Below, piece after piece: positions 1 through 64,000 of a stretch of DNA of 64,000 nt (position 1 is the first letter of the stretch; each line of letters starts with the position of its first letter). The notes under the pieces were generated by a model. That model ran no database searches. It was given only the letters and a program-made list of their open reading frames with translations, and had not been told where the DNA came from. A program made the position numbers and the translations under genes. This DNA comes from a virus. The DNA is taken from the IMG/VR virus record IMGVR_UViG_3300044697_000009, positions 21,262-85,261 of that record. One strand, written 5' to 3'.

Positions 1-3000
1 TATAGTAATTGGGATATAAGCAGGTAAAAGGTCAGTTGAGAAACTCATAGTTGCGGTAGTAAAGGCCTTGTTTTGAAACATGAGTGTTGCTTCTCTCATA
101 TGCTTAAGACCAAGTGGATCATTTAAAGTCTGAGGAGCCCATGTAACCGATGTAGGTATGCTGTTGTAAATTGTAATAGGACCTACAACAAAATCCAATG
201 CATAGTTGACATAGATATTTGAATTAGCATTATTAACAGATTGGATACTTGTTATAATAGCTTCTTGAATCGTAGTTTCAGTAACAGTTGAGTAATTATG
301 AAATGTACAACCAAGATCAGTGTTCATTGTATTGATCATTGAGTTAAAACTTGTTTGAATATCTCTAAAGTCTTCATTATCAACAAAGAAGCTTCCAGAA
401 GTTCCAGGGACAGTAACACTTACTGGGACTGAAAACGTATTATCGTCAATCACAGTGACTTGATACGTACCATCAATACTAGGTGTTGAGTTACTTCCTG
501 AGATCGTGATAACCCGACCAGTTTGAAGATTATGATTATCACATGTAATAACAGTAGGATCTGCAGCTGAAATATTAGTTATAGTTCCAGTACCTTCGAT
601 TGTTTCAAATGCTTCATAAACATCAGCTGCCGTTGCACCACTTTGAGCCAATCGTTTAGAATCATTGGCTACTTGATTAATCAATGCGTCAACAGCAGTT
701 CTAAGATCAACTCCAGCTGAAATCTCTAGGTTCTCAGTATACGTATGAGTCAAAGTTACGTCTGTATCCATTTTTTGGAGAAGGTTATTATATCCGTAGA
801 CTGTGAGAAGTTGTTCTTGAACAAGTACATCACCAACATCGACGTTACTTAGTCCAGTGAATAGTAATTGAGTCCCAAAATATGCATCAACTGCTAACTG
901 AACGTCTATTTCTCGATCTGCATAATCAGTACGATCAAAATTCTTACGTTCCTGCTCGATATAATTTGTATCTCCAGCACCTAAATACTGTAAGTCATCA
1001 GCAGAATTAATAACTCCGCATGTATCTGTTTTATCAAAAACAGACCAAGTATTTGTTAACGTACTATAGCGATAAGCAATTGTAGCGTATGTATCGTCTG
1101 TAGAACTAACAGTATAAACAGTATAGCTATTGTCCGATTCATAACCTATTCCCCAGGTAGCTGAGTTAAAATTAGTGTATTGAGTCGTTGCAAGTGGTAA
1201 GACTAAAGTATCTATAGGACGAGAAATAATATTAACGCCAGCTTCTGATACTGTATGGATACCTTTAGTAGTCCACGCAAAAACCAAGTTGTTCTGAACA
1301 TCAACCGAATCAGGCGCTATAAGTATAACGCTACTATCAAACAACGCTAGGTTAAAAGGAGCAACTTCTCCAGATATACGGAATAATCCGTCTTCTTTAA
1401 AAACAAATAAACTATCACGTAATGGAAATATTCTTAATATTGCTTTATCTTTTGCACCAACATCAATTGTGTTAACAAGCGGCACGGCTTCAGGTTGCAA
1501 GTATTGTGAATAATAAATCCTATTTGGAAGGACTTGATCGTCACTAACGGGAGCACCATCTGCAGCTCTGATACTTCCAGTTGTACCAGCAACTGTTACA
1601 TGTACTGGAATACTAAAAGTATTAGCGTCAATAACCGTTGCCGTGTATAATCCATCGATATTTGGTGTTGAGTTACTACCTATAATCAAGACTTGATCTA
1701 GATTTGTTAAACCATGGCTTGTAGCAGTAATTACTGTAGGATTAGCAGCGGTGATATTAGTTATAGTATCAGAAGGTGAAAGATCTGGGTTAAAACTTGT
1801 ACCAACGTTTTCATCGTTAGCTATGACATAAAATGGATTTGAAGACAATGTTCGTTCTTGAAGTGAAATTTGTCCAGGAACTGTTAAACTACTAGAAAGA
1901 TAATATGCATTAACTGAGCTATCAGCGTTTTGATTAATGATTCTAACAAGACTTCTAGCAGTTTCATCAACTGCCGTCGCTGGAGATTCAGAAGTAGACA
2001 ACAATACAGTATTGGTTGCGGCATTTTCACCAGTACCAGATTGAGTCGTAGTAACAGTAAATCCACTTGTACCAGCTGCCGAAGCTGAAGTAATTCCATC
2101 ACCAACCGTAGTTATTGTAACGTCATCTCCAGAAACTGTTGTTATGAAATCATAGTTATATCTAGCAATAGTATAATTTGTTTTAAGGGCAACAGTATTT
2201 GCATTATCACCAGAATTCACACTTACACGAATACCAGTTAATCCGGCAGGAGCAGGATCTGTAGCAGTACCAAGTTCATACCAAACGTAGTATTGAGTCT
2301 GATTCTCAGCTGAATTAATAGTAAAATAGCTTGCAGCTCCAGAACTATTTAAAGTCGATGCTGCTTTAGTCACGACATCTGTAATTTGTGGAGTTCCTGT
2401 TGCGAAGTTATAAGTCGTAGTATGTATACCATCAGTAATCATTAACAATGGAGTAATGGAATTATTAAAATCGGTAATCATCTTAGCAACGCCAAGAAGA
2501 TTTATGGTTAATTGATGCGGGCTTCTTGTATTGGCATAGAACATACAGTTCTTGAAATAGTTCATGTCAACGCAATAAGGCGGAGCTTGATTTGCACTTA
2601 AAATCCCAGTTCCATTTGCAGCATCGGTATACAAGAATGCGCCCAAAAATGCATCTGGAGTATCATCAGTAACAATAATATAACCATTTGATATATCAGT
2701 ATTAGTCGGATAAGCTTCGTAGACTTGTTGAAGTTCATCACTAGGTGAGACATCCGTCTGAATTACAGAAGGGCCAGTTGCTATTGCTTGAGGAGATCTA
2801 TAGATTTGAAAAAAGTCGTTTGTAGTAACACCTTGAGGTATAGTTATTCTTAAGACAACATTAGCTGTTGTCGTTAAGCTAAGCCCTGAGATATATTTTG
2901 ACATAGAATCTGGAGATATAACAGGAGTTGTTCCAGAGGTAGGCTCAGTTTGAAGTGCAGTAAGTATTGACCTAAGATATGTTTGTAATGCAACGAGTTC

Positions 3001-4932
3001 TGCATCGGTAGCTGGAGAATCAGGAACTGCCGGTTGAGTAATATTTGTAAATGTATTGCTATTAATTGTAGCTGAAACTACACTAACAAGTCCGGTAGCT
3101 GATGTCAAAAAAGTAATACCAGGTCCAAAAGTAAATGTCACACCGGTATTATTGACGTTAATTCCACTTGAAATAGTAACGGTATTAGGACCAGCAGCTC
3201 CTATTGCTGTTACATACGTATAACTAGGAATTCCTGTACCGGATACAAGGCTTCCTACAAAGATTCCTGAGATATCGGCTAAATTTGTTAATACGTTATT
3301 TGCAACGCCAGACGTTGTCGTGTTAACTGTGAATACTGTAGTACCTGCAGTCGCATCAATAGAAGGACCAACATTTGCGTTAGTAATCGTTAAAAGATTT
3401 GATATAGTAAAGCTACCAGCACTACCAGCAACAGTAACATCAACTGGAACTGTAAATTGAGTTGAATTCAATACAGTCACGGTCTGAGACCCATCGATAC
3501 TAGGTGTTGAGTTACTACCAGAAATCGTAATAGTATCGCCAGTAGCTAATCCATGTGGTGTCAATGTAGTGACTAAAGTAGGATTTGCAACAGAGATATT
3601 TGATATATTTATAGTTGAAGACGTAGTTGTAATACTAAAATCTGATGTAGCTCCTAGAATTGCTGCAGATGTTTGACTAGCAACAGTAGCGGCGTCGTCA
3701 TTTGTAGTTAAAGACACCTGAATTCCAGTCTTACCAGGAAGTGCCGGGTCATTACCTGCCGATGAGACTTGATACCAAACGTAGTATTCTGTTACGTTAT
3801 TGGCATTATTAAGCGTGAAATAGCTTCCAGCTAAACTCTGAGAATAATCAGCACCAGTTGCAACAGTTGTTACTTGTGCAGTACCACTTGATTCATTACC
3901 GGTAGTAGTAAAAGTATTAAACACACTAGATACTGTCTCAGGACCATCTAGTGTTCCAGTTGTGGGAGTAAATCCCGAAAGATTAATCGATTGGCCAGAT
4001 ACGAAATAATCATTGGGATCTACTCCCGTGTTAGTAAAGGCGACACTGGCAACGCCATTACTTATGCTACTACCAGAGATCTGAAGCGGAGCAACTGATA
4101 CTTGATCGGCATAAACTATATCAGCGTCTAATTCTTCTGTCAGATTTATTAAATTTTCTTGTAATTCAATGCCTGTTGCATTTGTTGATAATCCGTATGT
4201 TTCAACAAATTGATTAAACGTAATAAGGCTCGGATTACTTGAGTTATTTGCTGTATCATCTAATGCACCTAAAAGATTCATAAAATCTCTTAACAAAAGA
4301 CTAAGCAATGGATTATATATAGTTACAGGCTCACTTGGAGATCCATAAATCAAGTTATCATTGACGTCAATTGTATTCCATAATACACGATACTCAACAC
4401 CAGCGTCTTGAGTCATATATCCAGTTTGACTACCAGTTGTGACATCAAGTGTTGCAGTTAAATCTAAAGCATTGATGCCGCCAGCATTAGTTATATATCC
4501 ATCCGCAGTTGTGAATTGACTTGGATCAGAAGCTGAGATTTTTTGAACACCATTTGAAGTCGTGAAATAAAAATTACTATTGGCCTCAATAAAACGAATT
4601 CTACGTCCTGTTTGAGGTTCAGTATAACTACCGGCAAATGTATTAAAGATCTCATTTCCACTTGTATCAGTTGTACCGGTATCGTATTGAAGACTTGTTG
4701 CAAAATGTCTTAAGATTCTATTTTTGTAGACTGCAAGTTGTTTTGCTCTATCGTTTTCATCTCCAAAGCTTTGGCCATAGAGTTGATATCCACGACGACT
4801 CTCAATAACGCCATCACGTTTAATAATAACGTTAGTTGCTTCCATTAAACTACCAGGAGGAGTTAAATCTGGATCAAGAGAGTTCGGTTGTGGATTCAAA
4901 CCGATAGCTTTTAAGAGAACACTTGCGGACAT
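1..4932 (-). CDS. Giant tail nozzle-like protein, C-terminus beyond window
   Basis: An uninterrupted frame of 1,644 codons runs from the ATG at 4932 to the left edge with no stop, so the C-terminus is outside the window. The N-terminus (LTPPGSLMEATNVIIKRDG, then SRRGYQLYG about residue 45) and later stretches such as LFVFKEDGLFRISG and TTKGIHTVSEAG resemble podovirus tail-tube/nozzle proteins (T7 gp12 and P22 gp10 types). Three copies of a roughly 60-residue module with the core ISGSNSTPSIDG lie within it; a similar module is known from phage tail proteins as an FCCH-like domain. It starts 2 bases after the stop of the adaptor-like gene, as nozzle genes often do. At over 1,640 residues it is much longer than T7 gp12 (about 800), which fits an expanded nozzle or a nozzle fused to an adhesin. 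Nozzle is a moderately sure call; structural tail protein is very likely. Confidence 0.6.
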   Translation of the reverse strand, partial: MSASVLLKAIGLNPQPNSLDPDLTPPGSLMEATNVIIKRDGVIESRRGYQLYGQSFGDENDRAKQLAVYKNRILRHFATSLQYDTGTTDTSGNEIFNTFAGSYTEPQTGRRIRFIEANSNFYFTTSNGVQKISASDPSQFTTADGYITNAGGINALDLTATLDVTTGSQTGYMTQDAGVEYRVLWNTIDVNDNLIYGSPSEPVTIYNPLLSLLLRDFMNLLGALDDTANNSSNPSLITFNQFVETYGLSTNATGIELQENLINLTEELDADIVYADQVSVAPLQISGSSISNGVASVAFTNTGVDPNDYFVSGQSINLSGFTPTTGTLDGPETVSSVFNTFTTTGNESSGTAQVTTVATGADYSQSLAGSYFTLNNANNVTEYYVWYQVSSAGNDPALPGKTGIQVSLTTNDDAATVASQTSAAILGATSDFSITTTSSTINISNISVANPTLVTTLTPHGLATGDTITISGSNSTPSIDGSQTVTVLNSTQFTVPVDVTVAGSAGSFTISNLLTITNANVGPSIDATAGTTVFTVNTTTSGVANNVLTNLADISGIFVGSLVSGTGIPSYTYVTAIGAAGPNTVTISSGINVNNTGVTFTFGPGITFLTSATGLVSVVSATINSNTFTNITQPAVPDSPATDAELVALQTYLRSILTALQTEPTSGTTPVISPDSMSKYISGLSLTTTANVVLRITIPQGVTTNDFFQIYRSPQAIATGPSVIQTDVSPSDELQQVYEAYPTNTDISNGYIIVTDDTPDAFLGAFLYTDAANGTGILSANQAPPYCVDMNYFKNCMFYANTRSPHQLTINLLGVAKMITDFNNSITPLLMITDGIHTTTYNFATGTPQITDVVTKAASTLNSSGAASYFTINSAENQTQYYVWYELGTATDPAPAGLTGIRVSVNSGDNANTVALKTNYTIARYNYDFITTVSGDDVTITTVGDGITSASAAGTSGFTVTTTQSGTGENAATNTVLLSTSESPATAVDETARSLVRIINQNADSSVNAYYLSSSLTVPGQISLQERTLSSNPFYVIANDENVGTSFNPDLSPSDTITNITAANPTVITATSHGLTNLDQVLIIGSNSTPNIDGLYTATVIDANTFSIPVHVTVAGTTGSIRAADGAPVSDDQVLPNRIYYSQYLQPEAVPLVNTIDVGAKDKAILRIFPLRDSLFVFKEDGLFRISGEVAPFNLALFDSSVILIAPDSVDVQNNLVFAWTTKGIHTVSEAGVNIISRPIDTLVLPLATTQYTNFNSATWGIGYESDNSYTVYTVSSTDDTYATIAYRYSTLTNTWSVFDKTDTCGVINSADDLQYLGAGDTNYIEQERKNFDRTDYADREIDVQLAVDAYFGTQLLFTGLSNVDVGDVLVQEQLLTVYGYNNLLQKMDTDVTLTHTYTENLEISAGVDLRTAVDALINQVANDSKRLAQSGATAADVYEAFETIEGTGTITNISAADPTVITCDNHNLQTGRVITISGSNSTPSIDGTYQVTVIDDNTFSVPVSVTVPGTSGSFFVDNEDFRDIQTSFNSMINTMNTDLGCTFHNYSTVTETTIQEAIITSIQSVNNANSNIYVNYALDFVVGPITIYNSIPTSVTWAPQTLNDPLGLKHMREATLMFQNKAFTTATMSFSTDLLPAYIPITI
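385..585 (-). repeat. FCCH-like repeat module, copy 3 in nozzle-like gene
   Basis: This stretch encodes one of four similar modules of about 60 residues, with the pattern ITNI-A-PTVIT, ISGSNSTPSIDG, V-VIDDNTFSVPV and a closing GTSGSF. It is the most C-terminal copy visible in the giant protein. Confidence 0.7.
1565..1770 (-). repeat. FCCH-like repeat module, copy 2 in nozzle-like gene
   Basis: This module has the core IIGSNSTPNIDGLY followed by ATVIDANTFSIPV and AGTTGS. It is the middle copy within the giant protein and clearly alignable by eye with the other three. Confidence 0.7.
3408..3606 (-). repeat. FCCH-like repeat module, copy 1 in nozzle-like gene
   Basis: This module has the core ITISGSNSTPSIDG followed by TVLNSTQFTVPVDV and AGSAGSF. 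It is the most N-terminal copy in the giant protein. Confidence 0.7.
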
Positions 4933-4933
4933 G

Positions 4934-6517
4934 TTATACCCTGCGTCTCACGCCCATTTTATTGTAACGAAGTAAACTATGGCGAGCTGTGATTTTTTGT
5001 GGAGTTCCTTCTACACGATCATCAAGCAATGTACCTTGTTGTTGGTTCATTTCCTGAATCTTTTGTAAAGAATTCTGAAGACCTTGTTGATCGCCAAGAC
5101 TTGCGAGTATTCTTGCCGCTGCACGTTCTGCTAAAGAATTATGTAAATCAGGAGGAAGTTGTGGAATAATTGCTTCATTAGCAGGACAAATATAGTCTCC
5201 GACGCTTAATCCTATTCCGTTATAAGCATTTGGAACCGGAATATCTACTGCATTGAAATAAATCGTATTACCAGAAATCGAGACAATCGGAATATCCCAA
5301 TTAAAGATTCTATGTCCTGGATTAGTTTGTAGGAAATCGATAAGATTTCCATTTGCATAAACACCAGAAGGAATACTAACAAAGTCAATACCCTGAGTAC
5401 CAGTGACAATTCCATTTGTATTCAACGTTGGAATACTAAAAGCTTTTGAATTATTTGTAGTGAATGAATAACTAACATTAGAATACTGAATATGAGCTAC
5501 ATCAGTTGATGAATTCCCATTTGTAGCATTGTTGATAATTCCAGTAAGCGCATTTAATGCAATAACGAAATTACTAGTTGTAGTAACTGAACTACCAGAA
5601 TCAATCAAGAATTGATTAGGACTTGTAAAACTACCTGAAGACCCATTTCCTGTGATAGTAGCTGCGATTTGGAAATTGTCATTATCTACGATGTTAATTA
5701 CTTGATACGTTCCATCAATACTAGGGGTAGAATCACTTCCAGAGATTACAACAGTTTGTCCAAGAGTTAAATAATGATTATCGGCAGTGATTTGAACAGT
5801 ACCAGTTTGAGGTGAAGTAATACTTGTAATTGATACAGAAGAACTAGGAACTGCAGTTAAAGTCGCAATTGGAGTTGTATAGACTTCATAACTACCAGGT
5901 AAATAACTCTGATAAGGAGGGTTTCCAACGGCAGGGAGAACTGAAACCGTTTGGACAAGTTGGATATTAAATACATCACCTGGATTCATTACACTACTAT
6001 TTACTGTAATGTCTTGTGAAAAATACTGAATAATTGCAGCTTGGTCATTGGTAACGAGTTGATTCGGACGAATATAAAACGACATTACAAACTGACCAGT
6101 AGGATCAGCAGTAACAGCAGGTAAAAGAACGATATCATTACCTTCTACGTAATATTTATGAACCGCCTGATTAGCACCGATATTTCTTTGAAAGAAAGCT
6201 TTGTCATCAGGTGAGACACGAGTCATATCGAACATATTGCCGGCATTATCTTGCCATTTTATGTCACGAAGTCTCATACCAATTGCACGATTGGGAATTG
6301 GATAACGATTAATTCCAGTAGTTAAAGGTACGACTTCATACGTAACAAAGAATTCTTCATGATACGTCAATACACTTGGGACTTGAGAAATATACATTTC
6401 TTCGTTCACAAATGCGAGAATATCGTCATTGCTAAATGTGTTTTGACTTATCGGAAAAGCAATCTTACGTTGAATACTAGCGATAAGGTCATCACTCGTC
6501 AGCCACGGATTAGCCAT
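4934..6517 (-). CDS. Head-tail adaptor-like protein with an inserted FCCH-like module
   Basis: The 527-residue product begins MANPWLTSDDLIASIQRK and ends in a helical region (LHNSLAERAAARILASLGD, then LQKIQEMNQQQG) typical of adaptor/gatekeeper proteins (T7 gp11, P22 gp4 types) that join the portal to the nozzle. The N-terminal part has the usual helical start followed by a beta domain (FVTYEVVPLTTGINRYPIP). T7 gp11 has about 196 residues, so this protein is enlarged. The extra length is a central beta-rich part that includes one copy of the module repeated in the next gene (core ISGSDSTPSIDG, residues about 230-297). The gene sits directly upstream of the nozzle-like gene with a 1-base gap. 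The adaptor call rests on end similarity and gene order. Confidence 0.55.
   Translation of the reverse strand: MANPWLTSDDLIASIQRKIAFPISQNTFSNDDILAFVNEEMYISQVPSVLTYHEEFFVTYEVVPLTTGINRYPIPNRAIGMRLRDIKWQDNAGNMFDMTRVSPDDKAFFQRNIGANQAVHKYYVEGNDIVLLPAVTADPTGQFVMSFYIRPNQLVTNDQAAIIQYFSQDITVNSSVMNPGDVFNIQLVQTVSVLPAVGNPPYQSYLPGSYEVYTTPIATLTAVPSSSVSITSITSPQTGTVQITADNHYLTLGQTVVISGSDSTPSIDGTYQVINIVDNDNFQIAATITGNGSSGSFTSPNQFLIDSGSSVTTTSNFVIALNALTGIINNATNGNSSTDVAHIQYSNVSYSFTTNNSKAFSIPTLNTNGIVTGTQGIDFVSIPSGVYANGNLIDFLQTNPGHRIFNWDIPIVSISGNTIYFNAVDIPVPNAYNGIGLSVGDYICPANEAIIPQLPPDLHNSLAERAAARILASLGDQQGLQNSLQKIQEMNQQQGTLLDDRVEGTPQKITARHSLLRYNKMGVRRRV
5626..5830 (-). repeat. FCCH-like repeat module in adaptor-like gene
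   Basis: This fourth copy lies in a different gene from the other three. Its core is VISGSDSTPSIDGTYQV, followed by NIVDNDNFQIAA and GNGSSGSF. Sharing between neighbouring genes suggests domain duplication within the tail module. Confidence 0.65.
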
Positions 6518-6540
6518 TTAAAGCTCCTGTGGTTTCAGTA

Positions 6541-7077
6541 TTAATATGGATTTTCAGATTTCTTTGAGCTACGTTTTTTCTTCAAAGCCATGAGTTTTTC
6601 AAGCTTTGCATTTAACTCGTCTTCATCCATATCTTCAGGCATATCACCTTGCATTTCAGAAGCAGCAGGAGAACCATGTTCTTCATGAGCAGACAAAGCA
6701 TCATGGACGGTGTTTTCAGCGTCATCAACCATATCATTCATTTCTGAATCACTGGTATCATGTTCTGGAACATCGCCGCCTTCACTCATTTGAAGACTAT
6801 CATCGTCGGAGTTTTGGTCCATAGACATATCGGGACTTTGATCAGGATTTTCTTCTTGATCAACGACTTGTTTAGCTTTGTCAAGACCGGCTTTCAAGTC
6901 CTCAGGACTATCAGCGGCGACAACGGCTTTATGGACTTCAGGCGAAGCCATTTTGTGATGCATGTGCTGGGCAGCTAAATCTCTTAGATGCGAAACAACA
7001 TCCATCTTTGCAGCTTTTTCGGCGTCAGAAAGATTTTTCTTACCTTTCATCACCTTTTCTAGTTTTTCTCGTAACAT
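6541..7077 (-). CDS. Acidic structural-region protein of unknown function
   Basis: The 178-residue product has a basic helical N-terminus (MLREKLEKVMKGKKNLSDAE), a very acidic Met/Asp/Glu-rich middle (about residues 75-160) and a basic C-terminal tail (LKKKRSSKKSENPY). No family is recognised. Its place between fibre and adaptor genes in the leftward late operon suggests a virion or assembly protein. The acidic low-complexity middle could mimic nucleic acid or act as a flexible linker; that is inference. Confidence 0.75.
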   Translation of the reverse strand: MLREKLEKVMKGKKNLSDAEKAAKMDVVSHLRDLAAQHMHHKMASPEVHKAVVAADSPEDLKAGLDKAKQVVDQEENPDQSPDMSMDQNSDDDSLQMSEGGDVPEHDTSDSEMNDMVDDAENTVHDALSAHEEHGSPAASEMQGDMPEDMDEDELNAKLEKLMALKKKRSSKKSENPY

Positions 7078-7098
7078 TTTATTCTCCCTTTAGAATAG

Positions 7099-7380
7099 TT
7101 ACACTTTAAAAAATCGTTTAGTACGATTAAATACTCTTGGTTTTGGAAGTCCTGCGACTTTAACGGGTTCAATCTTAGGCCCTGCAGGAGGAGTTTGAGT
7201 CGGTTGTTCTTGTACACTCATTACTCCAGGTTTTCCATAAGGCGAAGACGTTGCACCTGGAACTGAAGTCTTAGGAGTAACACCAACACTAGGAATACTA
7301 GGTGCTTGATTCCCTATTTTTCCCAATGCTTGTTCTTTTTCAAAAAATCCTTTACGTTGATTGGGATTCTTAAAACTCAT
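7099..7380 (-). CDS. Small proline-rich protein, structural region
   Basis: The 93-residue product begins MSFKNPNQRKGFFEKEQ and has a Pro/Thr/Ser-rich centre, probably disordered, and a basic C-terminus (RVFNRTKRFFKV). The start codon directly abuts the stop of the upstream gene (TAAATG), so translation is probably coupled. It is not recognised; small proteins with basic ends are common in head-tail operons. Confidence 0.7.
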   Translation of the reverse strand: MSFKNPNQRKGFFEKEQALGKIGNQAPSIPSVGVTPKTSVPGATSSPYGKPGVMSVQEQPTQTPPAGPKIEPVKVAGLPKPRVFNRTKRFFKV

Positions 7381-7548
7381 TTAGCTTCCTTCCCACATTT
7401 TCTTCAAACGTTTGAATTTATGAACTTTCTCTGGTAATTTTTTACCTTTAGAAGCACGATCAAATTCTTTCACTGTTTTAGGTGAGATTTCACCACGTTC
7501 TTCTGCGGCATGAAAAAATCTACGTTGGGCATCTGATTTATAAGGCAT
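7381..7548 (-). CDS. Small basic phage protein (PYKSDAQRRFFH family)
   Basis: This 55-residue frame starts at the ATG at 7548, which overlaps the stop of the upstream gene by one base (TAATG), and its own stop abuts the next start. The product begins MPYKSDAQRRFFHAAEE and ends LKKMWEGS. Small proteins with the start PYKSDAQRRFFH are widespread in phage structural clusters, with no settled function that I can name. Coupling on both sides and the recognisable start make it a confident gene. Confidence 0.75.
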   Translation of the reverse strand: MPYKSDAQRRFFHAAEERGEISPKTVKEFDRASKGKKLPEKVHKFKRLKKMWEGS

Positions 7549-8600
7549 TATCCTACTACCATCCAGCTATCACTGTCGCCGTTATAACACAAAGCAACAT
7601 GACCATAATTAGAACTTATTACATAACTTGTTGCACCATCTATATGATCTGCTTCATAAGGCGTGACTGTAATATGATTAGTGCCAGCATGACCATCTAC
7701 ATCTTTAATTATGTAATACTGTCCTTGTGTTGCGCCTTGTGGAAGATTAACAGTACACGCTTTACTAGAAGTTGAAATAGCAACTACGTTATCTATGGTT
7801 AAACCAACACTTAATGGAGATGCGGATGAATTATAGTTCTGAACATTTAAATACACTGAATAATTGAATTGACCTGGACCATCAAGAATAATTGCGTTAT
7901 TTTGATTTCCATTTCCATCAGTGCCAGTGGTGATAATTACACTGCCACCGATTGGACCACTAGTACTATTTGTGCTTCCTGCCATAATATTTATATTACC
8001 ACCATTAGCTGAGTTAGATGTACCAGCCGAAAGACTTAATGCAGCTCCTCCAGCTTGATCTGAATTTCCGCAACTAATATTGACACGTCCTGCTTGGCCA
8101 GATCCACTAGAAACGCTACCGCCAGAGATGTTTATAGTAGAAGCATTTCCGCTTCCAGCATTAGCTATGTTTCCGCCTTTGATGTTTATTACTCCAGCAT
8201 TACCAGTAGATGAAGGATTAAGTAAATCACCAGTTAACAACAGGAGTTCAGATGAATCATTAGAAACAGAATTTGTATCTGTAGAACCAATCATTATTAA
8301 TTGCTGAGATTGGTCGTCATCAGAAACATTACCAATAAATGCGCCTGGTCCAGCTGAATTCAGAGTTAATGAAGCTTCAGCTTCTATAGGACTAGGAAGA
8401 CCACTACCACCACCTGCATCTTGAAAACTAGGATCAACATCAGGGCCATTAGATGTCAGGACTTGACCAGATGTTCCTTGGTTAGATGATTGAACTGCAG
8501 TCTGAGCATCTTCAAGTGCTGAAACGACAGTATTCGTGTACATTGGATCACCACCAAGTACGCTCTGCAGAAGATTAATTATCGTTTGATTAATAGCCAT
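7548..8600 (-). CDS. Tail fibre-like protein
   Basis: The 350-residue product is Gly/Ser/Asn-rich with beta-solenoid-like runs (INIKGGNI, INISGGSV, VNISCGNS) between residues about 135 and 225. Residues about 45-60 contain GQVLTSNGPDVDPSFQDAG, a motif common in phage fibre proteins. The last roughly 60 residues (IIKDVDGHAGTNHITVTP to the terminal WMVVG) match the C-terminal domain type found in two other fibre genes here. The role is likely receptor binding or fibre trimer capping; host specificity cannot be read from the sequence. Confidence 0.7.
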   Translation of the reverse strand: MAINQTIINLLQSVLGGDPMYTNTVVSALEDAQTAVQSSNQGTSGQVLTSNGPDVDPSFQDAGGGSGLPSPIEAEASLTLNSAGPGAFIGNVSDDDQSQQLIMIGSTDTNSVSNDSSELLLLTGDLLNPSSTGNAGVINIKGGNIANAGSGNASTINISGGSVSSGSGQAGRVNISCGNSDQAGGAALSLSAGTSNSANGGNINIMAGSTNSTSGPIGGSVIITTGTDGNGNQNNAIILDGPGQFNYSVYLNVQNYNSSASPLSVGLTIDNVVAISTSSKACTVNLPQGATQGQYYIIKDVDGHAGTNHITVTPYEADHIDGATSYVISSNYGHVALCYNGDSDSWMVVG

Positions 8601-8608
8601 ATATTTCC

Positions 8609-10690
8609 TTATAAAATTCTAACAATAGACATTTCAAGAGCACTACCATATGCTTCGCCTAAACCGATAGAAAATGTTGGTCCACTAGTAACTTGTTGTA
8701 ACTTCAGAGTCACACTAGATGAAGTACCAGGTGCATAAATTCCTGTTATTGTTACTGGAGATCCTCCAGACCCAGAGCCACCACTGACATATACCGACAT
8801 TGGAGCAGAAACTACATTTGTTCCATCTGTTAGTTGAAACGAACACCAACCAGTTCCACCAGTAGATGAAAATGCTAAAAAAGAAACAAAATAAACAGCA
8901 CTTGAAGATGCTGGTGTAAATGTTATGCCGGGTAAAGAACTACCGGCAGCTGAAACAGTTATATTGTTTGATGTTCTTGTATTTAAAGTATCATTACCGC
9001 CAGTCAATCCGAAATCAGCATATCCTATAGTAGAACCGCCAGTCCAAAAATTGGTATGATCGAAGTATCCAGACCAATATGTATTCGTTGGATTAGAAGT
9101 TAATGTAGTCAAAAGTTGTGCTTCTGAACCACCAGATGGTTTTATATAATAATTGTTATCAGACTTTGGATAAATTGCTACATATCCAGAAGGAACTGAT
9201 GATGGAGTCGTGATTTTGTTGATGGCGATACCACCAGGAGACTGAGCCTCTATAGTACCGTTACCACCAGTCTGAAGAAGCAAGATTTCATTATTTGAAG
9301 CAACAATGCTTATCCCTGAACCACGATCTGAGACTTCATTAGTTAATATCGTGTTTTGAAATGTTTTATTACCAGCAAATGTTTGAGCCCCTGTATTAAC
9401 CATTCCTGGATTGGTAGCTGAAGCACTTTGTGCATAGAGATCGTTGCTTACGATTACTAAACCGTTACTTGACGCACTCTGTGAATCAAAAGTTCCAATT
9501 GTATTGACACCACTTCCGCCACCACCAGAACTGCCACCAAATGAATACCAATTCGTACCATCTGAGTAATAAGCCGCAGAACCGTAGTTTGAAGAAATCG
9601 TGGCACTAGAAGCACCATCAATTGTTTCTGAACTATGAGGATCAATAGTAATATTGTGTGTAGCTGAAGCGCCTTTATAGTCTTTTACATAAATTACACG
9701 ACCTGAAGTAGGACTAGGTAACGTAATAGTCGATACGGCACTACTGACATCAACATCCAAGAAATAATCAGTTGTTGAATTATCAACTGAATAACTTCCA
9801 GACACGGCATTAGTTGTAAAACGAATTCCACCTAGAAATTCATGAACTGCAGTACTACTTGCGGCACCAAGTGTGACTTGACTACTAGTAGAATTACCTA
9901 AAACAGTGTTTCCATCAGATGTCAATGCACCAGTAAATGTTTTACTGCCAGAAAAACTCTGAGTCCCAGTATTGACCAATCCAGGTTCTGTACTAGAAGC
10001 AGATTGAGTAGATAATACGTTACTAACAAGGCTTAAACCATTTGAGTTCGCGCTCTGTGAATCTAAAGCACCGATACTTGTTGGAACACTTGATATTCCA
10101 AGCATTGTGTTGACTTGTGACACTGTCAGGTCACTAGGTGAGGCTGAACTACCTGTATTATTACCCTTTAAAGTATTGGATGCCATCTGTGAGAGATTTG
10201 AATTCCCAACAGTATTAGATGCAAGATTTGCTCCGGTAATGCCAGCAGATCCTGAGAGATTTGTATTTGTCAGTCCAGTGATTGTATTACTACCGGCAGC
10301 GATTGTTTTATTAGTCAATGTATCTGTAGTATTTCTACCAACTAATGTATCAGTTGCATCGGGAAGTGTGACTGTACGATTTGCAGTTTGAACGCCAGCG
10401 AGAGTTAATTCAGTACCAGTTGTAGCACCAGAAACAGAGAAATCAATGACCTTTGTCGTATCTGTAGGATCTACGAAATCGGTATTAGAAGCGTCTAAGT
10501 CTTTATTTTGCAACCTATTAGCACCTTGATCTGCATGAGTCTCAGTTACGACTGGAGATGCATTAGTGCCGTTATGAAAATTGATTTTGTTGATTGTGTT
10601 TAAGACTTCAATCTCACCTAGTTGACTAACACTTGATGTAGACACCGGAACGACTTGAAATCCGAACATTAAACGACGTATATTAAGCAT
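8609..10690 (-). CDS. Large tail fibre protein
   Basis: The 693-residue product has typical phage fibre sequence: VTLPDATDTLVGRNTTDTLT then NKTI in the N-terminal quarter, and repeats such as NSNGLSLVSNVLSTQSAS and SSNGLVIVSNDLYAQSAS. A capping-type domain (IYVKDYKGASATHNITI, then SSETIDGASSATISSNYG) lies near residues 330-385, followed by a second fibre segment and a C-terminal beta domain ending EMSIVRIL. The internal duplication suggests growth by segment duplication. It follows the 165-residue gene with one base between them. Confidence 0.75.
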   Translation of the reverse strand: MLNIRRLMFGFQVVPVSTSSVSQLGEIEVLNTINKINFHNGTNASPVVTETHADQGANRLQNKDLDASNTDFVDPTDTTKVIDFSVSGATTGTELTLAGVQTANRTVTLPDATDTLVGRNTTDTLTNKTIAAGSNTITGLTNTNLSGSAGITGANLASNTVGNSNLSQMASNTLKGNNTGSSASPSDLTVSQVNTMLGISSVPTSIGALDSQSANSNGLSLVSNVLSTQSASSTEPGLVNTGTQSFSGSKTFTGALTSDGNTVLGNSTSSQVTLGAASSTAVHEFLGGIRFTTNAVSGSYSVDNSTTDYFLDVDVSSAVSTITLPSPTSGRVIYVKDYKGASATHNITIDPHSSETIDGASSATISSNYGSAAYYSDGTNWYSFGGSSGGGGSGVNTIGTFDSQSASSNGLVIVSNDLYAQSASATNPGMVNTGAQTFAGNKTFQNTILTNEVSDRGSGISIVASNNEILLLQTGGNGTIEAQSPGGIAINKITTPSSVPSGYVAIYPKSDNNYYIKPSGGSEAQLLTTLTSNPTNTYWSGYFDHTNFWTGGSTIGYADFGLTGGNDTLNTRTSNNITVSAAGSSLPGITFTPASSSAVYFVSFLAFSSTGGTGWCSFQLTDGTNVVSAPMSVYVSGGSGSGGSPVTITGIYAPGTSSSVTLKLQQVTSGPTFSIGLGEAYGSALEMSIVRIL

Positions 10691-10691
10691 A

Positions 10692-11189
10692 TTAATCCGT
10701 AATCAAGAGTGATTTAGCTGTGTAACCAATCGTACCTGAATGATTAGATCCAGTAATACTGGTAGATGAGAATTGGACTTGACCCAAGTCTGTAATAGAG
10801 AATGTAACGTCTCCGTTGCCCGTATATTCCCTTGACATTTCCCATTTATTACCAGTAGGATTATTAGGATTGTATATAACTTCTAAAGTCCCAAACTCCG
10901 ATACTGTCGTAGCACCTGATCCAGTTGTAGATCTATAAACAGTGTATTGAACTGCTGCACCTTGTACTGCCGCAACCGGGAAGGCTAAAGCTGGTAAACT
11001 AACATTTGTATTAACATTAGCGACCATTGTATAGATTTGAGGAGGAATATCGTAAGGACCTGCAACTGATGCAAGAGCATCTGCCGTTAATTCAGCGAAC
11101 TGAGTAATAGCAGGCGCCCAGTTTGGGGAATCAGCAGATACGGGGAATTGTATAGGAGTTCCAGATATAGTAACAGTGATTGGCATCAA
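10692..11189 (-). CDS. Structural-region protein of unknown function
   Basis: The 165-residue product starts MMPITVTISGTPIQFPVSAD and looks all-beta, with conserved-looking runs PQIYTMVANVNTNVSLPALAF and AVQYTVYRSTTG. A candidate late-promoter motif lies 28 bases upstream of the start, so this gene probably heads the fibre/adaptor/nozzle transcription unit that follows the inserted HNH gene. It may be a fibre-attachment or neck protein, but no family is recognised. Confidence 0.7.
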   Translation of the reverse strand: MMPITVTISGTPIQFPVSADSPNWAPAITQFAELTADALASVAGPYDIPPQIYTMVANVNTNVSLPALAFPVAAVQGAAVQYTVYRSTTGSGATTVSEFGTLEVIYNPNNPTGNKWEMSREYTGNGDVTFSITDLGQVQFSSTSITGSNHSGTIGYTAKSLLITD

Positions 11190-11216
11190 TAACCTATAGT
11201 AGAAAAGAGATCTACT

Positions 11217-11229
11217 ATATAGTTATTAA
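11217..11229 (-). promoter_or_regulatory. Candidate late promoter motif
   Basis: Read leftward this is TTAATAACTATAT, one of five strong copies found upstream of leftward genes. It lies between the stop of the HNH gene and the start at 11189, so it would restart late transcription after the insertion. Confidence 0.55.
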
Positions 11230-11231
11230 CT

Positions 11232-12731
11232 TTATGATCTTTTAGGATAAGGAAAATTTGTCCAGGTTTTTTCTAGTTTCTCGTATTTATTTTTCTTTAA
11301 TAAAAGCACATACTTACCTTTTTTAGGTTTCTTTTTAATCGGTAAGTCCTTGTATTGTAGTCTTGCGTATTCATCAAGGAGTTGTTTCACCTCCAATGGC
11401 ATAGCCTTCCTGTTTTGAAACCCTCCTTCAGTATTCCATTCTGGAAGCCATTCTATACCTAGGTCTTTAGCATATTTTTTCATGCTAGATGTTCTTGTAA
11501 AATGCCGTTCAGTTACTTCTTTACCATCTTTAACATAGACCTGGGTTGATCCATAGTTTTTACCTAAGTAATCAAAATTACAAGCCTGGTATATAGTTCC
11601 TATTTCACCTGCATCAGGATCGCTATAAGCCGTAAATATACGTTTTTCTGTATTATTCACCATCCATCTACAACTAAACATAACTAGCCGTGAGCCTAAA
11701 TTCTTCGGAGTCCAGCTAGCGCAGGCTCCTCGTTGAATCAAGGCTTCTAATTTCTTATCGAATTGATAGCTATTAGGCTCAGCTATCATCACGACTCCGC
11801 CTAATAACCCGTTGTATCTAGCTGTAAACACGTATCTAACGCCAAATCCACAAGTCCCAAGCCATTCGTATCTTTCAATAAACTTTCTATGTTCATCCGT
11901 AATCTTTTCTTGAGCTAAAACGAATTCACTAGCTTTTACGTTTAAAGGCATTCCATTTTTGATGTCTTCTTTAAGTAGTTGATCTCTCTTAAGTTTTTGC
12001 CAACATACATTTTTTGGAAGACTATCTTTTTTAATATTTCTATTATAGTCGGAAAACTCAGGTTTTAAATTAGTGTAATGACATAATTCGTACATCTGTT
12101 GTTCGGTTCTAACTTTAGATAAAGGAATAACGTGATCTATATCCCATATTTCACCGTAGTTATCCCAAGTCATATTAGGTTGGAATTGAGACTCCAGATA
12201 CATTTTAAGTTCTTCTAGAGTACATCCTATGTATTCAGAAAAATGAGTGTCCTTTTTCCAAGACGTTCGTTTTAATGCGTAATATAACCTATTTCTGAGT
12301 CTTCGGCTTAATTTATAGAATAAATCATTTTTTTCTCGATCTTTTCTATAAGACCGTCTTTTTATTCTAATTATAGGCTTATTATCATGGTAATATTGTC
12401 TAGTTCTTTGTTTTATATTTTCTTTTTTAGATTCATAATATTTTTTAGTATTTATAGATCTGCATTCTTTACATTGTGTACATAATCCATCCGGATTGTT
12501 TTTATCTTTAGTAAAGTATTCGGCGGGTTTTTGAATGCCACAAGTTCTACAAATTTTTGAAGAAACTGATATAGAATTATTTTTTGGATTATTTAGACGA
12601 CGAATTCTTTTTTTCTTAGAACCGCAATTTCTGCAATATGTTCTATATCCGTCTTTAGTTAAACTATGTTTATTGAATTCACTTATATTATATTCTGTAT
12701 GACATAATGTACATGTTTTTCGATCAATCAT
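11232..12731 (-). CDS. HNH endonuclease fused to a Mom-like (GNAT) domain
   Basis: The 499-residue product has two zinc-ribbon-like Cys clusters in the first 100 residues (CTLCHTEY and YCRNCG, then CRTCGIQK and CTQCKEC), a basic linker, and an HNH core around residues 195-230 (WDIDHVIPLS, then YTNLKPEFSDYN). Residues about 275-499 are a separate domain with FIERYEWLGTCGFGVRYVF, RGACASWTPKNLGS, AYSDPDAGEIGTIYQACNF and a terminal YPKRS. This resembles GNAT-fold proteins of the phage Mom type, which modify DNA adenine. The gene sits alone between the capsid terminator and a late promoter, with its own sigma70-type promoter, as expected for a mobile homing-type insertion. HNH is clear; the Mom-like assignment is from memory of the family pattern. 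Confidence 0.7.
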   Translation of the reverse strand: MIDRKTCTLCHTEYNISEFNKHSLTKDGYRTYCRNCGSKKKRIRRLNNPKNNSISVSSKICRTCGIQKPAEYFTKDKNNPDGLCTQCKECRSINTKKYYESKKENIKQRTRQYYHDNKPIIRIKRRSYRKDREKNDLFYKLSRRLRNRLYYALKRTSWKKDTHFSEYIGCTLEELKMYLESQFQPNMTWDNYGEIWDIDHVIPLSKVRTEQQMYELCHYTNLKPEFSDYNRNIKKDSLPKNVCWQKLKRDQLLKEDIKNGMPLNVKASEFVLAQEKITDEHRKFIERYEWLGTCGFGVRYVFTARYNGLLGGVVMIAEPNSYQFDKKLEALIQRGACASWTPKNLGSRLVMFSCRWMVNNTEKRIFTAYSDPDAGEIGTIYQACNFDYLGKNYGSTQVYVKDGKEVTERHFTRTSSMKKYAKDLGIEWLPEWNTEGGFQNRKAMPLEVKQLLDEYARLQYKDLPIKKKPKKGKYVLLLKKNKYEKLEKTWTNFPYPKRS

Positions 12732-12737
12732 ACATAC

Positions 12738-12766
12738 ACTATATCACAAGTTATATAAAAAGTCAA
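12738..12766 (-). promoter_or_regulatory. Sigma70-type promoter for the HNH/Mom-like gene
   Basis: Read leftward, TTGACT at 12766-12761 and TATAGT at 12743-12738 are separated by 17 bases. Transcription would begin within a base or so of the ATG at 12731, so the mRNA would be leaderless or nearly so. Three other places in the window have the same TTGAC-N17-TATAGT layout. Confidence 0.75.
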
Positions 12767-12781
12767 GTGTTTTTTGCATGA

Positions 12782-12816
12782 ATTATATAAAAAAGAGGGG
12801 GCTGTTAACCCCCTCT
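12782..12816 (-). terminator. Rho-independent terminator after the capsid gene
   Basis: Read leftward, AGAGGGGG at 12816-12809 pairs perfectly with CCCCCTCT at 12801-12794 around a 7-base loop and is followed by a run of T residues. It lies 14 bases beyond the capsid stop and is the clearest terminator in the window. Confidence 0.92.
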
Positions 12817-12829
12817 AGATACTGAGGAA

Positions 12830-14071
12830 TTAGGTATTTACGATGTTGTTGACCAATACGTTTCTACCTGGGGCCATGCAAAATATCGCCTGATCCGAGT
12901 AGAGACGGAGTTCATAGGCTGCAGAGTTTTCCAAATCGCGGAAAAACTCTTCACCTTGACCAGGTCGTTTAAACGTCATATCAGTTGAACCAACTCGGAA
13001 CCATTCTTCCATAGCAAGGATATAAGCATAACCTTGTTTAACGTAGATAGAAGGCTCGATTTCGATCTCACCGTTTTGTGAGAAGAAACGGAGAGCTTTC
13101 CCACCGTTTTGGAGTTGAACAGAAGAATACGATTCGTCGTATCTGCGGAGAGCAGCTTGGTCAGACAGAACGTTTGACCAGGTACGAGGATTCAAGAGAG
13201 CCAAGACGTTACCATCGAGACCTTTTTCAACTGCACGAGCAGTCGCATAGTTCAAGATGTTAAACGAAAGAGCGGAACTTGAAGCGGAATACGTATTACC
13301 TTTCCAGAGGTTAAACTGAGCCGCGTTGATATTAAACAACGTAGTTTGATTCGTAAGAATCATATGGATACCAGGAAATTCGTTACCATAAGCGCCAGCG
13401 TGCCAGATAACGTCGTTAGTCTGAACGCCAGTAGCGTTAGTTGACAATGTAACGGTTTGAGCCGTCATATCAACAGCGGAAACTGAGAAGTTCCCACGAG
13501 ATGTCGAACCGTTGCTGGAACGAATCTCAATCGGCATACCTTCAGCACCAGCCCAGATACCAGGAGCCCATTCAGACGTAGTGATTGTAAGAACAGCGCC
13601 AGACGTACTAGCGATGGTCGCGTAACCAACTTGTCCATAGAGCATCTCGATTTCGAGCTTTTTAGCCATAGAACGGAGCATGTTGGCAACGAGGAATTTC
13701 GTCGCATCCATGAACGCTTTTTGACCACCAAGGGCTGCACGAGAAGCAGCGGCATAACCGAGCAGTGAACGAAGCACTACAGGATTACCACGGACTTGAG
13801 CATCCTTGATTTGACCAGCGATAGGAGCATTCAAATTGAAAGCATCTTCATCACTAGCAGCAAAGGTGATACCATGTTCCAGACCCAAGATAACAGGTTG
13901 ATGGTAAAGGTTACCAGGCTGTTTATCTTTAGACAGGAACTTGATTTTATTCATGAGCTTAACTCCATCAGGAATCAGCTCGCCAAGTTTATCAGCGTAG
14001 GTTTCTTTGAAGAAACCGTTAAGGGTACCAACCGAGTTATTCGGGGTACCAAATGTATTTGCACTCGCCAT
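12830..14071 (-). CDS. Major capsid protein (HK97-fold type)
   Basis: The 413-residue product follows the scaffold gene and one small gene, and ends at a strong terminator, the usual layout for an abundant capsid protein. Features typical of HK97-fold capsid proteins include a long helix region (FLVANMLRSMAKKLEIEMLYG, residues about 125-145), a beta-rich central domain, PGIHMIL, and the C-terminal part (FRDLENSAAYELRLYSD). The N-terminal segment, residues 16-45, recurs in an early protein encoded at 41730-42044, and the first residues resemble those of the 75-residue protein at 15755-15982. Codon use appears more GC-rich than its neighbours, as in highly expressed genes. Confidence 0.85.
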   Translation of the reverse strand: MASANTFGTPNNSVGTLNGFFKETYADKLGELIPDGVKLMNKIKFLSKDKQPGNLYHQPVILGLEHGITFAASDEDAFNLNAPIAGQIKDAQVRGNPVVLRSLLGYAAASRAALGGQKAFMDATKFLVANMLRSMAKKLEIEMLYGQVGYATIASTSGAVLTITTSEWAPGIWAGAEGMPIEIRSSNGSTSRGNFSVSAVDMTAQTVTLSTNATGVQTNDVIWHAGAYGNEFPGIHMILTNQTTLFNINAAQFNLWKGNTYSASSSALSFNILNYATARAVEKGLDGNVLALLNPRTWSNVLSDQAALRRYDESYSSVQLQNGGKALRFFSQNGEIEIEPSIYVKQGYAYILAMEEWFRVGSTDMTFKRPGQGEEFFRDLENSAAYELRLYSDQAIFCMAPGRNVLVNNIVNT

Positions 14072-14089
14072 TTTCTATACTCCTTAAAA

Positions 14090-14569
14090 TTAATAGCTTT
14101 CGCCGCTAGAGGTTGCAGGTTCTGTAACGTATTCGACTTCGACACAGCCGTTAAGAGTGTTTGAAGTAGCGATAGATACAGAAGCTACGCAATCCAACAT
14201 CATATCGGAACCGTTACTAGCGATAGGACCGCCAGCATCTTCAGACAATTTGTATAAAACTCCGGTAACGACATCGGCACAACGAAGGCTGACTATCTTT
14301 TGTACGGGTTCTCTAATTTTGACCAAAATATTAAAGGTCCCGGACGAGTCAACGGGTGAAGTGGAATAATTTGCAGTTTCTCCAGAATCCAAAGCGGAAG
14401 TGATTTGATCGACACCTTGTGTCCTGATAAACAGGATGGCAGGTTCGTCACAACTCACTGAAACGCTAGCTGAAGAAGCATTCCCAACGATCACGAAGGG
14501 AATTGAGACTTTTTGAACTTTAAGTTGTCTTTGTAACGTAAGTTCATTACTAGCTTGATATTGAGACAT
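14090..14569 (-). CDS. Putative head decoration or capsid-adjacent protein
   Basis: The start at 14569 (MSQYQASNELTLQRQ) is preferred over an upstream codon at 14644 because AAGGA lies about 8 bases before it. The 159-residue product looks all-beta and has no clear family motif. It lies between scaffold and major capsid genes, a common position for head decoration or completion proteins. That role is inferred from position only. Confidence 0.7.
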   Translation of the reverse strand: MSQYQASNELTLQRQLKVQKVSIPFVIVGNASSASVSVSCDEPAILFIRTQGVDQITSALDSGETANYSTSPVDSSGTFNILVKIREPVQKIVSLRCADVVTGVLYKLSEDAGGPIASNGSDMMLDCVASVSIATSNTLNGCVEVEYVTEPATSSGESY

Positions 14570-14644
14570 CTTGTCTTTCCTTCTAAAATAGGTTAATACA
14601 ATGAAATTAAACCCTATTTCTTCCCGTTGGATGTCCACGCCCAA

Positions 14645-14766
14645 TTAAGGTAACGCAGAGTCTACTAAGCAAATACTTTAGTGCTTACACATATAGTTAT
14701 TAGAAATTATATAATATTTTGGTATATTTTTTGCTTACCATAGGATTATATAATGATTCTGAGGAT
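14645..14766 (-). promoter_or_regulatory. Leader with hairpin and late promoter motif
   Basis: This gene-free gap carries the late motif at 14691-14703 (TAATAACTATAT leftward). Downstream of it, the leader can form a hairpin between TAAGCA and TGCTTA near 14665-14686. It probably directs high-level transcription of the decoration and capsid genes; the hairpin may stabilise the mRNA. Confidence 0.5.
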
Positions 14767-15672
14767 TTACACCCCAAAAAAGGTTTTGAAATTTACTTTC
14801 TTACCAGTTTCTTTAGGTTCTGCTTTTTTACCAACATCGAGAGTTTTGTTGGAACCAACGGCGACTTTTTCTTTCGCCCTAGCAACATTTTTCTTTCTAA
14901 TGCTGTTAATTTTGTCCTTACCAACAAGTTTCTCTACGACTTCATCAGGCATTACCTGAAACATGGACTTTAAGTCTTCCATTACTTCTTCACGAACCAA
15001 TGGAATAACGTCTTCTGGGAGGACGTCTTTACCATTTTGAAGCCCAACAAGCATATAATCTGCAATCTTTTTAACTATATACGGGGATTTAGGAAGATCA
15101 GTTTTTTGAAGTGCTTGATCCATAAGGATGTCATAACGTTCATATTGTTCTTCTGTAAGTCTTTGTTTTTGTTCTTCTAATGCAGCTTGCTTTTCTCTTT
15201 CACGTTCTTCTTTTAAGGCTTTAAGCTCAGCTTCAAGTTTTTCTTTAGCAAGTTGTTCAGGAGATTTCTTAGAGTCAGCAATTTCTTTCTCAATGATATC
15301 AGCTGCTAGTTTTTTAACATCTAGACCGATATGAGGGTCTGAAAGAACACGAGCTGGATCTTTTCGTAAATCTTCAATGAATTTAACTACTTCCTTTTGA
15401 AGACTTGAGAATTCTTCCATCCGTTTACCAGCGACTTTTGCCATCTGGAGTTGACGAGTGATGTATTCATCGTCATTTGGATCGAATTCTTCCTCGAATT
15501 CTTCACCGTCGACTTTGAGTTTAAATTTTCTTTTAGAAGGTGTGGAAGATTGAGCTGGTTTAGTCTGAGCTTGAGTTTCCTGAGTAGTTTCAGGGGTTTC
15601 AGCCGCAGTGTCTTGTGTTTCAATACTATCTGTTGCTTCTGGCGCCGCAGGAGCGGCTTGATCTTGTGCCAT
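14767..15672 (-). CDS. Capsid scaffolding protein
   Basis: The 301-residue product has an Ala/Pro/Gln/Thr-rich N-terminus, then a long Glu/Lys-rich helical region (LEAELKALKEERERE, residues about 145-180, likely coiled coil), and a basic C-terminus (FKTFFGV at the end). This composition and its place upstream of the major capsid gene are typical of scaffolding proteins, whose basic C-terminal helix binds the capsid protein. No protease gene is evident beside it, so the scaffold may leave the head intact. That last point is inference. Confidence 0.75.
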   Translation of the reverse strand: MAQDQAAPAAPEATDSIETQDTAAETPETTQETQAQTKPAQSSTPSKRKFKLKVDGEEFEEEFDPNDDEYITRQLQMAKVAGKRMEEFSSLQKEVVKFIEDLRKDPARVLSDPHIGLDVKKLAADIIEKEIADSKKSPEQLAKEKLEAELKALKEEREREKQAALEEQKQRLTEEQYERYDILMDQALQKTDLPKSPYIVKKIADYMLVGLQNGKDVLPEDVIPLVREEVMEDLKSMFQVMPDEVVEKLVGKDKINSIRKKNVARAKEKVAVGSNKTLDVGKKAEPKETGKKVNFKTFFGV

Positions 15673-15754
15673 GGTTTAATTCCTTTCGTCCCGTCCATTG
15701 GATAGGGAGAATAATACCGTCCCGAAATTGGGATAGGTCAATAATTCTAGAGAG

Positions 15755-15982
15755 TTATACGGCTACACCTTTTTTACCTTTGATATTCAGATACGATTTA
15801 TCCTTTAAAGCCTTCATTGGGTCTTGAGAAGCCTTAGCTTCGGCAGTAGCTTTGCCAGGATTGATTAAATCTTGTACCCTAGTGAATTTCTTAGGTTTTT
15901 CTTTCTCTTTTTTCTTACTTGAATCACTATAAGTTTCTTTCATGTCAGGTAACAAACCGTTAAAAGTGTTTATGGATGCCAT
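15755..15982 (-). CDS. Small basic protein with capsid-like N-terminus
   Basis: The 75-residue product begins MASINTFNGLLPDMKETYSD, which resembles the capsid protein's start (MASANTF, then NGFFKETYAD). The rest is Lys-rich and probably disordered (KKKEKEKPKKF, ending IKGKKGVAV). AGGA lies before the ATG, and a late promoter motif is 22 bases upstream. The shared N-terminus suggests it interacts with the same partner as the capsid arm, perhaps in assembly. That is inference. Confidence 0.7.
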   Translation of the reverse strand: MASINTFNGLLPDMKETYSDSSKKKEKEKPKKFTRVQDLINPGKATAEAKASQDPMKALKDKSYLNIKGKKGVAV

Positions 15983-16133
15983 ATATAATAATTCCTGTCT
16001 GTAATATAGTTATTAAAACTAAAGCAATCGTGAATAGTTTTAATCTTTTATGTCTTTTGATGTATTTATCTTGTTTTATATTCAAAGTATGATGAGATTT
16101 TTGTGGATTCGAATTAAATATGATTTTACCCAT
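15960..16133 (-). CDS. Small single-span membrane protein
   Basis: This 57-residue frame starts at the ATG at 16133, overlapping the upstream stop by one base (TAATG), and overlaps the next start by 23 bases. The product has a basic N-terminus (HKRLK) followed by one membrane span (LFTIALVLITILQTGIIIYG, about residues 33-52). A late promoter motif is embedded in the codons for LITI. No family is recognised; it may be a holin-like or membrane-adaptor protein. Confidence 0.6.
   Translation of the reverse strand: MGKIIFNSNPQKSHHTLNIKQDKYIKRHKRLKLFTIALVLITILQTGIIIYGIHKHF
16004..16017 (-). promoter_or_regulatory. Candidate late promoter motif
   Basis: Read leftward this is TTTAATAACTATAT, followed 22 bases later by the start of the 75-residue gene, with AGGA in between. 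It lies inside the upstream membrane-protein frame and could drive the scaffold/capsid unit. Confidence 0.55.
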
Positions 16134-16471
16134 TATAAATTACCTACTGCTTGAATAATTTGGTTTTTCATGTATTGAATTCTGTCTGGAGTTAAATAAG
16201 GTGACATTTGTGGAGTTATTTCAACATAACTCAATGCATCAAACGCCAACCAAAGAAGCCCTTGACTTCCATAAAGATTTACTTCTTGTAGAGCTAATTC
16301 TATTTCATTTGCAATTGTTGAACTCATGCCCATAGCCATGTTTTCAGCACCAAATTGTTGTACCATTCCAGTCCATGCGGCTTGTGCTTCTTGAACTTTT
16401 TCTAATGCCGTGTTGTATTGTGTTTGATTCAAATTAAAGTATGTAGGATTTCCATTATATCCGCACGCCAT
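16133..16471 (-). CDS. Small helical structural-region protein
   Basis: The start at 16471 (MACGYNGNPTYFNLNQTQY) is chosen because GAGG precedes it by 7 bases; a second ATG at 16483 lacks such a site. The 112-residue product is mostly helical (ALEKVQEAQAAWTGMVQQFG) and is not recognised. It follows the glycine-rich adhesin genes and is coupled to the membrane-protein gene downstream. Confidence 0.7.
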   Translation of the reverse strand: MACGYNGNPTYFNLNQTQYNTALEKVQEAQAAWTGMVQQFGAENMAMGMSSTIANEIELALQEVNLYGSQGLLWLAFDALSYVEITPQMSPYLTPDRIQYMKNQIIQAVGNL

Positions 16472-16472
16472 T

Positions 16473-17465
16473 TCATTCCTCATATTCTATTACAACTAAA
16501 CCAGGAGATCCTGAACCACCATTTCCCGCATTGCCTCCAGCTCCACCACCTGCAGTACCGGCGCCACCTCCGCCACCTCCTCCGCCACCACCACCACCAC
16601 GTCCTCCAACTCCAGCTGTACCAGATGTCGCATTAGTACCAGTACCTCCTGTACCAGATGCTACTCCAGTTCCACCATTACCACCATTTCCAGCATTACC
16701 ACCTGAAGGAGAAGGTAAATTTCCTAATGTAAATTCATCTCCAATACCACCTACACCGCCTGCACCACCTCCGCCTCCACCACCAGAAGAACTATTTCCA
16801 GTTCCACCTGTACCAGCTGTACCAACTACAGGAGCAGTAAATGAATTTCCATAAAAAAAACTACTACTAGCAGGAGTTGCTGGAGTTCCGCCATTATTAC
16901 CACTTGCTCCTGTAGAACTAGCGCCACCAGCTCCAGATCCAGAAGCTGCTGTTTGTGAACTAGGTGTATATAACAAACCATAACTTGTTGATGCCGCAGC
17001 TCCGCCTATACCCCCGGCACCTCCAACTGATGCGGATGATGCTATTAAACCTCTAGTGCCATTACTACCACCTGTTCCACCTAATGTTGTAGATACAAGT
17101 CCAACGATTGCCGATAATCCACCTTGACCACCTGAACTCCCATTTGTTCCATCGGCTGGAGTACTTGCTCCTCCAGTTCCTGCAGTTCCACCACTACCAC
17201 CGGAACCGACAGTAATTGTATATGTTGTACCAGGAGTAACAGCTAATGAAACTTCTATAAATGAAGTTGGCCCACCTCCACCTCCACCATTTCCACCGCC
17301 TCCACCACCGCGATTTGTATTTATTTGACTTCCCGCACCACCACCACCTCCACCTCCACCACCAGCTCCTGGACGTAAGAAAGCTTTTATACACGTTACT
17401 CCCGCAGGACATGTCCACGTTCCTGATGTAATAAATGTTTCATATATTTTTCTTGTTTGAGGCAT
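16473..17465 (-). CDS. Glycine-rich adhesin-like protein, copy 1
   Basis: The 330-residue product starts with a small domain (FITSGTWTCPAGVTCIKAFL) and then has long glycine runs (positions about 33-65 and 285-310) separated by TPGTTYTITVGSGGSGG. It ends GLVVIEYEE. Glycine-rich domains with a GTWTxPAGV start are common in phage tip proteins. Stacked polyglycine II helices are known in gp38-type adhesins of T-even phages and set receptor specificity. Two paralogues lie just upstream. The role as a receptor-binding tip is inferred. Confidence 0.75.
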   Translation of the reverse strand: MPQTRKIYETFITSGTWTCPAGVTCIKAFLRPGAGGGGGGGGGAGSQINTNRGGGGGGNGGGGGGPTSFIEVSLAVTPGTTYTITVGSGGSGGTAGTGGASTPADGTNGSSGGQGGLSAIVGLVSTTLGGTGGSNGTRGLIASSASVGGAGGIGGAAASTSYGLLYTPSSQTAASGSGAGGASSTGASGNNGGTPATPASSSFFYGNSFTAPVVGTAGTGGTGNSSSGGGGGGGAGGVGGIGDEFTLGNLPSPSGGNAGNGGNGGTGVASGTGGTGTNATSGTAGVGGRGGGGGGGGGGGGAGTAGGGAGGNAGNGGSGSPGLVVIEYEE

Positions 17466-18463
17466 TACTCAGTCCATTCAATAACTATTAAACCAGAAGA
17501 CCCATTTCCACCAGCACCACCAGAACCTCCAGCACCACCAGATACTAATCCCGCACCACCACCGCCACCGCCGCCTCCTGAACCGCCACCACGTCCTCCA
17601 GTTCCGTTTCCACCAGATGAACCATTTGTTGCAGCACTAGCAGTTGCAGTACTTCCACTAGTTCCATTTCCGCCGGCTCCGCCGTTTCCACCGGAAGGTG
17701 CCGATTGTCCATAAACTGAATATTCATCAGCTGTCGCACCACCACTTCCTCCACCGCCAGCACCTCCTCCCCCATATAAGCTACTAGAACCTGTTCCGTT
17801 AGTGCCTCGTAATCCATTTGTTGAATTAGCGTTAATATATATGAAATATGAATTTGTTGTTCCTGGTGTTCCACTTGTTCCAGCTCCACCATTTCCACCA
17901 GTTGAACTCCCCCCTACGCCACCAGCAGCTCCAGGTCTAGCAGTACCAGAAGTTAAAACTCCAACACCAAATGATGTGCCCGCTGTACCAACTGCACCAA
18001 CTGCTCCTCCAGAACTAGAAGTACCAGGATTTCCTGGACCTCCGCCGCCTCCTGGGTATCCGCCAACTGCGTATATTCCATAAGGAATTCCTAAAGTAAT
18101 TAAATTTCCAAAAGATGATATACCACCAAATCCTCCAGAATTTCCAGTAGTACCAATATTACCAGCAGAACCTCCATTAGCGGCAGATCCACCTGAACCA
18201 CCAGCTCCGATTGTTACTGTATATGTAGTTCCAGGGACAACTGTTAATGGGAAATACCAACCAGATGCAGCACCACCAGAACCTCCAGAAGAACCACCTG
18301 CGCCGCCTCCTCCTGCTCCAGTGTAACCTCCACCTCCTCCACCGCCACTACCACCTCCACCAGCTCCTGGTCTTATATAAATTCTAATATTTTCAACACC
18401 AGCCGGTGCTGTCCAAGTTCCACTTGTTGTAAATATTTGAGAAACTTTTCTAGATTGAGACAT
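17465..18463 (-). CDS. Glycine-rich adhesin-like protein, copy 2
   Basis: The 332-residue product shares the plan of its neighbours: FTTSGTWTAPAGVENIRIYI, RPGAGGGG, VPGTTYTVTIGAGGSGG, variable middle, second glycine run, and the end GLIVIEWTE. Its stop touches the start of copy 1 by one base. The variable middle (residues about 125-230) differs strongly from the other two copies, as expected if it forms surface loops. Confidence 0.75.
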   Translation of the reverse strand: MSQSRKVSQIFTTSGTWTAPAGVENIRIYIRPGAGGGGSGGGGGGGYTGAGGGGAGGSSGGSGGAASGWYFPLTVVPGTTYTVTIGAGGSGGSAANGGSAGNIGTTGNSGGFGGISSFGNLITLGIPYGIYAVGGYPGGGGGPGNPGTSSSGGAVGAVGTAGTSFGVGVLTSGTARPGAAGGVGGSSTGGNGGAGTSGTPGTTNSYFIYINANSTNGLRGTNGTGSSSLYGGGGAGGGGSGGATADEYSVYGQSAPSGGNGGAGGNGTSGSTATASAATNGSSGGNGTGGRGGGSGGGGGGGGAGLVSGGAGGSGGAGGNGSSGLIVIEWTE

Positions 18464-18717
18464 TACCCATTACCATTAACTATAATAGTTCCATCGGGAG
18501 AAGTATAAGTATCTGGATTTGGATATATAGGAGGTAGATATGACCAACCGATTTGTGGTATACAGCTAACTCCATTTAAAGTTAAATTATCTATTCTATT
18601 TACGTAATCGAAATTTTCTCCACCTAATGGATTAACAAAGAATAAATCAAGTATTGAATCATCATCTAATTCAAATACATTAACAATAAAACCTTGTGAA
18701 ATTTGCGCGTATGTCAT
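18463..18717 (-). CDS. Small protein between adhesin genes
   Basis: The 84-residue product begins MTYAQISQGFIVNVFELDDD and contains CIPQIGWSYLPPIYP. Short proteins with such an IGWSY segment often accompany phage fibres, perhaps as assembly factors. It overlaps both neighbours by one base. Function is not established. Confidence 0.65.
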   Translation of the reverse strand: MTYAQISQGFIVNVFELDDDSILDLFFVNPLGGENFDYVNRIDNLTLNGVSCIPQIGWSYLPPIYPNPDTYTSPDGTIIVNGNG

Positions 18718-19697
18718 TATTCAATCCATTCTATAACTAACAATCCATTACTTCCTTGCGATCCTGCGGCACCATTTCCACCACTTCCACCAGTTGTACC
18801 GCCAGCTCCGCCACCACCGCCTCCTCCACCACCAGCACCACCTCTACCGCCAGTTGGTTGAGAACCAGGATTTGTACCAGATACGCCATTTGAACCTGTA
18901 GTTAAACTTGCATTTCCACCATTACCACCGTTACCAGCTGTCCCACCTGTTGGAGCGCCAACTCCATAGACATTGTATTCATCACCATTTGAAGCAGTGC
19001 CACCAGCGCCGCCAGCGCCACCACCACCGTTTGTTGATATTCCGGTGCCACCTGTTCCCGAAGTTGCTAATGTTGGTATAGAATTTATTGGAGAAAAAAA
19101 TATATTAGCGGCAGGAGTTCCTACCGTTCCACCATTACTGCCATTAGCACCTGTATCAGAACCACCTGCTCCACCGGAAGAACCATTAGCACCAAGACCA
19201 GGTAATAGTCCATATACGCCACCATTTGAAGCCACACCGCCTCCAGTTCCTCCCGTTGTTGAAGTTCCTGCACCGCCTAAATGACTAGCCAAACCACCAT
19301 TTCCTCCTCCAGTTATATTATTTTGACCAGCAGAAATTAAAGATCCAAGACTTGTTATTCCACCATTACCACCGGCAGATCCTGCAGTTCCAGGATTTCC
19401 AGCAGAACCTCCAGTTCCAGCTGTTCCGCCTGAACCCCCAGAACCAACTGTAACCGTGTATGAAGTTCCTGGAGTAACCATTAAAGATGTATAAAATCCA
19501 GAAGCCGCTCCTCCAGATGATCCTCCACTTCCGCCTCCTCCACCACCGCCAGATGAGCCCGAATATCCTCCCCCACCACCTGCACCACCTCCGCCACCTC
19601 CGGCGCCAGGTCTGATGTAAACTCTTACACTAGTAACGCCAGCAGGAGCCACCCATGTACCAGAAGTTATGAAAGTTGTAAAAAGTTTACGACTCAT
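18717..19697 (-). CDS. Glycine-rich adhesin-like protein, copy 3
   Basis: The 326-residue product starts MSRKLFTTFITSGTWVAPAG, has glycine runs near residues 33-60 and 285-305, the common block TPGTSYTVTVGSGGSGG, and ends GLLVIEWIE. It is the first of the three paralogues in transcription order and follows the large fibre gene by a few bases. Confidence 0.75.
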   Translation of the reverse strand: MSRKLFTTFITSGTWVAPAGVTSVRVYIRPGAGGGGGGAGGGGGYSGSSGGGGGGGSGGSSGGAASGFYTSLMVTPGTSYTVTVGSGGSGGTAGTGGSAGNPGTAGSAGGNGGITSLGSLISAGQNNITGGGNGGLASHLGGAGTSTTGGTGGGVASNGGVYGLLPGLGANGSSGGAGGSDTGANGSNGGTVGTPAANIFFSPINSIPTLATSGTGGTGISTNGGGGAGGAGGTASNGDEYNVYGVGAPTGGTAGNGGNGGNASLTTGSNGVSGTNPGSQPTGGRGGAGGGGGGGGGAGGTTGGSGGNGAAGSQGSNGLLVIEWIE

Positions 19698-19700
19698 TTC

Positions 19701-22520
19701 TCAAATCATCCACCAATTCCCGGCAGATCCAACATGAAATGTCCAAGAACCATAATTTGTATATAAAACTTTTGATGCACTTAATCCTTCAATCATTTCT
19801 GAAGAATGCGGAGCAATTGTAATGGGATAAGTCTGAGCATTACCAGAACGGTCTTTAATAACAATAGTTCTACCAACAGTTGGTGTCGGTAATGTAATAG
19901 TTATAGCAGCAGATTGATTACAAAGAATTACATCATCAGTAGTAGTCGTATCAACTGTATAATTACTTGTGATAGTTTTAGTAGTTCTATACATACCACC
20001 ATTTATTTGATGTATAGCAGTACTAGATGATTGAGGACCTAGAGTAACACCGCCAGAATCAACTCTAAAAGCTTCAGCTGATGTCACAGATCCAGATGGA
20101 GTTACATTTATTGTGATATAAGTATGATTAGATGAATTCGTGAAAGTTTCACCGGCAATAAAATTCAAAGACCCAGTTGATGCTGAAGGAAATGTAGATG
20201 TTCCATATCCTTGGCCGGAGATAAATCCTAAAATATTACCTGTTGTGGCAGCGGTTGGAGACCCTGATGTACCATTTGCGTATCTATTTCTAGTACCAAC
20301 TGTTCCACCATATCCGGTTTGTACAATTCTTTGGGTAGATCCGGTATTATTAACAATATCAATTGCCGTTCCAGAAGCTGCAGAAGTCTCACCAATAGCA
20401 ATCTGGTTCACGTTATTGATAGAATAATTGCCCATGTTGAGATTTGCGGCTTGTGTACCAAGACTTTGAAGTGATGATGTAACAACAGTGGAATTCAATG
20501 TCGTTCCAGTTAAAGTCCCAGCTGGAGCGATAACTACGTTTTCAGATGCAGCAGTAATCAATCCTTTTCCGTTCACGGTGAATGAAGGAATTGATGTCGA
20601 TGATCCAAAACTACCAGTATTTGAATTCACAGTTGCAAGCGTTAAAGCTGCACTTCCAGGACCAGATGCACTGCCATCTCCCGTCAAAGCTGTAATAGTG
20701 CCAAGCATTGTGTTGACTTGTAAAACTGTCAGATCACTAGGTGTTGCGGAACTTCCAGTGTTATTACCTTTCAATGTGTCTGACGACATTTGGGATAATT
20801 TAGAGTTTGTTACACCGTTGTTTTTAACTTCAAGGTTATTTGAACCATTTATATCTAATGTTGAATTATCAACATTGACGTTCCATGTAACACCACTATT
20901 TGATAATCCTAGTCCTGGGTTGACTACAAATCCAGTTGCTACTTGTACCCACATTGTTCCGTTGTAATAATAAGTATCACCAGCATCATAGGATAAAGGA
21001 TTGTTATCTAATACTAACCATCTGTTTTCAGGAACAGCAAATGAATATGCGTAAGAACCGGGCGTGGCATTTGTAACCGTTGCTATATTGTCTTGATGTC
21101 CTACAAAATTACCACCTAAAGTCCCAGTTTGGCTTATATTAACGCCTAATCTATCGCCAGTTTGAACTGCTCTTCCAAGAGCGTCATGCCATGTAGTTCC
21201 ATCATAAAATACAAAATGTCCAGCACCGATAGATGACCAGGCACCAGTTGGAGAAGCTCCAATTAAATACGTTGTAGTATAATTAACCGGTGATACAGGA
21301 GGTGTTGATAAACTATCATCTATTAAATTAGCTATGATTATTGGATTTTGAGGATAGATTCCTTGAGCTAAGTAGTCAACATAGTTCTTCGTTGCCGCGT
21401 CTTGATTCGAAGTAGGATCAGTGACATTATGTATAAAATTTGAACCCATATCAAGGGCCCCGCTCATTGTGTCACCAGTCTTTAAAACGTTTAACGAAGC
21501 CGCACCTGTTAAACTAGCGGTGATTGTTCCAGCAGAAAAATCTCCAGAAGAATCACGTTCGACTATCGTTGATGCAGTATTAGATGAAGTAGCAGAATCT
21601 AGGATTACTTTATCAGTCGCAAGCATAAACCCGTTATTTGATTCAGTAACAGCAGCATGTAATGTAGGAGATGTTTGATTGCCGTGAGCATGAACGTGAT
21701 CAGCTAATGCTAAATAAGATGAAGATCCAGCAACGTTTGAAGTCCCGATTTGAACCGGAGCAGTTGAATCGTTAAGCATTGCTGAGACATTGGCGACAGA
21801 AAGATCTGAGGCATTTGCTGTTGAACCAGAGTTATTACCTTTGAGAGTCAAGGAAGCCATTTGAGCAAGCTTACTATTACTTACTACATTGCTTTGAATT
21901 GTGGAAGAAACTGATCCAGGTCCTGTTGCAACAACATCACCAGTTAACGCCGTAATAGCTTCATCAGAAAACGCATTGATTTGTCCTTGGATTTTTTCAA
22001 GGGCAGAAAGAATAGAATCTGTTGCTGAGATCGGTGTATTAGCGCCGACAGAATATCCTGTTAATAATTTCCCAGTAACAACAGTAGACGCTATTGATGT
22101 ACTAGATTGAGTACCTGTAACATCACCTGATAAAGATCCAGTAAATCCTGTTGAGTTACCGGATAAACTAGCAGTAATAATACCAGCTGAGAAATTACCT
22201 GAAGAATCACGTTCGACTAATGTAGAAGCGGTGTTAGTTGAAGTCGCTTCTGAAACAGTTGTAACAGTATTTGCGATATTAGTTGCTGATTGTCCGCCAA
22301 CTGAATTAACGGTAGCTGAAGCACTTCCAGGGCCAGTAGCTGAGACATCCCCAGTTAAAGCTGAAATAAAATCAGTAGAACCGAATTGATATGTAGTACC
22401 ATCACTGTCTTGAAGATATATACTAGTACCTTGAATATATAATTCGATGAATCCACTTGGAGGAGGCGAAGGAGTTGTTGAATATTGTGCTAAAACTAAT
22501 AAAGAACCTGGATTTGCCAT
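19701..22520 (-). CDS. Very large tail fibre protein
   Basis: The 939-residue product begins MANPGSLLVLAQYSTTPSPP and SGFIELYIQGTSIYLQDSDG, a form common at the virion-attached end of fibres. It has repeated fibre blocks (ITALTGDVSATGPGSASATV, LTGDVVATGPGSVSSTI, LTGDGSASGPGSAALTL) and twice TASTLVERDSSG or a close variant. The C-terminal domain (TIVIKDRSGNAQTYPITIAP, then SSEMIEGLSASKVL and NWWMI) matches those in two other fibre genes. It is likely the main host-recognition fibre. Confidence 0.8.
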   Translation of the reverse strand: MANPGSLLVLAQYSTTPSPPPSGFIELYIQGTSIYLQDSDGTTYQFGSTDFISALTGDVSATGPGSASATVNSVGGQSATNIANTVTTVSEATSTNTASTLVERDSSGNFSAGIITASLSGNSTGFTGSLSGDVTGTQSSTSIASTVVTGKLLTGYSVGANTPISATDSILSALEKIQGQINAFSDEAITALTGDVVATGPGSVSSTIQSNVVSNSKLAQMASLTLKGNNSGSTANASDLSVANVSAMLNDSTAPVQIGTSNVAGSSSYLALADHVHAHGNQTSPTLHAAVTESNNGFMLATDKVILDSATSSNTASTIVERDSSGDFSAGTITASLTGAASLNVLKTGDTMSGALDMGSNFIHNVTDPTSNQDAATKNYVDYLAQGIYPQNPIIIANLIDDSLSTPPVSPVNYTTTYLIGASPTGAWSSIGAGHFVFYDGTTWHDALGRAVQTGDRLGVNISQTGTLGGNFVGHQDNIATVTNATPGSYAYSFAVPENRWLVLDNNPLSYDAGDTYYYNGTMWVQVATGFVVNPGLGLSNSGVTWNVNVDNSTLDINGSNNLEVKNNGVTNSKLSQMSSDTLKGNNTGSSATPSDLTVLQVNTMLGTITALTGDGSASGPGSAALTLATVNSNTGSFGSSTSIPSFTVNGKGLITAASENVVIAPAGTLTGTTLNSTVVTSSLQSLGTQAANLNMGNYSINNVNQIAIGETSAASGTAIDIVNNTGSTQRIVQTGYGGTVGTRNRYANGTSGSPTAATTGNILGFISGQGYGTSTFPSASTGSLNFIAGETFTNSSNHTYITINVTPSGSVTSAEAFRVDSGGVTLGPQSSSTAIHQINGGMYRTTKTITSNYTVDTTTTDDVILCNQSAAITITLPTPTVGRTIVIKDRSGNAQTYPITIAPHSSEMIEGLSASKVLYTNYGSWTFHVGSAGNWWMI

Positions 22521-22529
22521 ATTTTTTCC

Positions 22530-22865
22530 TTAAAGTATAATTACTTCTCCACCGGGTTGGATAACTAAACTTGCTCCGGATTGTAATGTTAGACCTGGAG
22601 TAATTAAAGTTTCATCTGTATTTACAGTTACAGTTCCATTAACATTTCGTTGTGTTATATATCCTTGTGCTTCAATAGCCCCTGAGTCTTGGACATTTGT
22701 ACCAGGAGAATCTTGAATCGTTGTTCCTGTATCATCGGCCCACCTAGTAATAGCTCCAGTTGTTGTAGGTGATAATCCAGTAACATTTCCAGAACCAGAA
22801 CCTGATTCGATATAAATCAACTGTAGATTGCCAGTATAAGGATTTAAGATCGTCTTATAAGCCAT
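22530..22865 (-). CDS. Fibre-related structural protein
   Basis: The 111-residue product begins MAYKTILNPYTGNLQLIY and contains TGAITRWADDTGTTIQDSPG and VQDSGAIEAQG, sequences like the N-terminal parts of phage fibres. The end (TLQSGASLVIQPGGEVIIL) is a beta-repeat type. It may be a short fibre or collar-fibre base. Confidence 0.65.
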   Translation of the reverse strand: MAYKTILNPYTGNLQLIYIESGSGSGNVTGLSPTTTGAITRWADDTGTTIQDSPGTNVQDSGAIEAQGYITQRNVNGTVTVNTDETLITPGLTLQSGASLVIQPGGEVIIL

Positions 22866-23291
22866 TTATGTCCTAACTGCCGATGTTAAATTCGCACTAC
22901 TGTCATAACCAAGAGTAAGAGTCGCAACAAGAGTTCCAGATAATCCACCAGAATAGTATTCAATCTCAGTTGGAACTGTCTGACTATCTATAACTGAATT
23001 CGTTATACTGATACTATCGAAACTAACTGGAATTAACTGAGCGACATTAATAACGCTTTGATTCCCAGAACTATCAATCTTTGGAATCTGTAGTGTTCCA
23101 TTTGATTGACCATTCTGCGTTCCATACATTATTACACTATCACCATCAGTAGCTGTAACACTAACTAACAATTCCCCATTCACTGTCAAAGGAGCAGTCA
23201 GTGTCGCAGTAGTTCTTAATGCCTGAGCAATAGGGTCATAAGAATATTGAAGTATTTGTTGATGGTCTAAACCACTTGGTGTAAAAGCCAT
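22866..23291 (-). CDS. Structural-region beta protein of unknown function
   Basis: The 141-residue product (MAFTPSGLDHQQILQYSYD, later TATLTAPLTVNGELLVSV) resembles small phage structural proteins found next to fibres. It starts where the portal gene stops and is probably translated by coupling. No firm family. Confidence 0.65.
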   Translation of the reverse strand: MAFTPSGLDHQQILQYSYDPIAQALRTTATLTAPLTVNGELLVSVTATDGDSVIMYGTQNGQSNGTLQIPKIDSSGNQSVINVAQLIPVSFDSISITNSVIDSQTVPTEIEYYSGGLSGTLVATLTLGYDSSANLTSAVRT

Positions 23292-25399
23292 TATTTCCTC
23301 ATAGGTGGAGTCATTTGATTAGCCATTACTGGTAAGTTACGAAACTGTCCAGGAGGCTGTGGGATATTAGGTAACGCCATAGGCGCTTGTCCGTTACTAA
23401 GTGTCACTCCTGGAGTAATAGGTCCAAGTGCAGGATTAGATAATATAGGAGCAGGACCTTGTCCAGGTGGCGGTATCACTCCATGAGGACCGCCCTGGAC
23501 ATTAGGAGTGGGACCACCGGGAGAAGGAGGAGTTCCCGATGGCCCCGTTTGTTGACCGGGCAACGGAGGAAGTTGCTGTTCTCCGATCAACTGTAGTAAG
23601 CCTGGATCTGTATTTCTTAATGCATTTAAATGAGCCTCGATATGATCCATTACGATTTTAACAAGTTCTGGATTTTCTCTCAAATCTGGATCATCAAGTA
23701 CGGCTTTATGTTCTTGAACGTGTTGAGAATGTTTATCAGTTGGCGATACTAAAGGATTTTCACCATTCAATAATTTTTCATTCTCACGTTTAATTGTTAA
23801 GAGTTCTTTCATCTCGATGTTGTACATATCATCAAGACGGCCTGTATTAATAACTTGGAAGTATTGTTGAGGATCTGTCAAAAGTTTCATCTGAAGGAGT
23901 TGTTCTGCCATTTGAACACGACCAGCGATTGTCCGTGACAATGGGTTACCAACATCAACAACAACACGATTGATCTCAGAGATATCATCTCCAGTAAATT
24001 CTTTAAGCATAGAACGATTGCTAACGCCAACTAATGTAACAATCTTAGGCGTCATCGCAAAGTCTTTAAGAATACTCAGTAATCCCGTACCAACGTTCTC
24101 AATAAGTTTAACGTATGATTGTTGAAGACCTGATACGAATTGAAGCGCCATGGATTGAACAAGAGCAAGAGCAGTTCCAGATTTCAATGAAGCTTCTGGA
24201 TTACCACGAGCAACAGAGTTAACACCTGAGATCGTCTCAGCAGATTGAATACACATATCTAGGAATTTAAAGATTTCAGCTGGTGTTTGTGTCAGGTTCA
24301 AAGGCTCAGGTTTCATGTTACCTTCGATAATGTTCATTGCACCTTCGAGCTGGTTGACTGCGATATCAGCGCCACGAGGTACAAATAGATTCTGAACACC
24401 AAATGCGTTTTCGTTAGTTGCAATCGTACTGAATAAAGAATTGATTAATTCCTGAATCGGCATGATATCAAACATGTCAGTATATCCATAAGGAGTACCA
24501 AGGATCTCAGCAGGTACGATTCTAAAGATCGGAATTGTTCTATAAGGCATCTTGGCGTCTTGAAGAATACAATCGCTATCCAAGAACAACATATATCGAC
24601 CTTCAGGCAAGGCTTCAGATTGACGATGAAAAAATTCGTATACTGCGATGTCATCTGTTTCATCATTTGACCAAACAGCTAAACGATATACAGAACTATC
24701 TGTTTTGGAAGGAATTCCACGGATTTTATCAGCTAGTTCAGGATACTTAGCCATTAAGTTATAGCGATTTTGAAAACTACGACAAAGAATCCAATCATTG
24801 TCCCAATTTTCTTTTGTACCATCCACTACGACATCAAATGGAGTTAATGTAGTGAATTCGATTTCACCTTCGTAATTAAACTCACCAGTTTCAGGATCAG
24901 CATCATAAAGATTACCGCCCATTGCATTCCAGGCAAGTTTTATATATCCAGCACCAAGTACAATAGCAAGTTCGACGGCTTTATTTAAAACGTCTTCAAG
25001 ATGTTTTTCTCTCATGTAGTAATCAAGAATACCATCTGCGATAATCGTTTGAGATTCTGACTTAGCATCAGAGTTTACAGCACGAGCTTCCATAATAGGA
25101 CGATTTGAAGTAATCATGATGTAAATATGTCGTGCTAAGTTTCTAAAATGGTTTACTGGAAATTGTATTAACTCACCTTGATCGCCAGTAAAGTTAACTC
25201 TATGTCCATAACCCAGGTCATGTTCATATGCGCCATGATACATTCTCCACATATTGCTAAGTTTTTCTAAATACGCATTAGCTCTTAACATATTGAAGAA
25301 GCTCTGTGCTCTTGATAAACACGTACTTGCTACAACATCTGGAGTATTAGCTGCGAAATAAATCGAATCAGCTTGTTTAAAAGAACTTGTATCGCTCAT
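23291..25399 (-). CDS. Portal protein
   Basis: The 702-residue product follows TerL with a 4-base overlap. It has features of podovirus-type portals: NHFRNLARHIYIMITSNRP, an aspartate-rich beta domain (TLTPFDVVVDGTKENWDND), GTPYGYTDMFDIMPIQELIN, long wing/stem helices (SVARGNPEASLKSGTALALV) and a Pro/Gly-rich C-terminal tail (residues about 615-700). Its length is close to that of P22 portal (725 residues). Twelve copies are expected to form the DNA entry ring at the capsid vertex. Confidence 0.85.
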   Translation of the reverse strand: MSDTSSFKQADSIYFAANTPDVVASTCLSRAQSFFNMLRANAYLEKLSNMWRMYHGAYEHDLGYGHRVNFTGDQGELIQFPVNHFRNLARHIYIMITSNRPIMEARAVNSDAKSESQTIIADGILDYYMREKHLEDVLNKAVELAIVLGAGYIKLAWNAMGGNLYDADPETGEFNYEGEIEFTTLTPFDVVVDGTKENWDNDWILCRSFQNRYNLMAKYPELADKIRGIPSKTDSSVYRLAVWSNDETDDIAVYEFFHRQSEALPEGRYMLFLDSDCILQDAKMPYRTIPIFRIVPAEILGTPYGYTDMFDIMPIQELINSLFSTIATNENAFGVQNLFVPRGADIAVNQLEGAMNIIEGNMKPEPLNLTQTPAEIFKFLDMCIQSAETISGVNSVARGNPEASLKSGTALALVQSMALQFVSGLQQSYVKLIENVGTGLLSILKDFAMTPKIVTLVGVSNRSMLKEFTGDDISEINRVVVDVGNPLSRTIAGRVQMAEQLLQMKLLTDPQQYFQVINTGRLDDMYNIEMKELLTIKRENEKLLNGENPLVSPTDKHSQHVQEHKAVLDDPDLRENPELVKIVMDHIEAHLNALRNTDPGLLQLIGEQQLPPLPGQQTGPSGTPPSPGGPTPNVQGGPHGVIPPPGQGPAPILSNPALGPITPGVTLSNGQAPMALPNIPQPPGQFRNLPVMANQMTPPMRK

Positions 25400-26865
25400 A
25401 ATATCCTCTTGGGTTTGGACTTAACATTAAAGATTTTTTTATATACATCAGCAGGGTCTTGATTTTGAGTATTGTAGTATTTCATTTGATCAATCATCGT
25501 GAGACTTGATGGATTGATATCGTAGTTAGCTGGATATGGATTTTTTCCAAAAATAACGTTACGAACTAAATAAATCAATGCATCGACTGCATCATAATGT
25601 GCATCATCAGGAGATCTCGCAAAACGATTCCTTGCATTCCTACTATCCCATTTAGCGTTCTTAAGATGCCGTATTAATGTTACACATCTAGGATGGATTA
25701 TTATTTTCTTTGCCGCCAACAATGTTCTAAGATTATTAACCGCTGTTTCTTTTTCATCTTTTTTAGTAGGTATGAAGTTTATACGATTACCACTGTTAAC
25801 CAAGATCTCACGAATCGTAATATAATCTACGTCACTGAATCTAAGATAAGGTGTCTTGACTTCCAATGACAAAGGATTGGTCCAGAGTTCTTTTTCTTTT
25901 GTATCAATCCTCTCGACAAGTTTTACAAGACTTTCGTTAGGATTATTAAAGTTCATAATGAGTTCGTCTTCAATAATGATTTTATTTGCACGGAAGTCGA
26001 AGTATCCAAATACAACAACAGTTAAGTCCCGACCACCAGTATCCATAGCTTCGTATGCATCATAAAATGGAGGTTTTGGCCATTCTTTAACGATTTCTTT
26101 TTCTAAGACTGCATCAAATTCAGGAACGACGGATAAAGTAGGATCTTTAATGACTTGGCATAAGAATTCCCGTTTCCAGGAGTCTGAGTTCTCACCACCC
26201 ATTGATTCTTTAAGACGTTCGATTTGTTCTTCTTTAAGTAATGGATTGTCGTAGACTGTCTTTCTAGTAAGTTTATTTCGCGTCTCCGCTTCCTCAATAA
26301 ACTTAAAAAAATCATGGTCAAGGTCTGCTGGAGGAGTACTAGCAAGTACGATCTTACCTCCAGTATGAATAGTTGTAGGAATAAAGATTTGTTCTACAAT
26401 ATACCTTAAATCTGTACAAAAACCTGCTTCATCGATTAATACAAGTGTAGCTTTTTGACCACGGAGACGATCATAGTGTTTATTGTCTGTACCGGCTAAC
26501 TGGATTTGTGAACCATTACTGAAGTAATATGTATGGTACTTAGCTTTGAAGTCCGGGCGGATACTTTGAGGACAATCATTTAAGAGTTCAGTAAAGATTT
26601 TTTCAAACACGGAATGAATATGGACTTTTGTATCTGTTACTAGTTTTATAATTGCGTCATTTTTTCTAAGTGCGTGTTCAAGTGCTAGAATCGCCATGAG
26701 ATACGATTTACCACTTTGACGACTTAAGAGCCATACGAGGATACTATGAGGATCGGAGTTATAAAAGAGATCATACATCTCTTGTTGGACTCTGTGGCAT
26801 TTCCATCTAAGGTTGCCTTGCGTCCATAAAATAGCCCGGGCCTGCTGAGTATCGAGTTTAGACAT
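25396..26865 (-). CDS. terL: Large terminase subunit
   Basis: The 489-residue product packages DNA. The ATPase has Walker A SRQSGKS at residues 48-54 and a Walker B-like LVLIDEAGF around residue 140, with a following coupling motif ASTPP. The C-terminal nuclease shows AMDTGGRDLTVVVFG around residue 263 and DAHYDAVDALIYLVRN near residue 440, which carry the expected acidic residues. The start at 26865 is chosen because GAGG precedes it; an ATG at 26883 would extend the protein by six residues without a good site. It overlaps the upstream small gene by 8 bases. Confidence 0.9.
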   Translation of the reverse strand: MSKLDTQQARAILWTQGNLRWKCHRVQQEMYDLFYNSDPHSILVWLLSRQSGKSYLMAILALEHALRKNDAIIKLVTDTKVHIHSVFEKIFTELLNDCPQSIRPDFKAKYHTYYFSNGSQIQLAGTDNKHYDRLRGQKATLVLIDEAGFCTDLRYIVEQIFIPTTIHTGGKIVLASTPPADLDHDFFKFIEEAETRNKLTRKTVYDNPLLKEEQIERLKESMGGENSDSWKREFLCQVIKDPTLSVVPEFDAVLEKEIVKEWPKPPFYDAYEAMDTGGRDLTVVVFGYFDFRANKIIIEDELIMNFNNPNESLVKLVERIDTKEKELWTNPLSLEVKTPYLRFSDVDYITIREILVNSGNRINFIPTKKDEKETAVNNLRTLLAAKKIIIHPRCVTLIRHLKNAKWDSRNARNRFARSPDDAHYDAVDALIYLVRNVIFGKNPYPANYDINPSSLTMIDQMKYYNTQNQDPADVYKKIFNVKSKPKRIL

Positions 26866-27259
26866 CGTCCTCACCAGTTGCAAGACGTAAGAGTTCTGCT
26901 TGAGGTATGTCTTTACCGAGGTCAGCTAAGTTCTCGGTTTTTGTTATGTCTTTAAGGATTTTACAATAGATATCAAATCTTTTAGCTTCTTCAAGAGTTA
27001 ATGCGCGAGTCAATGAAAAATCACGGAGTTTTGAGATCTCAGTTCTACAGATATATTCTTGGTCATTAGTCTCAAACTTCTTTGCATCTGATTCAGTTTT
27101 GATTAAAGGAACTGTACCTTCAACAAGAGCTTTGAGATGAGTAATCTCTTCTTCTTGAGCTTTAATTGTTTTTAAAAGTTCTGTATTTGTTTTAGTCAGA
27201 GCAATATTGAAAGCTTTTAGATCTATGATTTCTTTTGCAATATCAAGTTTGTCTTTCAT
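26858..27259 (-). CDS. Candidate small terminase subunit
   Basis: The 133-residue product has an N-terminal coiled coil (LTKTNTELLKTIKAQEEEIT, then HLKAL), and a C-terminal block SKLRDFSLTRALTLEEAKRF of a type I recall in small phage proteins encoded directly upstream of TerL. It overlaps TerL by 8 bases. The small-terminase call is positional and tentative; a DNA-binding domain is not obvious. Confidence 0.55.
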   Translation of the reverse strand: MKDKLDIAKEIIDLKAFNIALTKTNTELLKTIKAQEEEITHLKALVEGTVPLIKTESDAKKFETNDQEYICRTEISKLRDFSLTRALTLEEAKRFDIYCKILKDITKTENLADLGKDIPQAELLRLATGEDDV

Positions 27260-27594
27260 TAAAACCTCGCAGGCGTTTGAATCGGTTGACCTTGCTTCAT
27301 TGTTTTAGCGAGACTAAGACCTGATACGTGGGTTCTGACTTCGTCGTATGCTTTTGCTTGAGCATTCACAGTCTTGATAATTGCTTCATCTTGGTCTTTT
27401 AAGGCCTTGATTTCAGCATCATAATTCTGTTTCATGTCTTGGATTTCTTTAGATCGGTCTTTTAATTCATACAGACCAGCTAAGATACCCGCTATAACGA
27501 CAGCGGTAGCTGACTGCCAATCTGCTTGAAAAAATAATACTTTTCCAATAGTTAGAGAAAAAAGGAAAAGCGGGGCGTGTTTTAGATAACTCAT
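27259..27594 (-). CDS. Membrane protein with coiled-coil tail
   Basis: The ATG at 27594 (MSYLKHAP) is preceded by an ideal GGAGG, so it is preferred over an upstream codon at 27606. The 111-residue product has two hydrophobic segments (APLFLFSLTIGKVLFF and SATAVVIAGILAGLYEL) and then a charged helical tail. It is the first gene of the leftward late operon. Size and topology would suit a holin or spanin-like lysis protein, and the endolysin gene lies just across the divergent promoter; the function is not proven by any motif. Confidence 0.65.
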   Translation of the reverse strand: MSYLKHAPLFLFSLTIGKVLFFQADWQSATAVVIAGILAGLYELKDRSKEIQDMKQNYDAEIKALKDQDEAIIKTVNAQAKAYDEVRTHVSGLSLAKTMKQGQPIQTPARF

Positions 27595-27599
27595 TTTAT

Positions 27600-27710
27600 C
27601 CTCCAAGTTATTGAAATTATTAAAGAGTTTTGCGTAAACCGCTCTTTTGTCCGGGTCAAAGCCCGTGTATTGCCCTAACTGGGCCTCCGGTATTGCTAAA
27701 TCTCTCTAAG
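27600..27710 (-). promoter_or_regulatory. Structured leader of the late operon
   Basis: The 110-base leader between the promoter motif and the first gene can form successive GC-rich hairpins when read leftward: GCCC-AGTTA-GGGC and CGGG-CTTTGA-CCCG, plus a weaker one near the start codon. Such a leader may stabilise mRNA or regulate translation. No known riboswitch class is recognised. Confidence 0.5.
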
Positions 27711-27724
27711 ATATAGTTATTAAA
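27711..27724 (-). promoter_or_regulatory. Candidate late promoter, leftward
   Basis: Leftward sequence TTTAATAACTATAT, 117 bases before the first gene of the structural operon. It forms a divergent pair with a similar rightward motif at 27742-27756. Confidence 0.6.
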
Positions 27725-27741
27725 TTCTTAGATAATCCCCG

Positions 27742-27756
27742 TTTTAATAACTATTT
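27742..27756 (+). promoter_or_regulatory. Candidate late promoter, rightward (lysis unit)
   Basis: Rightward sequence TTTTAATAACTATTT matches the late motif except near its end. It lies directly before the short lysis unit, so lysis and structural genes may share one late regulator. Confidence 0.5.
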
Positions 27757-27759
27757 AGT

Positions 27760-27897
27760 ATGAAAATAAAACACTTAGATCAATCACCTATCTGCCCGGT
27801 ATGTTCTGCCTGGATGCTTACACATCCTAGTAATCATGAGTATCTTAAGTGTATAAGTTGTGGATTTTGTTGTAAAATTATAAAAAGGTTGAAATAA
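27760..27897 (+). CDS. Small zinc-ribbon protein
   Basis: This 45-residue frame (MKIKHLDQSPICPVCSAWML) has two Cys pairs, CPVC and CISCGFCC, which should bind one zinc ion. Its stop overlaps the ATG of the lysis peptidase (TAATG). There is little room for a ribosome site before the ATG, so it may be translated from a leaderless transcript. Its role is unknown. Confidence 0.6.
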   Translation: MKIKHLDQSPICPVCSAWMLTHPSNHEYLKCISCGFCCKIIKRLK

Positions 27898-28331
27898 TGG
27901 TTGGATTAGATTGGAATGACCCTAATTCTTTATTAAGTCAGTATTTTCGAGTGCACGAAGCGTTGTATCTACCTACCTGGGGGCGATTAGCAACAGAAGA
28001 TGATGGTTTGACTGATGAAATTAAAGAAAATTTATTAGATCTTTGTTCTAAGATGGACCAAATACGTGAATTCCTTGGATTTCCTATGAATGTCCATTGT
28101 ATGTACCGTCCTCCGAGCTATAACCTAGTGATTGGAGCACCAGAGAATGACGTCCATAGTCTAGGACAAGCCGTTGACTTTGATTGCAACCCTGATCTCA
28201 CAATAGATGAAATCAGAGACAAAGTTTTACCGGTATTAGATAAATATAATATAAGAATGGAAAGAAACACATCGACATGGATTCATTTAGATACACATCC
28301 TGTCGGAAATGCTAGATATTTTTATCCATAA
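27897..28331 (+). CDS. M15-family peptidase, likely endolysin
   Basis: The 144-residue product fits the D-alanyl-D-alanine carboxypeptidase (peptidase M15_3) family used by phages to cut peptidoglycan cross-links. Motifs are FRVHEALYLPTWGRLA near the start, VHCMYRPPSYN, DVHSLGQAVDFD (first zinc ligands His and Asp) and WIHLDTHP (last zinc ligand His). It lacks a signal peptide, so a holin or similar protein must release it. It is coupled to the small zinc protein upstream. Confidence 0.85.
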   Translation: MVGLDWNDPNSLLSQYFRVHEALYLPTWGRLATEDDGLTDEIKENLLDLCSKMDQIREFLGFPMNVHCMYRPPSYNLVIGAPENDVHSLGQAVDFDCNPDLTIDEIRDKVLPVLDKYNIRMERNTSTWIHLDTHPVGNARYFYP

Positions 28332-28340
28332 GGAGATAAA

Positions 28341-28508
28341 ATGGCTAAACCTAAATTAGGATCTGGAGAAAGATTCGCAAGATTGAAGAAACATATTCAA
28401 AGCGAAGGATATTCTTCTGAATCAGCTCAGAAAATCGCAGCTTCGGTAGGACAGAAAAAATATGGAGCTAAGAAAATGGCCCATATGGCAGCTAAGAATC
28501 GGAAATAA
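28341..28508 (+). CDS. Small basic phage protein (PKLGSGERF family)
   Basis: AAGGAG stands just before the ATG of this 55-residue frame. The product begins MAKPKLGSGERFARLKKHIQ and ends KMAHMAAKNRK; its middle has KIAASVGQKKYG. Small proteins of this pattern are common in phages, with unknown function. Its stop is one base from the end of the convergent leftward gene. Confidence 0.75.
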   Translation: MAKPKLGSGERFARLKKHIQSEGYSSESAQKIAASVGQKKYGAKKMAHMAAKNRK

Positions 28509-28509
28509 T

Positions 28510-28701
28510 TCAAGAAGCTTGTCTTTTTAATCGCATTTTTGATTTAATACGTTCTCTATTACAATCAGGGCAGTAGTGACCATTCCAAAGACCACCGGTT
28601 GAGTCCTTCCACCGTTTGTCTTTAGTATTATATTTCCCGTCTTGTATCCGTAGCTTAAGTTGTTTACAGATACGACATTCCGTCATGTTCTGTTCACTCA
28701 T
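28510..28701 (-). CDS. Small zinc-finger protein
   Basis: The 63-residue product has CRICKQLK and YCPDCNRER, a four-Cys zinc site separated by about 30 residues, and a basic tail. Proteins like this occur next to HNH genes or as free DNA/RNA-binding proteins. It overlaps the upstream gene by 8 bases. Confidence 0.65.
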   Translation of the reverse strand: MSEQNMTECRICKQLKLRIQDGKYNTKDKRWKDSTGGLWNGHYCPDCNRERIKSKMRLKRQAS

Positions 28702-28915
28702 TTTCTACTGCCTTTCTTAAAGGAATGACTTTAGACTTTTGTTTCAACCCATCAATAACTTTGAGATAAACGTTTTTATGAGAAATCAAGGATCTGACGA
28801 GATTAAATACAGCTTTTTCATCACTCCAGTCTGATTTATCCATAGCCCTAAGCCATGCAAATACAATAGGATCGTCTTGGTATTGTTCTGTAATAGTATC
28901 AATGATTTTGGACAT
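28694..28915 (-). CDS. Hypothetical helical protein
   Basis: The 73-residue product (MSKIIDTITEQYQDDPIVFA and onward) is predicted helical, with no recognised motif. It is the middle gene of a small leftward operon. Confidence 0.6.
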   Translation of the reverse strand: MSKIIDTITEQYQDDPIVFAWLRAMDKSDWSDEKAVFNLVRSLISHKNVYLKVIDGLKQKSKVIPLRKAVENE

Positions 28916-28942
28916 TTAAGCCTCCTGCTTATCTGAATAAAG

Positions 28943-29209
28943 TTATTCGTCTTGAATAACTATCTGCATTTTATAGAAATTAATAAATACTTGGTGTTTG
29001 TTATCAATTGCTTCTAATAAAAACTTTAATTCTTTAAGGTCTTCAGCCTCAATCAGTATTTCCTTTAATCCATCATCGTCTATAAGTTCTTGTTTATACT
29101 CAAAGAGTTCATTAAACCTACCTTGAAGTTCAAGAGTTTCCATATAATGAATTTCTTCTGCTTCAAGTACTAATGGGAGTTTAGATTTCCGTGATAATTT
29201 AAAGACCAA
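28943..29209 (-). CDS. Hypothetical acidic protein
   Basis: The 88-residue product (MVFKLSRKSKLPLVLEAEEI) is acidic and helical. Its ATG directly follows the HAD gene's stop, suggesting co-translation. No family is recognised. Confidence 0.6.
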   Translation of the reverse strand: MVFKLSRKSKLPLVLEAEEIHYMETLELQGRFNELFEYKQELIDDDGLKEILIEAEDLKELKFLLEAIDNKHQVFINFYKMQIVIQDE

Positions 29210-29569
29210 TTATTCATCCTTGAGATAGATATGGCTTCCAAGCACGCTATTGGCATCAGAATCGTCAATCCATTTGGTTGGCTTAGTTTGTACATAGTCA
29301 ACAATATCTTCTAACTCTAAGGCTTTTACAGCTTCAAGGGCCCATTTATATCCGGCTGCCGACCAAACGACAATCGTCATACCACGTCCTTTATATTTCC
29401 TTAAGAGTTCTACGTGTTTTGTATGTGGTTTTAAATAATTAATGGAGTTGTCATAAGGATCTATTATCTTTAATTTGTATTCACTAGGAATTTTGTATGT
29501 ATGATCCCACATTAATAGCGTGTTATCTACATCACATACTATAACAGATTCGTTTTCTATAACCTGCAT
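29210..29569 (-). CDS. HAD-superfamily phosphatase
   Basis: The 119-residue product has motif I CDVDNTLLMW with the two catalytic aspartates, motif II as IVVWSAAGYKWA, a lysine in TKPTKWIDDSD, and the acidic motif at the same place. The short cap-less form suits small substrates or nucleic-acid ends (nucleotidase or polynucleotide 3'-phosphatase). A sigma70-type promoter lies 24 bases upstream, and GGAGGAG precedes the start. The substrate cannot be told. Confidence 0.75.
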   Translation of the reverse strand: MQVIENESVIVCDVDNTLLMWDHTYKIPSEYKLKIIDPYDNSINYLKPHTKHVELLRKYKGRGMTIVVWSAAGYKWALEAVKALELEDIVDYVQTKPTKWIDDSDANSVLGSHIYLKDE

Positions 29570-29592
29570 CGCTCCTCCGATTATCAGGTTTT

Positions 29593-29621
29593 ACTATACC
29601 ACAGTTTACTATAAATGTCAA
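29593..29621 (-). promoter_or_regulatory. Sigma70-type promoter for the HAD operon
   Basis: Leftward TTGACA (29621-29616) and TATAGT (29598-29593) are separated by exactly 17 bases. It should drive the HAD gene and the three small genes after it early in infection. Confidence 0.8.
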
Positions 29622-29628
29622 GAGAAAT

Positions 29629-29808
29629 TTAGTACTTTGGATCGAATTTACATTTAGTACAGGTTAGGTGCCCTTCTTCATTATACTCATAAGTATGCGG
29701 AGGACAACACTTTTCTTCTGTATTCAATGGTTTATGATCGGACTTGTGTTCCGTATGTACAGGAAGGTTTAATACAAAGAAAAATAATAAAAGAATTACC
29801 CAGAACAT
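29629..29808 (-). CDS. Secreted or membrane-anchored zinc-binding small protein
   Basis: The ATG at 29808 gives MFWVILLLFFFVLNLPVHTE, a clear signal peptide or membrane anchor; a longer frame from a TTG at 29823 is less likely. The remaining roughly 40 residues have CCPPHTYEY and CTKCKFDP, a likely zinc site. Function is unknown; an envelope location is expected. Confidence 0.6.
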   Translation of the reverse strand: MFWVILLLFFFVLNLPVHTEHKSDHKPLNTEEKCCPPHTYEYNEEGHLTCTKCKFDPKY

Positions 29809-29900
29809 TTCTTTTCTTTCCAAATCACAGTCTTACCGCAGATCCAGCATTTCATTCCGTATAACGTGATTCCATAATTATGTACTTTACACTTAGCCAT
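29796..29900 (-). CDS. Very small Cys-rich protein
   Basis: This 34-residue frame (MAKCKVHNYGITLYGMKCWI) has CWICGK and further Cys residues at positions 4 and 32, compatible with zinc binding. Its ATG overlaps the end of the VTC-like gene and its end overlaps the start of the next gene. The ribosome site is weak, so confidence is modest. Confidence 0.4.
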   Translation of the reverse strand: MAKCKVHNYGITLYGMKCWICGKTVIWKEKKCSG

Positions 29901-30720
29901 GAGTTTTTAAAATACCTTCTATTATCTGGTACATAGACCAAACGTACTTACTAAAGGCTACGTCTTCAAGATTTAATTGGTCTATAATCGATTTAATCCA
30001 GTCGGGTTTTTTATCAATGTGCTTTACTTCCATAATAAAGTCGTCATGATTCGTGTACTTAGTACCTAAGTCATGGAATTTATCCCATAGGCCTTGGTTC
30101 TTAATGTCTTGTATTACATTGACACTTGGGGTTAATAACGCTAGAGGTGAGATGTTTTGATCAATAGTTACCCTAAGATCTTCACCGTCTTGATATGCAT
30201 AACGTTTATAGATGATGTCTACAACAGGACGGAGCTGATTCATAATGAATATGTAATTCAATAACTTAGCTTGGGTTACGACATCGTCATGAGGAATGTC
30301 TGTATTATATTGGAATAATTCATCATCTATTGGAAGCTCGGGCTTAGATGACTGAGTCAATGCTTTAAATGCATTAGGACCTATACGAAGACGGTTCTTA
30401 CGACTATCACCTTGTTGTTTGTATTTACATTCCAAAAAGACTTCATCACTCCATTTACCGTTTGGAGCATAGGCTCTAATTCTTATCTTTCTTCTATCAT
30501 CAAGTCCAGCTAAGTGTTGTTTAAGAAATGTAAAGTCCGGGCTATCAAAATAAATACTACGATTCAATGTATATACTGTATTAGGCTGAGGAAAGTATAA
30601 CTCCATGTGTTTTTTAATCTCAGCTTTAACCTCGATATAATACTGTTTCTGTACTATATACTTTTGCTCAATTCTATTTAAGTCGATAGAATTACCTTCA
30701 GGAATACCAACATTACTCAT
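29893..30720 (-). CDS. VTC/CYTH-like triphosphate tunnel protein
   Basis: The 275-residue product shows the pattern of VTC-domain proteins: EQKYIVQKQYY near residue 18, LNRSIYFDSPDF, RKIRIRAYAP (paired basic strand), FLECKYKQQG, RVTIDQNIS, IMEVKH and a terminal AFSKYVWSMYQIIEG. These alternate charged residues line the tunnel of enzymes that make or break polyphosphate or other triphosphates. All major charged positions that I can identify are present, so it is probably active. Such proteins are unusual in phages. Its position in an accessory block gives no further clue. Confidence 0.7.
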   Translation of the reverse strand: MSNVGIPEGNSIDLNRIEQKYIVQKQYYIEVKAEIKKHMELYFPQPNTVYTLNRSIYFDSPDFTFLKQHLAGLDDRRKIRIRAYAPNGKWSDEVFLECKYKQQGDSRKNRLRIGPNAFKALTQSSKPELPIDDELFQYNTDIPHDDVVTQAKLLNYIFIMNQLRPVVDIIYKRYAYQDGEDLRVTIDQNISPLALLTPSVNVIQDIKNQGLWDKFHDLGTKYTNHDDFIMEVKHIDKKPDWIKSIIDQLNLEDVAFSKYVWSMYQIIEGILKTHG

Positions 30721-30898
30721 TATGTGTCCTTTTAATTACACGGAATTTATTACGACGTTTCTTAATCTTTCGTTCACGAAGGTCATCCTTGATTACGACA
30801 TAGATCATAGTAGATAATCCAATGAGAAACAATAGAATAAACCCTACGGATTTCAGGCAGACTTCCCCTCGTATTAGTACAAGTACGTCGACTTGCAT
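30713..30898 (-). CDS. Small membrane protein
   Basis: The 61-residue product (from ATG 30898) has one membrane span (VGFILLFLIGLSTMIYVVI) followed by a very basic tail (RERKIKKRRNKFRVIKR). The frame is open further to a TTG at 30943, but that codon sits in a hairpin. It overlaps the VTC-like gene by 8 bases. Membrane VTC complexes have small partners in eukaryotes, but no such relation is shown here. Confidence 0.5.
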   Translation of the reverse strand: MQVDVLVLIRGEVCLKSVGFILLFLIGLSTMIYVVIKDDLRERKIKKRRNKFRVIKRTHNE

Positions 30899-30931
30899 TA
30901 GGAAAACAATAAGAAATACTTCTTTATTGTG

Positions 30932-31004
30932 ACAGGCGATCAAGCCTGTATAGATTAACTAACTGTACAACAACAACTGCTGTACTTCACATTACAGTTA
31001 TTAA
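30932..31004 (-). promoter_or_regulatory. Leader hairpin and weak late-like motif
   Basis: ACAGGC and GCCTGT (30932-30937, 30944-30949) form a 6-bp hairpin. A diverged late-motif copy, TTAATAACTGTAAT read leftward, lies near 30991-31004. Together they may start and process the VTC-like transcript. Confidence 0.35.
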
Positions 31005-31035
31005 TTTAGAGGTATGAAAAACGTATGTTTTTGCA

Positions 31036-31551
31036 TTATTTTTTTAGTAATGTTGTAGTTAATTCATTTGTTGCATATACAGGACGTATAGGAGTTAATG
31101 AATTTATGTATTTACAAAAGGATTCGGCATCATGTATATTATCGAAGTACCCGATAGTACTAGACTTATTCTGAGAATTGACTATATCAACACGTACTAA
31201 AGTCTTTGTTTTAGGATCTATTACAATACGAGTCTTGTATTTAACAGGTGGGACTTGGTTATAGAGTTTATAGCCTTGAGATTTGTATAAGTCATAATAA
31301 TAGGATTGACGTATACGTAAGTCTTCAGGACTACAGAATTCAAGGATATAGAGTTTTAAGTTACTATAGTATTTATTTAATGATTTGTTACTATGGATAC
31401 CTTGTTTCATATCCGAGATATGCTTAGACACACTAATTAGTATATTGTTACTATAACTAATATATAGACTTTTAGTACGATGATGTACGAAGGCATAAAC
31501 ACCAGATTGGGATAATTCTTTCATGTTACTATAATTAGATACAAGGACCAT
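31036..31551 (-). CDS. Degenerate GIY-YIG-like protein
   Basis: The 171-residue product has SGVYAFVHHRTKSLYIS, which matches the GIY...YIG start of GIY-YIG nucleases, and later LYILEFCSPEDLRIRQS followed by YYYDLY, matching the second half. The catalytic Arg (expected near SVSKH) and the catalytic Glu (replaced by Gln in IRQS) appear to be missing, so it may bind but not cut DNA. The C-terminal part (TRIVIDPKTKTLVRVDIV) is a separate domain. Four GTTACTATA-type repeats lie inside its coding region. The start is uncertain: an ATG at 31524 is possible because the promoter motif almost touches the first ATG. Confidence 0.55.
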   Translation of the reverse strand: MVLVSNYSNMKELSQSGVYAFVHHRTKSLYISYSNNILISVSKHISDMKQGIHSNKSLNKYYSNLKLYILEFCSPEDLRIRQSYYYDLYKSQGYKLYNQVPPVKYKTRIVIDPKTKTLVRVDIVNSQNKSSTIGYFDNIHDAESFCKYINSLTPIRPVYATNELTTTLLKK

Positions 31552-31556
31552 ACAAT

Positions 31557-31570
31557 ATATAGTTATTAAA
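31557..31570 (-). promoter_or_regulatory. Candidate late promoter motif
   Basis: Leftward TTTAATAACTATAT, five bases before the first ATG of the GIY-YIG-like gene. A 6-bp hairpin (GAGGTG/CACCTC, 31573-31591) stands just upstream of it. Confidence 0.5.
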
Positions 31571-32158
31571 TAGAGGTGGTTATATCACCTCGATACGGGA
31601 ATTTCCATGTAATGAAATCAAGGACTTAGTATGTTACTATAGTAGTATTTTTAAAGAAATACATAAGAAATTGGACTTAATGTACCTAAAACATACATTT
31701 TTAGTGTTAGAATTATGTTACTATAGTGAAATCCTGTAAGTGGTTGTATTGACTATAGTTATAACTCTTACCCCTCAGAGACTACCTACCCCCACCTGGC
31801 ATAATCCTTGCAATAATAGCAATCCCTATACCATATACGCTATACAATCCCCGACTATTATAATGATAGATACAAAATAATAACATATTGATAATACTAT
31901 AGTAACACGAAGGTTGTATGTGTTATATACAGTTATAGTAATTCCCTAATAGTTGTAGATGTACAGAATATGTACTACAGAACGTATACAATCAGATCTA
32001 ATACGTTTGGGGATGGTTTGGTATGGGATTTGTAACGAGAAGTGGGTGAGAGATGGAGTTGAGACGAATGTTTAATCTACCCTTCCCTTTACCCTTTGAC
32101 CTAGACCAGAACGTAGGCAGACATTCCCCTCTTCTTACCCTTTGCTTGAACTACTGTC
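31571..32158. other. Gene-free divergent control region
   Basis: No convincing gene lies between the leftward and rightward blocks. The region holds a hairpin at 31573-31591, four repeats of the GTTACTATA family, a sigma54-like site at 31797-31812, pyrimidine-rich runs (31770-31800 and 32085-32165) and a segment resembling 30855-30870 (GGCAGAC then TTCCCCTC, at about 32117). A divergent regulatory region or replication origin is likely. I could not find a DnaA-type array. Confidence 0.55.
31797..31812 (+). promoter_or_regulatory. Sigma54-like promoter site
   Basis: TGGCATAATCCTTGCA has the invariant GG and GC separated by 10 bases, as in -24/-12 promoters, and 14 of 16 consensus positions by eye. 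It points into the rightward block. No activator gene is certain, although a receiver-domain protein is encoded at 39736. Confidence 0.35.
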
Positions 32159-32187
32159 TTGACTCCGTCTCTCTTTTCTTGTATATT
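32159..32187 (+). promoter_or_regulatory. Sigma70-type promoter of the rightward block
   Basis: TTGACT at 32159-32164 and TATATT at 32182-32187 are 17 bases apart. It would start transcription about 80 bases before the first rightward gene. Confidence 0.75.
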
Positions 32188-32275
32188 AGTTATATATTGA
32201 TTCGTTGATAATGAAACTAAAGTTTTTAAAACATATACCGATATAGTAACAGAACGTTAGTGAAAGGATTTGAAT

Positions 32276-32512
32276 ATGAATACGAAAACAGGTACGATAG
32301 TACAGTTATTCCCTAAACCGAAGTATTCCAGCTATAGAACGTATTTGAACTCATTGAACGTTGAAGTAGAGCAGGAACGGTCGGGAACTACCAATACCGA
32401 TATACCTCAACCAGAAGGTTATATCCTAAATATTGACGTTGAAGAACCTAAATGCGAAGCCTGTAAGCTCTATCTATCGAAATGTTATTGTTTAGGGGGA
32501 GATGCATCATGA
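32276..32512 (+). CDS. Hypothetical early protein with Cys-rich end
   Basis: The ATG at 32276 follows AAAGGA. The 78-residue product starts MNTKTGTIVQLFPKPKYSSY and ends with CEACKLYLSKCYC, a possible zinc site. As first gene of the rightward block it may be expressed immediately after infection. Not recognised. Confidence 0.6.
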   Translation: MNTKTGTIVQLFPKPKYSSYRTYLNSLNVEVEQERSGTTNTDIPQPEGYILNIDVEEPKCEACKLYLSKCYCLGGDAS

Positions 32513-32700
32513 TTCCAGTATATACGATTACCCATAAAACGACCTCACTAACTCATGGAAAAATCTATGTCTATCAAAACCATAAGCTTATATTCGTTAA
32601 GACTTGGACTAATCCAAAGACAATTGACTTGATTAAATCTGAAATCCGTAGTATTATACAGAATAGATACGGAAATGTTATAGAATTGAGGACTGCATGA
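32509..32700 (+). CDS. Hypothetical small early protein
   Basis: The ATG at 32509 overlaps the preceding stop (ATGA) and has GGGGGAG upstream. The 63-residue product starts MIPVYTITHKTTSLTHGKIY and has no known motif. Confidence 0.6.
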   Translation: MIPVYTITHKTTSLTHGKIYVYQNHKLIFVKTWTNPKTIDLIKSEIRSIIQNRYGNVIELRTA

Positions 32701-32861
32701 CACCGTTTGAAGCATTATGGAGTCTAGGATTGTTAGGACTAACGATATACGAAGGTTATGGAATGCCTAACGACCTAGATAAAATCTTTAAAATCTCAGT
32801 TGTAACGTTTTTATTTGGTATATACACGACGTTACGTACGAAAGGAACACGCCATGACTAA
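32697..32861 (+). CDS. Small membrane protein
   Basis: This 54-residue frame starts with ATGA overlap at 32697. Two hydrophobic stretches (LWSLGLLGLTIY and ISVVTFLFGIYTTL) suggest a small membrane protein. It overlaps the next gene by 8 bases. Confidence 0.55.
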   Translation: MTPFEALWSLGLLGLTIYEGYGMPNDLDKIFKISVVTFLFGIYTTLRTKGTRHD

Positions 32862-33705
32862 AGACCAAGTATTAAAGCGTATTAAGGGCAACGACCTACG
32901 TATTAAGTACAAACCTAGGAAACATACGTTTGAAGCAAGTAATCTCGTTATAGACGCGAATACAATGCAAGGTTGGTCATACGACTGGTATACAATCTTA
33001 CATTACTTCGATAAAACGTTGGTGTTAAATACCTATCGTTATTCACATTCAACTATTAAACACGTATATAAAATCATGAGTCTTTTGGATACATTAGGTT
33101 TAAAATACGAATGTCTTGAAGCACCTCAAGGTCTCCAGGATTTACATAGTTCAGTATTTTATAATATCAAAGAATTAGCTAAGTTTATCGTGAAACAGAA
33201 ATATTCGAAAACGAAGATTTACGACTTTAACATTAAAGAACAACGAAAACAGTTAAAACTACTGAATAAATTAGGTTTTCCCTATAGTAAAAAAGAATTA
33301 GAACTACAGATTGAGGTCGAAGAAAAGAAACGAGACCAACGTTTGATTCAACAACGTGAATACCATAAGAAGCGTGCAGCTGAACTATCCGCAAAACGTA
33401 AAGAACGAGCTGAAATTTTAAAGAAATTCAAATCATCTAAGTACGTTCTTATGAGTCTTTGGAACAACCTTGTTACTGTAGTAACCCTTAATAAATTCTT
33501 AAGAACACATAATATTGATATTGAAAATTTTTCTAAATATTACAATGTGAAAAAAAGTATTTTAGATACACTTGAGAACTACGATTTGTTGAACTCAGAA
33601 GCGATAACCTCGCTGAAAAAAGCACAGAATGCATACAATGTAATGCAAAAGTTTAAACAGTCTCAAAACGATTATAACGCAGTATATAATGTCGAAGTTG
33701 TGTAA
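32854..33705 (+). CDS. Hypothetical basic protein with coiled coil
   Basis: The ATG at 32854 follows AAAGGA and is preferred over a longer frame from a TTG at 32815. The 283-residue product (MTKDQVLKRIKGNDLRIKYK) is Lys/Tyr-rich, with a long basic helix about residues 150-190 (EVEEKKRDQRLIQQREYHKK). It may bind nucleic acid. No family recognised. Confidence 0.65.
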   Translation: MTKDQVLKRIKGNDLRIKYKPRKHTFEASNLVIDANTMQGWSYDWYTILHYFDKTLVLNTYRYSHSTIKHVYKIMSLLDTLGLKYECLEAPQGLQDLHSSVFYNIKELAKFIVKQKYSKTKIYDFNIKEQRKQLKLLNKLGFPYSKKELELQIEVEEKKRDQRLIQQREYHKKRAAELSAKRKERAEILKKFKSSKYVLMSLWNNLVTVVTLNKFLRTHNIDIENFSKYYNVKKSILDTLENYDLLNSEAITSLKKAQNAYNVMQKFKQSQNDYNAVYNVEVV

Positions 33706-33728
33706 CTATTTAAAAAGGTAGGGAATTT

Positions 33729-33842
33729 ATGCGTAGTTTATTTGTAGTATTGTTGACGCTGTTATTTACTGTAGTTGTATATAACTTTACGACTAACGTA
33801 TTCACGACACAAAATGAAGTCTTGACAGTGATCACGAAATAA
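33729..33842 (+). CDS. Single-span membrane micropeptide
   Basis: This 37-residue frame (MRSLFVVLLTLLFTVVVYNF) has a ribosome site GGGA and a single N-terminal span. The promoter for the next unit lies in its end. Such phage micropeptides are common but uncharacterised. Confidence 0.5.
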   Translation: MRSLFVVLLTLLFTVVVYNFTTNVFTTQNEVLTVITK

Positions 33843-33850
33843 TGTAGAAT
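33822..33850 (+). promoter_or_regulatory. Sigma70-type promoter before tRNA-Ile
   Basis: TTGACA at 33822-33827 and TAGAAT at 33845-33850 have 17-base spacing. It should express the tRNA and the MoxR-type operon together. Confidence 0.75.
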
Positions 33851-33884
33851 AAATATTATAGAGTATTTTGTATTAGACGATACA

Positions 33885-33957
33885 AGTCCCGTAGCTCAAT
33901 GGTTAGAGCAGGCTCTTTATAAGGGTCAGGTTGCTGGTTCGAGTCCAGCCGGGACTA
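33885..33957 (+). tRNA. tRNA-Ile with anticodon UAU
   Basis: The sequence folds as a full cloverleaf: acceptor AGTCCCG/CGGGACT, D stem GCTC/GAGC, anticodon stem GGCTC/GGGTC with loop TTTATAA, T stem GCTGG/CCAGC with loop TTCGAGT, and discriminator A. The anticodon UAU reads AUA (Ile). CCA is not encoded. Most bacteria read AUA with a CAU tRNA modified by TilS, so a UAU tRNA supplements AUA decoding in this AT-rich genome. Confidence 0.93.
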
Positions 33958-33976
33958 TTAAACGAAAGGGTATGAT

Positions 33977-34981
33977 ATGAAACCAAGTGATTTAAGACAA
34001 TTGATCGAAACACGTTTTAAAGCAGGTATTCGTAGACCATTGCACGTCGAATCAAGTCCTGGATTAGGCAAGACTCAAATCCCTGCGCAGATCGCTAAAG
34101 ACTTAGGTATTGGATTTATTGCAATTCATGCTCCGTTACTTCAGCCTGAGGACTACGGGTTTCCTGTCATTAACCAAACGCGTGACGACGTTGATTTCGT
34201 TGTTAGTCGCACGAAATTCCCTATTGAGTCGTCCAAATGCCCTGAGACTGGTATTCTTTTAATTGACGAATTGTCGCAGGCAGATAATTCTGCTCAAAAA
34301 ATCTTAGCGAATCTTATTCAAGAACGTGAAATCCACGGTCAACATTTAAAACCCGGGTGGATGATCATTACTACGGGTAATAGAACAACTGACAGAGCAG
34401 GTGCGAACCGTTTACTTTCACATCTAAAGAACCGTTTAACGACAATTGAACTTGAACCGTCACTTGATGACTGGACTAACTGGGCATTATCAAACGACGT
34501 CAAGACTGAAGTCATCTCATTTATTAGGTTTCGCCCTGGATTATTGTCAAGTTTTGACCCACAACAAGACGTAAACCCGACACCTAGGTCATGGACTGAA
34601 GGTGTATCTGCCGCATTCGGTATTGTCAACCCTGCTCAGGAATTCCAAGTCTTCAAAGGAGACGTAGGCGAAGGTCCTGCTGCTGAATTCTGCGCATTTC
34701 TTAAGATCTACCGTAACCTTCCAAATCCTGATCTCATCGTAATGAATCCAAAGACTGCCGAAGTCCCTAAAGACCCAGCAACGATGTATGCATTGACAGG
34801 TGCATTGAGTACAAGAGCGACGACTGAAAACTTCGTTCGTATTCTTGAGTACATGAAACGTTTGACACCTGAATTCACTGTATTGTTTGTACGTGATGCA
34901 TTGCATAAAACTCCAGGAATTGCAAATACAAAAGAATTCATTACGTGGGCAGCAGGCGACGGCGCTAAACTCTTAAGCTAA
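33977..34981 (+). CDS. MoxR-like AAA ATPase
   Basis: The 334-residue product has Walker A VESSPGLGKTQIPAQIA (about residues 24-40), LLQPEDYGFPV, Walker B GILLIDELSQADNSAQK (about residues 92-108), and sensor 1 ITTGNRTTDRAG, all typical of MoxR-group ATPases. These work with VWA-domain partners, one of which is encoded two genes downstream, to remodel or activate proteins. AAAGGG precedes the ATG. Confidence 0.85.
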   Translation: MKPSDLRQLIETRFKAGIRRPLHVESSPGLGKTQIPAQIAKDLGIGFIAIHAPLLQPEDYGFPVINQTRDDVDFVVSRTKFPIESSKCPETGILLIDELSQADNSAQKILANLIQEREIHGQHLKPGWMIITTGNRTTDRAGANRLLSHLKNRLTTIELEPSLDDWTNWALSNDVKTEVISFIRFRPGLLSSFDPQQDVNPTPRSWTEGVSAAFGIVNPAQEFQVFKGDVGEGPAAEFCAFLKIYRNLPNPDLIVMNPKTAEVPKDPATMYALTGALSTRATTENFVRILEYMKRLTPEFTVLFVRDALHKTPGIANTKEFITWAAGDGAKLLS

Positions 34982-34989
34982 GGTACTGT

Positions 34990-35073
34990 ATGGAATATTT
35001 AAGCTTGATTAATACTTATTTCGAGTTTATAATAGTTGTAGTCGTAGTCATCGTATTATGTTTTATTGATTAA
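34990..35073 (+). CDS. 27-residue membrane micropeptide
   Basis: AAGG stands 6 bases before the ATG of this frame (MEYLSLINTYFEFIIVVVVV). Its single span of about 18 hydrophobic residues fills most of the peptide. It sits between MoxR and DUF3150 genes, so it could anchor the complex; that is speculation. Confidence 0.45.
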   Translation: MEYLSLINTYFEFIIVVVVVIVLCFID

Positions 35074-35083
35074 CGAGGTATAT

Positions 35084-35917
35084 ATGCTTAATGAAAAAGC
35101 TGTATTAGTGAATCTTAAGATCTCCCAGTGGACTGGTCGGAAGTTTGATAAACGTGCAACGTCAACGGTCGTAACGACGCATAACACTGACGTACAGGCA
35201 GGTAACTATTCAAAGAAACTCTTACCCGGAGCAAAAGAACTTGACGCAATACAGAATACGTCAGCTAACATACGTAGCTTTTTTTATCAACAAACGTTGC
35301 CTTGGTGTAACGAAGGCTCTAGAATCCTTGCTAGTTCAAATTACCTAGGTTTCACTAACGCGATTCGTACCCATAAATCAGAATTCGAAACCGCTGTCAA
35401 GGAGTTTATTAAAAAATACCCAGAACTTAAGGACATGGCCAAGACTAAACTCGGTGATTTGTTCAACGACTACGAATACCCAGACGTTGCGACACTTCAA
35501 AACTCGTTTGGTTGCGAAGTTTCCTACATGCCGGTGCCTACAGTTGGTGACTTCCGCGTTGAGTTAACGCCTGAAGAAAAACAGAACTTCGAAAAACAAA
35601 TTAAACTTGCTGAGACTCAGGCATTAAACGACGTATGGCAACGTTTAAACTCGGTCGTATCAAAAGCAGTTGATAAACTAAAGTCTCCTGATGCCGTGTT
35701 TCGTGATTCACTAATTGAGAATATTCAAGATTTATGTAACCTTTTGCCAAGACTTAATGTCACTGAAAACGAAAACGTTGAGAAAATGCGGCAAGACGTA
35801 CAAAAAATTGTTGACAGCATTAGCGCTGAAGATTGTAGAAAAATCCCCGAAGTCCGTTCACATGCCGCCGAACGCCTTGATGAAGCAATGAAACGTATGT
35901 CTGGGTTTATTTCATGA
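35084..35917 (+). CDS. DUF3150-like protein (MoxR partner)
   Basis: The ATG at 35084 follows GAGG. The 277-residue product starts MLNEKAVLVNLKISQWTGRK, and FDKRATSTV follows. This matches the start of DUF3150 proteins, which are usually encoded between a MoxR ATPase and a VWA-metallopeptidase. The rest is helical. Its biochemical role in the trio is not known. Confidence 0.7.
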   Translation: MLNEKAVLVNLKISQWTGRKFDKRATSTVVTTHNTDVQAGNYSKKLLPGAKELDAIQNTSANIRSFFYQQTLPWCNEGSRILASSNYLGFTNAIRTHKSEFETAVKEFIKKYPELKDMAKTKLGDLFNDYEYPDVATLQNSFGCEVSYMPVPTVGDFRVELTPEEKQNFEKQIKLAETQALNDVWQRLNSVVSKAVDKLKSPDAVFRDSLIENIQDLCNLLPRLNVTENENVEKMRQDVQKIVDSISAEDCRKIPEVRSHAAERLDEAMKRMSGFIS

Positions 35918-36117
35918 AACCTTTGACTGAACTCGAATACAAACTTTTAACGCCGGGCATGAAAGTTAAGTGTATTGATCATACACTTACAACGAGTCTT
36001 GAAAAATATAAAATCTATAAAGTAAAAACTATATGTTTTAATTGTATTGTTGTTGAAGAAACTCCGCATTTTTTACCGTTTGCTTATTCTAGATTTACGT
36101 TAGATTTAGGGGAATAA
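35914..36117 (+). CDS. Small PGxKxKCI/RFTLDL family protein (member A1)
   Basis: The 67-residue product has the family pattern found in eight genes here: an N-terminal helix, TPGMKVKCI, KIYKV, and a terminal SRFTLDLGE. The predicted fold is a small beta barrel, perhaps SH3-like. It overlaps the DUF3150 stop by 4 bases. Confidence 0.7.
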   Translation: MKPLTELEYKLLTPGMKVKCIDHTLTTSLEKYKIYKVKTICFNCIVVEETPHFLPFAYSRFTLDLGE

Positions 36118-36119
36118 CT

Positions 36120-37238
36120 ATGAACGAAAAGATTTCAAAAGCAAAAGCATTGCTGGTACTTGATCAACCGTTTTTCGCAAGTCTCCTTTTGACGATGCCG
36201 ATTCATGAAGACAAAAAGATTACTACAATGGCAACAAACGGCGATTGGATCAAGTTTAACCCAGAATTCGTTGATAAATTATCGATTCAAGAACTTATCT
36301 TTGTCCTAGCGCATGAAACAATGCACTGCGTTTTCCAGCACATGCTTAGACGTGGGGATAAAAACCATAATAAATACAATATTGCGGGGGATTATGTCAT
36401 TAACGATCATTTGATTCGCGAACATGTAGGCGAAATGCCTCATGGCGGACTTCATAACCCCCAGTTAGTACAAGAAGGCAATGGGACGACTGAAGGCGTT
36501 TATGCCTTATTACCTAAGGAAGACGAACAAAAAACAGCGGGCAACATGGGTCAAGGTGGAAGCATGGATGAAGTCGAGTCCGATGACTTGACCCAGGCAG
36601 AAGCAAATCAAAAGTCTGAAGAAATGCGAGTCAAGGTTATTCAGGCAAAGAACGCGGCTAAGACGTGTGGCAAATTCTCAGCAGGCCTTGAGAGACTCGT
36701 TAATGATTTAACCCGCCCTAGAATTGACTGGAGAACAGTATTGAGACGATTCTTAAGCGATCGGGCAAAAGTTGATCTGAGTTATGCAAAACCTAAGCGG
36801 CGTTTCATGGCCGACGACGTAAACCTGCCAAGTCTGTTAGGTGAGCAGTTAGGTGAAATCGTCATTGCAGTTGATTGTTCAGGCAGTATTGATGACAAAC
36901 TTCTAAACGAGTTTGGTACTGAAATTTCAAGTATCAAAGAAGACACAAAACCAGTGAAAGTCCACGTAATTTATTTTGATTCTGAAGTCCTAAGGCATGA
37001 TGAATTCTCAAGAGACGACGACCTTCGCATCAACGCATGCGGTGGCGGTGGGACGGCATTCTCACCCGTGTTTAGATATATCCAAAACAAAAACATTAGC
37101 CCTGTGGCATGTGTATTTTTGACTGATCTTCAGTGCAATGACTTCGGTCAAACACCGAGTTACAATGTAATGTGGGCATCGACTGACAATGGCAATGCGC
37201 CGTTTGGTGAAATCTTATTATTGAAAGATGCCGCATGA
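36120..37238 (+). CDS. VWA-like metallopeptidase protein (DUF2201)
   Basis: The 372-residue product has an N-terminal zincin-type motif, LAHETMHCVFQHMLRRG (HExxH, about residues 64-68), followed by YNIAGDYVINDHLI, and a C-terminal VWA-like domain with IVIAVDCSGSIDD (a DxSxS metal site, about residue 250) and GGGGTAFSPVF. This two-part build is DUF2201, the usual partner of MoxR ATPases and DUF3150. All catalytic and metal residues are present. The target is unknown. Confidence 0.8.
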   Translation: MNEKISKAKALLVLDQPFFASLLLTMPIHEDKKITTMATNGDWIKFNPEFVDKLSIQELIFVLAHETMHCVFQHMLRRGDKNHNKYNIAGDYVINDHLIREHVGEMPHGGLHNPQLVQEGNGTTEGVYALLPKEDEQKTAGNMGQGGSMDEVESDDLTQAEANQKSEEMRVKVIQAKNAAKTCGKFSAGLERLVNDLTRPRIDWRTVLRRFLSDRAKVDLSYAKPKRRFMADDVNLPSLLGEQLGEIVIAVDCSGSIDDKLLNEFGTEISSIKEDTKPVKVHVIYFDSEVLRHDEFSRDDDLRINACGGGGTAFSPVFRYIQNKNISPVACVFLTDLQCNDFGQTPSYNVMWASTDNGNAPFGEILLLKDAA

Positions 37239-37444
37239 AACCGTTAGATGAAATCTCTTTGAAGTTTTTAAAGCCCGGCACGAAACTTAAATGTATTAAT
37301 GCCATATATGAATTGAGAAATGGAGAAATATACGAATTTATGGAAATTTATTCCATTAACAATGGAAATATAACAATTAATTTAAAAAATGTTAAACATA
37401 CTTATTTCATTAACCGTTTTACACTAGACTTGGGATGTGAATGA
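37235..37444 (+). CDS. Small PGxKxKCI/RFTLDL family protein (member A2)
   Basis: The 69-residue product begins MKPLDEISLKFLKPGTKLKC and ends NRFTLDLGCE. It overlaps neighbours by ATGA-type junctions. Function unknown. Confidence 0.7.
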   Translation: MKPLDEISLKFLKPGTKLKCINAIYELRNGEIYEFMEIYSINNGNITINLKNVKHTYFINRFTLDLGCE

Positions 37445-38088
37445 AAGCATTTAATAACAATACTTACATAAAACAAGAGATCGTGGGAAATCTAGTAAAA
37501 TCAAGATTCACATCTCAAAACATTACACTACAAACGGATTCATTACCGAAGTGGTTAGTCTTTTATTTAAATTGCCAACCTGATAAAAATAGAATTCTTG
37601 AAGTCATCAACGCTATAGAGCCGGGAATGGACTTAGATAATATAAAGCAGTTATTCATGATTCATGTCCTTGAATTCTCACTACTTCAGTTCGATCATTC
37701 AAAAAATCTGAAAGTTAAAAAAGCGATTATACAAGTAATAAATCTTTATAAACAAAACAATACTGACAAAAAAAAATGGAATGCCGCTCAATCCGCCGCT
37801 TATGCCGCCTCTAATGCTACTTATGCCGCTAATGCCATTAATGCCGCTTATGCCGCTAATGCCGCCTATGCCGCCTCTAATGCTACTTATGCCGCTAATG
37901 CCGCCGCCTATGCCGCCTCTAATGCTACTTATGCCGCTAATGCCGCTAATGCCGCCGCCTATGCCGCCGCCTATGCCGCCGCTAATGCTACTTATGCCGC
38001 TTGTGCCGCCGCTTATGCCGCCGCTCAAAACAGGTTATTAGACTACTTAATTAAATTAATACAAGACTTAAAGGTAAATGCTGCATGA
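37441..38088 (+). CDS. Protein with alanine-rich helical repeats
   Basis: The 215-residue product has an ordinary N-terminal half (residues 1-115) and then about 80 residues of Ala/Tyr/Asn repeats such as AASNATYAANA, with the last part LLDYLIKLIQDLK. Ala-rich repeats with Tyr at regular spacing likely form an amphipathic helical array; related composition occurs in some toxin-immunity-like proteins. The start codon overlaps the preceding gene's TGA. Confidence 0.65.
   Translation: MKAFNNNTYIKQEIVGNLVKSRFTSQNITLQTDSLPKWLVFYLNCQPDKNRILEVINAIEPGMDLDNIKQLFMIHVLEFSLLQFDHSKNLKVKKAIIQVINLYKQNNTDKKKWNAAQSAAYAASNATYAANAINAAYAANAAYAASNATYAANAAAYAASNATYAANAANAAAYAAAYAAANATYAACAAAYAAAQNRLLDYLIKLIQDLKVNAA
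37788..38025 (+). repeat. Coding minisatellite (GCC-rich tandem repeats)
   Basis: Units such as TCTAATGCTACTTATGCCGC recur with spacers built from GCC/GCT codons. The repeated block is much richer in G and C than its surroundings and encodes the alanine repeats. It is prone to slippage, so length should vary between relatives. Confidence 0.75.
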
Positions 38089-38309
38089 CTCCTATAACTA
38101 AAGACATGCTCATATATTTACAACGTGGGACGAAGGTAAAAAGCCTTGAAAATAGAGGCCACAGGGAAATTGGATTAGTAAAAGATAAGATTTATACGAT
38201 TAATAGAATTTATCCTACAGAAAGTTTAGATGGATATCTTTCATTACAAGAAGTTCCTAGTCCTATTTATTTATCAACTAGATTTACATTGGACTTAGAG
38301 GAAAAATGA
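38085..38309 (+). CDS. Small PGxKxKCI/RFTLDL family protein (member A3)
   Basis: The 74-residue product (MTPITKDMLIYLQRGTKVKS) keeps the family end STRFTLDLEEK but has RG in place of PG. It is coupled by an ATGA overlap on both sides. Confidence 0.65.
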   Translation: MTPITKDMLIYLQRGTKVKSLENRGHREIGLVKDKIYTINRIYPTESLDGYLSLQEVPSPIYLSTRFTLDLEEK

Positions 38310-38488
38310 AACTATTATTAATCCTAGTATTGACTTTTCTTATAAGTTGTGCTCAGCCCGTTGAATTTTCAACTATTACCCAACCTGTGATTCAATATTG
38401 TACCAAACAATGCCAAAACTACGGCAGAACGTTGGACTTCATAGTAATTTATCCAAATGATCAGGGCGATATGTGTCAATGTAATTAA
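38306..38488 (+). CDS. Small lipoprotein
   Basis: The 60-residue product has a typical lipoprotein signal, MKLLLILVLTFLISC, with the lipidated Cys at residue 15. The mature part has five more Cys residues. It should lie in the host envelope, perhaps for superinfection exclusion or lysis; not shown. Confidence 0.7.
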   Translation: MKLLLILVLTFLISCAQPVEFSTITQPVIQYCTKQCQNYGRTLDFIVIYPNDQGDMCQCN

Positions 38489-38502
38489 TCTAAATATTTT
38501 CT

Positions 38503-38531
38503 TTGACTTTCTAAAACTAATTCGATACAAC
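38503..38531 (+). promoter_or_regulatory. Sigma70-type promoter
   Basis: TTGACT at 38503-38508 and TACAAC at 38526-38531 with 17 bases between. The -10 element is weak. Confidence 0.5.
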
Positions 38532-38544
38532 GTGTTCAGTGTCT

Positions 38545-38612
38545 GTCAGGTAGCTGATAGCTATTAAAGCTATTAGTGGGGGTGGGGTTGTTCCGTGACC
38601 CCCGACTAAGGA
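38545..38612 (+). promoter_or_regulatory. Structured leader of the 38617 gene
   Basis: After the promoter, the leader contains AGCTGATAGCT and AGCTATT repeats and a strong GGGGGT/ACCCCC hairpin (about 38577-38606) just before TAAGGA and the start codon. This could regulate translation. No known riboswitch class is recognised. Confidence 0.4.
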
Positions 38613-38616
38613 AAAT

Positions 38617-38898
38617 ATGAAGATCACAAACACGATGCTAAAAGAATACCTAGACCTTAAGCAAGAACAAAAACGTATTGAAGCCCGACTACTTGAAATC
38701 AAATCAGAAATCATTGAACAAGGTGGCTGTCAGACTCAAGATTACGTTGCAGGTATAAGAGTCCAGCCTCGTCGAGTCCTGGCTAGTATTGAGACGTTTG
38801 AAGACTTATTAGGCGAATTCTACATGACTAGAAATAATCTAGTGAATACAATACAGGTCACCTACGTTGACGTAGTTAAACGCCCAAACCGGCCATAA
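38617..38898 (+). CDS. Hypothetical coiled-coil protein
   Basis: The 93-residue product has a helical N-terminus (LKEYLDLKQEQKRIEARLLE) and then RVQPRRVLASIETFEDL. TAAGGA precedes the start. No family recognised. Confidence 0.65.
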   Translation: MKITNTMLKEYLDLKQEQKRIEARLLEIKSEIIEQGGCQTQDYVAGIRVQPRRVLASIETFEDLLGEFYMTRNNLVNTIQVTYVDVVKRPNRP

Positions 38899-38967
38899 CT
38901 TTAACACTTTCATAGTACTTTAAAGCAATATAACCCTATAGTATGAGAGTTGCATACTTAGTTTTGT

Positions 38968-39144
38968 ATGCCTGCTGTAGTCGTTAAACAATTCTCAGTC
39001 TATCTCTACGATAAATTCTCAATCATTCTTCGTGTCGGTGACCAATTAATAGTTGATACTTCTGAAGGCATTGCATGGCGCCCCGGCTATGAACAATATA
39101 CTTTTGACATTTCGACTGAAGAATACAGACTAATAGATAACTGA
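38968..39144 (+). CDS. Possible small protein
   Basis: A 58-residue frame (MPAVVVKQFSVYLYDKFSII) has normal amino-acid composition but no close ribosome site. It fills most of an otherwise gene-free stretch (38899-39265), so it is listed with low confidence. Confidence 0.35.
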   Translation: MPAVVVKQFSVYLYDKFSIILRVGDQLIVDTSEGIAWRPGYEQYTFDISTEEYRLIDN

Positions 39145-39203
39145 CAATCGCCGCACATTGACAATTTTTGTCAAGTCCTAAGGCTTATATTCAATTCCTA
39201 GAC

Positions 39204-39219
39204 TGGCATGTATCCTGCA
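39204..39219 (+). promoter_or_regulatory. Sigma54-like promoter site
   Basis: TGGCATGTATCCTGCA has GG and GC 10 bases apart and matches the -24/-12 consensus at 14 of 16 positions by eye. It lies 47 bases before the 39266 gene, which precedes the receiver-domain gene. Confidence 0.4.
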
Positions 39220-39265
39220 CATAATATAAAATTATTATTAACTTCCATATAAAGGAGAAAAATTT

Positions 39266-39739
39266 ATGGAAACTGTTCTTAATACAAATGAAATTAAAGA
39301 AATTGCAAATTCATCTAACACAGCTAAAGCGATTTTTAATGAACTCGGCAGACGTGTCAGGTCCCGGTCGAGACTTGATCTTCGAAAACTGAAATACGAA
39401 ATTTTGTCAAGTGGAAATCAAGTAGTTGACGAAGAATATGTCGAAACGTTTAAAAAACTTCAGGCCTCGGGAGCTGGTAAACTCGTTAGCGGAAGACTTG
39501 GAAATCCAACTAGATTTATTTGGAATTATAAATTGAAAGATGTTACAAATTCCGCATTTGAACCTGAAACTAAAGTTAATGAGCCTGGTATTAAACCGGT
39601 GAGACGTAAATCCAAGACTCGATCTAAGCACAAAGACTTGTCATTGGCGCCCATTACAATAACGTTTCAACTTCCAAATGATATCAGAAGCGAAGATTTG
39701 AGTGCATTAATGAGTCTAGTAAAGGAATTATCGAAATGA
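39266..39739 (+). CDS. Putative nucleic-acid-binding protein
   Basis: The 157-residue product begins METVLNTNEIKEIANSSNTA, has a basic domain with GAGKLVSGRLGNPTRFIWNY (about residues 70-90), a basic linker (RRKSKTRSKHK) and a C-terminal beta-helix part (ITITFQLPNDI). I recall the GRxxNPTRFxWNY pattern from uncharacterised bacterial and phage proteins. AAGGAG precedes the start. It overlaps the receiver gene by 4 bases, suggesting joint function. Confidence 0.6.
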   Translation: METVLNTNEIKEIANSSNTAKAIFNELGRRVRSRSRLDLRKLKYEILSSGNQVVDEEYVETFKKLQASGAGKLVSGRLGNPTRFIWNYKLKDVTNSAFEPETKVNEPGIKPVRRKSKTRSKHKDLSLAPITITFQLPNDIRSEDLSALMSLVKELSK

Positions 39740-40062
39740 AAGTATTAGTGATTGAAAGTGACTACGACCTGGCTGAGAGTTTAAAACTAGCTATCAATAA
39801 CCTTGGTGCAGAAGTTGATATAGCATTTGATATAAAAACGGCAGCTAAGCTTTTGAATTACCATTATGATTTAATACTAGCTGACCATATGCTATTAAAA
39901 GTATCAGGGAATTTTGATATCTTATCTAAAGTCAAGTCTAATTCGGTCGTAGTCCTTTCTTCACTAACACCTAACGAAACAAAGGAATTGAAGTACAACC
40001 ATATACAAAAACCATTCGGATTAAAAGAAATAGAAGATTATATAAACCCTAAACACCCGTAG
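39736..40062 (+). CDS. Stand-alone response-regulator receiver domain
   Basis: The 108-residue product is a complete receiver domain: acidic residues E7 and D9, phospho-acceptor D50 in LILADHML, S75/S76 in VVLSSLT, and K92-P93 in IQKPFG. There is no output domain. It overlaps the putative DNA-binding gene, so the two proteins may act as a split regulator, possibly taking phosphate from a host kinase. Confidence 0.75.
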   Translation: MKVLVIESDYDLAESLKLAINNLGAEVDIAFDIKTAAKLLNYHYDLILADHMLLKVSGNFDILSKVKSNSVVVLSSLTPNETKELKYNHIQKPFGLKEIEDYINPKHP

Positions 40063-40099
40063 AAGTTTTATACACTTGGATTCTATAATAATTTCCTTA

Positions 40100-40675
40100 T
40101 GTTATAGTGTCTGAGTCTAATACTATCTAAGACTTATACATGGCAGAGTTTTAATTCTCTAATGATTTCAATCCCCTAACATTGGCACGAACTGTGAAAT
40201 ACCAATTACCAGACAGCACGAGTAACGAGACGATAAGATCTACTCGGAAGCAAGTCGAAGTAAGGTGGTTGACTTCAAGTATTGAGATGACATAATGTAG
40301 GTAAATTAGTGGACGGTCTTTAGACTTATGGAACTAGTTCGAAACATTAGTAGTCGGTATCAAGTAAACCTTGCAAGCTTAACAAGTACTATGAGAAAAA
40401 GTCGTTGCTTTTTCCATGGGATACGGATGGCGGGTTACCATCACGGGACGAATCTCCCGGCGGACAGCGGACCTTACTTACCTCGGGGCTTTAATGCCTA
40501 AAACACAGGGGTTATACGGAATCACGAAACACGCGGTTTCCCAAGAGAAGTACGGCAACGATGCTTTAACCGTGGAAATAAGGATTCTTTCGAATAAAAG
40601 TCGAAACGGCGGGATAGCATGGCCTAGGCCTAAACTTTCCTAGCTGTCTAACGATGAGGTCGTTACTGATGAGAC
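40100..40675 (+). ncRNA. Large structured RNA candidate (about 570 nt)
   Basis: No good gene fits here. The zone is packed with perfect hairpins: CGAGTA/TACTCG (40219-40246), GAAAAAG/CTTTTTC (about 40394-40413), GATGG/CCATC (about 40426-40442), CGGGA/TCCCG (about 40444-40459), AACGA/TCGTT (about 40650-40664), plus ATTGG/CCAAT near 40180-40206. The 3' half is more GC-rich than its surroundings. Size and phage context fit large ornate RNAs such as GOLLD or ROOL, but no class can be assigned by eye. Confidence 0.6.
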
Positions 40676-40698
40676 TATCTAAAACTGTAATTATTAAA

Positions 40699-40866
40699 AT
40701 GACTAGAAAAGATGCCGAAGAATTAGGTCTTCTGATTTGTAAATGTGGGCATCCTAGAAACAATCATTTTGATTTTGATGAAAAACCTTGCGCACATTGT
40801 CCATGTAAATATTTTCACGAAATTTCTCGACGTGGTATTATAATTAAATCAAGGAGTAAAAAATGA
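40699..40866 (+). CDS. Small zinc-binding protein
   Basis: The 55-residue product (MTRKDAEELGLLICKCGHPR) has CKCGH, followed by CAHCPC and KYFHEI, resembling small zinc proteins. The start is uncertain; upstream ATGs at 40654 and 40669 fall in the putative RNA. No strong ribosome site. Confidence 0.5.
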   Translation: MTRKDAEELGLLICKCGHPRNNHFDFDEKPCAHCPCKYFHEISRRGIIIKSRSKK

Positions 40867-40973
40867 TAATTAGTACATCCAATTGCATGGTTTCTTTATT
40901 TAATCTTTTTTGGATTTAAAGTAGGAAGAAAATGTAAAATGAGATACTTTGAATATCAAGTTAGGAATCGAAA

Positions 40974-41303
40974 ATGAAGTTTTACTTAACAATATTCGCA
41001 TTGATTTTATTAGGCTGTAGTCCTGGAGACTACGCTACGTTACAAGGCCCACCAGGGCCGCAAGGTCCTATTGGAAATCCTGGTAGTAGTGTTACAATGG
41101 TACAGTTTTGTTCGAATTATTCAACTACATACCCGTCAACATTTCCTGAATACGGATTCTGTGTATCAAATAATCTTTATGCAACGTATTGGAATGGGAC
41201 AGATGCTTGGACTGCGGAAATCGTACCTGGGTATTATGATTCAACATCAACGTCTGCTCCTTGTAGTTTTACTGTTTTACCTAACTGTGTGGTGGAAAAT
41301 TGA
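40974..41303 (+). CDS. Lipoprotein with short collagen-like segment
   Basis: The 109-residue product has a lipoprotein signal, MKFYLTIFALILLGC, then GPPGPQGPIGNPG (collagen-type triplets, about residues 25-37) and a Cys-containing C-terminal domain with three later Cys residues. It is expected on the host envelope. Lipoproteins with this collagen-like plan occur in several Gram-negative bacteria, so it may be host-derived. Confidence 0.7.
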   Translation: MKFYLTIFALILLGCSPGDYATLQGPPGPQGPIGNPGSSVTMVQFCSNYSTTYPSTFPEYGFCVSNNLYATYWNGTDAWTAEIVPGYYDSTSTSAPCSFTVLPNCVVEN

Positions 41304-41521
41304 ATCGCAAATACAAACGTCTTAATAAATTTATGTTGAAATTCTTACAACCCGGAGTTAAAGTAAAATACGTAGGAAATCTTCGAGAAAATCATCATTA
41401 TAAATTAAAACGTTATAAAGTCTATGAATTCATTAATTATTTTGGTTACAATCATGTGATTATTCATGCTGAGAATCGTAATATCAACGTTCCATGCCAT
41501 GCATTTACATTGGATATCTAA
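41300..41521 (+). CDS. Small PGxKxKCI/RFTLDL family protein (member A4)
   Basis: The frame uses a TTG start at 41300, overlapping the preceding stop, with GGTGG upstream. The 73-residue product has LQPGVKVKYVG and ends CHAFTLDI. The start choice is supported by the family length. Confidence 0.6.
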   Translation: MNRKYKRLNKFMLKFLQPGVKVKYVGNLRENHHYKLKRYKVYEFINYFGYNHVIIHAENRNINVPCHAFTLDI

Positions 41522-41733
41522 TGAAGACATTTCCTAAACATTTAAAAAAACTTCTAGTACCTGGAGTTAAACTAAAGTGTGTAGATGATTCTTCAAATAC
41601 GCGTAAAGATAAAATAAAAATGAATGAGATTTACACATTTGACGGCTGGCATGAAGTATGGGACAATGAAATTTATATAAAAGAAAACAATCAGTCTTGG
41701 TTTATAGATCGGTTTACATTGGATTTAGAATGA
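41521..41733 (+). CDS. Small PGxKxKCI/RFTLDL family protein (member A5)
   Basis: The ATG at 41521 overlaps the previous stop (TAATG). The 70-residue product has LVPGVKLKCVDD, NEIYTF and the end DRFTLDLE. Confidence 0.7.
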   Translation: MKTFPKHLKKLLVPGVKLKCVDDSSNTRKDKIKMNEIYTFDGWHEVWDNEIYIKENNQSWFIDRFTLDLE

Positions 41734-42044
41734 CCCTCACTGCTGAAGCATTAAAATTTTTGCCAGATGGCACAAGACTTAGAAGCCTAGTGAATGATGT
41801 TGGTCTTGAATTTAATAAAATCTATACTTTAGATATATTTCCTAAGACTTATTCCACACTTAATGGAATGTTAAAAGAATTATACGCAGATAAATTAATT
41901 GAATTAATTCCTGATGGCGTAGGTTTATTATCTAAAATCAAGTTTAATCGCACTGAATTTAAAACACAAGTATTATCACTCAAAGAATTTCCATATAAAG
42001 AATTCCCTATTAGTTATTTTTCTCTAGACTTGGAGTCATTATGA
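41730..42044 (+). CDS. Family A member with an inserted capsid N-terminal segment (A6)
   Basis: The 104-residue product begins MTLTAEALKFLPDGTRLRSL and ends YFSLDLESL, as family A members do, but is about 30 residues longer. Residues 43-72 (bases 41856-41945), from TLNGMLKELYADK to LLSKIKF, match residues 16-45 of the major capsid protein at 23 of 30 positions; by my count the DNA matches at 60 of 90. The insert accounts for the extra length. It could act on capsid assembly, for example by binding the scaffold or portal; this is inference. Confidence 0.75.
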   Translation: MTLTAEALKFLPDGTRLRSLVNDVGLEFNKIYTLDIFPKTYSTLNGMLKELYADKLIELIPDGVGLLSKIKFNRTEFKTQVLSLKEFPYKEFPISYFSLDLESL

Positions 42045-42217
42045 AAATGAAAATCGTTGAATCCTTGAAACCAATCTGTGTAATCTGTGGCGAAAAAAAC
42101 CTAGAGTTGTATTACAATGACACAGAAGTCCGGTGTTTAAAATGTATTCCAACAGGGCATAATGTCGAAACTAGAAATGAAACGTTTGAAGTCAAGAAAC
42201 CTGAGGCGTTACACTAA
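42041..42217 (+). CDS. Small zinc-ribbon protein
   Basis: The 58-residue frame (MKMKIVESLKPICVICGEKN) has CVICG and CLKC, a four-Cys zinc site. It overlaps the preceding stop by ATGA and the next start by TAATG. Confidence 0.65.
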   Translation: MKMKIVESLKPICVICGEKNLELYYNDTEVRCLKCIPTGHNVETRNETFEVKKPEALH

Positions 42218-42498
42218 TGTGGAAAGTTGGCGATAAAATCAAATGTATTTTATATGATGGCGATTCTATCCAACCTTGGATAACTATAGGAAAGACCTAT
42301 GAAATACTCGAAGTCATAAAAAATTATCATTACGATAATGAACATAAAGATAAATATAATCAACAATATAGAATAATGAATGACCAAGGTGGAAGTTGGT
42401 GGATACAACCGCATTGTTTTAAACTAGTATTTAAAACTACGGGCCCAGAGAAATCTGAAGTCGAAATCCTGGATAGAATACAAGAGAATTTTAAATGA
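42217..42498 (+). CDS. Small VGDKIKC/LDRIQENFK family protein (member B1)
   Basis: The 93-residue product starts MWKVGDKIKCILYD and has a small beta domain (GKTYEILEVI, WWIQPHCFKLV). It ends exactly with EVEILDRIQENFK. Four other genes here share this terminal motif. It lies two genes before the first amidoligase cluster. Confidence 0.7.
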   Translation: MWKVGDKIKCILYDGDSIQPWITIGKTYEILEVIKNYHYDNEHKDKYNQQYRIMNDQGGSWWIQPHCFKLVFKTTGPEKSEVEILDRIQENFK

Positions 42499-42713
42499 AA
42501 CCATTAGATGAAACTACAGTAAAATTCCTAACGCCCGGAGTGAAATTAAAATGTATCGTTAAGGGGGAAAAATATTCTCTACAAACAAATAAAACATACA
42601 CATTTAACAACATATCTGGAATAATTAACGATATAACAGTAATTTGTGTTATGGAAGGAAATAAAAAATTAGGCCCATATTTTGCTTATAGATTTACATT
42701 GGATTTAGAATGA
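42495..42713 (+). CDS. Small PGxKxKCI/RFTLDL family protein (member A7)
   Basis: The 72-residue product has LTPGVKLKCIV, NKTYTF and the end YRFTLDLE. Overlaps neighbours by 4 bases. Confidence 0.7.
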   Translation: MKPLDETTVKFLTPGVKLKCIVKGEKYSLQTNKTYTFNNISGIINDITVICVMEGNKKLGPYFAYRFTLDLE

Positions 42714-42913
42714 CTGATATTGAATACAAACTTTTAACTCCAGGTATGAAAATAAAACGTATTAAGATTTCAACGGCGGTTTATAATATAAAAATAGGGA
42801 GTATATCCACAGTTGAGAAAACATTTGAACTTATTGATAGAAAATTTATTCAAGTTAAAGAATGCGATCAGTTTTGGTATTTTCATGAAGATTTTACATT
42901 GGAGATTGATTAA
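42710..42913 (+). CDS. Small PGxKxKCI/RFTLDL family protein (member A8)
   Basis: The 67-residue product has LLTPGMKIKRIK and the end EDFTLEID, a diverged form of the family end. Its start overlaps A7's stop. Confidence 0.65.
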   Translation: MTDIEYKLLTPGMKIKRIKISTAVYNIKIGSISTVEKTFELIDRKFIQVKECDQFWYFHEDFTLEID

Positions 42914-43083
42914 TGTACCACATCTATGACAATGGTAAACGAATCACAATCACGCCCGTGTCATATAATTTCGTCTTGACAAATCTATTCCCAACTGCCA
43001 AAATAGACACTATGACGCTATCAAGTCTAAAACCAGGGGAAGAATACAATTATCATCAATATAAATTCGTGAGACAAGTATGA
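42913..43083 (+). CDS. Hypothetical small protein
   Basis: A 56-residue frame (MYHIYDNGKRITITPVSYNF) is tightly coupled on both sides (TAATG and ATGA). No family is recognised. Confidence 0.55.
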   Translation: MYHIYDNGKRITITPVSYNFVLTNLFPTAKIDTMTLSSLKPGEEYNYHQYKFVRQV

Positions 43084-43364
43084 AAATTAAAGCAAAGCTC
43101 ATGGACCAAAGTATTATTCTAGAAAACAATGGATTTGAATGGATAGTAACAGAAAGTAATGTACTTGACACACCTAAAAACACTACGTTTAAAACGTTAG
43201 TTGAGTTTCAATTCCATCACCCTTGGTATTCATTAGAAGAAATCGGAATAGAAGAATATTACGTAGGATGTATTCATGACTTAAAAATACGAGAAATCTT
43301 TATAACTCGTGAAGAATATTGTACTAAATGTAATTATACAAGAACTTTAAAACCTGGAGAATGA
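43080..43364 (+). CDS. Hypothetical protein with CxxC end
   Basis: The 94-residue product (MKIKAKLMDQSIILENNGFE) ends with CTKCNYTRTLKPGE. A single Cys pair plus Cys/His earlier (VGCIHD) could bind zinc. It directly precedes the amidoligase gene. Confidence 0.6.
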   Translation: MKIKAKLMDQSIILENNGFEWIVTESNVLDTPKNTTFKTLVEFQFHHPWYSLEEIGIEEYYVGCIHDLKIREIFITREEYCTKCNYTRTLKPGE

Positions 43365-43365
43365 A

Positions 43366-44754
43366 ATGAAACGAAGTCTTAAATCACTTCAAGGTATGTT
43401 TCCAATCGTAGCTCAAGTCTCTCCTTATCCAGGATATAAACGTCCTGGAGAGAATTTCTTTCATTATATGCCTTATAACTTTGAAGTATCTGAAATCATT
43501 ATTACTAAAATCCAATATCAAGAAAATAATAATATCATGACCTTAAATTATATTCCATTATCTACACCAGATTCGTTCTTTGAACGAACAATTCATATTG
43601 ATGATGAATTCATAATTGAAGTCCTAACGGGCAAGAAACGTAAGGACATCATGGCTAAGTATTATACTTATCTTAATGAAAATCTTTCCCGGCTTAACTA
43701 TCTCCAGTTCAGAATTGGAAGTGATCCTGAATTCTTTGTTGAAGATTCAAAAGGTGAAATTATTCCTAGTTTTAAATTTCTCGGTAGTAAACAACAACCT
43801 AGTCATACATGGGGACAAATTCAAGTCGGAAGTCTTATTGAAGCTACAAATCAAAAAATGTATTGGGATGGCTTCCAGGCCGAATTTGAAACTCTTGCTT
43901 CGACTTGTTTTGGGTGGTTAGTAGATAGTATTTGGTATGGTTTGAAAGGATTATACGAAGAAGCTAAGAAATTTAACCCTGAAGCTAAAATTTCAGCTAA
44001 AACTCTTGTTGAAATTCCTATGAAAGAATTTGAAGCAACAGATCCGAAGTTCCTCGAATTTGGTTGTATGCCAAGTAAAAATGCTTACGGACTTAATGCT
44101 CCATTACTTAATGGAACGCAGACTAGACTTAGATCTACAGGTGGACATATTCACTTCGGTATTGGAAAAATGCCTGAGTATAAATATAGAGAAGTAGTTA
44201 AGACTCTTGACGCAATTCTTGGAGTTGCTTGTGTCGCATTGTTTCAAGGTCATGATCATCCTGAAAGACGAATGATGTACGGACTTCCTGGTGAATATAG
44301 AACACCTCAACACGGTCTTGAATATCGAGTACTTAGTAATGCTTGGATGTTTCATCCATTGATATCTAATCTTGTATTAGACTTATCTCGACAATCATTT
44401 AGATTCGGTGCCGCTGGACTTCGTAAACAATGGAAAACTTCAGAAGAAGAAACTATTGCTTGTATCAAGAATTGTGACGTTAAACTTGCTCAAGAAATCC
44501 TAAGTCGAAACAAAGACCTTTTCTTAAAACTTCTTGGTAGTTGTTATACACAATACATGACTAATAAAGAAGTCTTGACATTGTTATATAACATCTTCTA
44601 TAATGGAATGGATACTGCGATTAAGAATCCAAAGGATATCGTAGGTAATTGGTGTCTTGAAGGTGAAGGATTGTGGCGTGGGCATTCAAATGGAACTGGA
44701 AAACAAGTAAATACTGGTGTTCAAATCTTGATTACCGGCGATAAAGCCGCATAA
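43366..44754 (+). CDS. phiEco32-like amidoligase (COOH.NH2 ligase type 2)
   Basis: The 462-residue product belongs to the amidoligase group related to glutamine synthetase and glutamate-cysteine ligase, which join carboxyl and amino groups using ATP. Key blocks are FRIGSDPEFFVEDSKGEIIP, WDGFQAEFETLAS, LRSTGGHIHFGIG and HGLEYRVLSNAW. This type is known from phiEco32-like phages and has been proposed to link amino acids or peptides to proteins or cell-wall compounds. An N-terminal extension of about 100 residues precedes the catalytic part. A second amidoligase, an amidotransferase and an ATP-grasp ligase follow within 8 kb. Confidence 0.85.
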   Translation: MKRSLKSLQGMFPIVAQVSPYPGYKRPGENFFHYMPYNFEVSEIIITKIQYQENNNIMTLNYIPLSTPDSFFERTIHIDDEFIIEVLTGKKRKDIMAKYYTYLNENLSRLNYLQFRIGSDPEFFVEDSKGEIIPSFKFLGSKQQPSHTWGQIQVGSLIEATNQKMYWDGFQAEFETLASTCFGWLVDSIWYGLKGLYEEAKKFNPEAKISAKTLVEIPMKEFEATDPKFLEFGCMPSKNAYGLNAPLLNGTQTRLRSTGGHIHFGIGKMPEYKYREVVKTLDAILGVACVALFQGHDHPERRMMYGLPGEYRTPQHGLEYRVLSNAWMFHPLISNLVLDLSRQSFRFGAAGLRKQWKTSEEETIACIKNCDVKLAQEILSRNKDLFLKLLGSCYTQYMTNKEVLTLLYNIFYNGMDTAIKNPKDIVGNWCLEGEGLWRGHSNGTGKQVNTGVQILITGDKAA

Positions 44755-44763
44755 GGATAAGAT

Positions 44764-45051
44764 ATGATTTTTGATGCAACTAAACCCGAACCTGATTCTA
44801 AACCAAAAGTCGTTGAACTAGCCGAAAATGCTGGTATTAAAGACGATATGTTAGAAACTGTTCATGAATTAATGAAAATGTATAGCGGGAAGACTCCAAA
44901 GGATTTCTCTGTAGAAGAATTCTATTACATGTTTGAAGCAGGAATGCATAAAGCTGGAGTTAAGAACAACTTTAGACTCAAGTCTTTAATGAAACTATGC
45001 CATGCATATCTATATGGATATTCACTTGGCCGAGTAATTACAAAGGATTAA
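44764..45051 (+). CDS. Hypothetical helical protein
   Basis: The 95-residue product (MIFDATKPEPDSKPKVVELA) is mostly helical. AAGGATA precedes the start. No family recognised. Confidence 0.65.
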   Translation: MIFDATKPEPDSKPKVVELAENAGIKDDMLETVHELMKMYSGKTPKDFSVEEFYYMFEAGMHKAGVKNNFRLKSLMKLCHAYLYGYSLGRVITKD

Positions 45052-45053
45052 AT

Positions 45054-45293
45054 ATGTGGAAAGTTTTTATTGAATTCGTTGGTGAGAATGACTTAACGTT
45101 TATTCCCGGGAATTATCTTTTCAAGACTCGCAGCCATGCCGCAATGGGTACTGATAATACACGAGGATTTCCATTATTGTCATCGGCAATTCAATACACA
45201 TTGAGTGAAGACTTCGTTGAGTACCTAGATTCAAAACATCCTATGAAGGAAATTAAATCTCTTTGTATTAAATTTGTTGATATCGGAGACTAA
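45054..45293 (+). CDS. Hypothetical protein
   Basis: The ATG at 45054, with AAAGGA upstream, is preferred to an earlier in-frame codon at 44997. The 79-residue product (MWKVFIEFVGENDLTFIPGN) is not recognised. Confidence 0.6.
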   Translation: MWKVFIEFVGENDLTFIPGNYLFKTRSHAAMGTDNTRGFPLLSSAIQYTLSEDFVEYLDSKHPMKEIKSLCIKFVDIGD

Positions 45294-45294
45294 T

Positions 45295-45453
45295 ATGTAT
45301 TCTGTAGTTAAACATACTCCCGAAAAACTCATCGTTGTCGAGGATAAAATCGAGACTCGTGAAGAAGCCGAATATGCAATGGCCGAAGCTATTATAGAAG
45401 ATAATCAGTATTTTTATGAAATCGTGACTAATGGAGACGTAAAAAATGCGTGA
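45295..45453 (+). CDS. Hypothetical small acidic protein
   Basis: This 52-residue frame (MYSVVKHTPEKLIVVEDKIE) has REEAEYAMAEAIIED, a short acidic helix. It overlaps the next gene by 8 bases. Confidence 0.55.
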   Translation: MYSVVKHTPEKLIVVEDKIETREEAEYAMAEAIIEDNQYFYEIVTNGDVKNA

Positions 45454-45664
45454 ATTTTTCGCTGTAATTGGATTTATTTCATTGGCACTTCTGGGAGCTT
45501 GGGGGATGAGTTCATGTGAACGCAAATACTTTCCGGAAAAAACACTTCAGCAACGTGTAAAAGAAGCTGAAGACGAGTGCCGGGAATTAGGTGCTACTGG
45601 GTATTCATTTCAAACTGGTTGTATTTTTTCAATTCCTAAGAAATCTTCGGGAGATAAGAAATGA
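45446..45664 (+). CDS. Small membrane or lipoprotein
   Basis: The 72-residue product has a hydrophobic N-terminus (FFAVIGFISLALLGAWGMSS) ending in Cys24, which could be a membrane span or an atypical lipoprotein signal. Mature part has two more Cys residues. Confidence 0.6.
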   Translation: MREFFAVIGFISLALLGAWGMSSCERKYFPEKTLQQRVKEAEDECRELGATGYSFQTGCIFSIPKKSSGDKK

Positions 45665-46170
45665 CATACAAAGAAGCTAAAGAAATTCTTAAGACAGCTA
45701 AAAATAAAAACATTGGAAAACCTTTAGGTGAAGGTTATTATCTAATGATGGATAAACAATTCCTTGTAGTTAAAAAAGGATTATTAGAAGCATTGCGAAT
45801 CAATTCAAAAAATGAGTTTACTTTAGGATTGATTAAACCTACTCGTTCTGTATTAAACATCGTGAATCAATTCCTTCCATATAAACTTAAAATCAAATCA
45901 GGTCTTGTTTATATCGGAAATATGGAATATTGGAAAGGAATGAGGCTTGATTCAAACGGTGAAGTAATGATAGACCAAGCTTGGGATGAAGATTCAGAAT
46001 ACACCATGACATGTTTCAGATGTGAAACTAGGTATTCAAATACTCACTGTAGTAATTGTGTATCCGATTATATTGAAGAACTTGAAACAGATGCTGAAAC
46101 TATAGAACCAGAAGGAGATCCTGACGACTACGACGATGATTATAACCAACCTATTGACGATTGGAGTTAA
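45661..46170 (+). CDS. Hypothetical protein with zinc finger and acidic tail
   Basis: The 169-residue product has a basic N-terminal half, a zinc site CFRCETRYSNTHCSNC (about residues 119-134) and a very acidic tail (DPDDYDDDYNQPIDDWS). No family is recognised. It overlaps the preceding gene by 4 bases. Confidence 0.65.
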   Translation: MTYKEAKEILKTAKNKNIGKPLGEGYYLMMDKQFLVVKKGLLEALRINSKNEFTLGLIKPTRSVLNIVNQFLPYKLKIKSGLVYIGNMEYWKGMRLDSNGEVMIDQAWDEDSEYTMTCFRCETRYSNTHCSNCVSDYIEELETDAETIEPEGDPDDYDDDYNQPIDDWS

Positions 46171-46175
46171 GACGT

Positions 46176-46442
46176 ATGGTTATTCAAACTAAGAAACTAG
46201 ATATGAAAGAATACAAAGAAAAATTAATAGAACAACAAGGATTTTTGTGTCCTTGGACATCTGAATACATCGAACCAAGTAACGTTGAAATCTTGTATCT
46301 CAACGGTATGGACTTTGCTATTTCACATCACGGATTAAATCAACTTCGGGATGACCCTAAATGGGGAAAAGTTTATATCAACAACAAAATAGTTCATAGT
46401 ATTGATATTTCAGGTGGAAGATTCATAAGGGATATGGGATGA
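46176..46442 (+). CDS. Hypothetical protein
   Basis: The ATG at 46176 has GGAG upstream and is preferred to a TTG at 46161. The 88-residue product (MVIQTKKLDMKEYKEKLIEQ) is not recognised. Confidence 0.6.
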   Translation: MVIQTKKLDMKEYKEKLIEQQGFLCPWTSEYIEPSNVEILYLNGMDFAISHHGLNQLRDDPKWGKVYINNKIVHSIDISGGRFIRDMG

Positions 46443-46642
46443 TTTACGAAGTCTTAGGATATAATACGAATCATTTAGAAAAATCACCATGCTGTATCAT
46501 TAAGTCTGAAAGTTTTGAATTATGCGATCATATTTTCCAGACATTAGGTGTGTTTTTCGCAGTGAATCGTTATAATAGTTTTAAACTTGTCCTAAAATGT
46601 GTTGACAATGGACAAATAATTAAAAATGGAGAGAAAAAATGA
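46439..46642 (+). CDS. Hypothetical protein
   Basis: The 67-residue product (MIYEVLGYNTNHLEKSPCCI) is linked to its neighbours by ATGA overlaps. No family recognised. Confidence 0.6.
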   Translation: MIYEVLGYNTNHLEKSPCCIIKSESFELCDHIFQTLGVFFAVNRYNSFKLVLKCVDNGQIIKNGEKK

Positions 46643-47499
46643 CTAAACGTAAACCCAAAGTCATTGATTCGATTCAAAACGAACTCAAGATGTTATTTAC
46701 AGAAGATATTCCTGATATTGCATTAAAAGAACCAGTCAAAGGTAGTGAATTTATCCGTAAAGGTTTTGTTGAATGTATCGATAACAAAGGCATTGAACAT
46801 TTATTAAATAAACACAAAATCTATGTCCTTAATGAAATCCATGTTTCTCAGACTAAACTTGAAGTATGTTGCGAAGACGGCAAGATGCATTTCTTAGATA
46901 CTAAGTTCTTCAAAGGTATTGATTATGGTCCTTTCATTGAAGGTGATTCTGTGTCATGTGCGGGATTCGCGGATTCTGAACAACTAGAAGGTAAAATTAT
47001 TAATCCAGCTGAACTAATCCATCTTAATGGAATCGTCAAATCCGGTGATGAAACTCATGCCGTTGTATCATGGAGTAGTTATGTATTTAAAATTCCTAAT
47101 CAACAACTTCGTTTAAGACAAAGATATCCCAAACTTCCTGATAATCCGTTTAAAGAAAACGATGTAGTCCGATGTATAATTGGATACAAATCTGAAATCT
47201 TTCCTAATTGGAAATACACAGTAGTCGCTAAAGATAGAGAACGTGTATTAATAAAAGAACGATCTGATAGATGGTATCCTCATACACATTTTATTTTAGA
47301 TAATAAATCCAAGACAAAACAAATTCGTCAAAATCGTGACTTAAAACAAAGTATTCGGGAGTATTTAAATCTTCATAGTAATGAAATCGTATCTCCCCAC
47401 GATCTTATTGAATATCTTAAGACTTTGAAACATGACGTTGATGTCAATGTAGTTATTAATGAAATTCGCGATTTTGCGAGAACTAGCTTTCACTGGTGA
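46639..47499 (+). CDS. Protein with two family-A/B-like barrel domains
   Basis: The 286-residue product has two segments resembling the small paralogues: GFVECIDNKGIEHLLNKHKI with YVLNEI, and NDVVRCIIGYKSEIFPNWKY followed by TVVAKD. The C-terminal 60 residues (REYLNLHSNEIVSPHDLIEY) look like a winged helix or similar DNA-binding domain. It may therefore be a larger relative that ties the small barrels to nucleic acid; this is inference. Confidence 0.6.
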   Translation: MTKRKPKVIDSIQNELKMLFTEDIPDIALKEPVKGSEFIRKGFVECIDNKGIEHLLNKHKIYVLNEIHVSQTKLEVCCEDGKMHFLDTKFFKGIDYGPFIEGDSVSCAGFADSEQLEGKIINPAELIHLNGIVKSGDETHAVVSWSSYVFKIPNQQLRLRQRYPKLPDNPFKENDVVRCIIGYKSEIFPNWKYTVVAKDRERVLIKERSDRWYPHTHFILDNKSKTKQIRQNRDLKQSIREYLNLHSNEIVSPHDLIEYLKTLKHDVDVNVVINEIRDFARTSFHW

Positions 47500-47507
47500 G
47501 GTTTTGA

Positions 47508-47708
47508 TTGGAAGATTTATGCACATTCCCACAAACAATAAAAGAAGTCGCAACAAGCGAGTATTCCGTAAAACTCGTACAACACAAACACTTGTATGAG
47601 ATCCGTTACGATGATATGCCGAGAGGATTACCTTTCAGTAATCTGACTATTGCGATAGATGTTTTTGAAAAACTCTTGACTAAACCATATAAAATAAACA
47701 ATAATTAG
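47508..47708 (+). CDS. Hypothetical protein, TTG start
   Basis: The frame begins at TTG 47508 with GAGG 6 bases before it. The 66-residue product (MEDLCTFPQTIKEVATSEYS) has no known motif. Confidence 0.5.
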   Translation: MEDLCTFPQTIKEVATSEYSVKLVQHKHLYEIRYDDMPRGLPFSNLTIAIDVFEKLLTKPYKINNN

Positions 47709-47715
47709 GACTGAT

Positions 47716-47925
47716 ATGTTGAAACTCGTTAAAGTCAAAACTATGTTTGGATTTGAAATGAACTTTAGGCATCATCAGTTACTAGAGATTCGTCAAGACA
47801 AGAAATACAAAAACGTCTGTCATATCAGGACTTCAATACGAGACAAAGAAGGTAAGCCTATGTGGTTTACTGTAGAACACTCGGCGATTGATGTAATCAA
47901 CCGTTATAACGAAACGAAAGGTTAA
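47716..47925 (+). CDS. Hypothetical basic protein
   Basis: The 69-residue product (MLKLVKVKTMFGFEMNFRHH) is basic and has a small-barrel look (VKVKT, FTVEHSAI). It directly precedes the second amidoligase. Confidence 0.6.
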   Translation: MLKLVKVKTMFGFEMNFRHHQLLEIRQDKKYKNVCHIRTSIRDKEGKPMWFTVEHSAIDVINRYNETKG

Positions 47926-47927
47926 GT

Positions 47928-49265
47928 ATGTACAGTCTTAAGACAAGATCTATTACTAAAAAAATAGACAAATCAACGTACTCTAAATACATGAGTGTTA
48001 GGAAACTTCTTAAGGAATATAATAAAACTCATACTAATAATATCGATGAACTAGAGTATGCCCAAAATGAAATGAAGCAGTTTATTAGGAAGTTTCGTAA
48101 AGAATTAAAAGAATGTAAAACTGAATACAAATTCTCGTATGTCGTTAAAAACAGGTCATGGAAATATTTATTTGGCGATAGTATTAGCCATTCATTTGAG
48201 ATCAATACGTTCCATGATTCAAGTATTTTAAAGAACTTTAGACATGAAATGGTTCATAAAAACCTTTTCTTTAGCCAAGAAAAACCTAAAATCGAATGGT
48301 TCAAAGAAATCAACCAAAAAATCCAGGATAATTATCGTAAAAAGAAAATTCAGAAACGAAGTCTCAGGGTGCAATCTAGAACTGGAGTAAATAAAAACGG
48401 CGATCAAGTACAGTATAAAGTCTGTGGTGCCGTGATGTATCAACGTCCAAAACAGTTAAAGAGAGGTGAATCTCCTAAGACTCATGTATCATATGATAAG
48501 GAAATGATTATGAAGTTAATGAAATCTAGAGACAAACAAGTCATATTTGAAGAAAAGAAACCAAAGACTAAAGACAATTACATTGGTATTGAAATCGAAT
48601 TCTTCTGCGATCTCGATCGTGATGATTTAAGTTACCAACTTGCCAACGAAGGTCTTGGTAAATATGTAGCACTTCATACAGATGGCAGTATCCAACAAGA
48701 CGCTGGAACATTTGATCATGAAATCTGTATCCTTGCAAAAGAAAAAGAAATCTTTGGTGTTGTTAAAGACGTATGTAAAGTTCTTCAAGACGCAAATGCG
48801 AGAGTCAACAAATCTTGCGGGCTTCATGTACATTTGGATATGAGAAATCGTGATCACAAAACGGCGTTCTATAACCTAGCTTCAAGTCAAAATGCTTTAT
48901 TCGCAATGAATCCATTCTCAAGACAAGCTGGAACATATTGTAAACGAATTGATACAAAAGACTTCGCAAAAGCTGCGTGTCAAGACCGGTACTTCGGTAT
49001 TAATGCCCAGGCTTATGAAAAACATAAAACAATTGAAATCCGTATTCATTCTGGAACAATTATGGAAGACAAGATTAATAACTGGGTTAAGATTCTTATG
49101 GCGATTGTTAATAAACCCGAGAAAGTTGAAAAATCAGCTTCAACACTATTGGAATTTGTGACTCAATTCGATATCGATAAAAAACTCACGAAATACATCT
49201 ATGAAAGAGTTTCTAAGTTCGCTGGCGAAGATAAACGTGGCGTTGAAGAACGAGGTGTCGCTTAA
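47928..49265 (+). CDS. Second amidoligase-domain protein
   Basis: The 445-residue product has an N-terminal helical, basic part (to about residue 205) and a C-terminal amidoligase domain with YIGIEIEFFCDLD, FDHEICILAKEKE, KSCGLHVHLDMRN and TIEIRIHSGTIME, matching the glutamate- and histidine-rich blocks of the family. It differs clearly from the first amidoligase, so the two are likely to use different substrates. It directly precedes a family-B small gene and the amidotransferase. Confidence 0.8.
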   Translation: MYSLKTRSITKKIDKSTYSKYMSVRKLLKEYNKTHTNNIDELEYAQNEMKQFIRKFRKELKECKTEYKFSYVVKNRSWKYLFGDSISHSFEINTFHDSSILKNFRHEMVHKNLFFSQEKPKIEWFKEINQKIQDNYRKKKIQKRSLRVQSRTGVNKNGDQVQYKVCGAVMYQRPKQLKRGESPKTHVSYDKEMIMKLMKSRDKQVIFEEKKPKTKDNYIGIEIEFFCDLDRDDLSYQLANEGLGKYVALHTDGSIQQDAGTFDHEICILAKEKEIFGVVKDVCKVLQDANARVNKSCGLHVHLDMRNRDHKTAFYNLASSQNALFAMNPFSRQAGTYCKRIDTKDFAKAACQDRYFGINAQAYEKHKTIEIRIHSGTIMEDKINNWVKILMAIVNKPEKVEKSASTLLEFVTQFDIDKKLTKYIYERVSKFAGEDKRGVEERGVA

Positions 49266-49505
49266 ATGTTTAAAGCTGGCGATAAAGTTATGGTAATAAT
49301 CCCCATAGGTCATTTACAACAGAATGATATTAGAACTCTTAGAATCCATCACTATACAAAAAAACTTTATATACCTCACAATGAAGGTACTAAAGAAGGA
49401 TGGTGGGTTGAAGGAAATGAAAAATGTTTAAAATTACTACAAAAGCCCGCACCTAAAACAGAAATAGAAGCTTTAGATCGTTTTCAACAGAATTTTAAAT
49501 ACTAA
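49266..49505 (+). CDS. Small VGDKIKC/LDRIQENFK family protein (member B2)
   Basis: The 79-residue product starts MFKAGDKVMVIIPIG and ends TEIEALDRFQQNFKY. It lies between the second amidoligase and the amidotransferase. Confidence 0.7.
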   Translation: MFKAGDKVMVIIPIGHLQQNDIRTLRIHHYTKKLYIPHNEGTKEGWWVEGNEKCLKLLQKPAPKTEIEALDRFQQNFKY

Positions 49506-49514
49506 GGAGATTAT

Positions 49515-50600
49515 ATGTGTAAAATTTGTATCATCCCTGGAATTACCGACAAGACTACAGAACTCGTTTGGAAATTCATTACAAAAATGTCAAAAGAAAT
49601 GTCTGGATATTCTGAAACCGATGGATTTGGATATGCAGCTTTTGACGGCCAAGGTAATTTGTTTGGTGAACGTTGGCTTAATCCTAAAGAAGCATTCTCA
49701 AACCGTGATGAAAAAAATATCCTCGTACAAGAATTGATTCATAAATACAAAGGATTCTTGAGAGGAAAGCTTCCTATCTACAATAAATTCGGCGAAGGTA
49801 ATATGAATAGTCTTAGGACTGCTATACTTCACGCAAGGAATGCAACAACCGAGAAAGGACTCATCAATGTCCATCCTTTTGTTCATGGAGACTCGGCATT
49901 GATCCATAACGGAATAATCGCAAATCATGAACAACTTCACAAAAAATACTCTACATGTGATAGTGAAGTCATATTGACTGAATACAATAAATTTAACGTA
50001 ACTAACAATATTAAGAACATCAATAACGTTGCATCAAAACTTGATGGATATTATGCATGTAGTGTATTATCTAAAACTGATGACAATAAGTACATAGTCG
50101 ATGTATTTAAAGAAGATTCGGCAAGACTTAAAGGTTATTTCATCAAGGAATTTAATACTGTTGTATTCGCTACTCCCGGTGCAAATGATACCTACGGTCC
50201 GATTCAATCCGTATGTCGAGACTTAAACCTAACTATTGTGGACGAATTTGATCTTGAAGACTCAAGTCTCCTTCGAATGGATGCAATGACCGGCGAAGTC
50301 TTAGATATGTGCAAGTTCAATTCTAAATTCAAGAAAGGTAAACGAGAAGTCACTGTTATTGATAAATGGACTCAAGAATTCGGTAACCATAACCGTGGCG
50401 GCGGCAGTCAACGAAGTTTCTCTGAAAAACAAAAAGATGAAGAACTTGAACGTCAGTTACTTGAGAATCTTTCATTTATGAACTACGAAGACGATACAAA
50501 AGAATTCACGGTATTGAATCAAGAAACGAAGTTCAATGAAGCCGGAGACTGGGAACAATCTGAGAATGGTGTCTGGAGAAAGAAAACGGCGGCACAATGA
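49515..50600 (+). CDS. Class II glutamine amidotransferase-like protein
   Basis: The 361-residue product has an N-terminal nucleophile-type start, MCKICIIPG, with Cys2 as the expected catalytic residue. HARNATTEKG, VHPFVHGDSALIHNGIIAN and CDSEVILTEYNKF match the GATase_6 family that frees ammonia from glutamine. The C-terminal part (after about 260) is a charged extension. In this context it could supply ammonia to an amide-forming ligase. AAGGAG precedes the start. Confidence 0.85.
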   Translation: MCKICIIPGITDKTTELVWKFITKMSKEMSGYSETDGFGYAAFDGQGNLFGERWLNPKEAFSNRDEKNILVQELIHKYKGFLRGKLPIYNKFGEGNMNSLRTAILHARNATTEKGLINVHPFVHGDSALIHNGIIANHEQLHKKYSTCDSEVILTEYNKFNVTNNIKNINNVASKLDGYYACSVLSKTDDNKYIVDVFKEDSARLKGYFIKEFNTVVFATPGANDTYGPIQSVCRDLNLTIVDEFDLEDSSLLRMDAMTGEVLDMCKFNSKFKKGKREVTVIDKWTQEFGNHNRGGGSQRSFSEKQKDEELERQLLENLSFMNYEDDTKEFTVLNQETKFNEAGDWEQSENGVWRKKTAAQ

Positions 50601-50839
50601 CTAGAAAGTTCAAACCTGGAGACAAAGTTCTAAGAACTATTGATTCTGGAGCCTATGGAATCACAGTCCCAGGGCAAATCTATACAGTGAAAAGAACGAA
50701 AGACAACGGACATATAGCATTAGTCGAATGCCCAGATGGATTTGGATATTCAATGAAATCGTTTACTTTAGTAAGTACTGCTCCATTAACGGAATTTGAA
50801 TGGTTAGATAGAGTACAGGAGAATTTTAAAGATGTATGA
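50597..50839 (+). CDS. Small VGDKIKC/LDRIQENFK family protein (member B3)
   Basis: The 80-residue product starts MTRKFKPGDKVLRTID and ends TEFEWLDRVQENFKDV. It overlaps the amidotransferase by 4 bases and the next gene by 8. Confidence 0.7.
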   Translation: MTRKFKPGDKVLRTIDSGAYGITVPGQIYTVKRTKDNGHIALVECPDGFGYSMKSFTLVSTAPLTEFEWLDRVQENFKDV

Positions 50840-51062
50840 CACTGATTTTGATTATACTGTATCAGATAAAAAAACATATCATGTCTATGCTAGTTGCAAT
50901 AATATCGTAACAAGACAGTGTTTTGGATTAACTCTAAAGTTTACAGATCATGAAGGAAGTATCATAAAGCTCGACTATGATCCAGATATGTTTAAAGATG
51001 TGACTAAACAAGCAGTTGAAAGATTATTGTATACATATTATAATTGGGGAATTTCCCTTTAA
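50832..51062 (+). CDS. Hypothetical protein
   Basis: The 76-residue product (MYDTDFDYTVSDKKTYHVYA) is not recognised. It precedes the ATP-grasp gene. Confidence 0.6.
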   Translation: MYDTDFDYTVSDKKTYHVYASCNNIVTRQCFGLTLKFTDHEGSIIKLDYDPDMFKDVTKQAVERLLYTYYNWGISL

Positions 51063-51071
51063 GGAGTCAAA

Positions 51072-51818
51072 ATGAAAATCATGCCTTACAAACGTTTTAG
51101 TAAATCTTGTAGGACTTTACGCCAAGCATTCGGCATGCGAAGTCTTCGGGTTGTTCATCCAGATTTAACACCTCGTGGTAGAGAAACTGTTATCAACTGG
51201 GGTTCAGCTAAATCAAAACCTATGGCTGTGTGCAAATTCTTAAACCCTCCTGATAAAGTAGCTGTGGCGGTTAATAAACTTGAGACATTCAAGATTCTTA
51301 AAGATGCTGGTGTCAATGTTCCTGAATTCTCAAAATCAGTAGAAGACGCTAAGACTTGGATTGAAAAAGGATACAAAGTCCTGGTTCGAAGTCTTTTAAG
51401 AAGTCATAGTGGTCAAGGAATAAAAGTAATTGATACAGTTGAAGACCTACCGTTGTATGCACCTTTGTATGTTCGTTACTATAGAAAAAAACATGAATTC
51501 CGGGTCCATGTCGTAAACGGTGAAGTCGTTGATTATATCGAGAAAAAAGCTAGACAAAATAAACCAATGAATTTTAATCCTTATATCAGAAGCTACGATA
51601 ACGGATGGGTTTTTTGTCGAGACGGCATTACTCATATCCAAGAAGTCAAAGACGAAGCGATAAAAGCTGTCAAAGCCTTAGGTCTTGATTTCGGTGCAGT
51701 TGATGTAATCTTTACTAAGAAAGATAAACCAGTAGTTCTTGAAGTCAATACGGCTCCAGCTATGAGTGGAACTACTATCAATGCATACGTCTCAGCCTTT
51801 GAACAGTACATGTACTAA
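51072..51818 (+). CDS. ATP-grasp ligase (RimK-like)
   Basis: The 248-residue product has the ATP-grasp layout: an N-terminal part with INWGSAKSKP, the nucleotide-binding strand VLVRSLLRSHSGQGI, HEFRVHVVNGEVVDYIEKK, and the metal-binding end PVVLEVNTAPAMSGTTI. Such enzymes form amide or peptide bonds through acyl-phosphates; RimK adds glutamates to a protein C-terminus. With two amidoligases and an amidotransferase nearby, a peptide-tagging pathway is likely. AAGGAG precedes the start. Confidence 0.85.
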   Translation: MKIMPYKRFSKSCRTLRQAFGMRSLRVVHPDLTPRGRETVINWGSAKSKPMAVCKFLNPPDKVAVAVNKLETFKILKDAGVNVPEFSKSVEDAKTWIEKGYKVLVRSLLRSHSGQGIKVIDTVEDLPLYAPLYVRYYRKKHEFRVHVVNGEVVDYIEKKARQNKPMNFNPYIRSYDNGWVFCRDGITHIQEVKDEAIKAVKALGLDFGAVDVIFTKKDKPVVLEVNTAPAMSGTTINAYVSAFEQYMY

Positions 51819-51827
51819 GGAGATTAT

Positions 51828-52358
51828 GTGTTTAAAATCGGACAACGAGTAAAAATAACTAATACAAACGACATCATAGCCGGCGATTATCATTTTGTAA
51901 ATAATGAAGTCTTAACTATTAACGCGACAAGTACTCATGATGGTCGTGTATATTATTGGCTTGGTAGACAAGGTGAAAATCGAATAGCTATCTACGAAAC
52001 TGGTATTCGTAAATTATTCAAGAAACGTCCTAAAGACATTGTCAATTCCGAATGGACTTTAAAAGATGAAATCCAAGTCCTTGATAGAATAAGAAAGAAC
52101 TTCCAATCTGATGATGATTACTATGACTATGATGATCCTGTTGAAAGAATTAGACCTATTACACCGGAAAATTTGACTGAACCAATGGATGTTAGAGTTA
52201 CTACTGCTCAAACTCTTCAAGGAATGCAGCAAAACCTACAACAACAAATGGGATTGATACAGCCTAATATTCAAGGTGTAGTACTTCAAAATCAAATCCA
52301 AGATTTTCAACAGCAATGGACAGGAGATAATGTTACACAGAATCCTTTTAGGAGATAA
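51828..52358 (+). CDS. Family B protein with Gln-rich C-terminal tail (B4)
   Basis: The frame uses a GTG start at 51828 with AAGGAG upstream. The 176-residue product starts MFKIGQRVKITNTND, has the motif EIQVLDRIRKNFQ internally (about residues 84-96), then an acidic stretch (DDDYYDYDDP) and a Gln-rich tail (LQGMQQNLQQQMGLIQ). It directly follows the ATP-grasp gene. Confidence 0.7.
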   Translation: MFKIGQRVKITNTNDIIAGDYHFVNNEVLTINATSTHDGRVYYWLGRQGENRIAIYETGIRKLFKKRPKDIVNSEWTLKDEIQVLDRIRKNFQSDDDYYDYDDPVERIRPITPENLTEPMDVRVTTAQTLQGMQQNLQQQMGLIQPNIQGVVLQNQIQDFQQQWTGDNVTQNPFRR

Positions 52359-52359
52359 A

Positions 52360-52584
52360 ATGGAAACTGAAGAAAGAAAACTTGAGAAAAAAGAGATAGT
52401 AACACTAATGCTTAAGAAAGTCGAAGAAATAGTCCATGCAGGTATTGATTCAACTGATACAGAAGGATATAGTCCATTAGATCTTATTGTATTGACAATT
52501 AACCATGTTATGATCCTGGCTGAGACACAACGTAAAGCCGAAGCTGAATTTGATTCAGATGATGATTCAGGAACCTTACAATGA
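52360..52584 (+). CDS. Hypothetical acidic helical protein
   Basis: The ATG at 52360, with GGAGA upstream, is preferred to an earlier codon at 52330. The 74-residue product (METEERKLEKKEIVTLMLKK) is acidic and helical. Confidence 0.6.
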   Translation: METEERKLEKKEIVTLMLKKVEEIVHAGIDSTDTEGYSPLDLIVLTINHVMILAETQRKAEAEFDSDDDSGTLQ

Positions 52585-52829
52585 ACTTACGACATAAATT
52601 CATTAGACATAATAGGAATATGGACATATGTTATTTAGTTAACAAAGTATTTGATACAGGAAAGAAGCTTAAACTAAGTCTCATCGCATTTAATATGGGG
52701 TATACAGAAACATATCGCTTGAACATACAGTTCAAAGCTGTTATATTCAAAGAAGAATTAAAGAACTGGCAACTATGCCTAGATAGTAATGCTAAATGCT
52801 TAAGATATTCTGAATGGAAACAAATATGA
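52581..52829 (+). CDS. Hypothetical protein
   Basis: The 82-residue product (MNLRHKFIRHNRNMDICYLV) has no recognised motif and is coupled to both neighbours. Confidence 0.55.
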   Translation: MNLRHKFIRHNRNMDICYLVNKVFDTGKKLKLSLIAFNMGYTETYRLNIQFKAVIFKEELKNWQLCLDSNAKCLRYSEWKQI

Positions 52830-53074
52830 CTCGTTTAAGATTTAAGAAAACACACCAAGGATACGCAACAAATGAGTTATTCATTAAGAAAGACTTGTAT
52901 TATGGCTACATAGCTATAGATAAAAAATACTATTACTGGAATGTATATAACTCTGAGAATAGAAAGATTTATTGGGGACGAACACTTACACTAAAAGCCG
53001 CTAAAACATGTCTTAAAGACGCTTTTAGAGCGTTAGGAGCTACGTTTTATGACGAAGTCAGACAAAAAGATTAA
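52826..53074 (+). CDS. Hypothetical basic protein
   Basis: The ATG at 52826 overlaps the previous stop (ATGA); an in-frame ATG at 52814 is possible. The 82-residue product (MTRLRFKKTHQGYATNELFI) is Tyr/Lys-rich, with a C-terminal helix. Confidence 0.55.
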   Translation: MTRLRFKKTHQGYATNELFIKKDLYYGYIAIDKKYYYWNVYNSENRKIYWGRTLTLKAAKTCLKDAFRALGATFYDEVRQKD

Positions 53075-53168
53075 GAAACTAAAACTCAAAGAGATCCTGT
53101 ATTGTATATACTGCGGAAAGAAGTCAGCATTCAAAGTCTGTAACGAATGTTATTTAATCGAATTATAA
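53049..53168 (+). CDS. Very small zinc-ribbon protein
   Basis: This 39-residue frame (MTKSDKKIKKLKLKEILYCI) has CIYCGKK and CNEC, a four-Cys zinc site, after a basic helix. It overlaps the previous gene by 26 bases. Confidence 0.5.
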   Translation: MTKSDKKIKKLKLKEILYCIYCGKKSAFKVCNECYLIEL

Positions 53169-53177
53169 GGAGAATAT

Positions 53178-53354
53178 ATGGAAATCCTGCAACTCAATAC
53201 CCCAATTAAAGTCTTGATTAAAGATAAAGAACCTGCCGAGGCTATTGCTATCTGGGATTACGGTCGTGACGAAGACATTCAATTCCTTTGTTTCAAAGAA
53301 AAAGATGGACAAAGTATATTTGTTAACGGAACTGATATACGTCGAAGAAAATAA
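53178..53354 (+). CDS. Hypothetical small protein
   Basis: AAGGAG precedes the ATG of this 58-residue frame (MEILQLNTPIKVLIKDKEPA). The product looks like a small beta-barrel. A promoter begins just after its stop. Confidence 0.6.
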   Translation: MEILQLNTPIKVLIKDKEPAEAIAIWDYGRDEDIQFLCFKEKDGQSIFVNGTDIRRRK

Positions 53355-53357
53355 TAC

Positions 53358-53386
53358 TTGACTTTTTATGAAAAATGTGATATAGT
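53358..53386 (+). promoter_or_regulatory. Sigma70-type promoter
   Basis: TTGACT at 53358-53363 and TATAGT at 53381-53386, with 17 bases between. The spacer begins with a T run as in the promoters at 12738 and 59365. Confidence 0.8.
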
Positions 53387-53401
53387 ATTACAGTTACATT
53401 A

Positions 53402-53500
53402 CGACAGCCGATAAGGCTGTATAGCAATGTGAAATTAACTACTAAGAAATAACAACACAGCACGATTAACAAAATTAACACTAAGTAGCGAATTGTGAGA
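53402..53500 (+). promoter_or_regulatory. Long leader with hairpin
   Basis: The transcript leader of about 115 bases starts with an ACAGCC/GGCTGT hairpin (about 53403-53419) and has CTACT and AGTAG segments that can pair. It may be a translation-control leader. No known class recognised. Confidence 0.4.
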
Positions 53501-53510
53501 GGTGTATTTA

Positions 53511-53825
53511 ATGCTTAAATCAAAAAAAGTAATTCCTTCAGAAACTACTGATAAGATTAAAGAATATTTAGTACATAACTTAGAATCTATTACTAAAGAC
53601 TTCAATAAGTTTGATGAATTATATAACGCAATAAAAGAAATTACACCTAAGGAACTTCAGAACGACTTGCAACAACAAAGAACCCAAGAACTCTTGTATT
53701 TCATGTGTCATAAAGTATCTGATGCAATAGGTGTCGATACCGAATCAGTTATTAATGTAGTTGAATCTAGACTTCCAGAAATAATGGAGATGTATAACAA
53801 ACAAAAAGGAGAAACAAATGCTTAA
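53511..53825 (+). CDS. Hypothetical helical protein
   Basis: The ATG at 53511 has GAGAGG upstream and is preferred to a GTG at 53502. The 104-residue product (MLKSKKVIPSETTDKIKEYL) is helical with LQNDLQQQRTQELLYFMCHK. Not recognised. Confidence 0.65.
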   Translation: MLKSKKVIPSETTDKIKEYLVHNLESITKDFNKFDELYNAIKEITPKELQNDLQQQRTQELLYFMCHKVSDAIGVDTESVINVVESRLPEIMEMYNKQKGETNA

Positions 53826-54039
53826 ATTCCTCATCGGTAATCTTCTCATCACGGGCGTAACTGCTGGATTGCTTGGATTTGTCCTTAGTATCTACAATGT
53901 AGGTGTTTTGGGTGGATTCTTGACGTCTGTTGTTGCAGTACTTGGTATTACGTACTTCTATACCATTCCACAATGGACTTTGATGAAGTATTTGAAATCA
54001 ACTTCCTGTTCTATGAACAGTAGTAGTAAGGTTTCATAA
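53818..54039 (+). CDS. Small two-span membrane protein
   Basis: The 73-residue product has spans FLIGNLLITGVTAGLLGFVL and GVLGGFLTSVVAVLGITYFY. It could be a holin-like or superinfection-exclusion protein; no motif decides this. It is coupled to another membrane protein. Confidence 0.6.
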   Translation: MLKFLIGNLLITGVTAGLLGFVLSIYNVGVLGGFLTSVVAVLGITYFYTIPQWTLMKYLKSTSCSMNSSSKVS

Positions 54040-54230
54040 TGTTAGTAATTCTAGTACTTGGCATATTTCTTGCAACCATAGTTAATTTCATGTATTATGA
54101 ATACAGAGTGGTAAAAGGTTTGAAATCTGAACCTAGTTACATCACATCGAAATATACTAACTATTTGTTATACAAGAAATATTCTAAGAAGACATCAGCT
54201 CGATCTGTCATGCTTAATTCCGAGGAATAG
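54039..54230 (+). CDS. Small single-span membrane protein
   Basis: The 63-residue product (MLVILVLGIFLATIVNFMYY) has an N-terminal span and a basic cytoplasmic tail. It begins at the last base of the previous stop. Confidence 0.6.
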   Translation: MLVILVLGIFLATIVNFMYYEYRVVKGLKSEPSYITSKYTNYLLYKKYSKKTSARSVMLNSEE

Positions 54231-54270
54231 CATATAGCATAGGTGAAAGTCCTGTCATGTCGAATTAATA

Positions 54271-54350
54271 GAGGCTGTAGTTTAATGGTAAAACAATCAG
54301 GCGGAGAGTAATCCCTGAATAAGTTCTACGTTCGAGTCGTAGCGGCCTCA
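54271..54350 (+). tRNA. tRNA-like gene with abnormal anticodon arm
   Basis: Acceptor (GAGGCTG/CGGCCTC), D arm (GTTT/AAAC) and T arm (CTACG/CGTAG, loop TTCGAGT) are normal. Between positions 26 and the T stem there are 30 bases instead of about 21. These fold either as TCAGG/CCTGA with a 12-base loop, or as TCAG/CTGA with a GC bulge and GGA/TCC inside. No ordinary 7-base anticodon loop forms, so it may be a decayed tRNA or a tRNA mimic. It stands just before the HNH-AP2 insertion. Confidence 0.6.
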
Positions 54351-54365
54351 CTCCAAAAGGTGTAT

Positions 54366-54389
54366 ATGGATAATAAATTATGGAATTGA
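54366..54389 (+). pseudogene. Possible detached N-terminus of the uracil-DNA glycosylase
   Basis: AAAGGTG precedes an ATG that opens a 7-codon frame (MDNKLWN) ended by TGA, inside which the HNH-AP2 gene starts. The glycosylase gene after the HNH gene lacks a good start, so these codons may be the old N-terminus separated by the insertion. Confidence 0.4.
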
Positions 54390-54850
54390 CAATTGATGAA
54401 CATAAAGTTATCATAGATGATGAAGATTATGAGAAAATATCAAAATTTAAATGGTATATTTTAATCACTGTAGATGGAAATAAATATGTTTCAAAAACAG
54501 CTAAATCGGACATAAAATTTATACATCATTTGGTTTTTGGTAAACCTGAAAATGGTAAATGTATTGACCACATAAATGGAAATGGTTTGGATAATAGAAA
54601 ATCCAATTTAAGAATATGCACAAATCAAATGAATCAAGGAAATCAAAAGATAAAGAAAAGCAATACATCTGGTTACAAAGGTGTCGGTTGGGTTAAGGAT
54701 AGAAAAAAATGGAGAGCATACATTTGCTTTGGAAGAAAATATAAACATTTAGGTTCCTTCGAATCGAAGGAAGAAGCGGCCAGAAAGTATGATGAATATG
54801 CAAAACTCGTTTTTGGTGAATTTGCCAGAACAAACTTTAAAGCAGATTAA
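54380..54850 (+). CDS. HNH homing-type endonuclease with AP2 DNA-binding domain
   Basis: The 156-residue product has an N-terminal region (VIIDDEDYEKISKFKWYI), an HNH core (HHLVFGKPENGKCIDHINGN, then LDNRKSNLRIC) and an AP2 domain (SGYKGVGWVKDRKKWRAYIC, then GSFESKEEAARKYDEYAKL). This is the common free-standing homing nuclease plan of phages. It overlaps the glycosylase frame by about 60 bases and seems to have entered that gene's 5' end. Confidence 0.85.
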   Translation: MELTIDEHKVIIDDEDYEKISKFKWYILITVDGNKYVSKTAKSDIKFIHHLVFGKPENGKCIDHINGNGLDNRKSNLRICTNQMNQGNQKIKKSNTSGYKGVGWVKDRKKWRAYICFGRKYKHLGSFESKEEAARKYDEYAKLVFGEFARTNFKAD

Positions 54851-55436
54851 AGATTTAAGATATAACGGAAAAATTATTTTTCCTGAAGAAAAGTTGATGT
54901 TTAAGGCATTGGAATTAACACCAATTGAAAAGGTTAAAGTTGTAATATTGGCCCAGGATTGTTATCATGGAGAAAGACAAGCAAATGGGTTAGCTTTCTC
55001 GGTAAATAGAGGTGAGAAAATACCACCGTCACTACAGAACATTTTCCTTGAACTTTGTACAGATCTTGATATTCCAGTACCTAGTCATGGAGATTTAACT
55101 AAGTGGGCGGAACAAGGTGTATTACTTCTGAATTCTGTATTAACTGTTGAGAAAGGTAAACCTGGTAGTCATTTTGGTATTGGCTGGGAGGATTATACAA
55201 ATAATATTATTAAAAAAGTGAATCAAAAACAAACGCCTGTAGTATTTATGTTGTGGGGAAAGAAAGCACAAGAAAAATCATATCTTATAGATAATAGTAT
55301 CCATCTTGTACTAACTGCAAGTCATCCTTCACCTCTGTCCGCTTATCGTGGATTTTTAGGATGCGGTTGTTTTAGTGAATGTAACAAGTTCTTAGAATCT
55401 AGATCTATTTCAGGAATTGACTGGAGACTTGAATAA
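54789..55436 (+). CDS. ung: Uracil-DNA glycosylase, family 1, altered 5' end
   Basis: The 215-residue product has VKVVILAQDCYHG (water-activating Asp present, but Cys in place of the usual Pro of QDPYHG), NGLAFSV, LLLNSVLTVE and SHPSPLSAYRGFLG with the catalytic His. It removes uracil from DNA. The first 20 or so residues lie over the end of the HNH gene, there is no clear ribosome site, and the usual N-terminal helix seems replaced. It may still be active if translated by coupling. Confidence 0.8.
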   Translation: MMNMQNSFLVNLPEQTLKQIKDLRYNGKIIFPEEKLMFKALELTPIEKVKVVILAQDCYHGERQANGLAFSVNRGEKIPPSLQNIFLELCTDLDIPVPSHGDLTKWAEQGVLLLNSVLTVEKGKPGSHFGIGWEDYTNNIIKKVNQKQTPVVFMLWGKKAQEKSYLIDNSIHLVLTASHPSPLSAYRGFLGCGCFSECNKFLESRSISGIDWRLE

Positions 55437-55870
55437 TGCGTGTCGGTGATGTAGTAACTCCATACAAGAAAATGTATGATAAGTTTAAACCTAGACGTTT
55501 AGAATATGGAAAGAAATATATTGTAACTGAATTTGCTAGAACTGAAATCGAAGATAGGAAATACGGACTTCAAGGAGTTCGACTTAGATATTTAAATGGA
55601 CAACCAGTAGGTGAATATTATGTAAATAATAAAAACGTAGGATATCCATATCCCATGACAATGTTCTATATAGTGGAACAACGAGGTAAACCAGTATCTG
55701 AAATCGAGTACTTAGACCGTATACAAAAGAACTTTAAAGATGATGAAGTTAAACCTAGGTATTCAGTAGCTCAAATAAGAAATCTTATGGATACAATAAA
55801 TAATACGAATGTTGATGAAGTTATTAATATTGATGAAGTTATTGAAGAAATCATGGGTACGGAAGAATAA
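55436..55870 (+). CDS. Family B protein with C-terminal extension (B5)
   Basis: The 144-residue product starts MRVGDVVTPYKKMYD, has the motif EIEYLDRIQKNFK (about residues 85-97) and then about 45 acidic residues ending EEIMGTEE. It overlaps the glycosylase stop by one base. Confidence 0.7.
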   Translation: MRVGDVVTPYKKMYDKFKPRRLEYGKKYIVTEFARTEIEDRKYGLQGVRLRYLNGQPVGEYYVNNKNVGYPYPMTMFYIVEQRGKPVSEIEYLDRIQKNFKDDEVKPRYSVAQIRNLMDTINNTNVDEVINIDEVIEEIMGTEE

Positions 55871-56163
55871 TGAGTCTTGATAGACTGAGTTACGAAATTG
55901 AAGAATATCTTAAATTCAGTTGTAAAGATCGAGGTATAGAAGTAGAACTATACCATAGTCCTAATACTCCGAATTATATCATGTATTTTCGAAAATCATC
56001 TTGGAGTAAATCTGTAAAATTTGAAATTCCATTACATATAATGTCTAATATAATACTGAGCGGCTATTATTCTAAATCATTATATGAAGTCCACAAATTA
56101 ATAGAATATAGATTGTCTTTAGATGGTTGTATTGACGCTATTAAAACGGCATTAAATAAATGA
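55870..56163 (+). CDS. Hypothetical protein
   Basis: The 97-residue product (MSLDRLSYEIEEYLKFSCKD) has an alpha/beta look. It is coupled to both neighbours by short overlaps. Confidence 0.6.
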   Translation: MSLDRLSYEIEEYLKFSCKDRGIEVELYHSPNTPNYIMYFRKSSWSKSVKFEIPLHIMSNIILSGYYSKSLYEVHKLIEYRLSLDGCIDAIKTALNK

Positions 56164-56483
56164 ATAATCTATTTACATCGTTATGCATGTTCTTATCTCT
56201 CCATAATCCAGGATGTAACGCATTCCTAGATGCCAGTATGCAGAAAGTTGAAGTCGAGCAGAACGTAAACAAGGCTCAGGTCATTATTTTAGATCAAACA
56301 TACAAAACAGTAGGCAAGACTAATGTTATTGCAATAGCGGCGATATACGGCGGTATAGATGCATATAATAAGAAGGATCTGAAGATTAGTACACCTATTA
56401 AGATCTTGTATATAGAGAATCTGACAGTTGAGGTGTCTCCTAATCAGGTAAAGAGTTTAGTTAATTGGAAAATACAGTTTTGA
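56160..56483 (+). CDS. Hypothetical protein, possibly exported
   Basis: The 107-residue product begins MNNLFTSLCMFLSLHNPGCN, a weakly hydrophobic start that might be a signal, and contains VGKTNVIAIAAIYGGID. No family recognised. Confidence 0.55.
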   Translation: MNNLFTSLCMFLSLHNPGCNAFLDASMQKVEVEQNVNKAQVIILDQTYKTVGKTNVIAIAAIYGGIDAYNKKDLKISTPIKILYIENLTVEVSPNQVKSLVNWKIQF

Positions 56484-56491
56484 GGTATAAT

Positions 56492-56641
56492 ATGAAGATG
56501 ACATTTTATGCTATATGTGATAAACATGGAAGAACGTATTGGACAGATTCTAAACGGTCTGGATGTGAATCGTTGTTAAAAGAAATGAAGAAAATAAATA
56601 AAAAGATAAAGATTGTGAAGTTTAAAGGAGTCTATAGATGA
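56492..56641 (+). CDS. Small basic protein
   Basis: This 49-residue frame (MKMTFYAICDKHGRTYWTDS) is basic, with a Lys-rich C-terminus. GAGG precedes the start at a moderate distance. It overlaps the next gene by 4 bases. Confidence 0.5.
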   Translation: MKMTFYAICDKHGRTYWTDSKRSGCESLLKEMKKINKKIKIVKFKGVYR

Positions 56642-56898
56642 AGGCGTTTATTCTACGAGATCGTACCGGCAAGTTATGGGGTATTAACTCTTCGTATAAC
56701 AATGCGGTGTTATTTCTAGATGCTGGTTCTGGTATGCAAGCATGGCAGAATCTCGGTAGTAGTGCAAATCCGTATGAACTTGTTGAAGTCGATATTACTG
56801 ATTCTGTTAAGTTAATTAAAGTATTTGATGACGATAAAACTATGAAATTGGAGACAAAAGATGGGACGATTGTACCACAAGAAAATAAACCTTCTTGA
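56638..56898 (+). CDS. Hypothetical protein
   Basis: The 86-residue product (MKAFILRDRTGKLWGINSSY) has AAAGGAG upstream. It looks like a small beta-rich domain. Not recognised. Confidence 0.6.
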   Translation: MKAFILRDRTGKLWGINSSYNNAVLFLDAGSGMQAWQNLGSSANPYELVEVDITDSVKLIKVFDDDKTMKLETKDGTIVPQENKPS

Positions 56899-57322
56899 CG
56901 CACCTAAGGACTCTTGGATCATTACTACAGCAAATACAAAATCAAAGTATTGGCCGGGACTATTAGCTAATATTAAATCTGAATTCCCCGAATCATTTAA
57001 ACAATTTATGGTTCATTGTGATTGTTTTGATGAGGCATTGATTTGCCCAACAATTGTATGTAGTCCTGAAAATGGTAAAAGACTAGTGTTTTTATTGACA
57101 TCTGACGGATTTAACAAAAAAGATAATACTAAATACAAAGTTTTTAAGAATCTTGCTAATAGTATTGAAGACTTATTCTCTATGTACGAAGTCCCTAAAG
57201 AAATTTACTCAGATAATCTTTGTGGTGAGATTTTTAAACTCCAGCCCGAAGGTGTTGAAGAATTATTGTTGAGTTTTATGGATAAATATGATGTGATTTG
57301 GAATATGTGTGATGAAAAATAA
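56861..57322 (+). CDS. Hypothetical protein, macro-domain-like start
   Basis: The 153-residue product (MGRLYHKKINLLDAPKDSWI) has IITTANTKS followed by a Leu/Phe-rich helix, a little like the start of macro domains, but the later motifs do not match well. GGAG precedes the start. Function is open. Confidence 0.6.
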   Translation: MGRLYHKKINLLDAPKDSWIITTANTKSKYWPGLLANIKSEFPESFKQFMVHCDCFDEALICPTIVCSPENGKRLVFLLTSDGFNKKDNTKYKVFKNLANSIEDLFSMYEVPKEIYSDNLCGEIFKLQPEGVEELLLSFMDKYDVIWNMCDEK

Positions 57323-58301
57323 ACTCTCTCATTCTAGTATTACGATGTATCTTGAATCATCTATGAAGTGGTTCTTGCATTATCGTGAGAAAATCCGACC
57401 AGTTAAGACTAAATCAGCGTTAGTGTTTGGTAATGCACTTGACGCAGCATTCAATAGTTTGTTACAGCATAGAAACTTATCTAAAGCAATGCAAGTCTTT
57501 ATGTATCGTATGAAAAACGTTATAATAAATAATAAACGGGTGAAGATCGATGAAACTGATTTAGTGATATATACAAAAAATGATTTAGACCAGGAATTAC
57601 TTGAATATTTCAAAGCGACAGAACACAGTAATCCTCAATGGATGTCACTATGCTTAAAAGGTAAATTAATAGTTGAGGCGTATTATAACGAAGTCCTTCC
57701 AAGGATTAAAGACGTCCTAAGTATTCAAAAACGTGTACGGCTTGAAAATGCTGATGGAGATAGTATTGAAGGAAAGCTAGACGCGATAGTGAGGTGGGAA
57801 GACGGCAATGTTTATCTCGTGGATAATAAATCCTCTACAGTTAGATATACTCCTGAAAGTGTTAAAGAAAGTAATCAACTAGCATTGTATAATTACATCG
57901 AGAAAGATAATTATCCAATTAATGCTTGTGGGTTCATAGTATTGAATAAAAACATTAATAAAAACAAGACTAAGACTTGTATATCATGTGGATACGTGAC
58001 TCAATCAAATCATAAGAAATGTAATAACGAAGTCAATGGAAAACGCTGCAATGGTGAATTCATAGTACAGATCCATCCAACAGTAAGTATTGAATACATA
58101 TTTGATGTTCTTGGTGATTCCGATGGTGAAAGAGTAATTGAAGAATTTGATAAAGTCAATAACTTAATCCATAATGGTGAGTTTAAATGTCCTGGTGATA
58201 ACTGTAAATCAAAATTCGGTGTATGTCAATATTGGAACTATTGTAGAACTGGTGATATGACTGGATTAGTTAAACTCCCAGAGCGGAAACGAAAACGATG
58301 A
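57312..58301 (+). CDS. RecB-like PD-(D/E)XK nuclease with Cys cluster
   Basis: The 329-residue product has LSHSSITMYLESSMKWFLHY at the start, the catalytic pattern GKLDAIVRW...VYLVDNKSST (about residues 158-180), and NQLALYNYI. Four Cys in CISCGYV and KCNNEVNGKRC form a zinc ribbon, and a C-terminal Cys group (CPGDNCKSKFGVCQYWNYC) may bind an iron-sulphur cluster, as in Cas4/AddB-type nucleases. It likely works in recombination or DNA processing with the ERF-like gene downstream. Confidence 0.8.
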   Translation: MKNKLSHSSITMYLESSMKWFLHYREKIRPVKTKSALVFGNALDAAFNSLLQHRNLSKAMQVFMYRMKNVIINNKRVKIDETDLVIYTKNDLDQELLEYFKATEHSNPQWMSLCLKGKLIVEAYYNEVLPRIKDVLSIQKRVRLENADGDSIEGKLDAIVRWEDGNVYLVDNKSSTVRYTPESVKESNQLALYNYIEKDNYPINACGFIVLNKNINKNKTKTCISCGYVTQSNHKKCNNEVNGKRCNGEFIVQIHPTVSIEYIFDVLGDSDGERVIEEFDKVNNLIHNGEFKCPGDNCKSKFGVCQYWNYCRTGDMTGLVKLPERKRKR

Positions 58302-58363
58302 AACCTATTACAGATACAGAGATTTCAGATTGTAAAACTTTTTTAGAATATGGCGAATTATGA
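58298..58363 (+). CDS. 21-residue micropeptide frame
   Basis: The frame (MKPITDTEISDCKTFLEYGE) starts with an ATGA overlap on the nuclease stop and ends with an ATGA overlap on the next start. The beginning (MKP-T) recalls family A. Coupling on both sides makes translation plausible. Confidence 0.4.
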   Translation: MKPITDTEISDCKTFLEYGEL

Positions 58364-59154
58364 AGATATGGCAGAGTTATTTCGATAGTAACGGATTGTT
58401 GTGTCAAAAAGGTCCAACATTTGATGGAGGAGATACTCCATGTCATTCTGGGTTATGCTATTCAGCGAAGTATCTTGGTTGTGATTTTCCTACAACTACG
58501 CGTATATTGGACTGTTATAGAAAATTAACAACATCGTCGGGATTATTATTTAGAAATCCTGTGAATTACAATAATCCAAGTGATACATCAAGAGATCAAT
58601 ACGTTGGATTTGTGTGTGGATTATTAATAAATTATTATCGTTCATTGGTTTATGAATTATATGATGCATTACCTAGAAATTTTCTAAAATGGCCAGTTTA
58701 TCCAAATGGCGACTTATTTACAATCCAAGACTATGTATTGTTTAATAGATATAAAGTTTCTCGTTTTGTTCGTGAAATCGGAGACTTTCTACTTTTACTT
58801 GAAGTCCTAGTACAATGTTTTTGGACTACTAGAGTTCCAGGCAAGATAGCTACATTCTTGTATAAACTCACTAAGTGGAATTGGTTATTATATAACGCCA
58901 GTCCTAATGCTGAAGGTGTTCCTCAAGACCCTCGTGGGCCAGAAAGCACTAGTAATGATTTAAACGTATTTCATCAACTTCTAGTATCAAAGCTTATTCA
59001 GCCGAGTCTTATGAGTCGCATAGCCTCTAAAATCTATGCCTGTTACCGTCCTAAAGGCATTCAGTACGCATTTGATTCGTATTTTGAGGGAGATATGTCA
59101 CCCCCTGTAAACATTCTCTTAAAACCTGTTATAAAGCGTTATTTCTATGCTTAG
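58360..59154 (+). CDS. Hypothetical protein with GGDTPCHSG motif
   Basis: The 264-residue product begins MKIWQSYFDSNGLLCQKGPT and has DGGDTPCHSGLCYS, DTSRDQYVGFVCG and a helical middle with FLLLLEVLVQCFW. I recall similar GGDT...SRDQ proteins in other phages without known function; the helical layout suggests an alpha-toroid. Not assigned. Confidence 0.65.
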   Translation: MKIWQSYFDSNGLLCQKGPTFDGGDTPCHSGLCYSAKYLGCDFPTTTRILDCYRKLTTSSGLLFRNPVNYNNPSDTSRDQYVGFVCGLLINYYRSLVYELYDALPRNFLKWPVYPNGDLFTIQDYVLFNRYKVSRFVREIGDFLLLLEVLVQCFWTTRVPGKIATFLYKLTKWNWLLYNASPNAEGVPQDPRGPESTSNDLNVFHQLLVSKLIQPSLMSRIASKIYACYRPKGIQYAFDSYFEGDMSPPVNILLKPVIKRYFYA

Positions 59155-59359
59155 TTTGTTTTTATTATCTATCCTTGCTCAAGGAAGTCCTGTACATTCG
59201 TGTAACCAAAAAGTATATGACATAATCTATAAACGAATTATACAAGACTCTATGACTAAACCTGATGACAAGGAATCAATGGATCTCAGGAATAATGCTA
59301 TAGAAGCACTACGTCTTCTCTGTAATGGACAGAAAAGTAAATACGAAACTAATAAATAA
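59147..59359 (+). CDS. Small exported protein
   Basis: The 70-residue product has a signal peptide (MLSLFLLSILAQGSPVHSC) and a charged mature part with two Cys residues. Expected in the periplasm or outside. Not recognised. Confidence 0.6.
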   Translation: MLSLFLLSILAQGSPVHSCNQKVYDIIYKRIIQDSMTKPDDKESMDLRNNAIEALRLLCNGQKSKYETNK

Positions 59360-59364
59360 TTTAC

Positions 59365-59393
59365 TTGACTTTTTGCTTAAATTGTGGTATAGT
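59365..59393 (+). promoter_or_regulatory. Sigma70-type promoter for the recombination/replication unit
   Basis: TTGACT at 59365-59370 and TATAGT at 59388-59393, 17 bases apart. It drives the ERF-like and following genes. Confidence 0.8.
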
Positions 59394-59425
59394 ATATTTC
59401 TGTTTTGATGAAAAAGGAGTTTCCT

Positions 59426-59728
59426 ATGGGACGTAAAAAAGAACAGGAAGAATTAGAACTCAATAATTCTGTTGAACCTGAATCAGAAATCTCACAATCC
59501 GTTTCGACTCAATCTCAAGACCCCAACGGTAATGTTCTCTATACCCACGAAAGTCTTGGTATTTTTAAAGACATGAAAACTGGTGAATGGAAAGTCGCCT
59601 GTATCAAGTTTAATCCAGATACGTCTGAAGCCAAGATGTATGATGTCATTACATGTGGTTATAAAGACTTTGCTATTGAGAGATTTAAAATCGAATCAAG
59701 TAAACGTGTTATGAGAAACGAGAGGTAA
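59426..59728 (+). CDS. Hypothetical protein upstream of ERF-like gene
   Basis: The ATG at 59426 with AAGGAG upstream is preferred to 59405. The 100-residue product (MGRKKEQEELELNNSVEPES) has a disordered acidic start and a beta-rich end (GIFKDMKTGEWKVACIKF). It is probably a replication or recombination accessory protein by position. Confidence 0.65.
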   Translation: MGRKKEQEELELNNSVEPESEISQSVSTQSQDPNGNVLYTHESLGIFKDMKTGEWKVACIKFNPDTSEAKMYDVITCGYKDFAIERFKIESSKRVMRNER

Positions 59729-59730
59729 TG

Positions 59731-60264
59731 ATGAAAACATATAAAACTAAAAAAGGTACAGAACTTCAGTTAATGCAACTCAAAGGTAAAGACTACATGA
59801 TGGTGGCATACCGCGTTGCTTGGCTTGTTGATGAATGTGACTCGTACTCAATCGACACAGAAATTTTGTCCCATGATGCCGAACATGCCACAGTCAAAAC
59901 GACCCTTAAGATCTTTGATAAAGACGGTAAACTTGTGAAATCAACGCAAGCAACAAAAACCGAACACAAGAAGGATTTCAATGATTTCCTAGAAAAAGCG
60001 GAGACCGGGAGCCTTGGACGTGCATTGAGTTATGCTGGATTTGGTACGCAGTTCGCAGTCGCTGACATGGACGAAGGCGCCAGGATTGTGGATACCCCGC
60101 TAGAAGCGACATCTGGGCAATCGAAGGAATCGTCACCAACCGTCCGGCGCTCTTCGTTCCGCAAGCCAGCTAAAGACGCGGCACCGGCAGAATCTCAATC
60201 TACTCCCACTCAAGCGGTTGAAACCTCAAATGGTAATGGAGCTACAAGCTTCAATAAATGGTGA
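59731..60264 (+). CDS. ERF/Rad52-type single-strand annealing protein
   Basis: The start at 59731 has GAGAGG at a suitable distance. The 177-residue product shows MMVAYRVAWLV (N-terminal), VKTTLKIFDKDG and the ERF hallmark EKAETGSLGRALSYAGFGTQ followed by DEGARIVDTP. A disordered tail ends SFNKW. Such proteins anneal DNA strands in phage recombination. The 3' half is more GC-rich than its surroundings. Confidence 0.75.
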   Translation: MKTYKTKKGTELQLMQLKGKDYMMVAYRVAWLVDECDSYSIDTEILSHDAEHATVKTTLKIFDKDGKLVKSTQATKTEHKKDFNDFLEKAETGSLGRALSYAGFGTQFAVADMDEGARIVDTPLEATSGQSKESSPTVRRSSFRKPAKDAAPAESQSTPTQAVETSNGNGATSFNKW

Positions 60265-60267
60265 TCT

Positions 60268-60576
60268 ATGCTTAAAGAAGTCAGAGACAAGCTTAAAGCT
60301 ATGAGTCTTGAATTGTATGGAGCAAGTAGTAAATGGAATAAACTTTTGAATCAACCTGAAATCATCATAGAAGAAACAGAACACAACGGCGTTAAGGTTA
60401 AGACAAAGACTACGAAGTATCATACAGTTGATGAATTGATCCAAGAAATGGAAAAAGCAATCGAAACAAAGCGTATAGAAAACACGCGAAAGGAAGAAAA
60501 TGAGCGACGAGTCAGGGAAGCAAGACTTGCAAAAGGAATCCCAACCGGAGACGCAACAGGAGAATCAGCAGATTGA
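60268..60576 (+). CDS. Hypothetical charged helical protein
   Basis: The 102-residue product (MLKEVRDKLKAMSLELYGAS) has long charged helices and ends TGDATGESAD. It overlaps the next gene by 77 bases, in a different frame. Confidence 0.65.
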   Translation: MLKEVRDKLKAMSLELYGASSKWNKLLNQPEIIIEETEHNGVKVKTKTTKYHTVDELIQEMEKAIETKRIENTRKEENERRVREARLAKGIPTGDATGESAD

Positions 60577-60925
60577 TGCACTACAAAACGCTTTGTCTCA
60601 AGGTGATGCGCAGCAGGTAGATCAGCACGATCCATTAGATACTCATGCTCAATTATTCCATCTATATACTCCTCGTCTTCGAGGCATGCTTAATATGATG
60701 AATAAAAAAGCATTGATTCGATTGTTGTTCAGTCTAATTCAATTCCCTTTGCAAGAAGGCGAACTTAAAACTAGAAGTAAACTTGAAAAAGATGCATTTC
60801 AAATCTCAGATCAGATGCTTACATCTAAATACTTGATGGTGTTAGGTACTTATCTTCAGATTGAAACTGAAAACGCTAAAAAACTTGAAACTAATTCTAT
60901 AGAAGGAGAAACAAATGGCAGGTAA
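60500..60925 (+). CDS. Hypothetical protein with Gln-rich start
   Basis: The 141-residue product (MSDESGKQDLQKESQPETQQ) has a disordered Gln-rich N-terminus and a helical C-terminal half (GMLNMMNKKALIRLLFSLIQ). GAAAGGAAGAAA lies before the start. Not recognised. Confidence 0.65.
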   Translation: MSDESGKQDLQKESQPETQQENQQIDALQNALSQGDAQQVDQHDPLDTHAQLFHLYTPRLRGMLNMMNKKALIRLLFSLIQFPLQEGELKTRSKLEKDAFQISDQMLTSKYLMVLGTYLQIETENAKKLETNSIEGETNGR

Positions 60926-61187
60926 ATATAAACGTTCTATTATTGGAAGTATCGTCAAATCTAAAGACCCCAACAAACCTCCGTATATGAAAATCAACGG
61001 GAGTCATACGTTGAAAGACGGTCAGTATCTCAATCTTGAGAACAAAGATTTTCAACTCTCAAGTCTTGATGAAGCATTGAAGGCTGGTCGTATGTCTCCT
61101 GAAACTGTCGCTGAAGCTAAGGCTCGGATTGGTAATATTCCCTCGTTTGTTTTGTATCATGTCGTGAGTGTTTCTAAAGACGAATAA
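60915..61187 (+). CDS. Hypothetical protein
   Basis: The 90-residue product (MAGKYKRSIIGSIVKSKDPN) has SKDPNKPPYMKINGSHTLKD, which looks like a small OB-type barrel, so a single-strand DNA-binding role is possible. AGAAGGAG precedes the start. Confidence 0.65.
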   Translation: MAGKYKRSIIGSIVKSKDPNKPPYMKINGSHTLKDGQYLNLENKDFQLSSLDEALKAGRMSPETVAEAKARIGNIPSFVLYHVVSVSKDE

Positions 61188-61193
61188 CTCTAA

Positions 61194-61347
61194 AGTGTGA
61201 GCGGCGTGGTAGCTGAATCTGGGCGCTGTATGGCACCTGGTACTGGAGACACGCGGGGAGCATCAATGACCTTTCTAAAGGCCCGGATAGGTGTAAGGTT
61301 GAAATTTGCAATACCCTATCTAGTCGGAGTAGCGCCCGACCCACACT
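61194..61347 (+). ncRNA. Structured RNA candidate, 154 nt
   Basis: The ends pair (AGTGTG 61194-61199 with CACACT 61342-61347). Inside, GGGCGCT (about 61221-61227) pairs with AGCGCCC (about 61331-61337), GATAGG with CCTATC (about 61288-61314), and GCGTG (about 61204-61208) can pair with CACGC (about 61250-61254), which would cross the GGGCGCT helix as a pseudoknot. The zone is distinctly GC-rich and lies between two genes of the replication unit. A 64-residue frame across it is less convincing. Confidence 0.6.
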
Positions 61348-61363
61348 ATCAAAAGGATAAGAT

Positions 61364-61687
61364 ATGCATGCAAAAGAAGCAAGGGAAATAGTCGAAGACT
61401 TCGCAAAAAACTACGTACCAAAACGAAGAGAAAAGTTAATGGCGGAGATTCGAAAGAAAGCTCAAAATGGATACAATGTTTTGTATTTCAGCGAGTACTG
61501 GGTTGATCCTGATGACTATGGGTATTTGAAACTTCTTGGTTATACTGTAGAAGAACCTAAATATGAAAGTGTTCAATCACTGCAAGGAATTCAGCAACAA
61601 GCATACCCAACAATATATAATCCATATTGGTATCCAAGTCAAATAAATCAAGGCATAACATATATAGAAGGAAAAATAGAATGGTAA
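61364..61687 (+). CDS. Hypothetical protein with Tyr/Gln-rich tail
   Basis: The 107-residue product (MHAKEAREIVEDFAKNYVPK) has a basic helical start, then YVDPDDYG-like sequence and SLQGIQQQAYP, which resembles the Gln-rich tail of the family-B protein at 51828. It overlaps the primase-helicase start by 7 bases. Confidence 0.65.
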   Translation: MHAKEAREIVEDFAKNYVPKRREKLMAEIRKKAQNGYNVLYFSEYWVDPDDYGYLKLLGYTVEEPKYESVQSLQGIQQQAYPTIYNPYWYPSQINQGITYIEGKIEW

Positions 61688-63642
61688 AATACATTCGTCT
61701 TTGTGAAGGATTGAATGATAAAGGTAAATTGATTTCTCCAGAAGAAATCTCAGATTATATTAATACAGTTGAAAGTCGTGAACATGATTGGTATTCAAGT
61801 ATTTATTACTATACTGATAAACATTTAGAACAATTTCAAAAAACAGGAACTATATCAGGTATTACTGATGTAAAGACTGATAAACTCGTATTTGATTTTG
61901 ATTCAAAACAAGATATCGAAATGGCTAGAACCGATACAATTGAAGCGATTTCTAGGCTTGAGAAATTCGGAATCAAAGATGAAAGTATTGAGATCTATTT
62001 CTCAGGTCAAAAAGGATTTTCGTTAGTAGTTCCTTTAGAAAAAGAACTCACTCCACAACAATTATCTGATATTGCTATTAATAAAATAGGCTACGGTCTT
62101 AAAACTCTTGACACGAGTATCTACAACGCTAGTCGTATCTTTAGACTCCCTGGTACAAGGCATCAAGCTTCTGGACTCTATAAAATTCCGTTAGATAAGA
62201 TCGATATTCAAGAACTTCCTATTGAAAGCATAAAAGAACTTGCGTCTCAATTCTATGACGTAGAATCTAGGACTCCGGCCAAACCATTGCCTGAATTATT
62301 CGAAACTGAAACCATTGATGTTACTCCCGAAGTAGCTGATACAGATTTCGAAGTTGATTATTCAAAAAAACCAAGCCGATGGACAAATTGTAAATGGAGT
62401 ATTGCTCAAGGTAACTTTGGTCCTGGAGAACGTCATACGGCACTCACGATATTAGCTGCAACATGCCGTGGGTTCGGATTTACAAAAGACATGACATACG
62501 ACATTTGTAAAGGCGCGCTTCGTAGGAGTCATGAAAAATTTGGTAAAGGTGGCACGACTAAAGACGAATTATACGAGAATATTATAGAACAAAGTATTTT
62601 CGGTGATAATTGGAAAGGTGGCCAGTACACCTGTAAGAAAGATCCATGGCTTAAACTGTATTGTGAAAGCTTAGGCGAACATAAATGTGAAGCACCAGAA
62701 GACGATGCTCCGTTATGTATGCCAATGGATAAGATGTGGAAAGACTTCATTGATTACGCAGAGAACTTTGAAAAGAATTTAATTAAAGTTGGTCTTGAGA
62801 GTTTTGATTCCAACGTCGTTTTGACTACTTCGGCACTTTACGGATTACTTGGTGCTCCTGGTGCAGCTAAAACTACTGTAGCACTTCAGTTCTTAAGGAA
62901 TGCGTCTAAACAAGGAATTCCTTCCATGTTCTTTTCAATGGATATGGGGAATCGTCCGATCTGTGCAAAACTGATACAAAATGAAACTGGTATTCCTTAC
63001 AGAAGTTGTCTTGAACTTGTCAAAGCAAATAAAAACCGAGCTATAGATTTGATGAAACAAATCTCACCTAAATATGAAAACGTTGCTATGAGTTTTAAAT
63101 GCGGATTAAATGTTGAGCAGATTCGTGAAGGTATTGAAGAACAAAACAAGATAAACGGTCCTGGTAACGAAGTAAAGTTCGTCGTGATTGACTATCTTGA
63201 GAACATCTCGTCTCAGTATTCAGATCAAACAGCAAGTACTGGATACATAGCTAATTGTCTTAAAGACCTTGCGACAGAATTAAATGTCTGTATCTTGTTG
63301 TTACTTCAGACGCAAAAACATTCAACACCTGAGGTCTCAGATCCACTTCTTAATCTCCGTGGGGTTAAAGGCTCAAGTCTGATCGAACAAGCTTGTAGTT
63401 GCATCATAAGTATTTGGAGAGAAGGTTACGGACCTCAGTACAAAGACAATGATAAATACCTATCCATGGCCGTTATCAAGAATCGTTTCGGTGAATTATG
63501 GAGAGGTGATTTTTCTTGGGAAGGTAAACGTGGTCAGATTTCTGAATTATCAGAAGAACAAGAAGTCGAATTAAAGGATTTTCTTAAATCAAAAGAAGAA
63601 ATGAAACGAAGTACGAATAATAACTTTAATAAGTGGGATTGA
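61681..63642 (+). CDS. Primase-helicase fusion (AEP-like primase plus DnaB-type helicase)
   Basis: The ATG at 61681 (with AAGGA) gives 653 residues. The N-terminal part has LVFDFDSKQD (DxD at 72/74), YFSGQKGFSLVVPL and RIFRLPGTRHQASGLYKI, the pattern of archaeo-eukaryotic-type primases; the His usual after KGF is Ser here. A Cys-rich linker (YTCKKDPW, CESLGEHKC) follows. The C-terminal RecA-type helicase has LLGAPGAAKTTVALQFL (Walker A, about residue 395), FVVIDYLENIS (Walker B) and LLLQTQKHS. It ends NNFNKWD. It should prime and unwind at the replication fork. Confidence 0.8.
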   Translation: MVKYIRLCEGLNDKGKLISPEEISDYINTVESREHDWYSSIYYYTDKHLEQFQKTGTISGITDVKTDKLVFDFDSKQDIEMARTDTIEAISRLEKFGIKDESIEIYFSGQKGFSLVVPLEKELTPQQLSDIAINKIGYGLKTLDTSIYNASRIFRLPGTRHQASGLYKIPLDKIDIQELPIESIKELASQFYDVESRTPAKPLPELFETETIDVTPEVADTDFEVDYSKKPSRWTNCKWSIAQGNFGPGERHTALTILAATCRGFGFTKDMTYDICKGALRRSHEKFGKGGTTKDELYENIIEQSIFGDNWKGGQYTCKKDPWLKLYCESLGEHKCEAPEDDAPLCMPMDKMWKDFIDYAENFEKNLIKVGLESFDSNVVLTTSALYGLLGAPGAAKTTVALQFLRNASKQGIPSMFFSMDMGNRPICAKLIQNETGIPYRSCLELVKANKNRAIDLMKQISPKYENVAMSFKCGLNVEQIREGIEEQNKINGPGNEVKFVVIDYLENISSQYSDQTASTGYIANCLKDLATELNVCILLLLQTQKHSTPEVSDPLLNLRGVKGSSLIEQACSCIISIWREGYGPQYKDNDKYLSMAVIKNRFGELWRGDFSWEGKRGQISELSEEQEVELKDFLKSKEEMKRSTNNNFNKWD

Positions 63643-63643
63643 T

Positions 63644-63958
63644 ATGGATAAAGAACAAGTTCCTGATCTCTTTACCGTAACATTCGTCGGTGAGTATCTT
63701 GAGATTATTTGTAAATTCCAACGGGAGATGATCGAAGAAACCGAACACGGAGTATACCGTGAAATAGCTCCTGGTGTTGTCCATGGATATCTCATAGATT
63801 TCGATGATAAGTATTATTTCCTTGGCGATGACAAAAGAGTTATTACTCGTTGCCTTGATAGATCTGAAGTCTCATATATCGAAGTAATTGAAGAACAAAA
63901 TGAGTATGATAAAATCTTAGATCATATGCCGATTCCCGGTGAAAACGAGTCGAACTAA
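63644..63958 (+). CDS. Hypothetical acidic protein
   Basis: The 104-residue product (MDKEQVPDLFTVTFVGEYLE) has beta-strand character and FLGDDKRVITRCLDRSEV. It lies between the primase-helicase and the next replication gene. Not recognised. Confidence 0.6.
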   Translation: MDKEQVPDLFTVTFVGEYLEIICKFQREMIEETEHGVYREIAPGVVHGYLIDFDDKYYFLGDDKRVITRCLDRSEVSYIEVIEEQNEYDKILDHMPIPGENESN

Positions 63959-64000
63959 TGTATGATAAACTCATATTTGGAAAAAATAATACCGAGAATG
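63958..64000 (+). CDS. Start of a further gene, cut by the window edge
   Basis: An ATG overlapping the previous stop (TAATG) opens a frame, MYDKLIFGKNNTEN, that continues past the edge. Phage DNA polymerases sometimes begin with a similar LxFGK-x-T stretch, and the place after the helicase would suit one, but 14 residues cannot decide this. Confidence 0.4.
   Translation, partial: MYDKLIFGKNNTEN

Follow-up and report, generated by a model that had tools for sequence, protein, structure and literature searches.

Genes and features of the locus

The window analyzed here is the whole stretch of 64,000 nucleotides, taken from an IMG/VR virus record; the source genome comprises 85,261 bases. The features discussed below are collected in Table 1. 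P0001 is an intact open reading frame of 104 residues with ATGA overlaps at both ends, as its start overlaps the stop of the upstream gene and its stop the start of the downstream gene. Homology, position, and reading frame identify it as a chimeric gene, in which a domain of a small protein family (family A) carries a segment of the N-arm of the major capsid protein (MCP). The label "early", given to P0001 in the first-pass annotation, is taken from strand and neighboring genes only.

Table 1 Features of the window, with position, strand, and supporting evidence
Feature	Position	Strand	Evidence
Chimeric small protein P0001, family A domain with MCP N-arm insert	41730..42044	+	Homology, ATGA overlaps
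Insert, P0001 residues 42–72, STLNGMLKELYADKLIELIPDGVGLLSKIKF	41853..41945	+	55.5 bits to MCP 16–46 profile
Closest P0001 paralog, without insert	38085..38309	+	phmmer E 0.0038
Family A paralog	35914..36117	+	Sequence similarity
Family A paralog	37235..37444	+	Sequence similarity
Family A paralog	41300..41521	+	Sequence similarity
Family A paralog directly upstream, 4-base overlap with P0001	41521..41733	+	Sequence similarity
Family A paralog	42495..42713	+	Sequence similarity
Family A paralog	42710..42913	+	Sequence similarity
Major capsid protein (MCP), 413 aa, predicted HK97 fold	12830..14071	−	phrog_14242, Foldseek
MCP residues 15–45, predicted helical N-arm segment matching the insert	13937..14029	−	Alignment, structure model
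Probable scaffolding protein, 301 aa, charged	14767..15672	−	Position and composition
Small basic late protein, 75 aa, upstream of the scaffold gene	15755..15982	−	N-terminus MASINTFNGLLPDMKETYSD shares the MCP N-terminal motif

Two other features lie on the same strand. The region at 43366–50600 (+), 1.3 kb downstream of P0001, encodes a phiEco32-like COOH.NH2 ligase, an amidoligase, and a glutamine amidotransferase. The otherwise different small proteins encoded at 42217–42498, 49266–49505, 50597–50839, and 55436–55870 (all +) have a stretch of about 20–34 residues in common ("...RVQENFK"), which is C-terminal in the first three.

The capsid-derived insert and its family A host

Residues 43–72 of P0001 are identical to MCP residues 16–45 at 23 of 30 amino acids and 60 of 90 bases, exactly as counted in the first-pass annotation. 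The match was found with E 9e-11 by BLASTP among the ORFs of the genome and with E 5e-10 in a six-frame search of the same genome. Of the 15 positions with at least 90% conservation among 54–58 MCPs, the insert keeps 13. The two lost positions (F21L and K38G) are invariant or nearly so among these MCPs, and neither of the new states is ever seen in them.

Chance, or the "LxPGVKL" motif that family A itself has, could in principle explain the resemblance, and an aligner does mistake the family A motif "LTPGVKLKCI" for LIPDGVKLMNKI. However, the match (23 of 30 residues, E about 1e-10) spans TLNG..KE.YADKL, which is absent from family A, and the closest paralog aligns with P0001 both before and after the insert. 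With a profile of the MCP segment, the insert scores 55.5 bits, whereas the best ORF of three shuffled sets scores 16.4. Coincidence or artefact is thus refuted by the match statistics and the controls, and we consider it virtually impossible.

Family A has eight members in the genome, all on the plus strand of the window. P0001 scores 67.6 bits (E 6e-20) against the family profile, in which P0001 itself is included; independent support for homology outside the insert is the phmmer match to 38085–38309 (Table 1). This paralog, KIYTINRIYPTESLDGYLSLQEVPS, aligns against P0001 in the arrangement KIYTLDIFPKTY–insert–FKTQVLSLKEFPY. Because P0001 aligns with family A on both sides, the insert probably sits in a mid-domain loop, ahead of the C-terminal strands of a small, repeatedly duplicated domain. 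From its sequence pattern, the domain is probably an SH3-like small barrel; the AlphaFold model of P0001 has a pLDDT of 39 and no usable confidence. When the insert is removed, P0001 aligns with the family, which bears out the earlier description of a family A protein joined to an MCP N-terminal segment. A MAFFT misalignment hinted at a second family A domain hidden in the insert. This was rejected because the 30 residues match the MCP and 38085–38309 aligns around them.

P0001 gave no Pfam match above threshold, and its sole PHROG match, to an uncharacterised family, covers residues 6–25 only; no Pfam or PHROG family covers the family A domain as a whole. P0001 has no match in annotated phages or IMG/VR, and a search of IMG/VR with four family A members as queries returned only one match of 22 residues. 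Among the relatives described below, the family A profile found one weak match, in G041; in that search, family A was otherwise found in this genome only.

The major capsid protein and its N-arm

The MCP matches phrog_14242 (major head protein) over residues 16–401 with E 4.5e-15. Its AlphaFold model (pLDDT 66) matches SU10, SPO1, HK97, and other capsids as well as encapsulins in the PDB (Foldseek probability 1.00, E down to 1e-7), with modest TM-scores of 0.26–0.59. On the basis of this model, the MCP is an HK97-fold coat protein. Residues 17–42 are modelled, with low confidence there, as short helices before a disordered stretch; as modelled, the source segment of the insert is the helical N-arm of the coat. 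No isolated phage with a close MCP was found, the one distant match being CP017838.1 (30%). The gene adjoining the MCP gene (11232–12731, −) encodes 499 residues with an HNH-like N-terminal part and a Mom-family C-terminal domain (PF25680, 1.8e-11).

Since the protein encoded at 14767–15672 has no family match, we infer its identity as the scaffold from position and composition. The small basic late protein encoded next to it is lysine-rich and has no PHROG match. About 18 relatives have a similar gene of 30–75 codons, likewise upstream of the scaffold gene, whose product starts with M[AS]xxNTFxSLKPxxKExYSD, compared with MAxxNTF...TLNGLFKExYADK in the MCP. An N-terminal MCP profile finds 23 non-MCP ORFs at 10 bits or more, against 3 in ten shuffled sets. 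Hence, a second head protein uses the N-terminal coat motif as well. On the same strand, the genes at 16473–17465, 17465–18463, and 18717–19697 have about 30 N-terminal residues in common, with 56–66% identity.

Coat-like pieces in related phages

Sixty-odd relatives were collected by MCP similarity. The same chimera is absent from the roughly 70 MCP-bearing relatives; in 72 records, P0001 matched MCPs only, plus a weak second match in G060. The first-pass annotation had named the lack of a similar insert in any relative as evidence against function. The count is indeed 0 of about 70, but it carries little weight because family A itself is nearly absent from these genomes.

A new finding is that small non-structural ORFs of the relatives repeatedly contain coat-like pieces, by sequence clearly in G060 and G029, probably in G061, and weakly in G041. 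The G060 ORF (47841–48278, −) encodes 146 residues ending in INSFFALTYFWKLNDLVPDDIKLLDKIKKV, and the match (24 bits) is identical to G060's own MCP at 15 of 28 positions. The G029 piece (40530–41072, +) is a shortened MCP paralog that matches in two colinear stretches (24 bits, E 2.9e-5). G061 (33418–33630, −) carries KLNAMFKKLYSKDL at 14.7 bits and G041 (40204–40326, −) carries TLSGLLKEMYSQDL at 12.6 bits, an insecure match. Weaker second-half matches in G065, G042, G069, and G053 probably come from unrelated small domains that begin with "LIPxxVxL".

As a control, a window was slid along the MCP. Of the 26 windows, only those covering residues 1–61 give non-MCP matches far above shuffled ORFs (insert 55.5 bits, G060 24.0, G061 14.7, G041 12.6), the sole exception being a C-terminal window that matches the degenerate paralog in G029. 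That paralog (L126) comprises about 172 residues, has the E-loop, spine-helix, and C-terminal stretches, and lies about 1 kb from the HNH/lysis locus. A conserved small HNH gene that adjoins lysis-type genes lies no more than about 1.5 kb from the coat-like ORF in each of G060, G061, G029, and G041. Clustering at this locus as a general rule was rejected: it fits G060, G061, and G029, and perhaps G041 and G023, but fails for P0001.

These findings suggest that coat pieces are reused, most likely for docking onto the capsid-building machinery. In the widest form of this idea, the coat N-arm would be a portable docking tag of the coat, of the small basic head protein, and of several unrelated small non-structural proteins, which would be recruited to capsid assembly or regulate it and perhaps be packaged and delivered to the next cell. 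A portable docking peptide predicts both the motif in the small basic late protein and the recurring coat-like pieces in relatives, yet we regard this general form as unlikely.

The recurrence of coat-like pieces in small accessory genes would also fit an arms race with the host. If the host senses the coat segment, or if the segment binds a host factor, an early protein that presents it first could blunt the sensing or occupy the factor. Bacterial immunity can be triggered directly by coat proteins, as in CapRel (PMC9712102), and a highly conserved 29-residue peptide in the first quarter of the T4 coat, which binds EF-Tu, triggers the Lit protease (PMC3014915). However, the T4 peptide activates and does not protect, the CapRel escape mutations lie at residues 114–115 of a different coat, and the motif common to the late head protein points to a structural role. 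A host decoy is quite improbable on this evidence.

Origin of the insert

At the DNA level, the insert is roughly equally distant from most relatives' MCPs. It is identical to those of the first set at 51–62 of 93 bases, to the best one (L135) at 67, and to the phage's own MCP at 60. Its GC3 is 0.19, like that of its own gene, against 0.48 for the phage's own MCP segment. Hence, the phage's own coat gene is not a recent source of the insert, and recent duplication was rejected, as the 60 of 90 identical bases are no more than with many relatives' MCPs. The sequences suggest that the insert either came from a diverged relative or has been resident long enough to change its codons. Its early-type codon usage suggests long residence or an AT-rich donor.

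A segment diverged from the phage's own MCP might serve as a weapon against competitors, namely co-infecting phages or satellites whose assembly would be poisoned by the dominant-negative arm. A precedent is CpmB of SaPI1, which competes with the 80alpha scaffold at the coat–scaffold interface (PMC5644958). However, the segment is about equally like many relatives' coats, the phage's own included. Because of this resemblance, such a weapon would be predicted to poison the phage itself, and no satellite or competitor is known. We consider it very improbable, and the interference with other phages or satellites proposed in the first-pass annotation found precedents but no specific support.

In about a quarter of the relatives, group I introns or similar insertions split the MCP gene within codons 21–86 (loci L019–L022, L024, L026, L027, L029, L030, L035, L037, L041, L045, L046, L139, and L148). 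The interruptions lie at codons about 21, 49, 55, 57, 64, 67, 78, 80, and 86, and some genes have two or three breaks. Rfam recognizes group I introns in L035 and L139 (two in the latter), and L046 has a GIY-YIG-like ORF. An apparent second MCP copy in L046 proved to be the middle exon between two introns, and no duplicate.

The MCP gene of the phage studied here has no intron, and no Rfam intron was found within the 64-kb window. The ends of the insert (codons 15/16–45) coincide with none of the MCP intron sites observed, and the segment crosses the site at codon 21. An origin as a spliced exon was rejected since the boundaries do not fit.

Alternatively, the insert may be debris of a coat gene. 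An ectopic MCP copy, produced for example by double-strand-break repair at a homing-intron hotspot, would have landed in a tolerant loop and have no selected role, its conservation being inherited from the donor MCP. The intron-broken MCP genes of the relatives are an obvious source of ectopic repair, and homing-endonuclease-driven segmental amplification is documented in T6 (PMC13096335). The pieces also differ by phage (the N-arm, the N-arm at the C-terminus of another protein, and the shrunken whole MCP of G029), as they would with random capture, and no relative has kept the insert. On the other hand, the phage's own MCP is without an intron, the segment ends at none of the observed intron sites, an unsampled diverged donor is required, and the N-arm is over-represented among the captured pieces.

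Selection on the insert

In a codon tree of 50 MCPs, omega is 0.046 for the MCP segment and 0.10 MCP-wide, so the segment is about twice as constrained. Branch fits were made on the 31 codons with uniform omega. The insert branch joins the tree near L135/L046, and values of 0.05–0.2 are favored on it, omega = 1 being worse by 4.7 lnL. This agrees with the first-pass claim that protein conservation above DNA conservation reflects selection in the early gene, but the claim holds only in part. In a two-phase model, the branch is split into a coat-like phase in an unsampled donor and a later phase in the early gene. The best lnL is then −2345.6 with a constrained later phase, −2348.2 with a neutral later phase of 0.2 substitutions per codon, and −2348.7 with no later phase.

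Residence under constraint beats capture plus a brief neutral phase by only about 2.5 lnL, which suits debris and tells against a function. Neutral phases of more than about 0.9 substitutions per codon are disfavored by over 2 lnL, which tells against debris. The case for selection is weaker than first stated because the constraint may stem from the MCP donor lineage. Selection on the insert after transfer is mildly favored by the codon data, not shown.

Proposed role of P0001

In the procapsids of P22 and 80alpha, the C-terminus of the scaffold contacts the N-arm of the coat (PMC9965877; PMC5644958). By analogy, the N-arm of this phage would bind its putative scaffold. We propose that an in-frame piece of the MCP gene of a diverged relative (codons about 15–45, the N-arm) entered a loop of a small family A protein. 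The graft would let P0001 bind the partner of the N-arm, most likely the putative scaffold or else the coat lattice. P0001 would then either adjust or slow capsid assembly during expression of the early operon, or be taken into the procapsid. The functional reading is kept alive by the relatives, as they carry different coat pieces in different small genes. The change of F21 and K38 to states never seen in MCPs argues against it, as does the absence of the chimera from the relatives.

The insert is real and unusual, and it is partly explained. That P0001 is a chimera whose insert mimics the docking arm of the coat and binds a capsid-assembly partner is a tentative reading by analogy, plausible though somewhat short of an even chance. 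Its main rival is the debris of a coat gene, a serious possibility but not a probable one. The motif common to the coat and the small head protein is a testable lead on capsid assembly under either reading.

Coat proteins are usually regarded as pure structure. If P0001 does dock onto an assembly partner, the phage would be reusing its coat arm in a regulatory-type protein and so tie capsid assembly to early gene expression; the insert would also be a natural short peptide handle on scaffold docking. If it is debris, coat genes that are repeatedly broken by mobile introns would shed fragments that become fused to other genes, a route to new proteins.

Comparison with known systems

Kuravirus-like coats (SU10/phiEco32 group): Foldseek places SU10 chains among its best matches to the MCP model, and the window encodes a phiEco32-like COOH.NH2 ligase. 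In sequence, these coats differ, with an identity of 7–10% to this MCP.

T4 gp23 Gol peptide: Like the source of the P0001 insert, this is a short, highly conserved segment of about 30 residues near the start of a coat protein; the Gol peptide is able to act apart from the coat, as the insert would. The Gol peptide, however, triggers defense, no early protein is known to carry a copy of it, and no sequence relation is claimed.

P22 gp5–gp8 and 80alpha CP–SP docking: As far as the model goes, P0001 carries a copy of the equivalent arm, N-terminal and helical, of an HK97-fold coat. Unlike in those phages, the arm here sits on a small non-structural protein, and it is a putative docking site for the scaffold.

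SaPI1 CpmB: Like P0001, this is a small accessory protein that bears one half of a coat–scaffold interface. CpmB mimics the scaffold half and is encoded by a satellite, whereas the half present in P0001 is that of the coat, and its gene belongs to the phage itself. P0001 is outside every described family of coat mimics and, in its proposed action, is closest to the proteins of the coat–scaffold interface.
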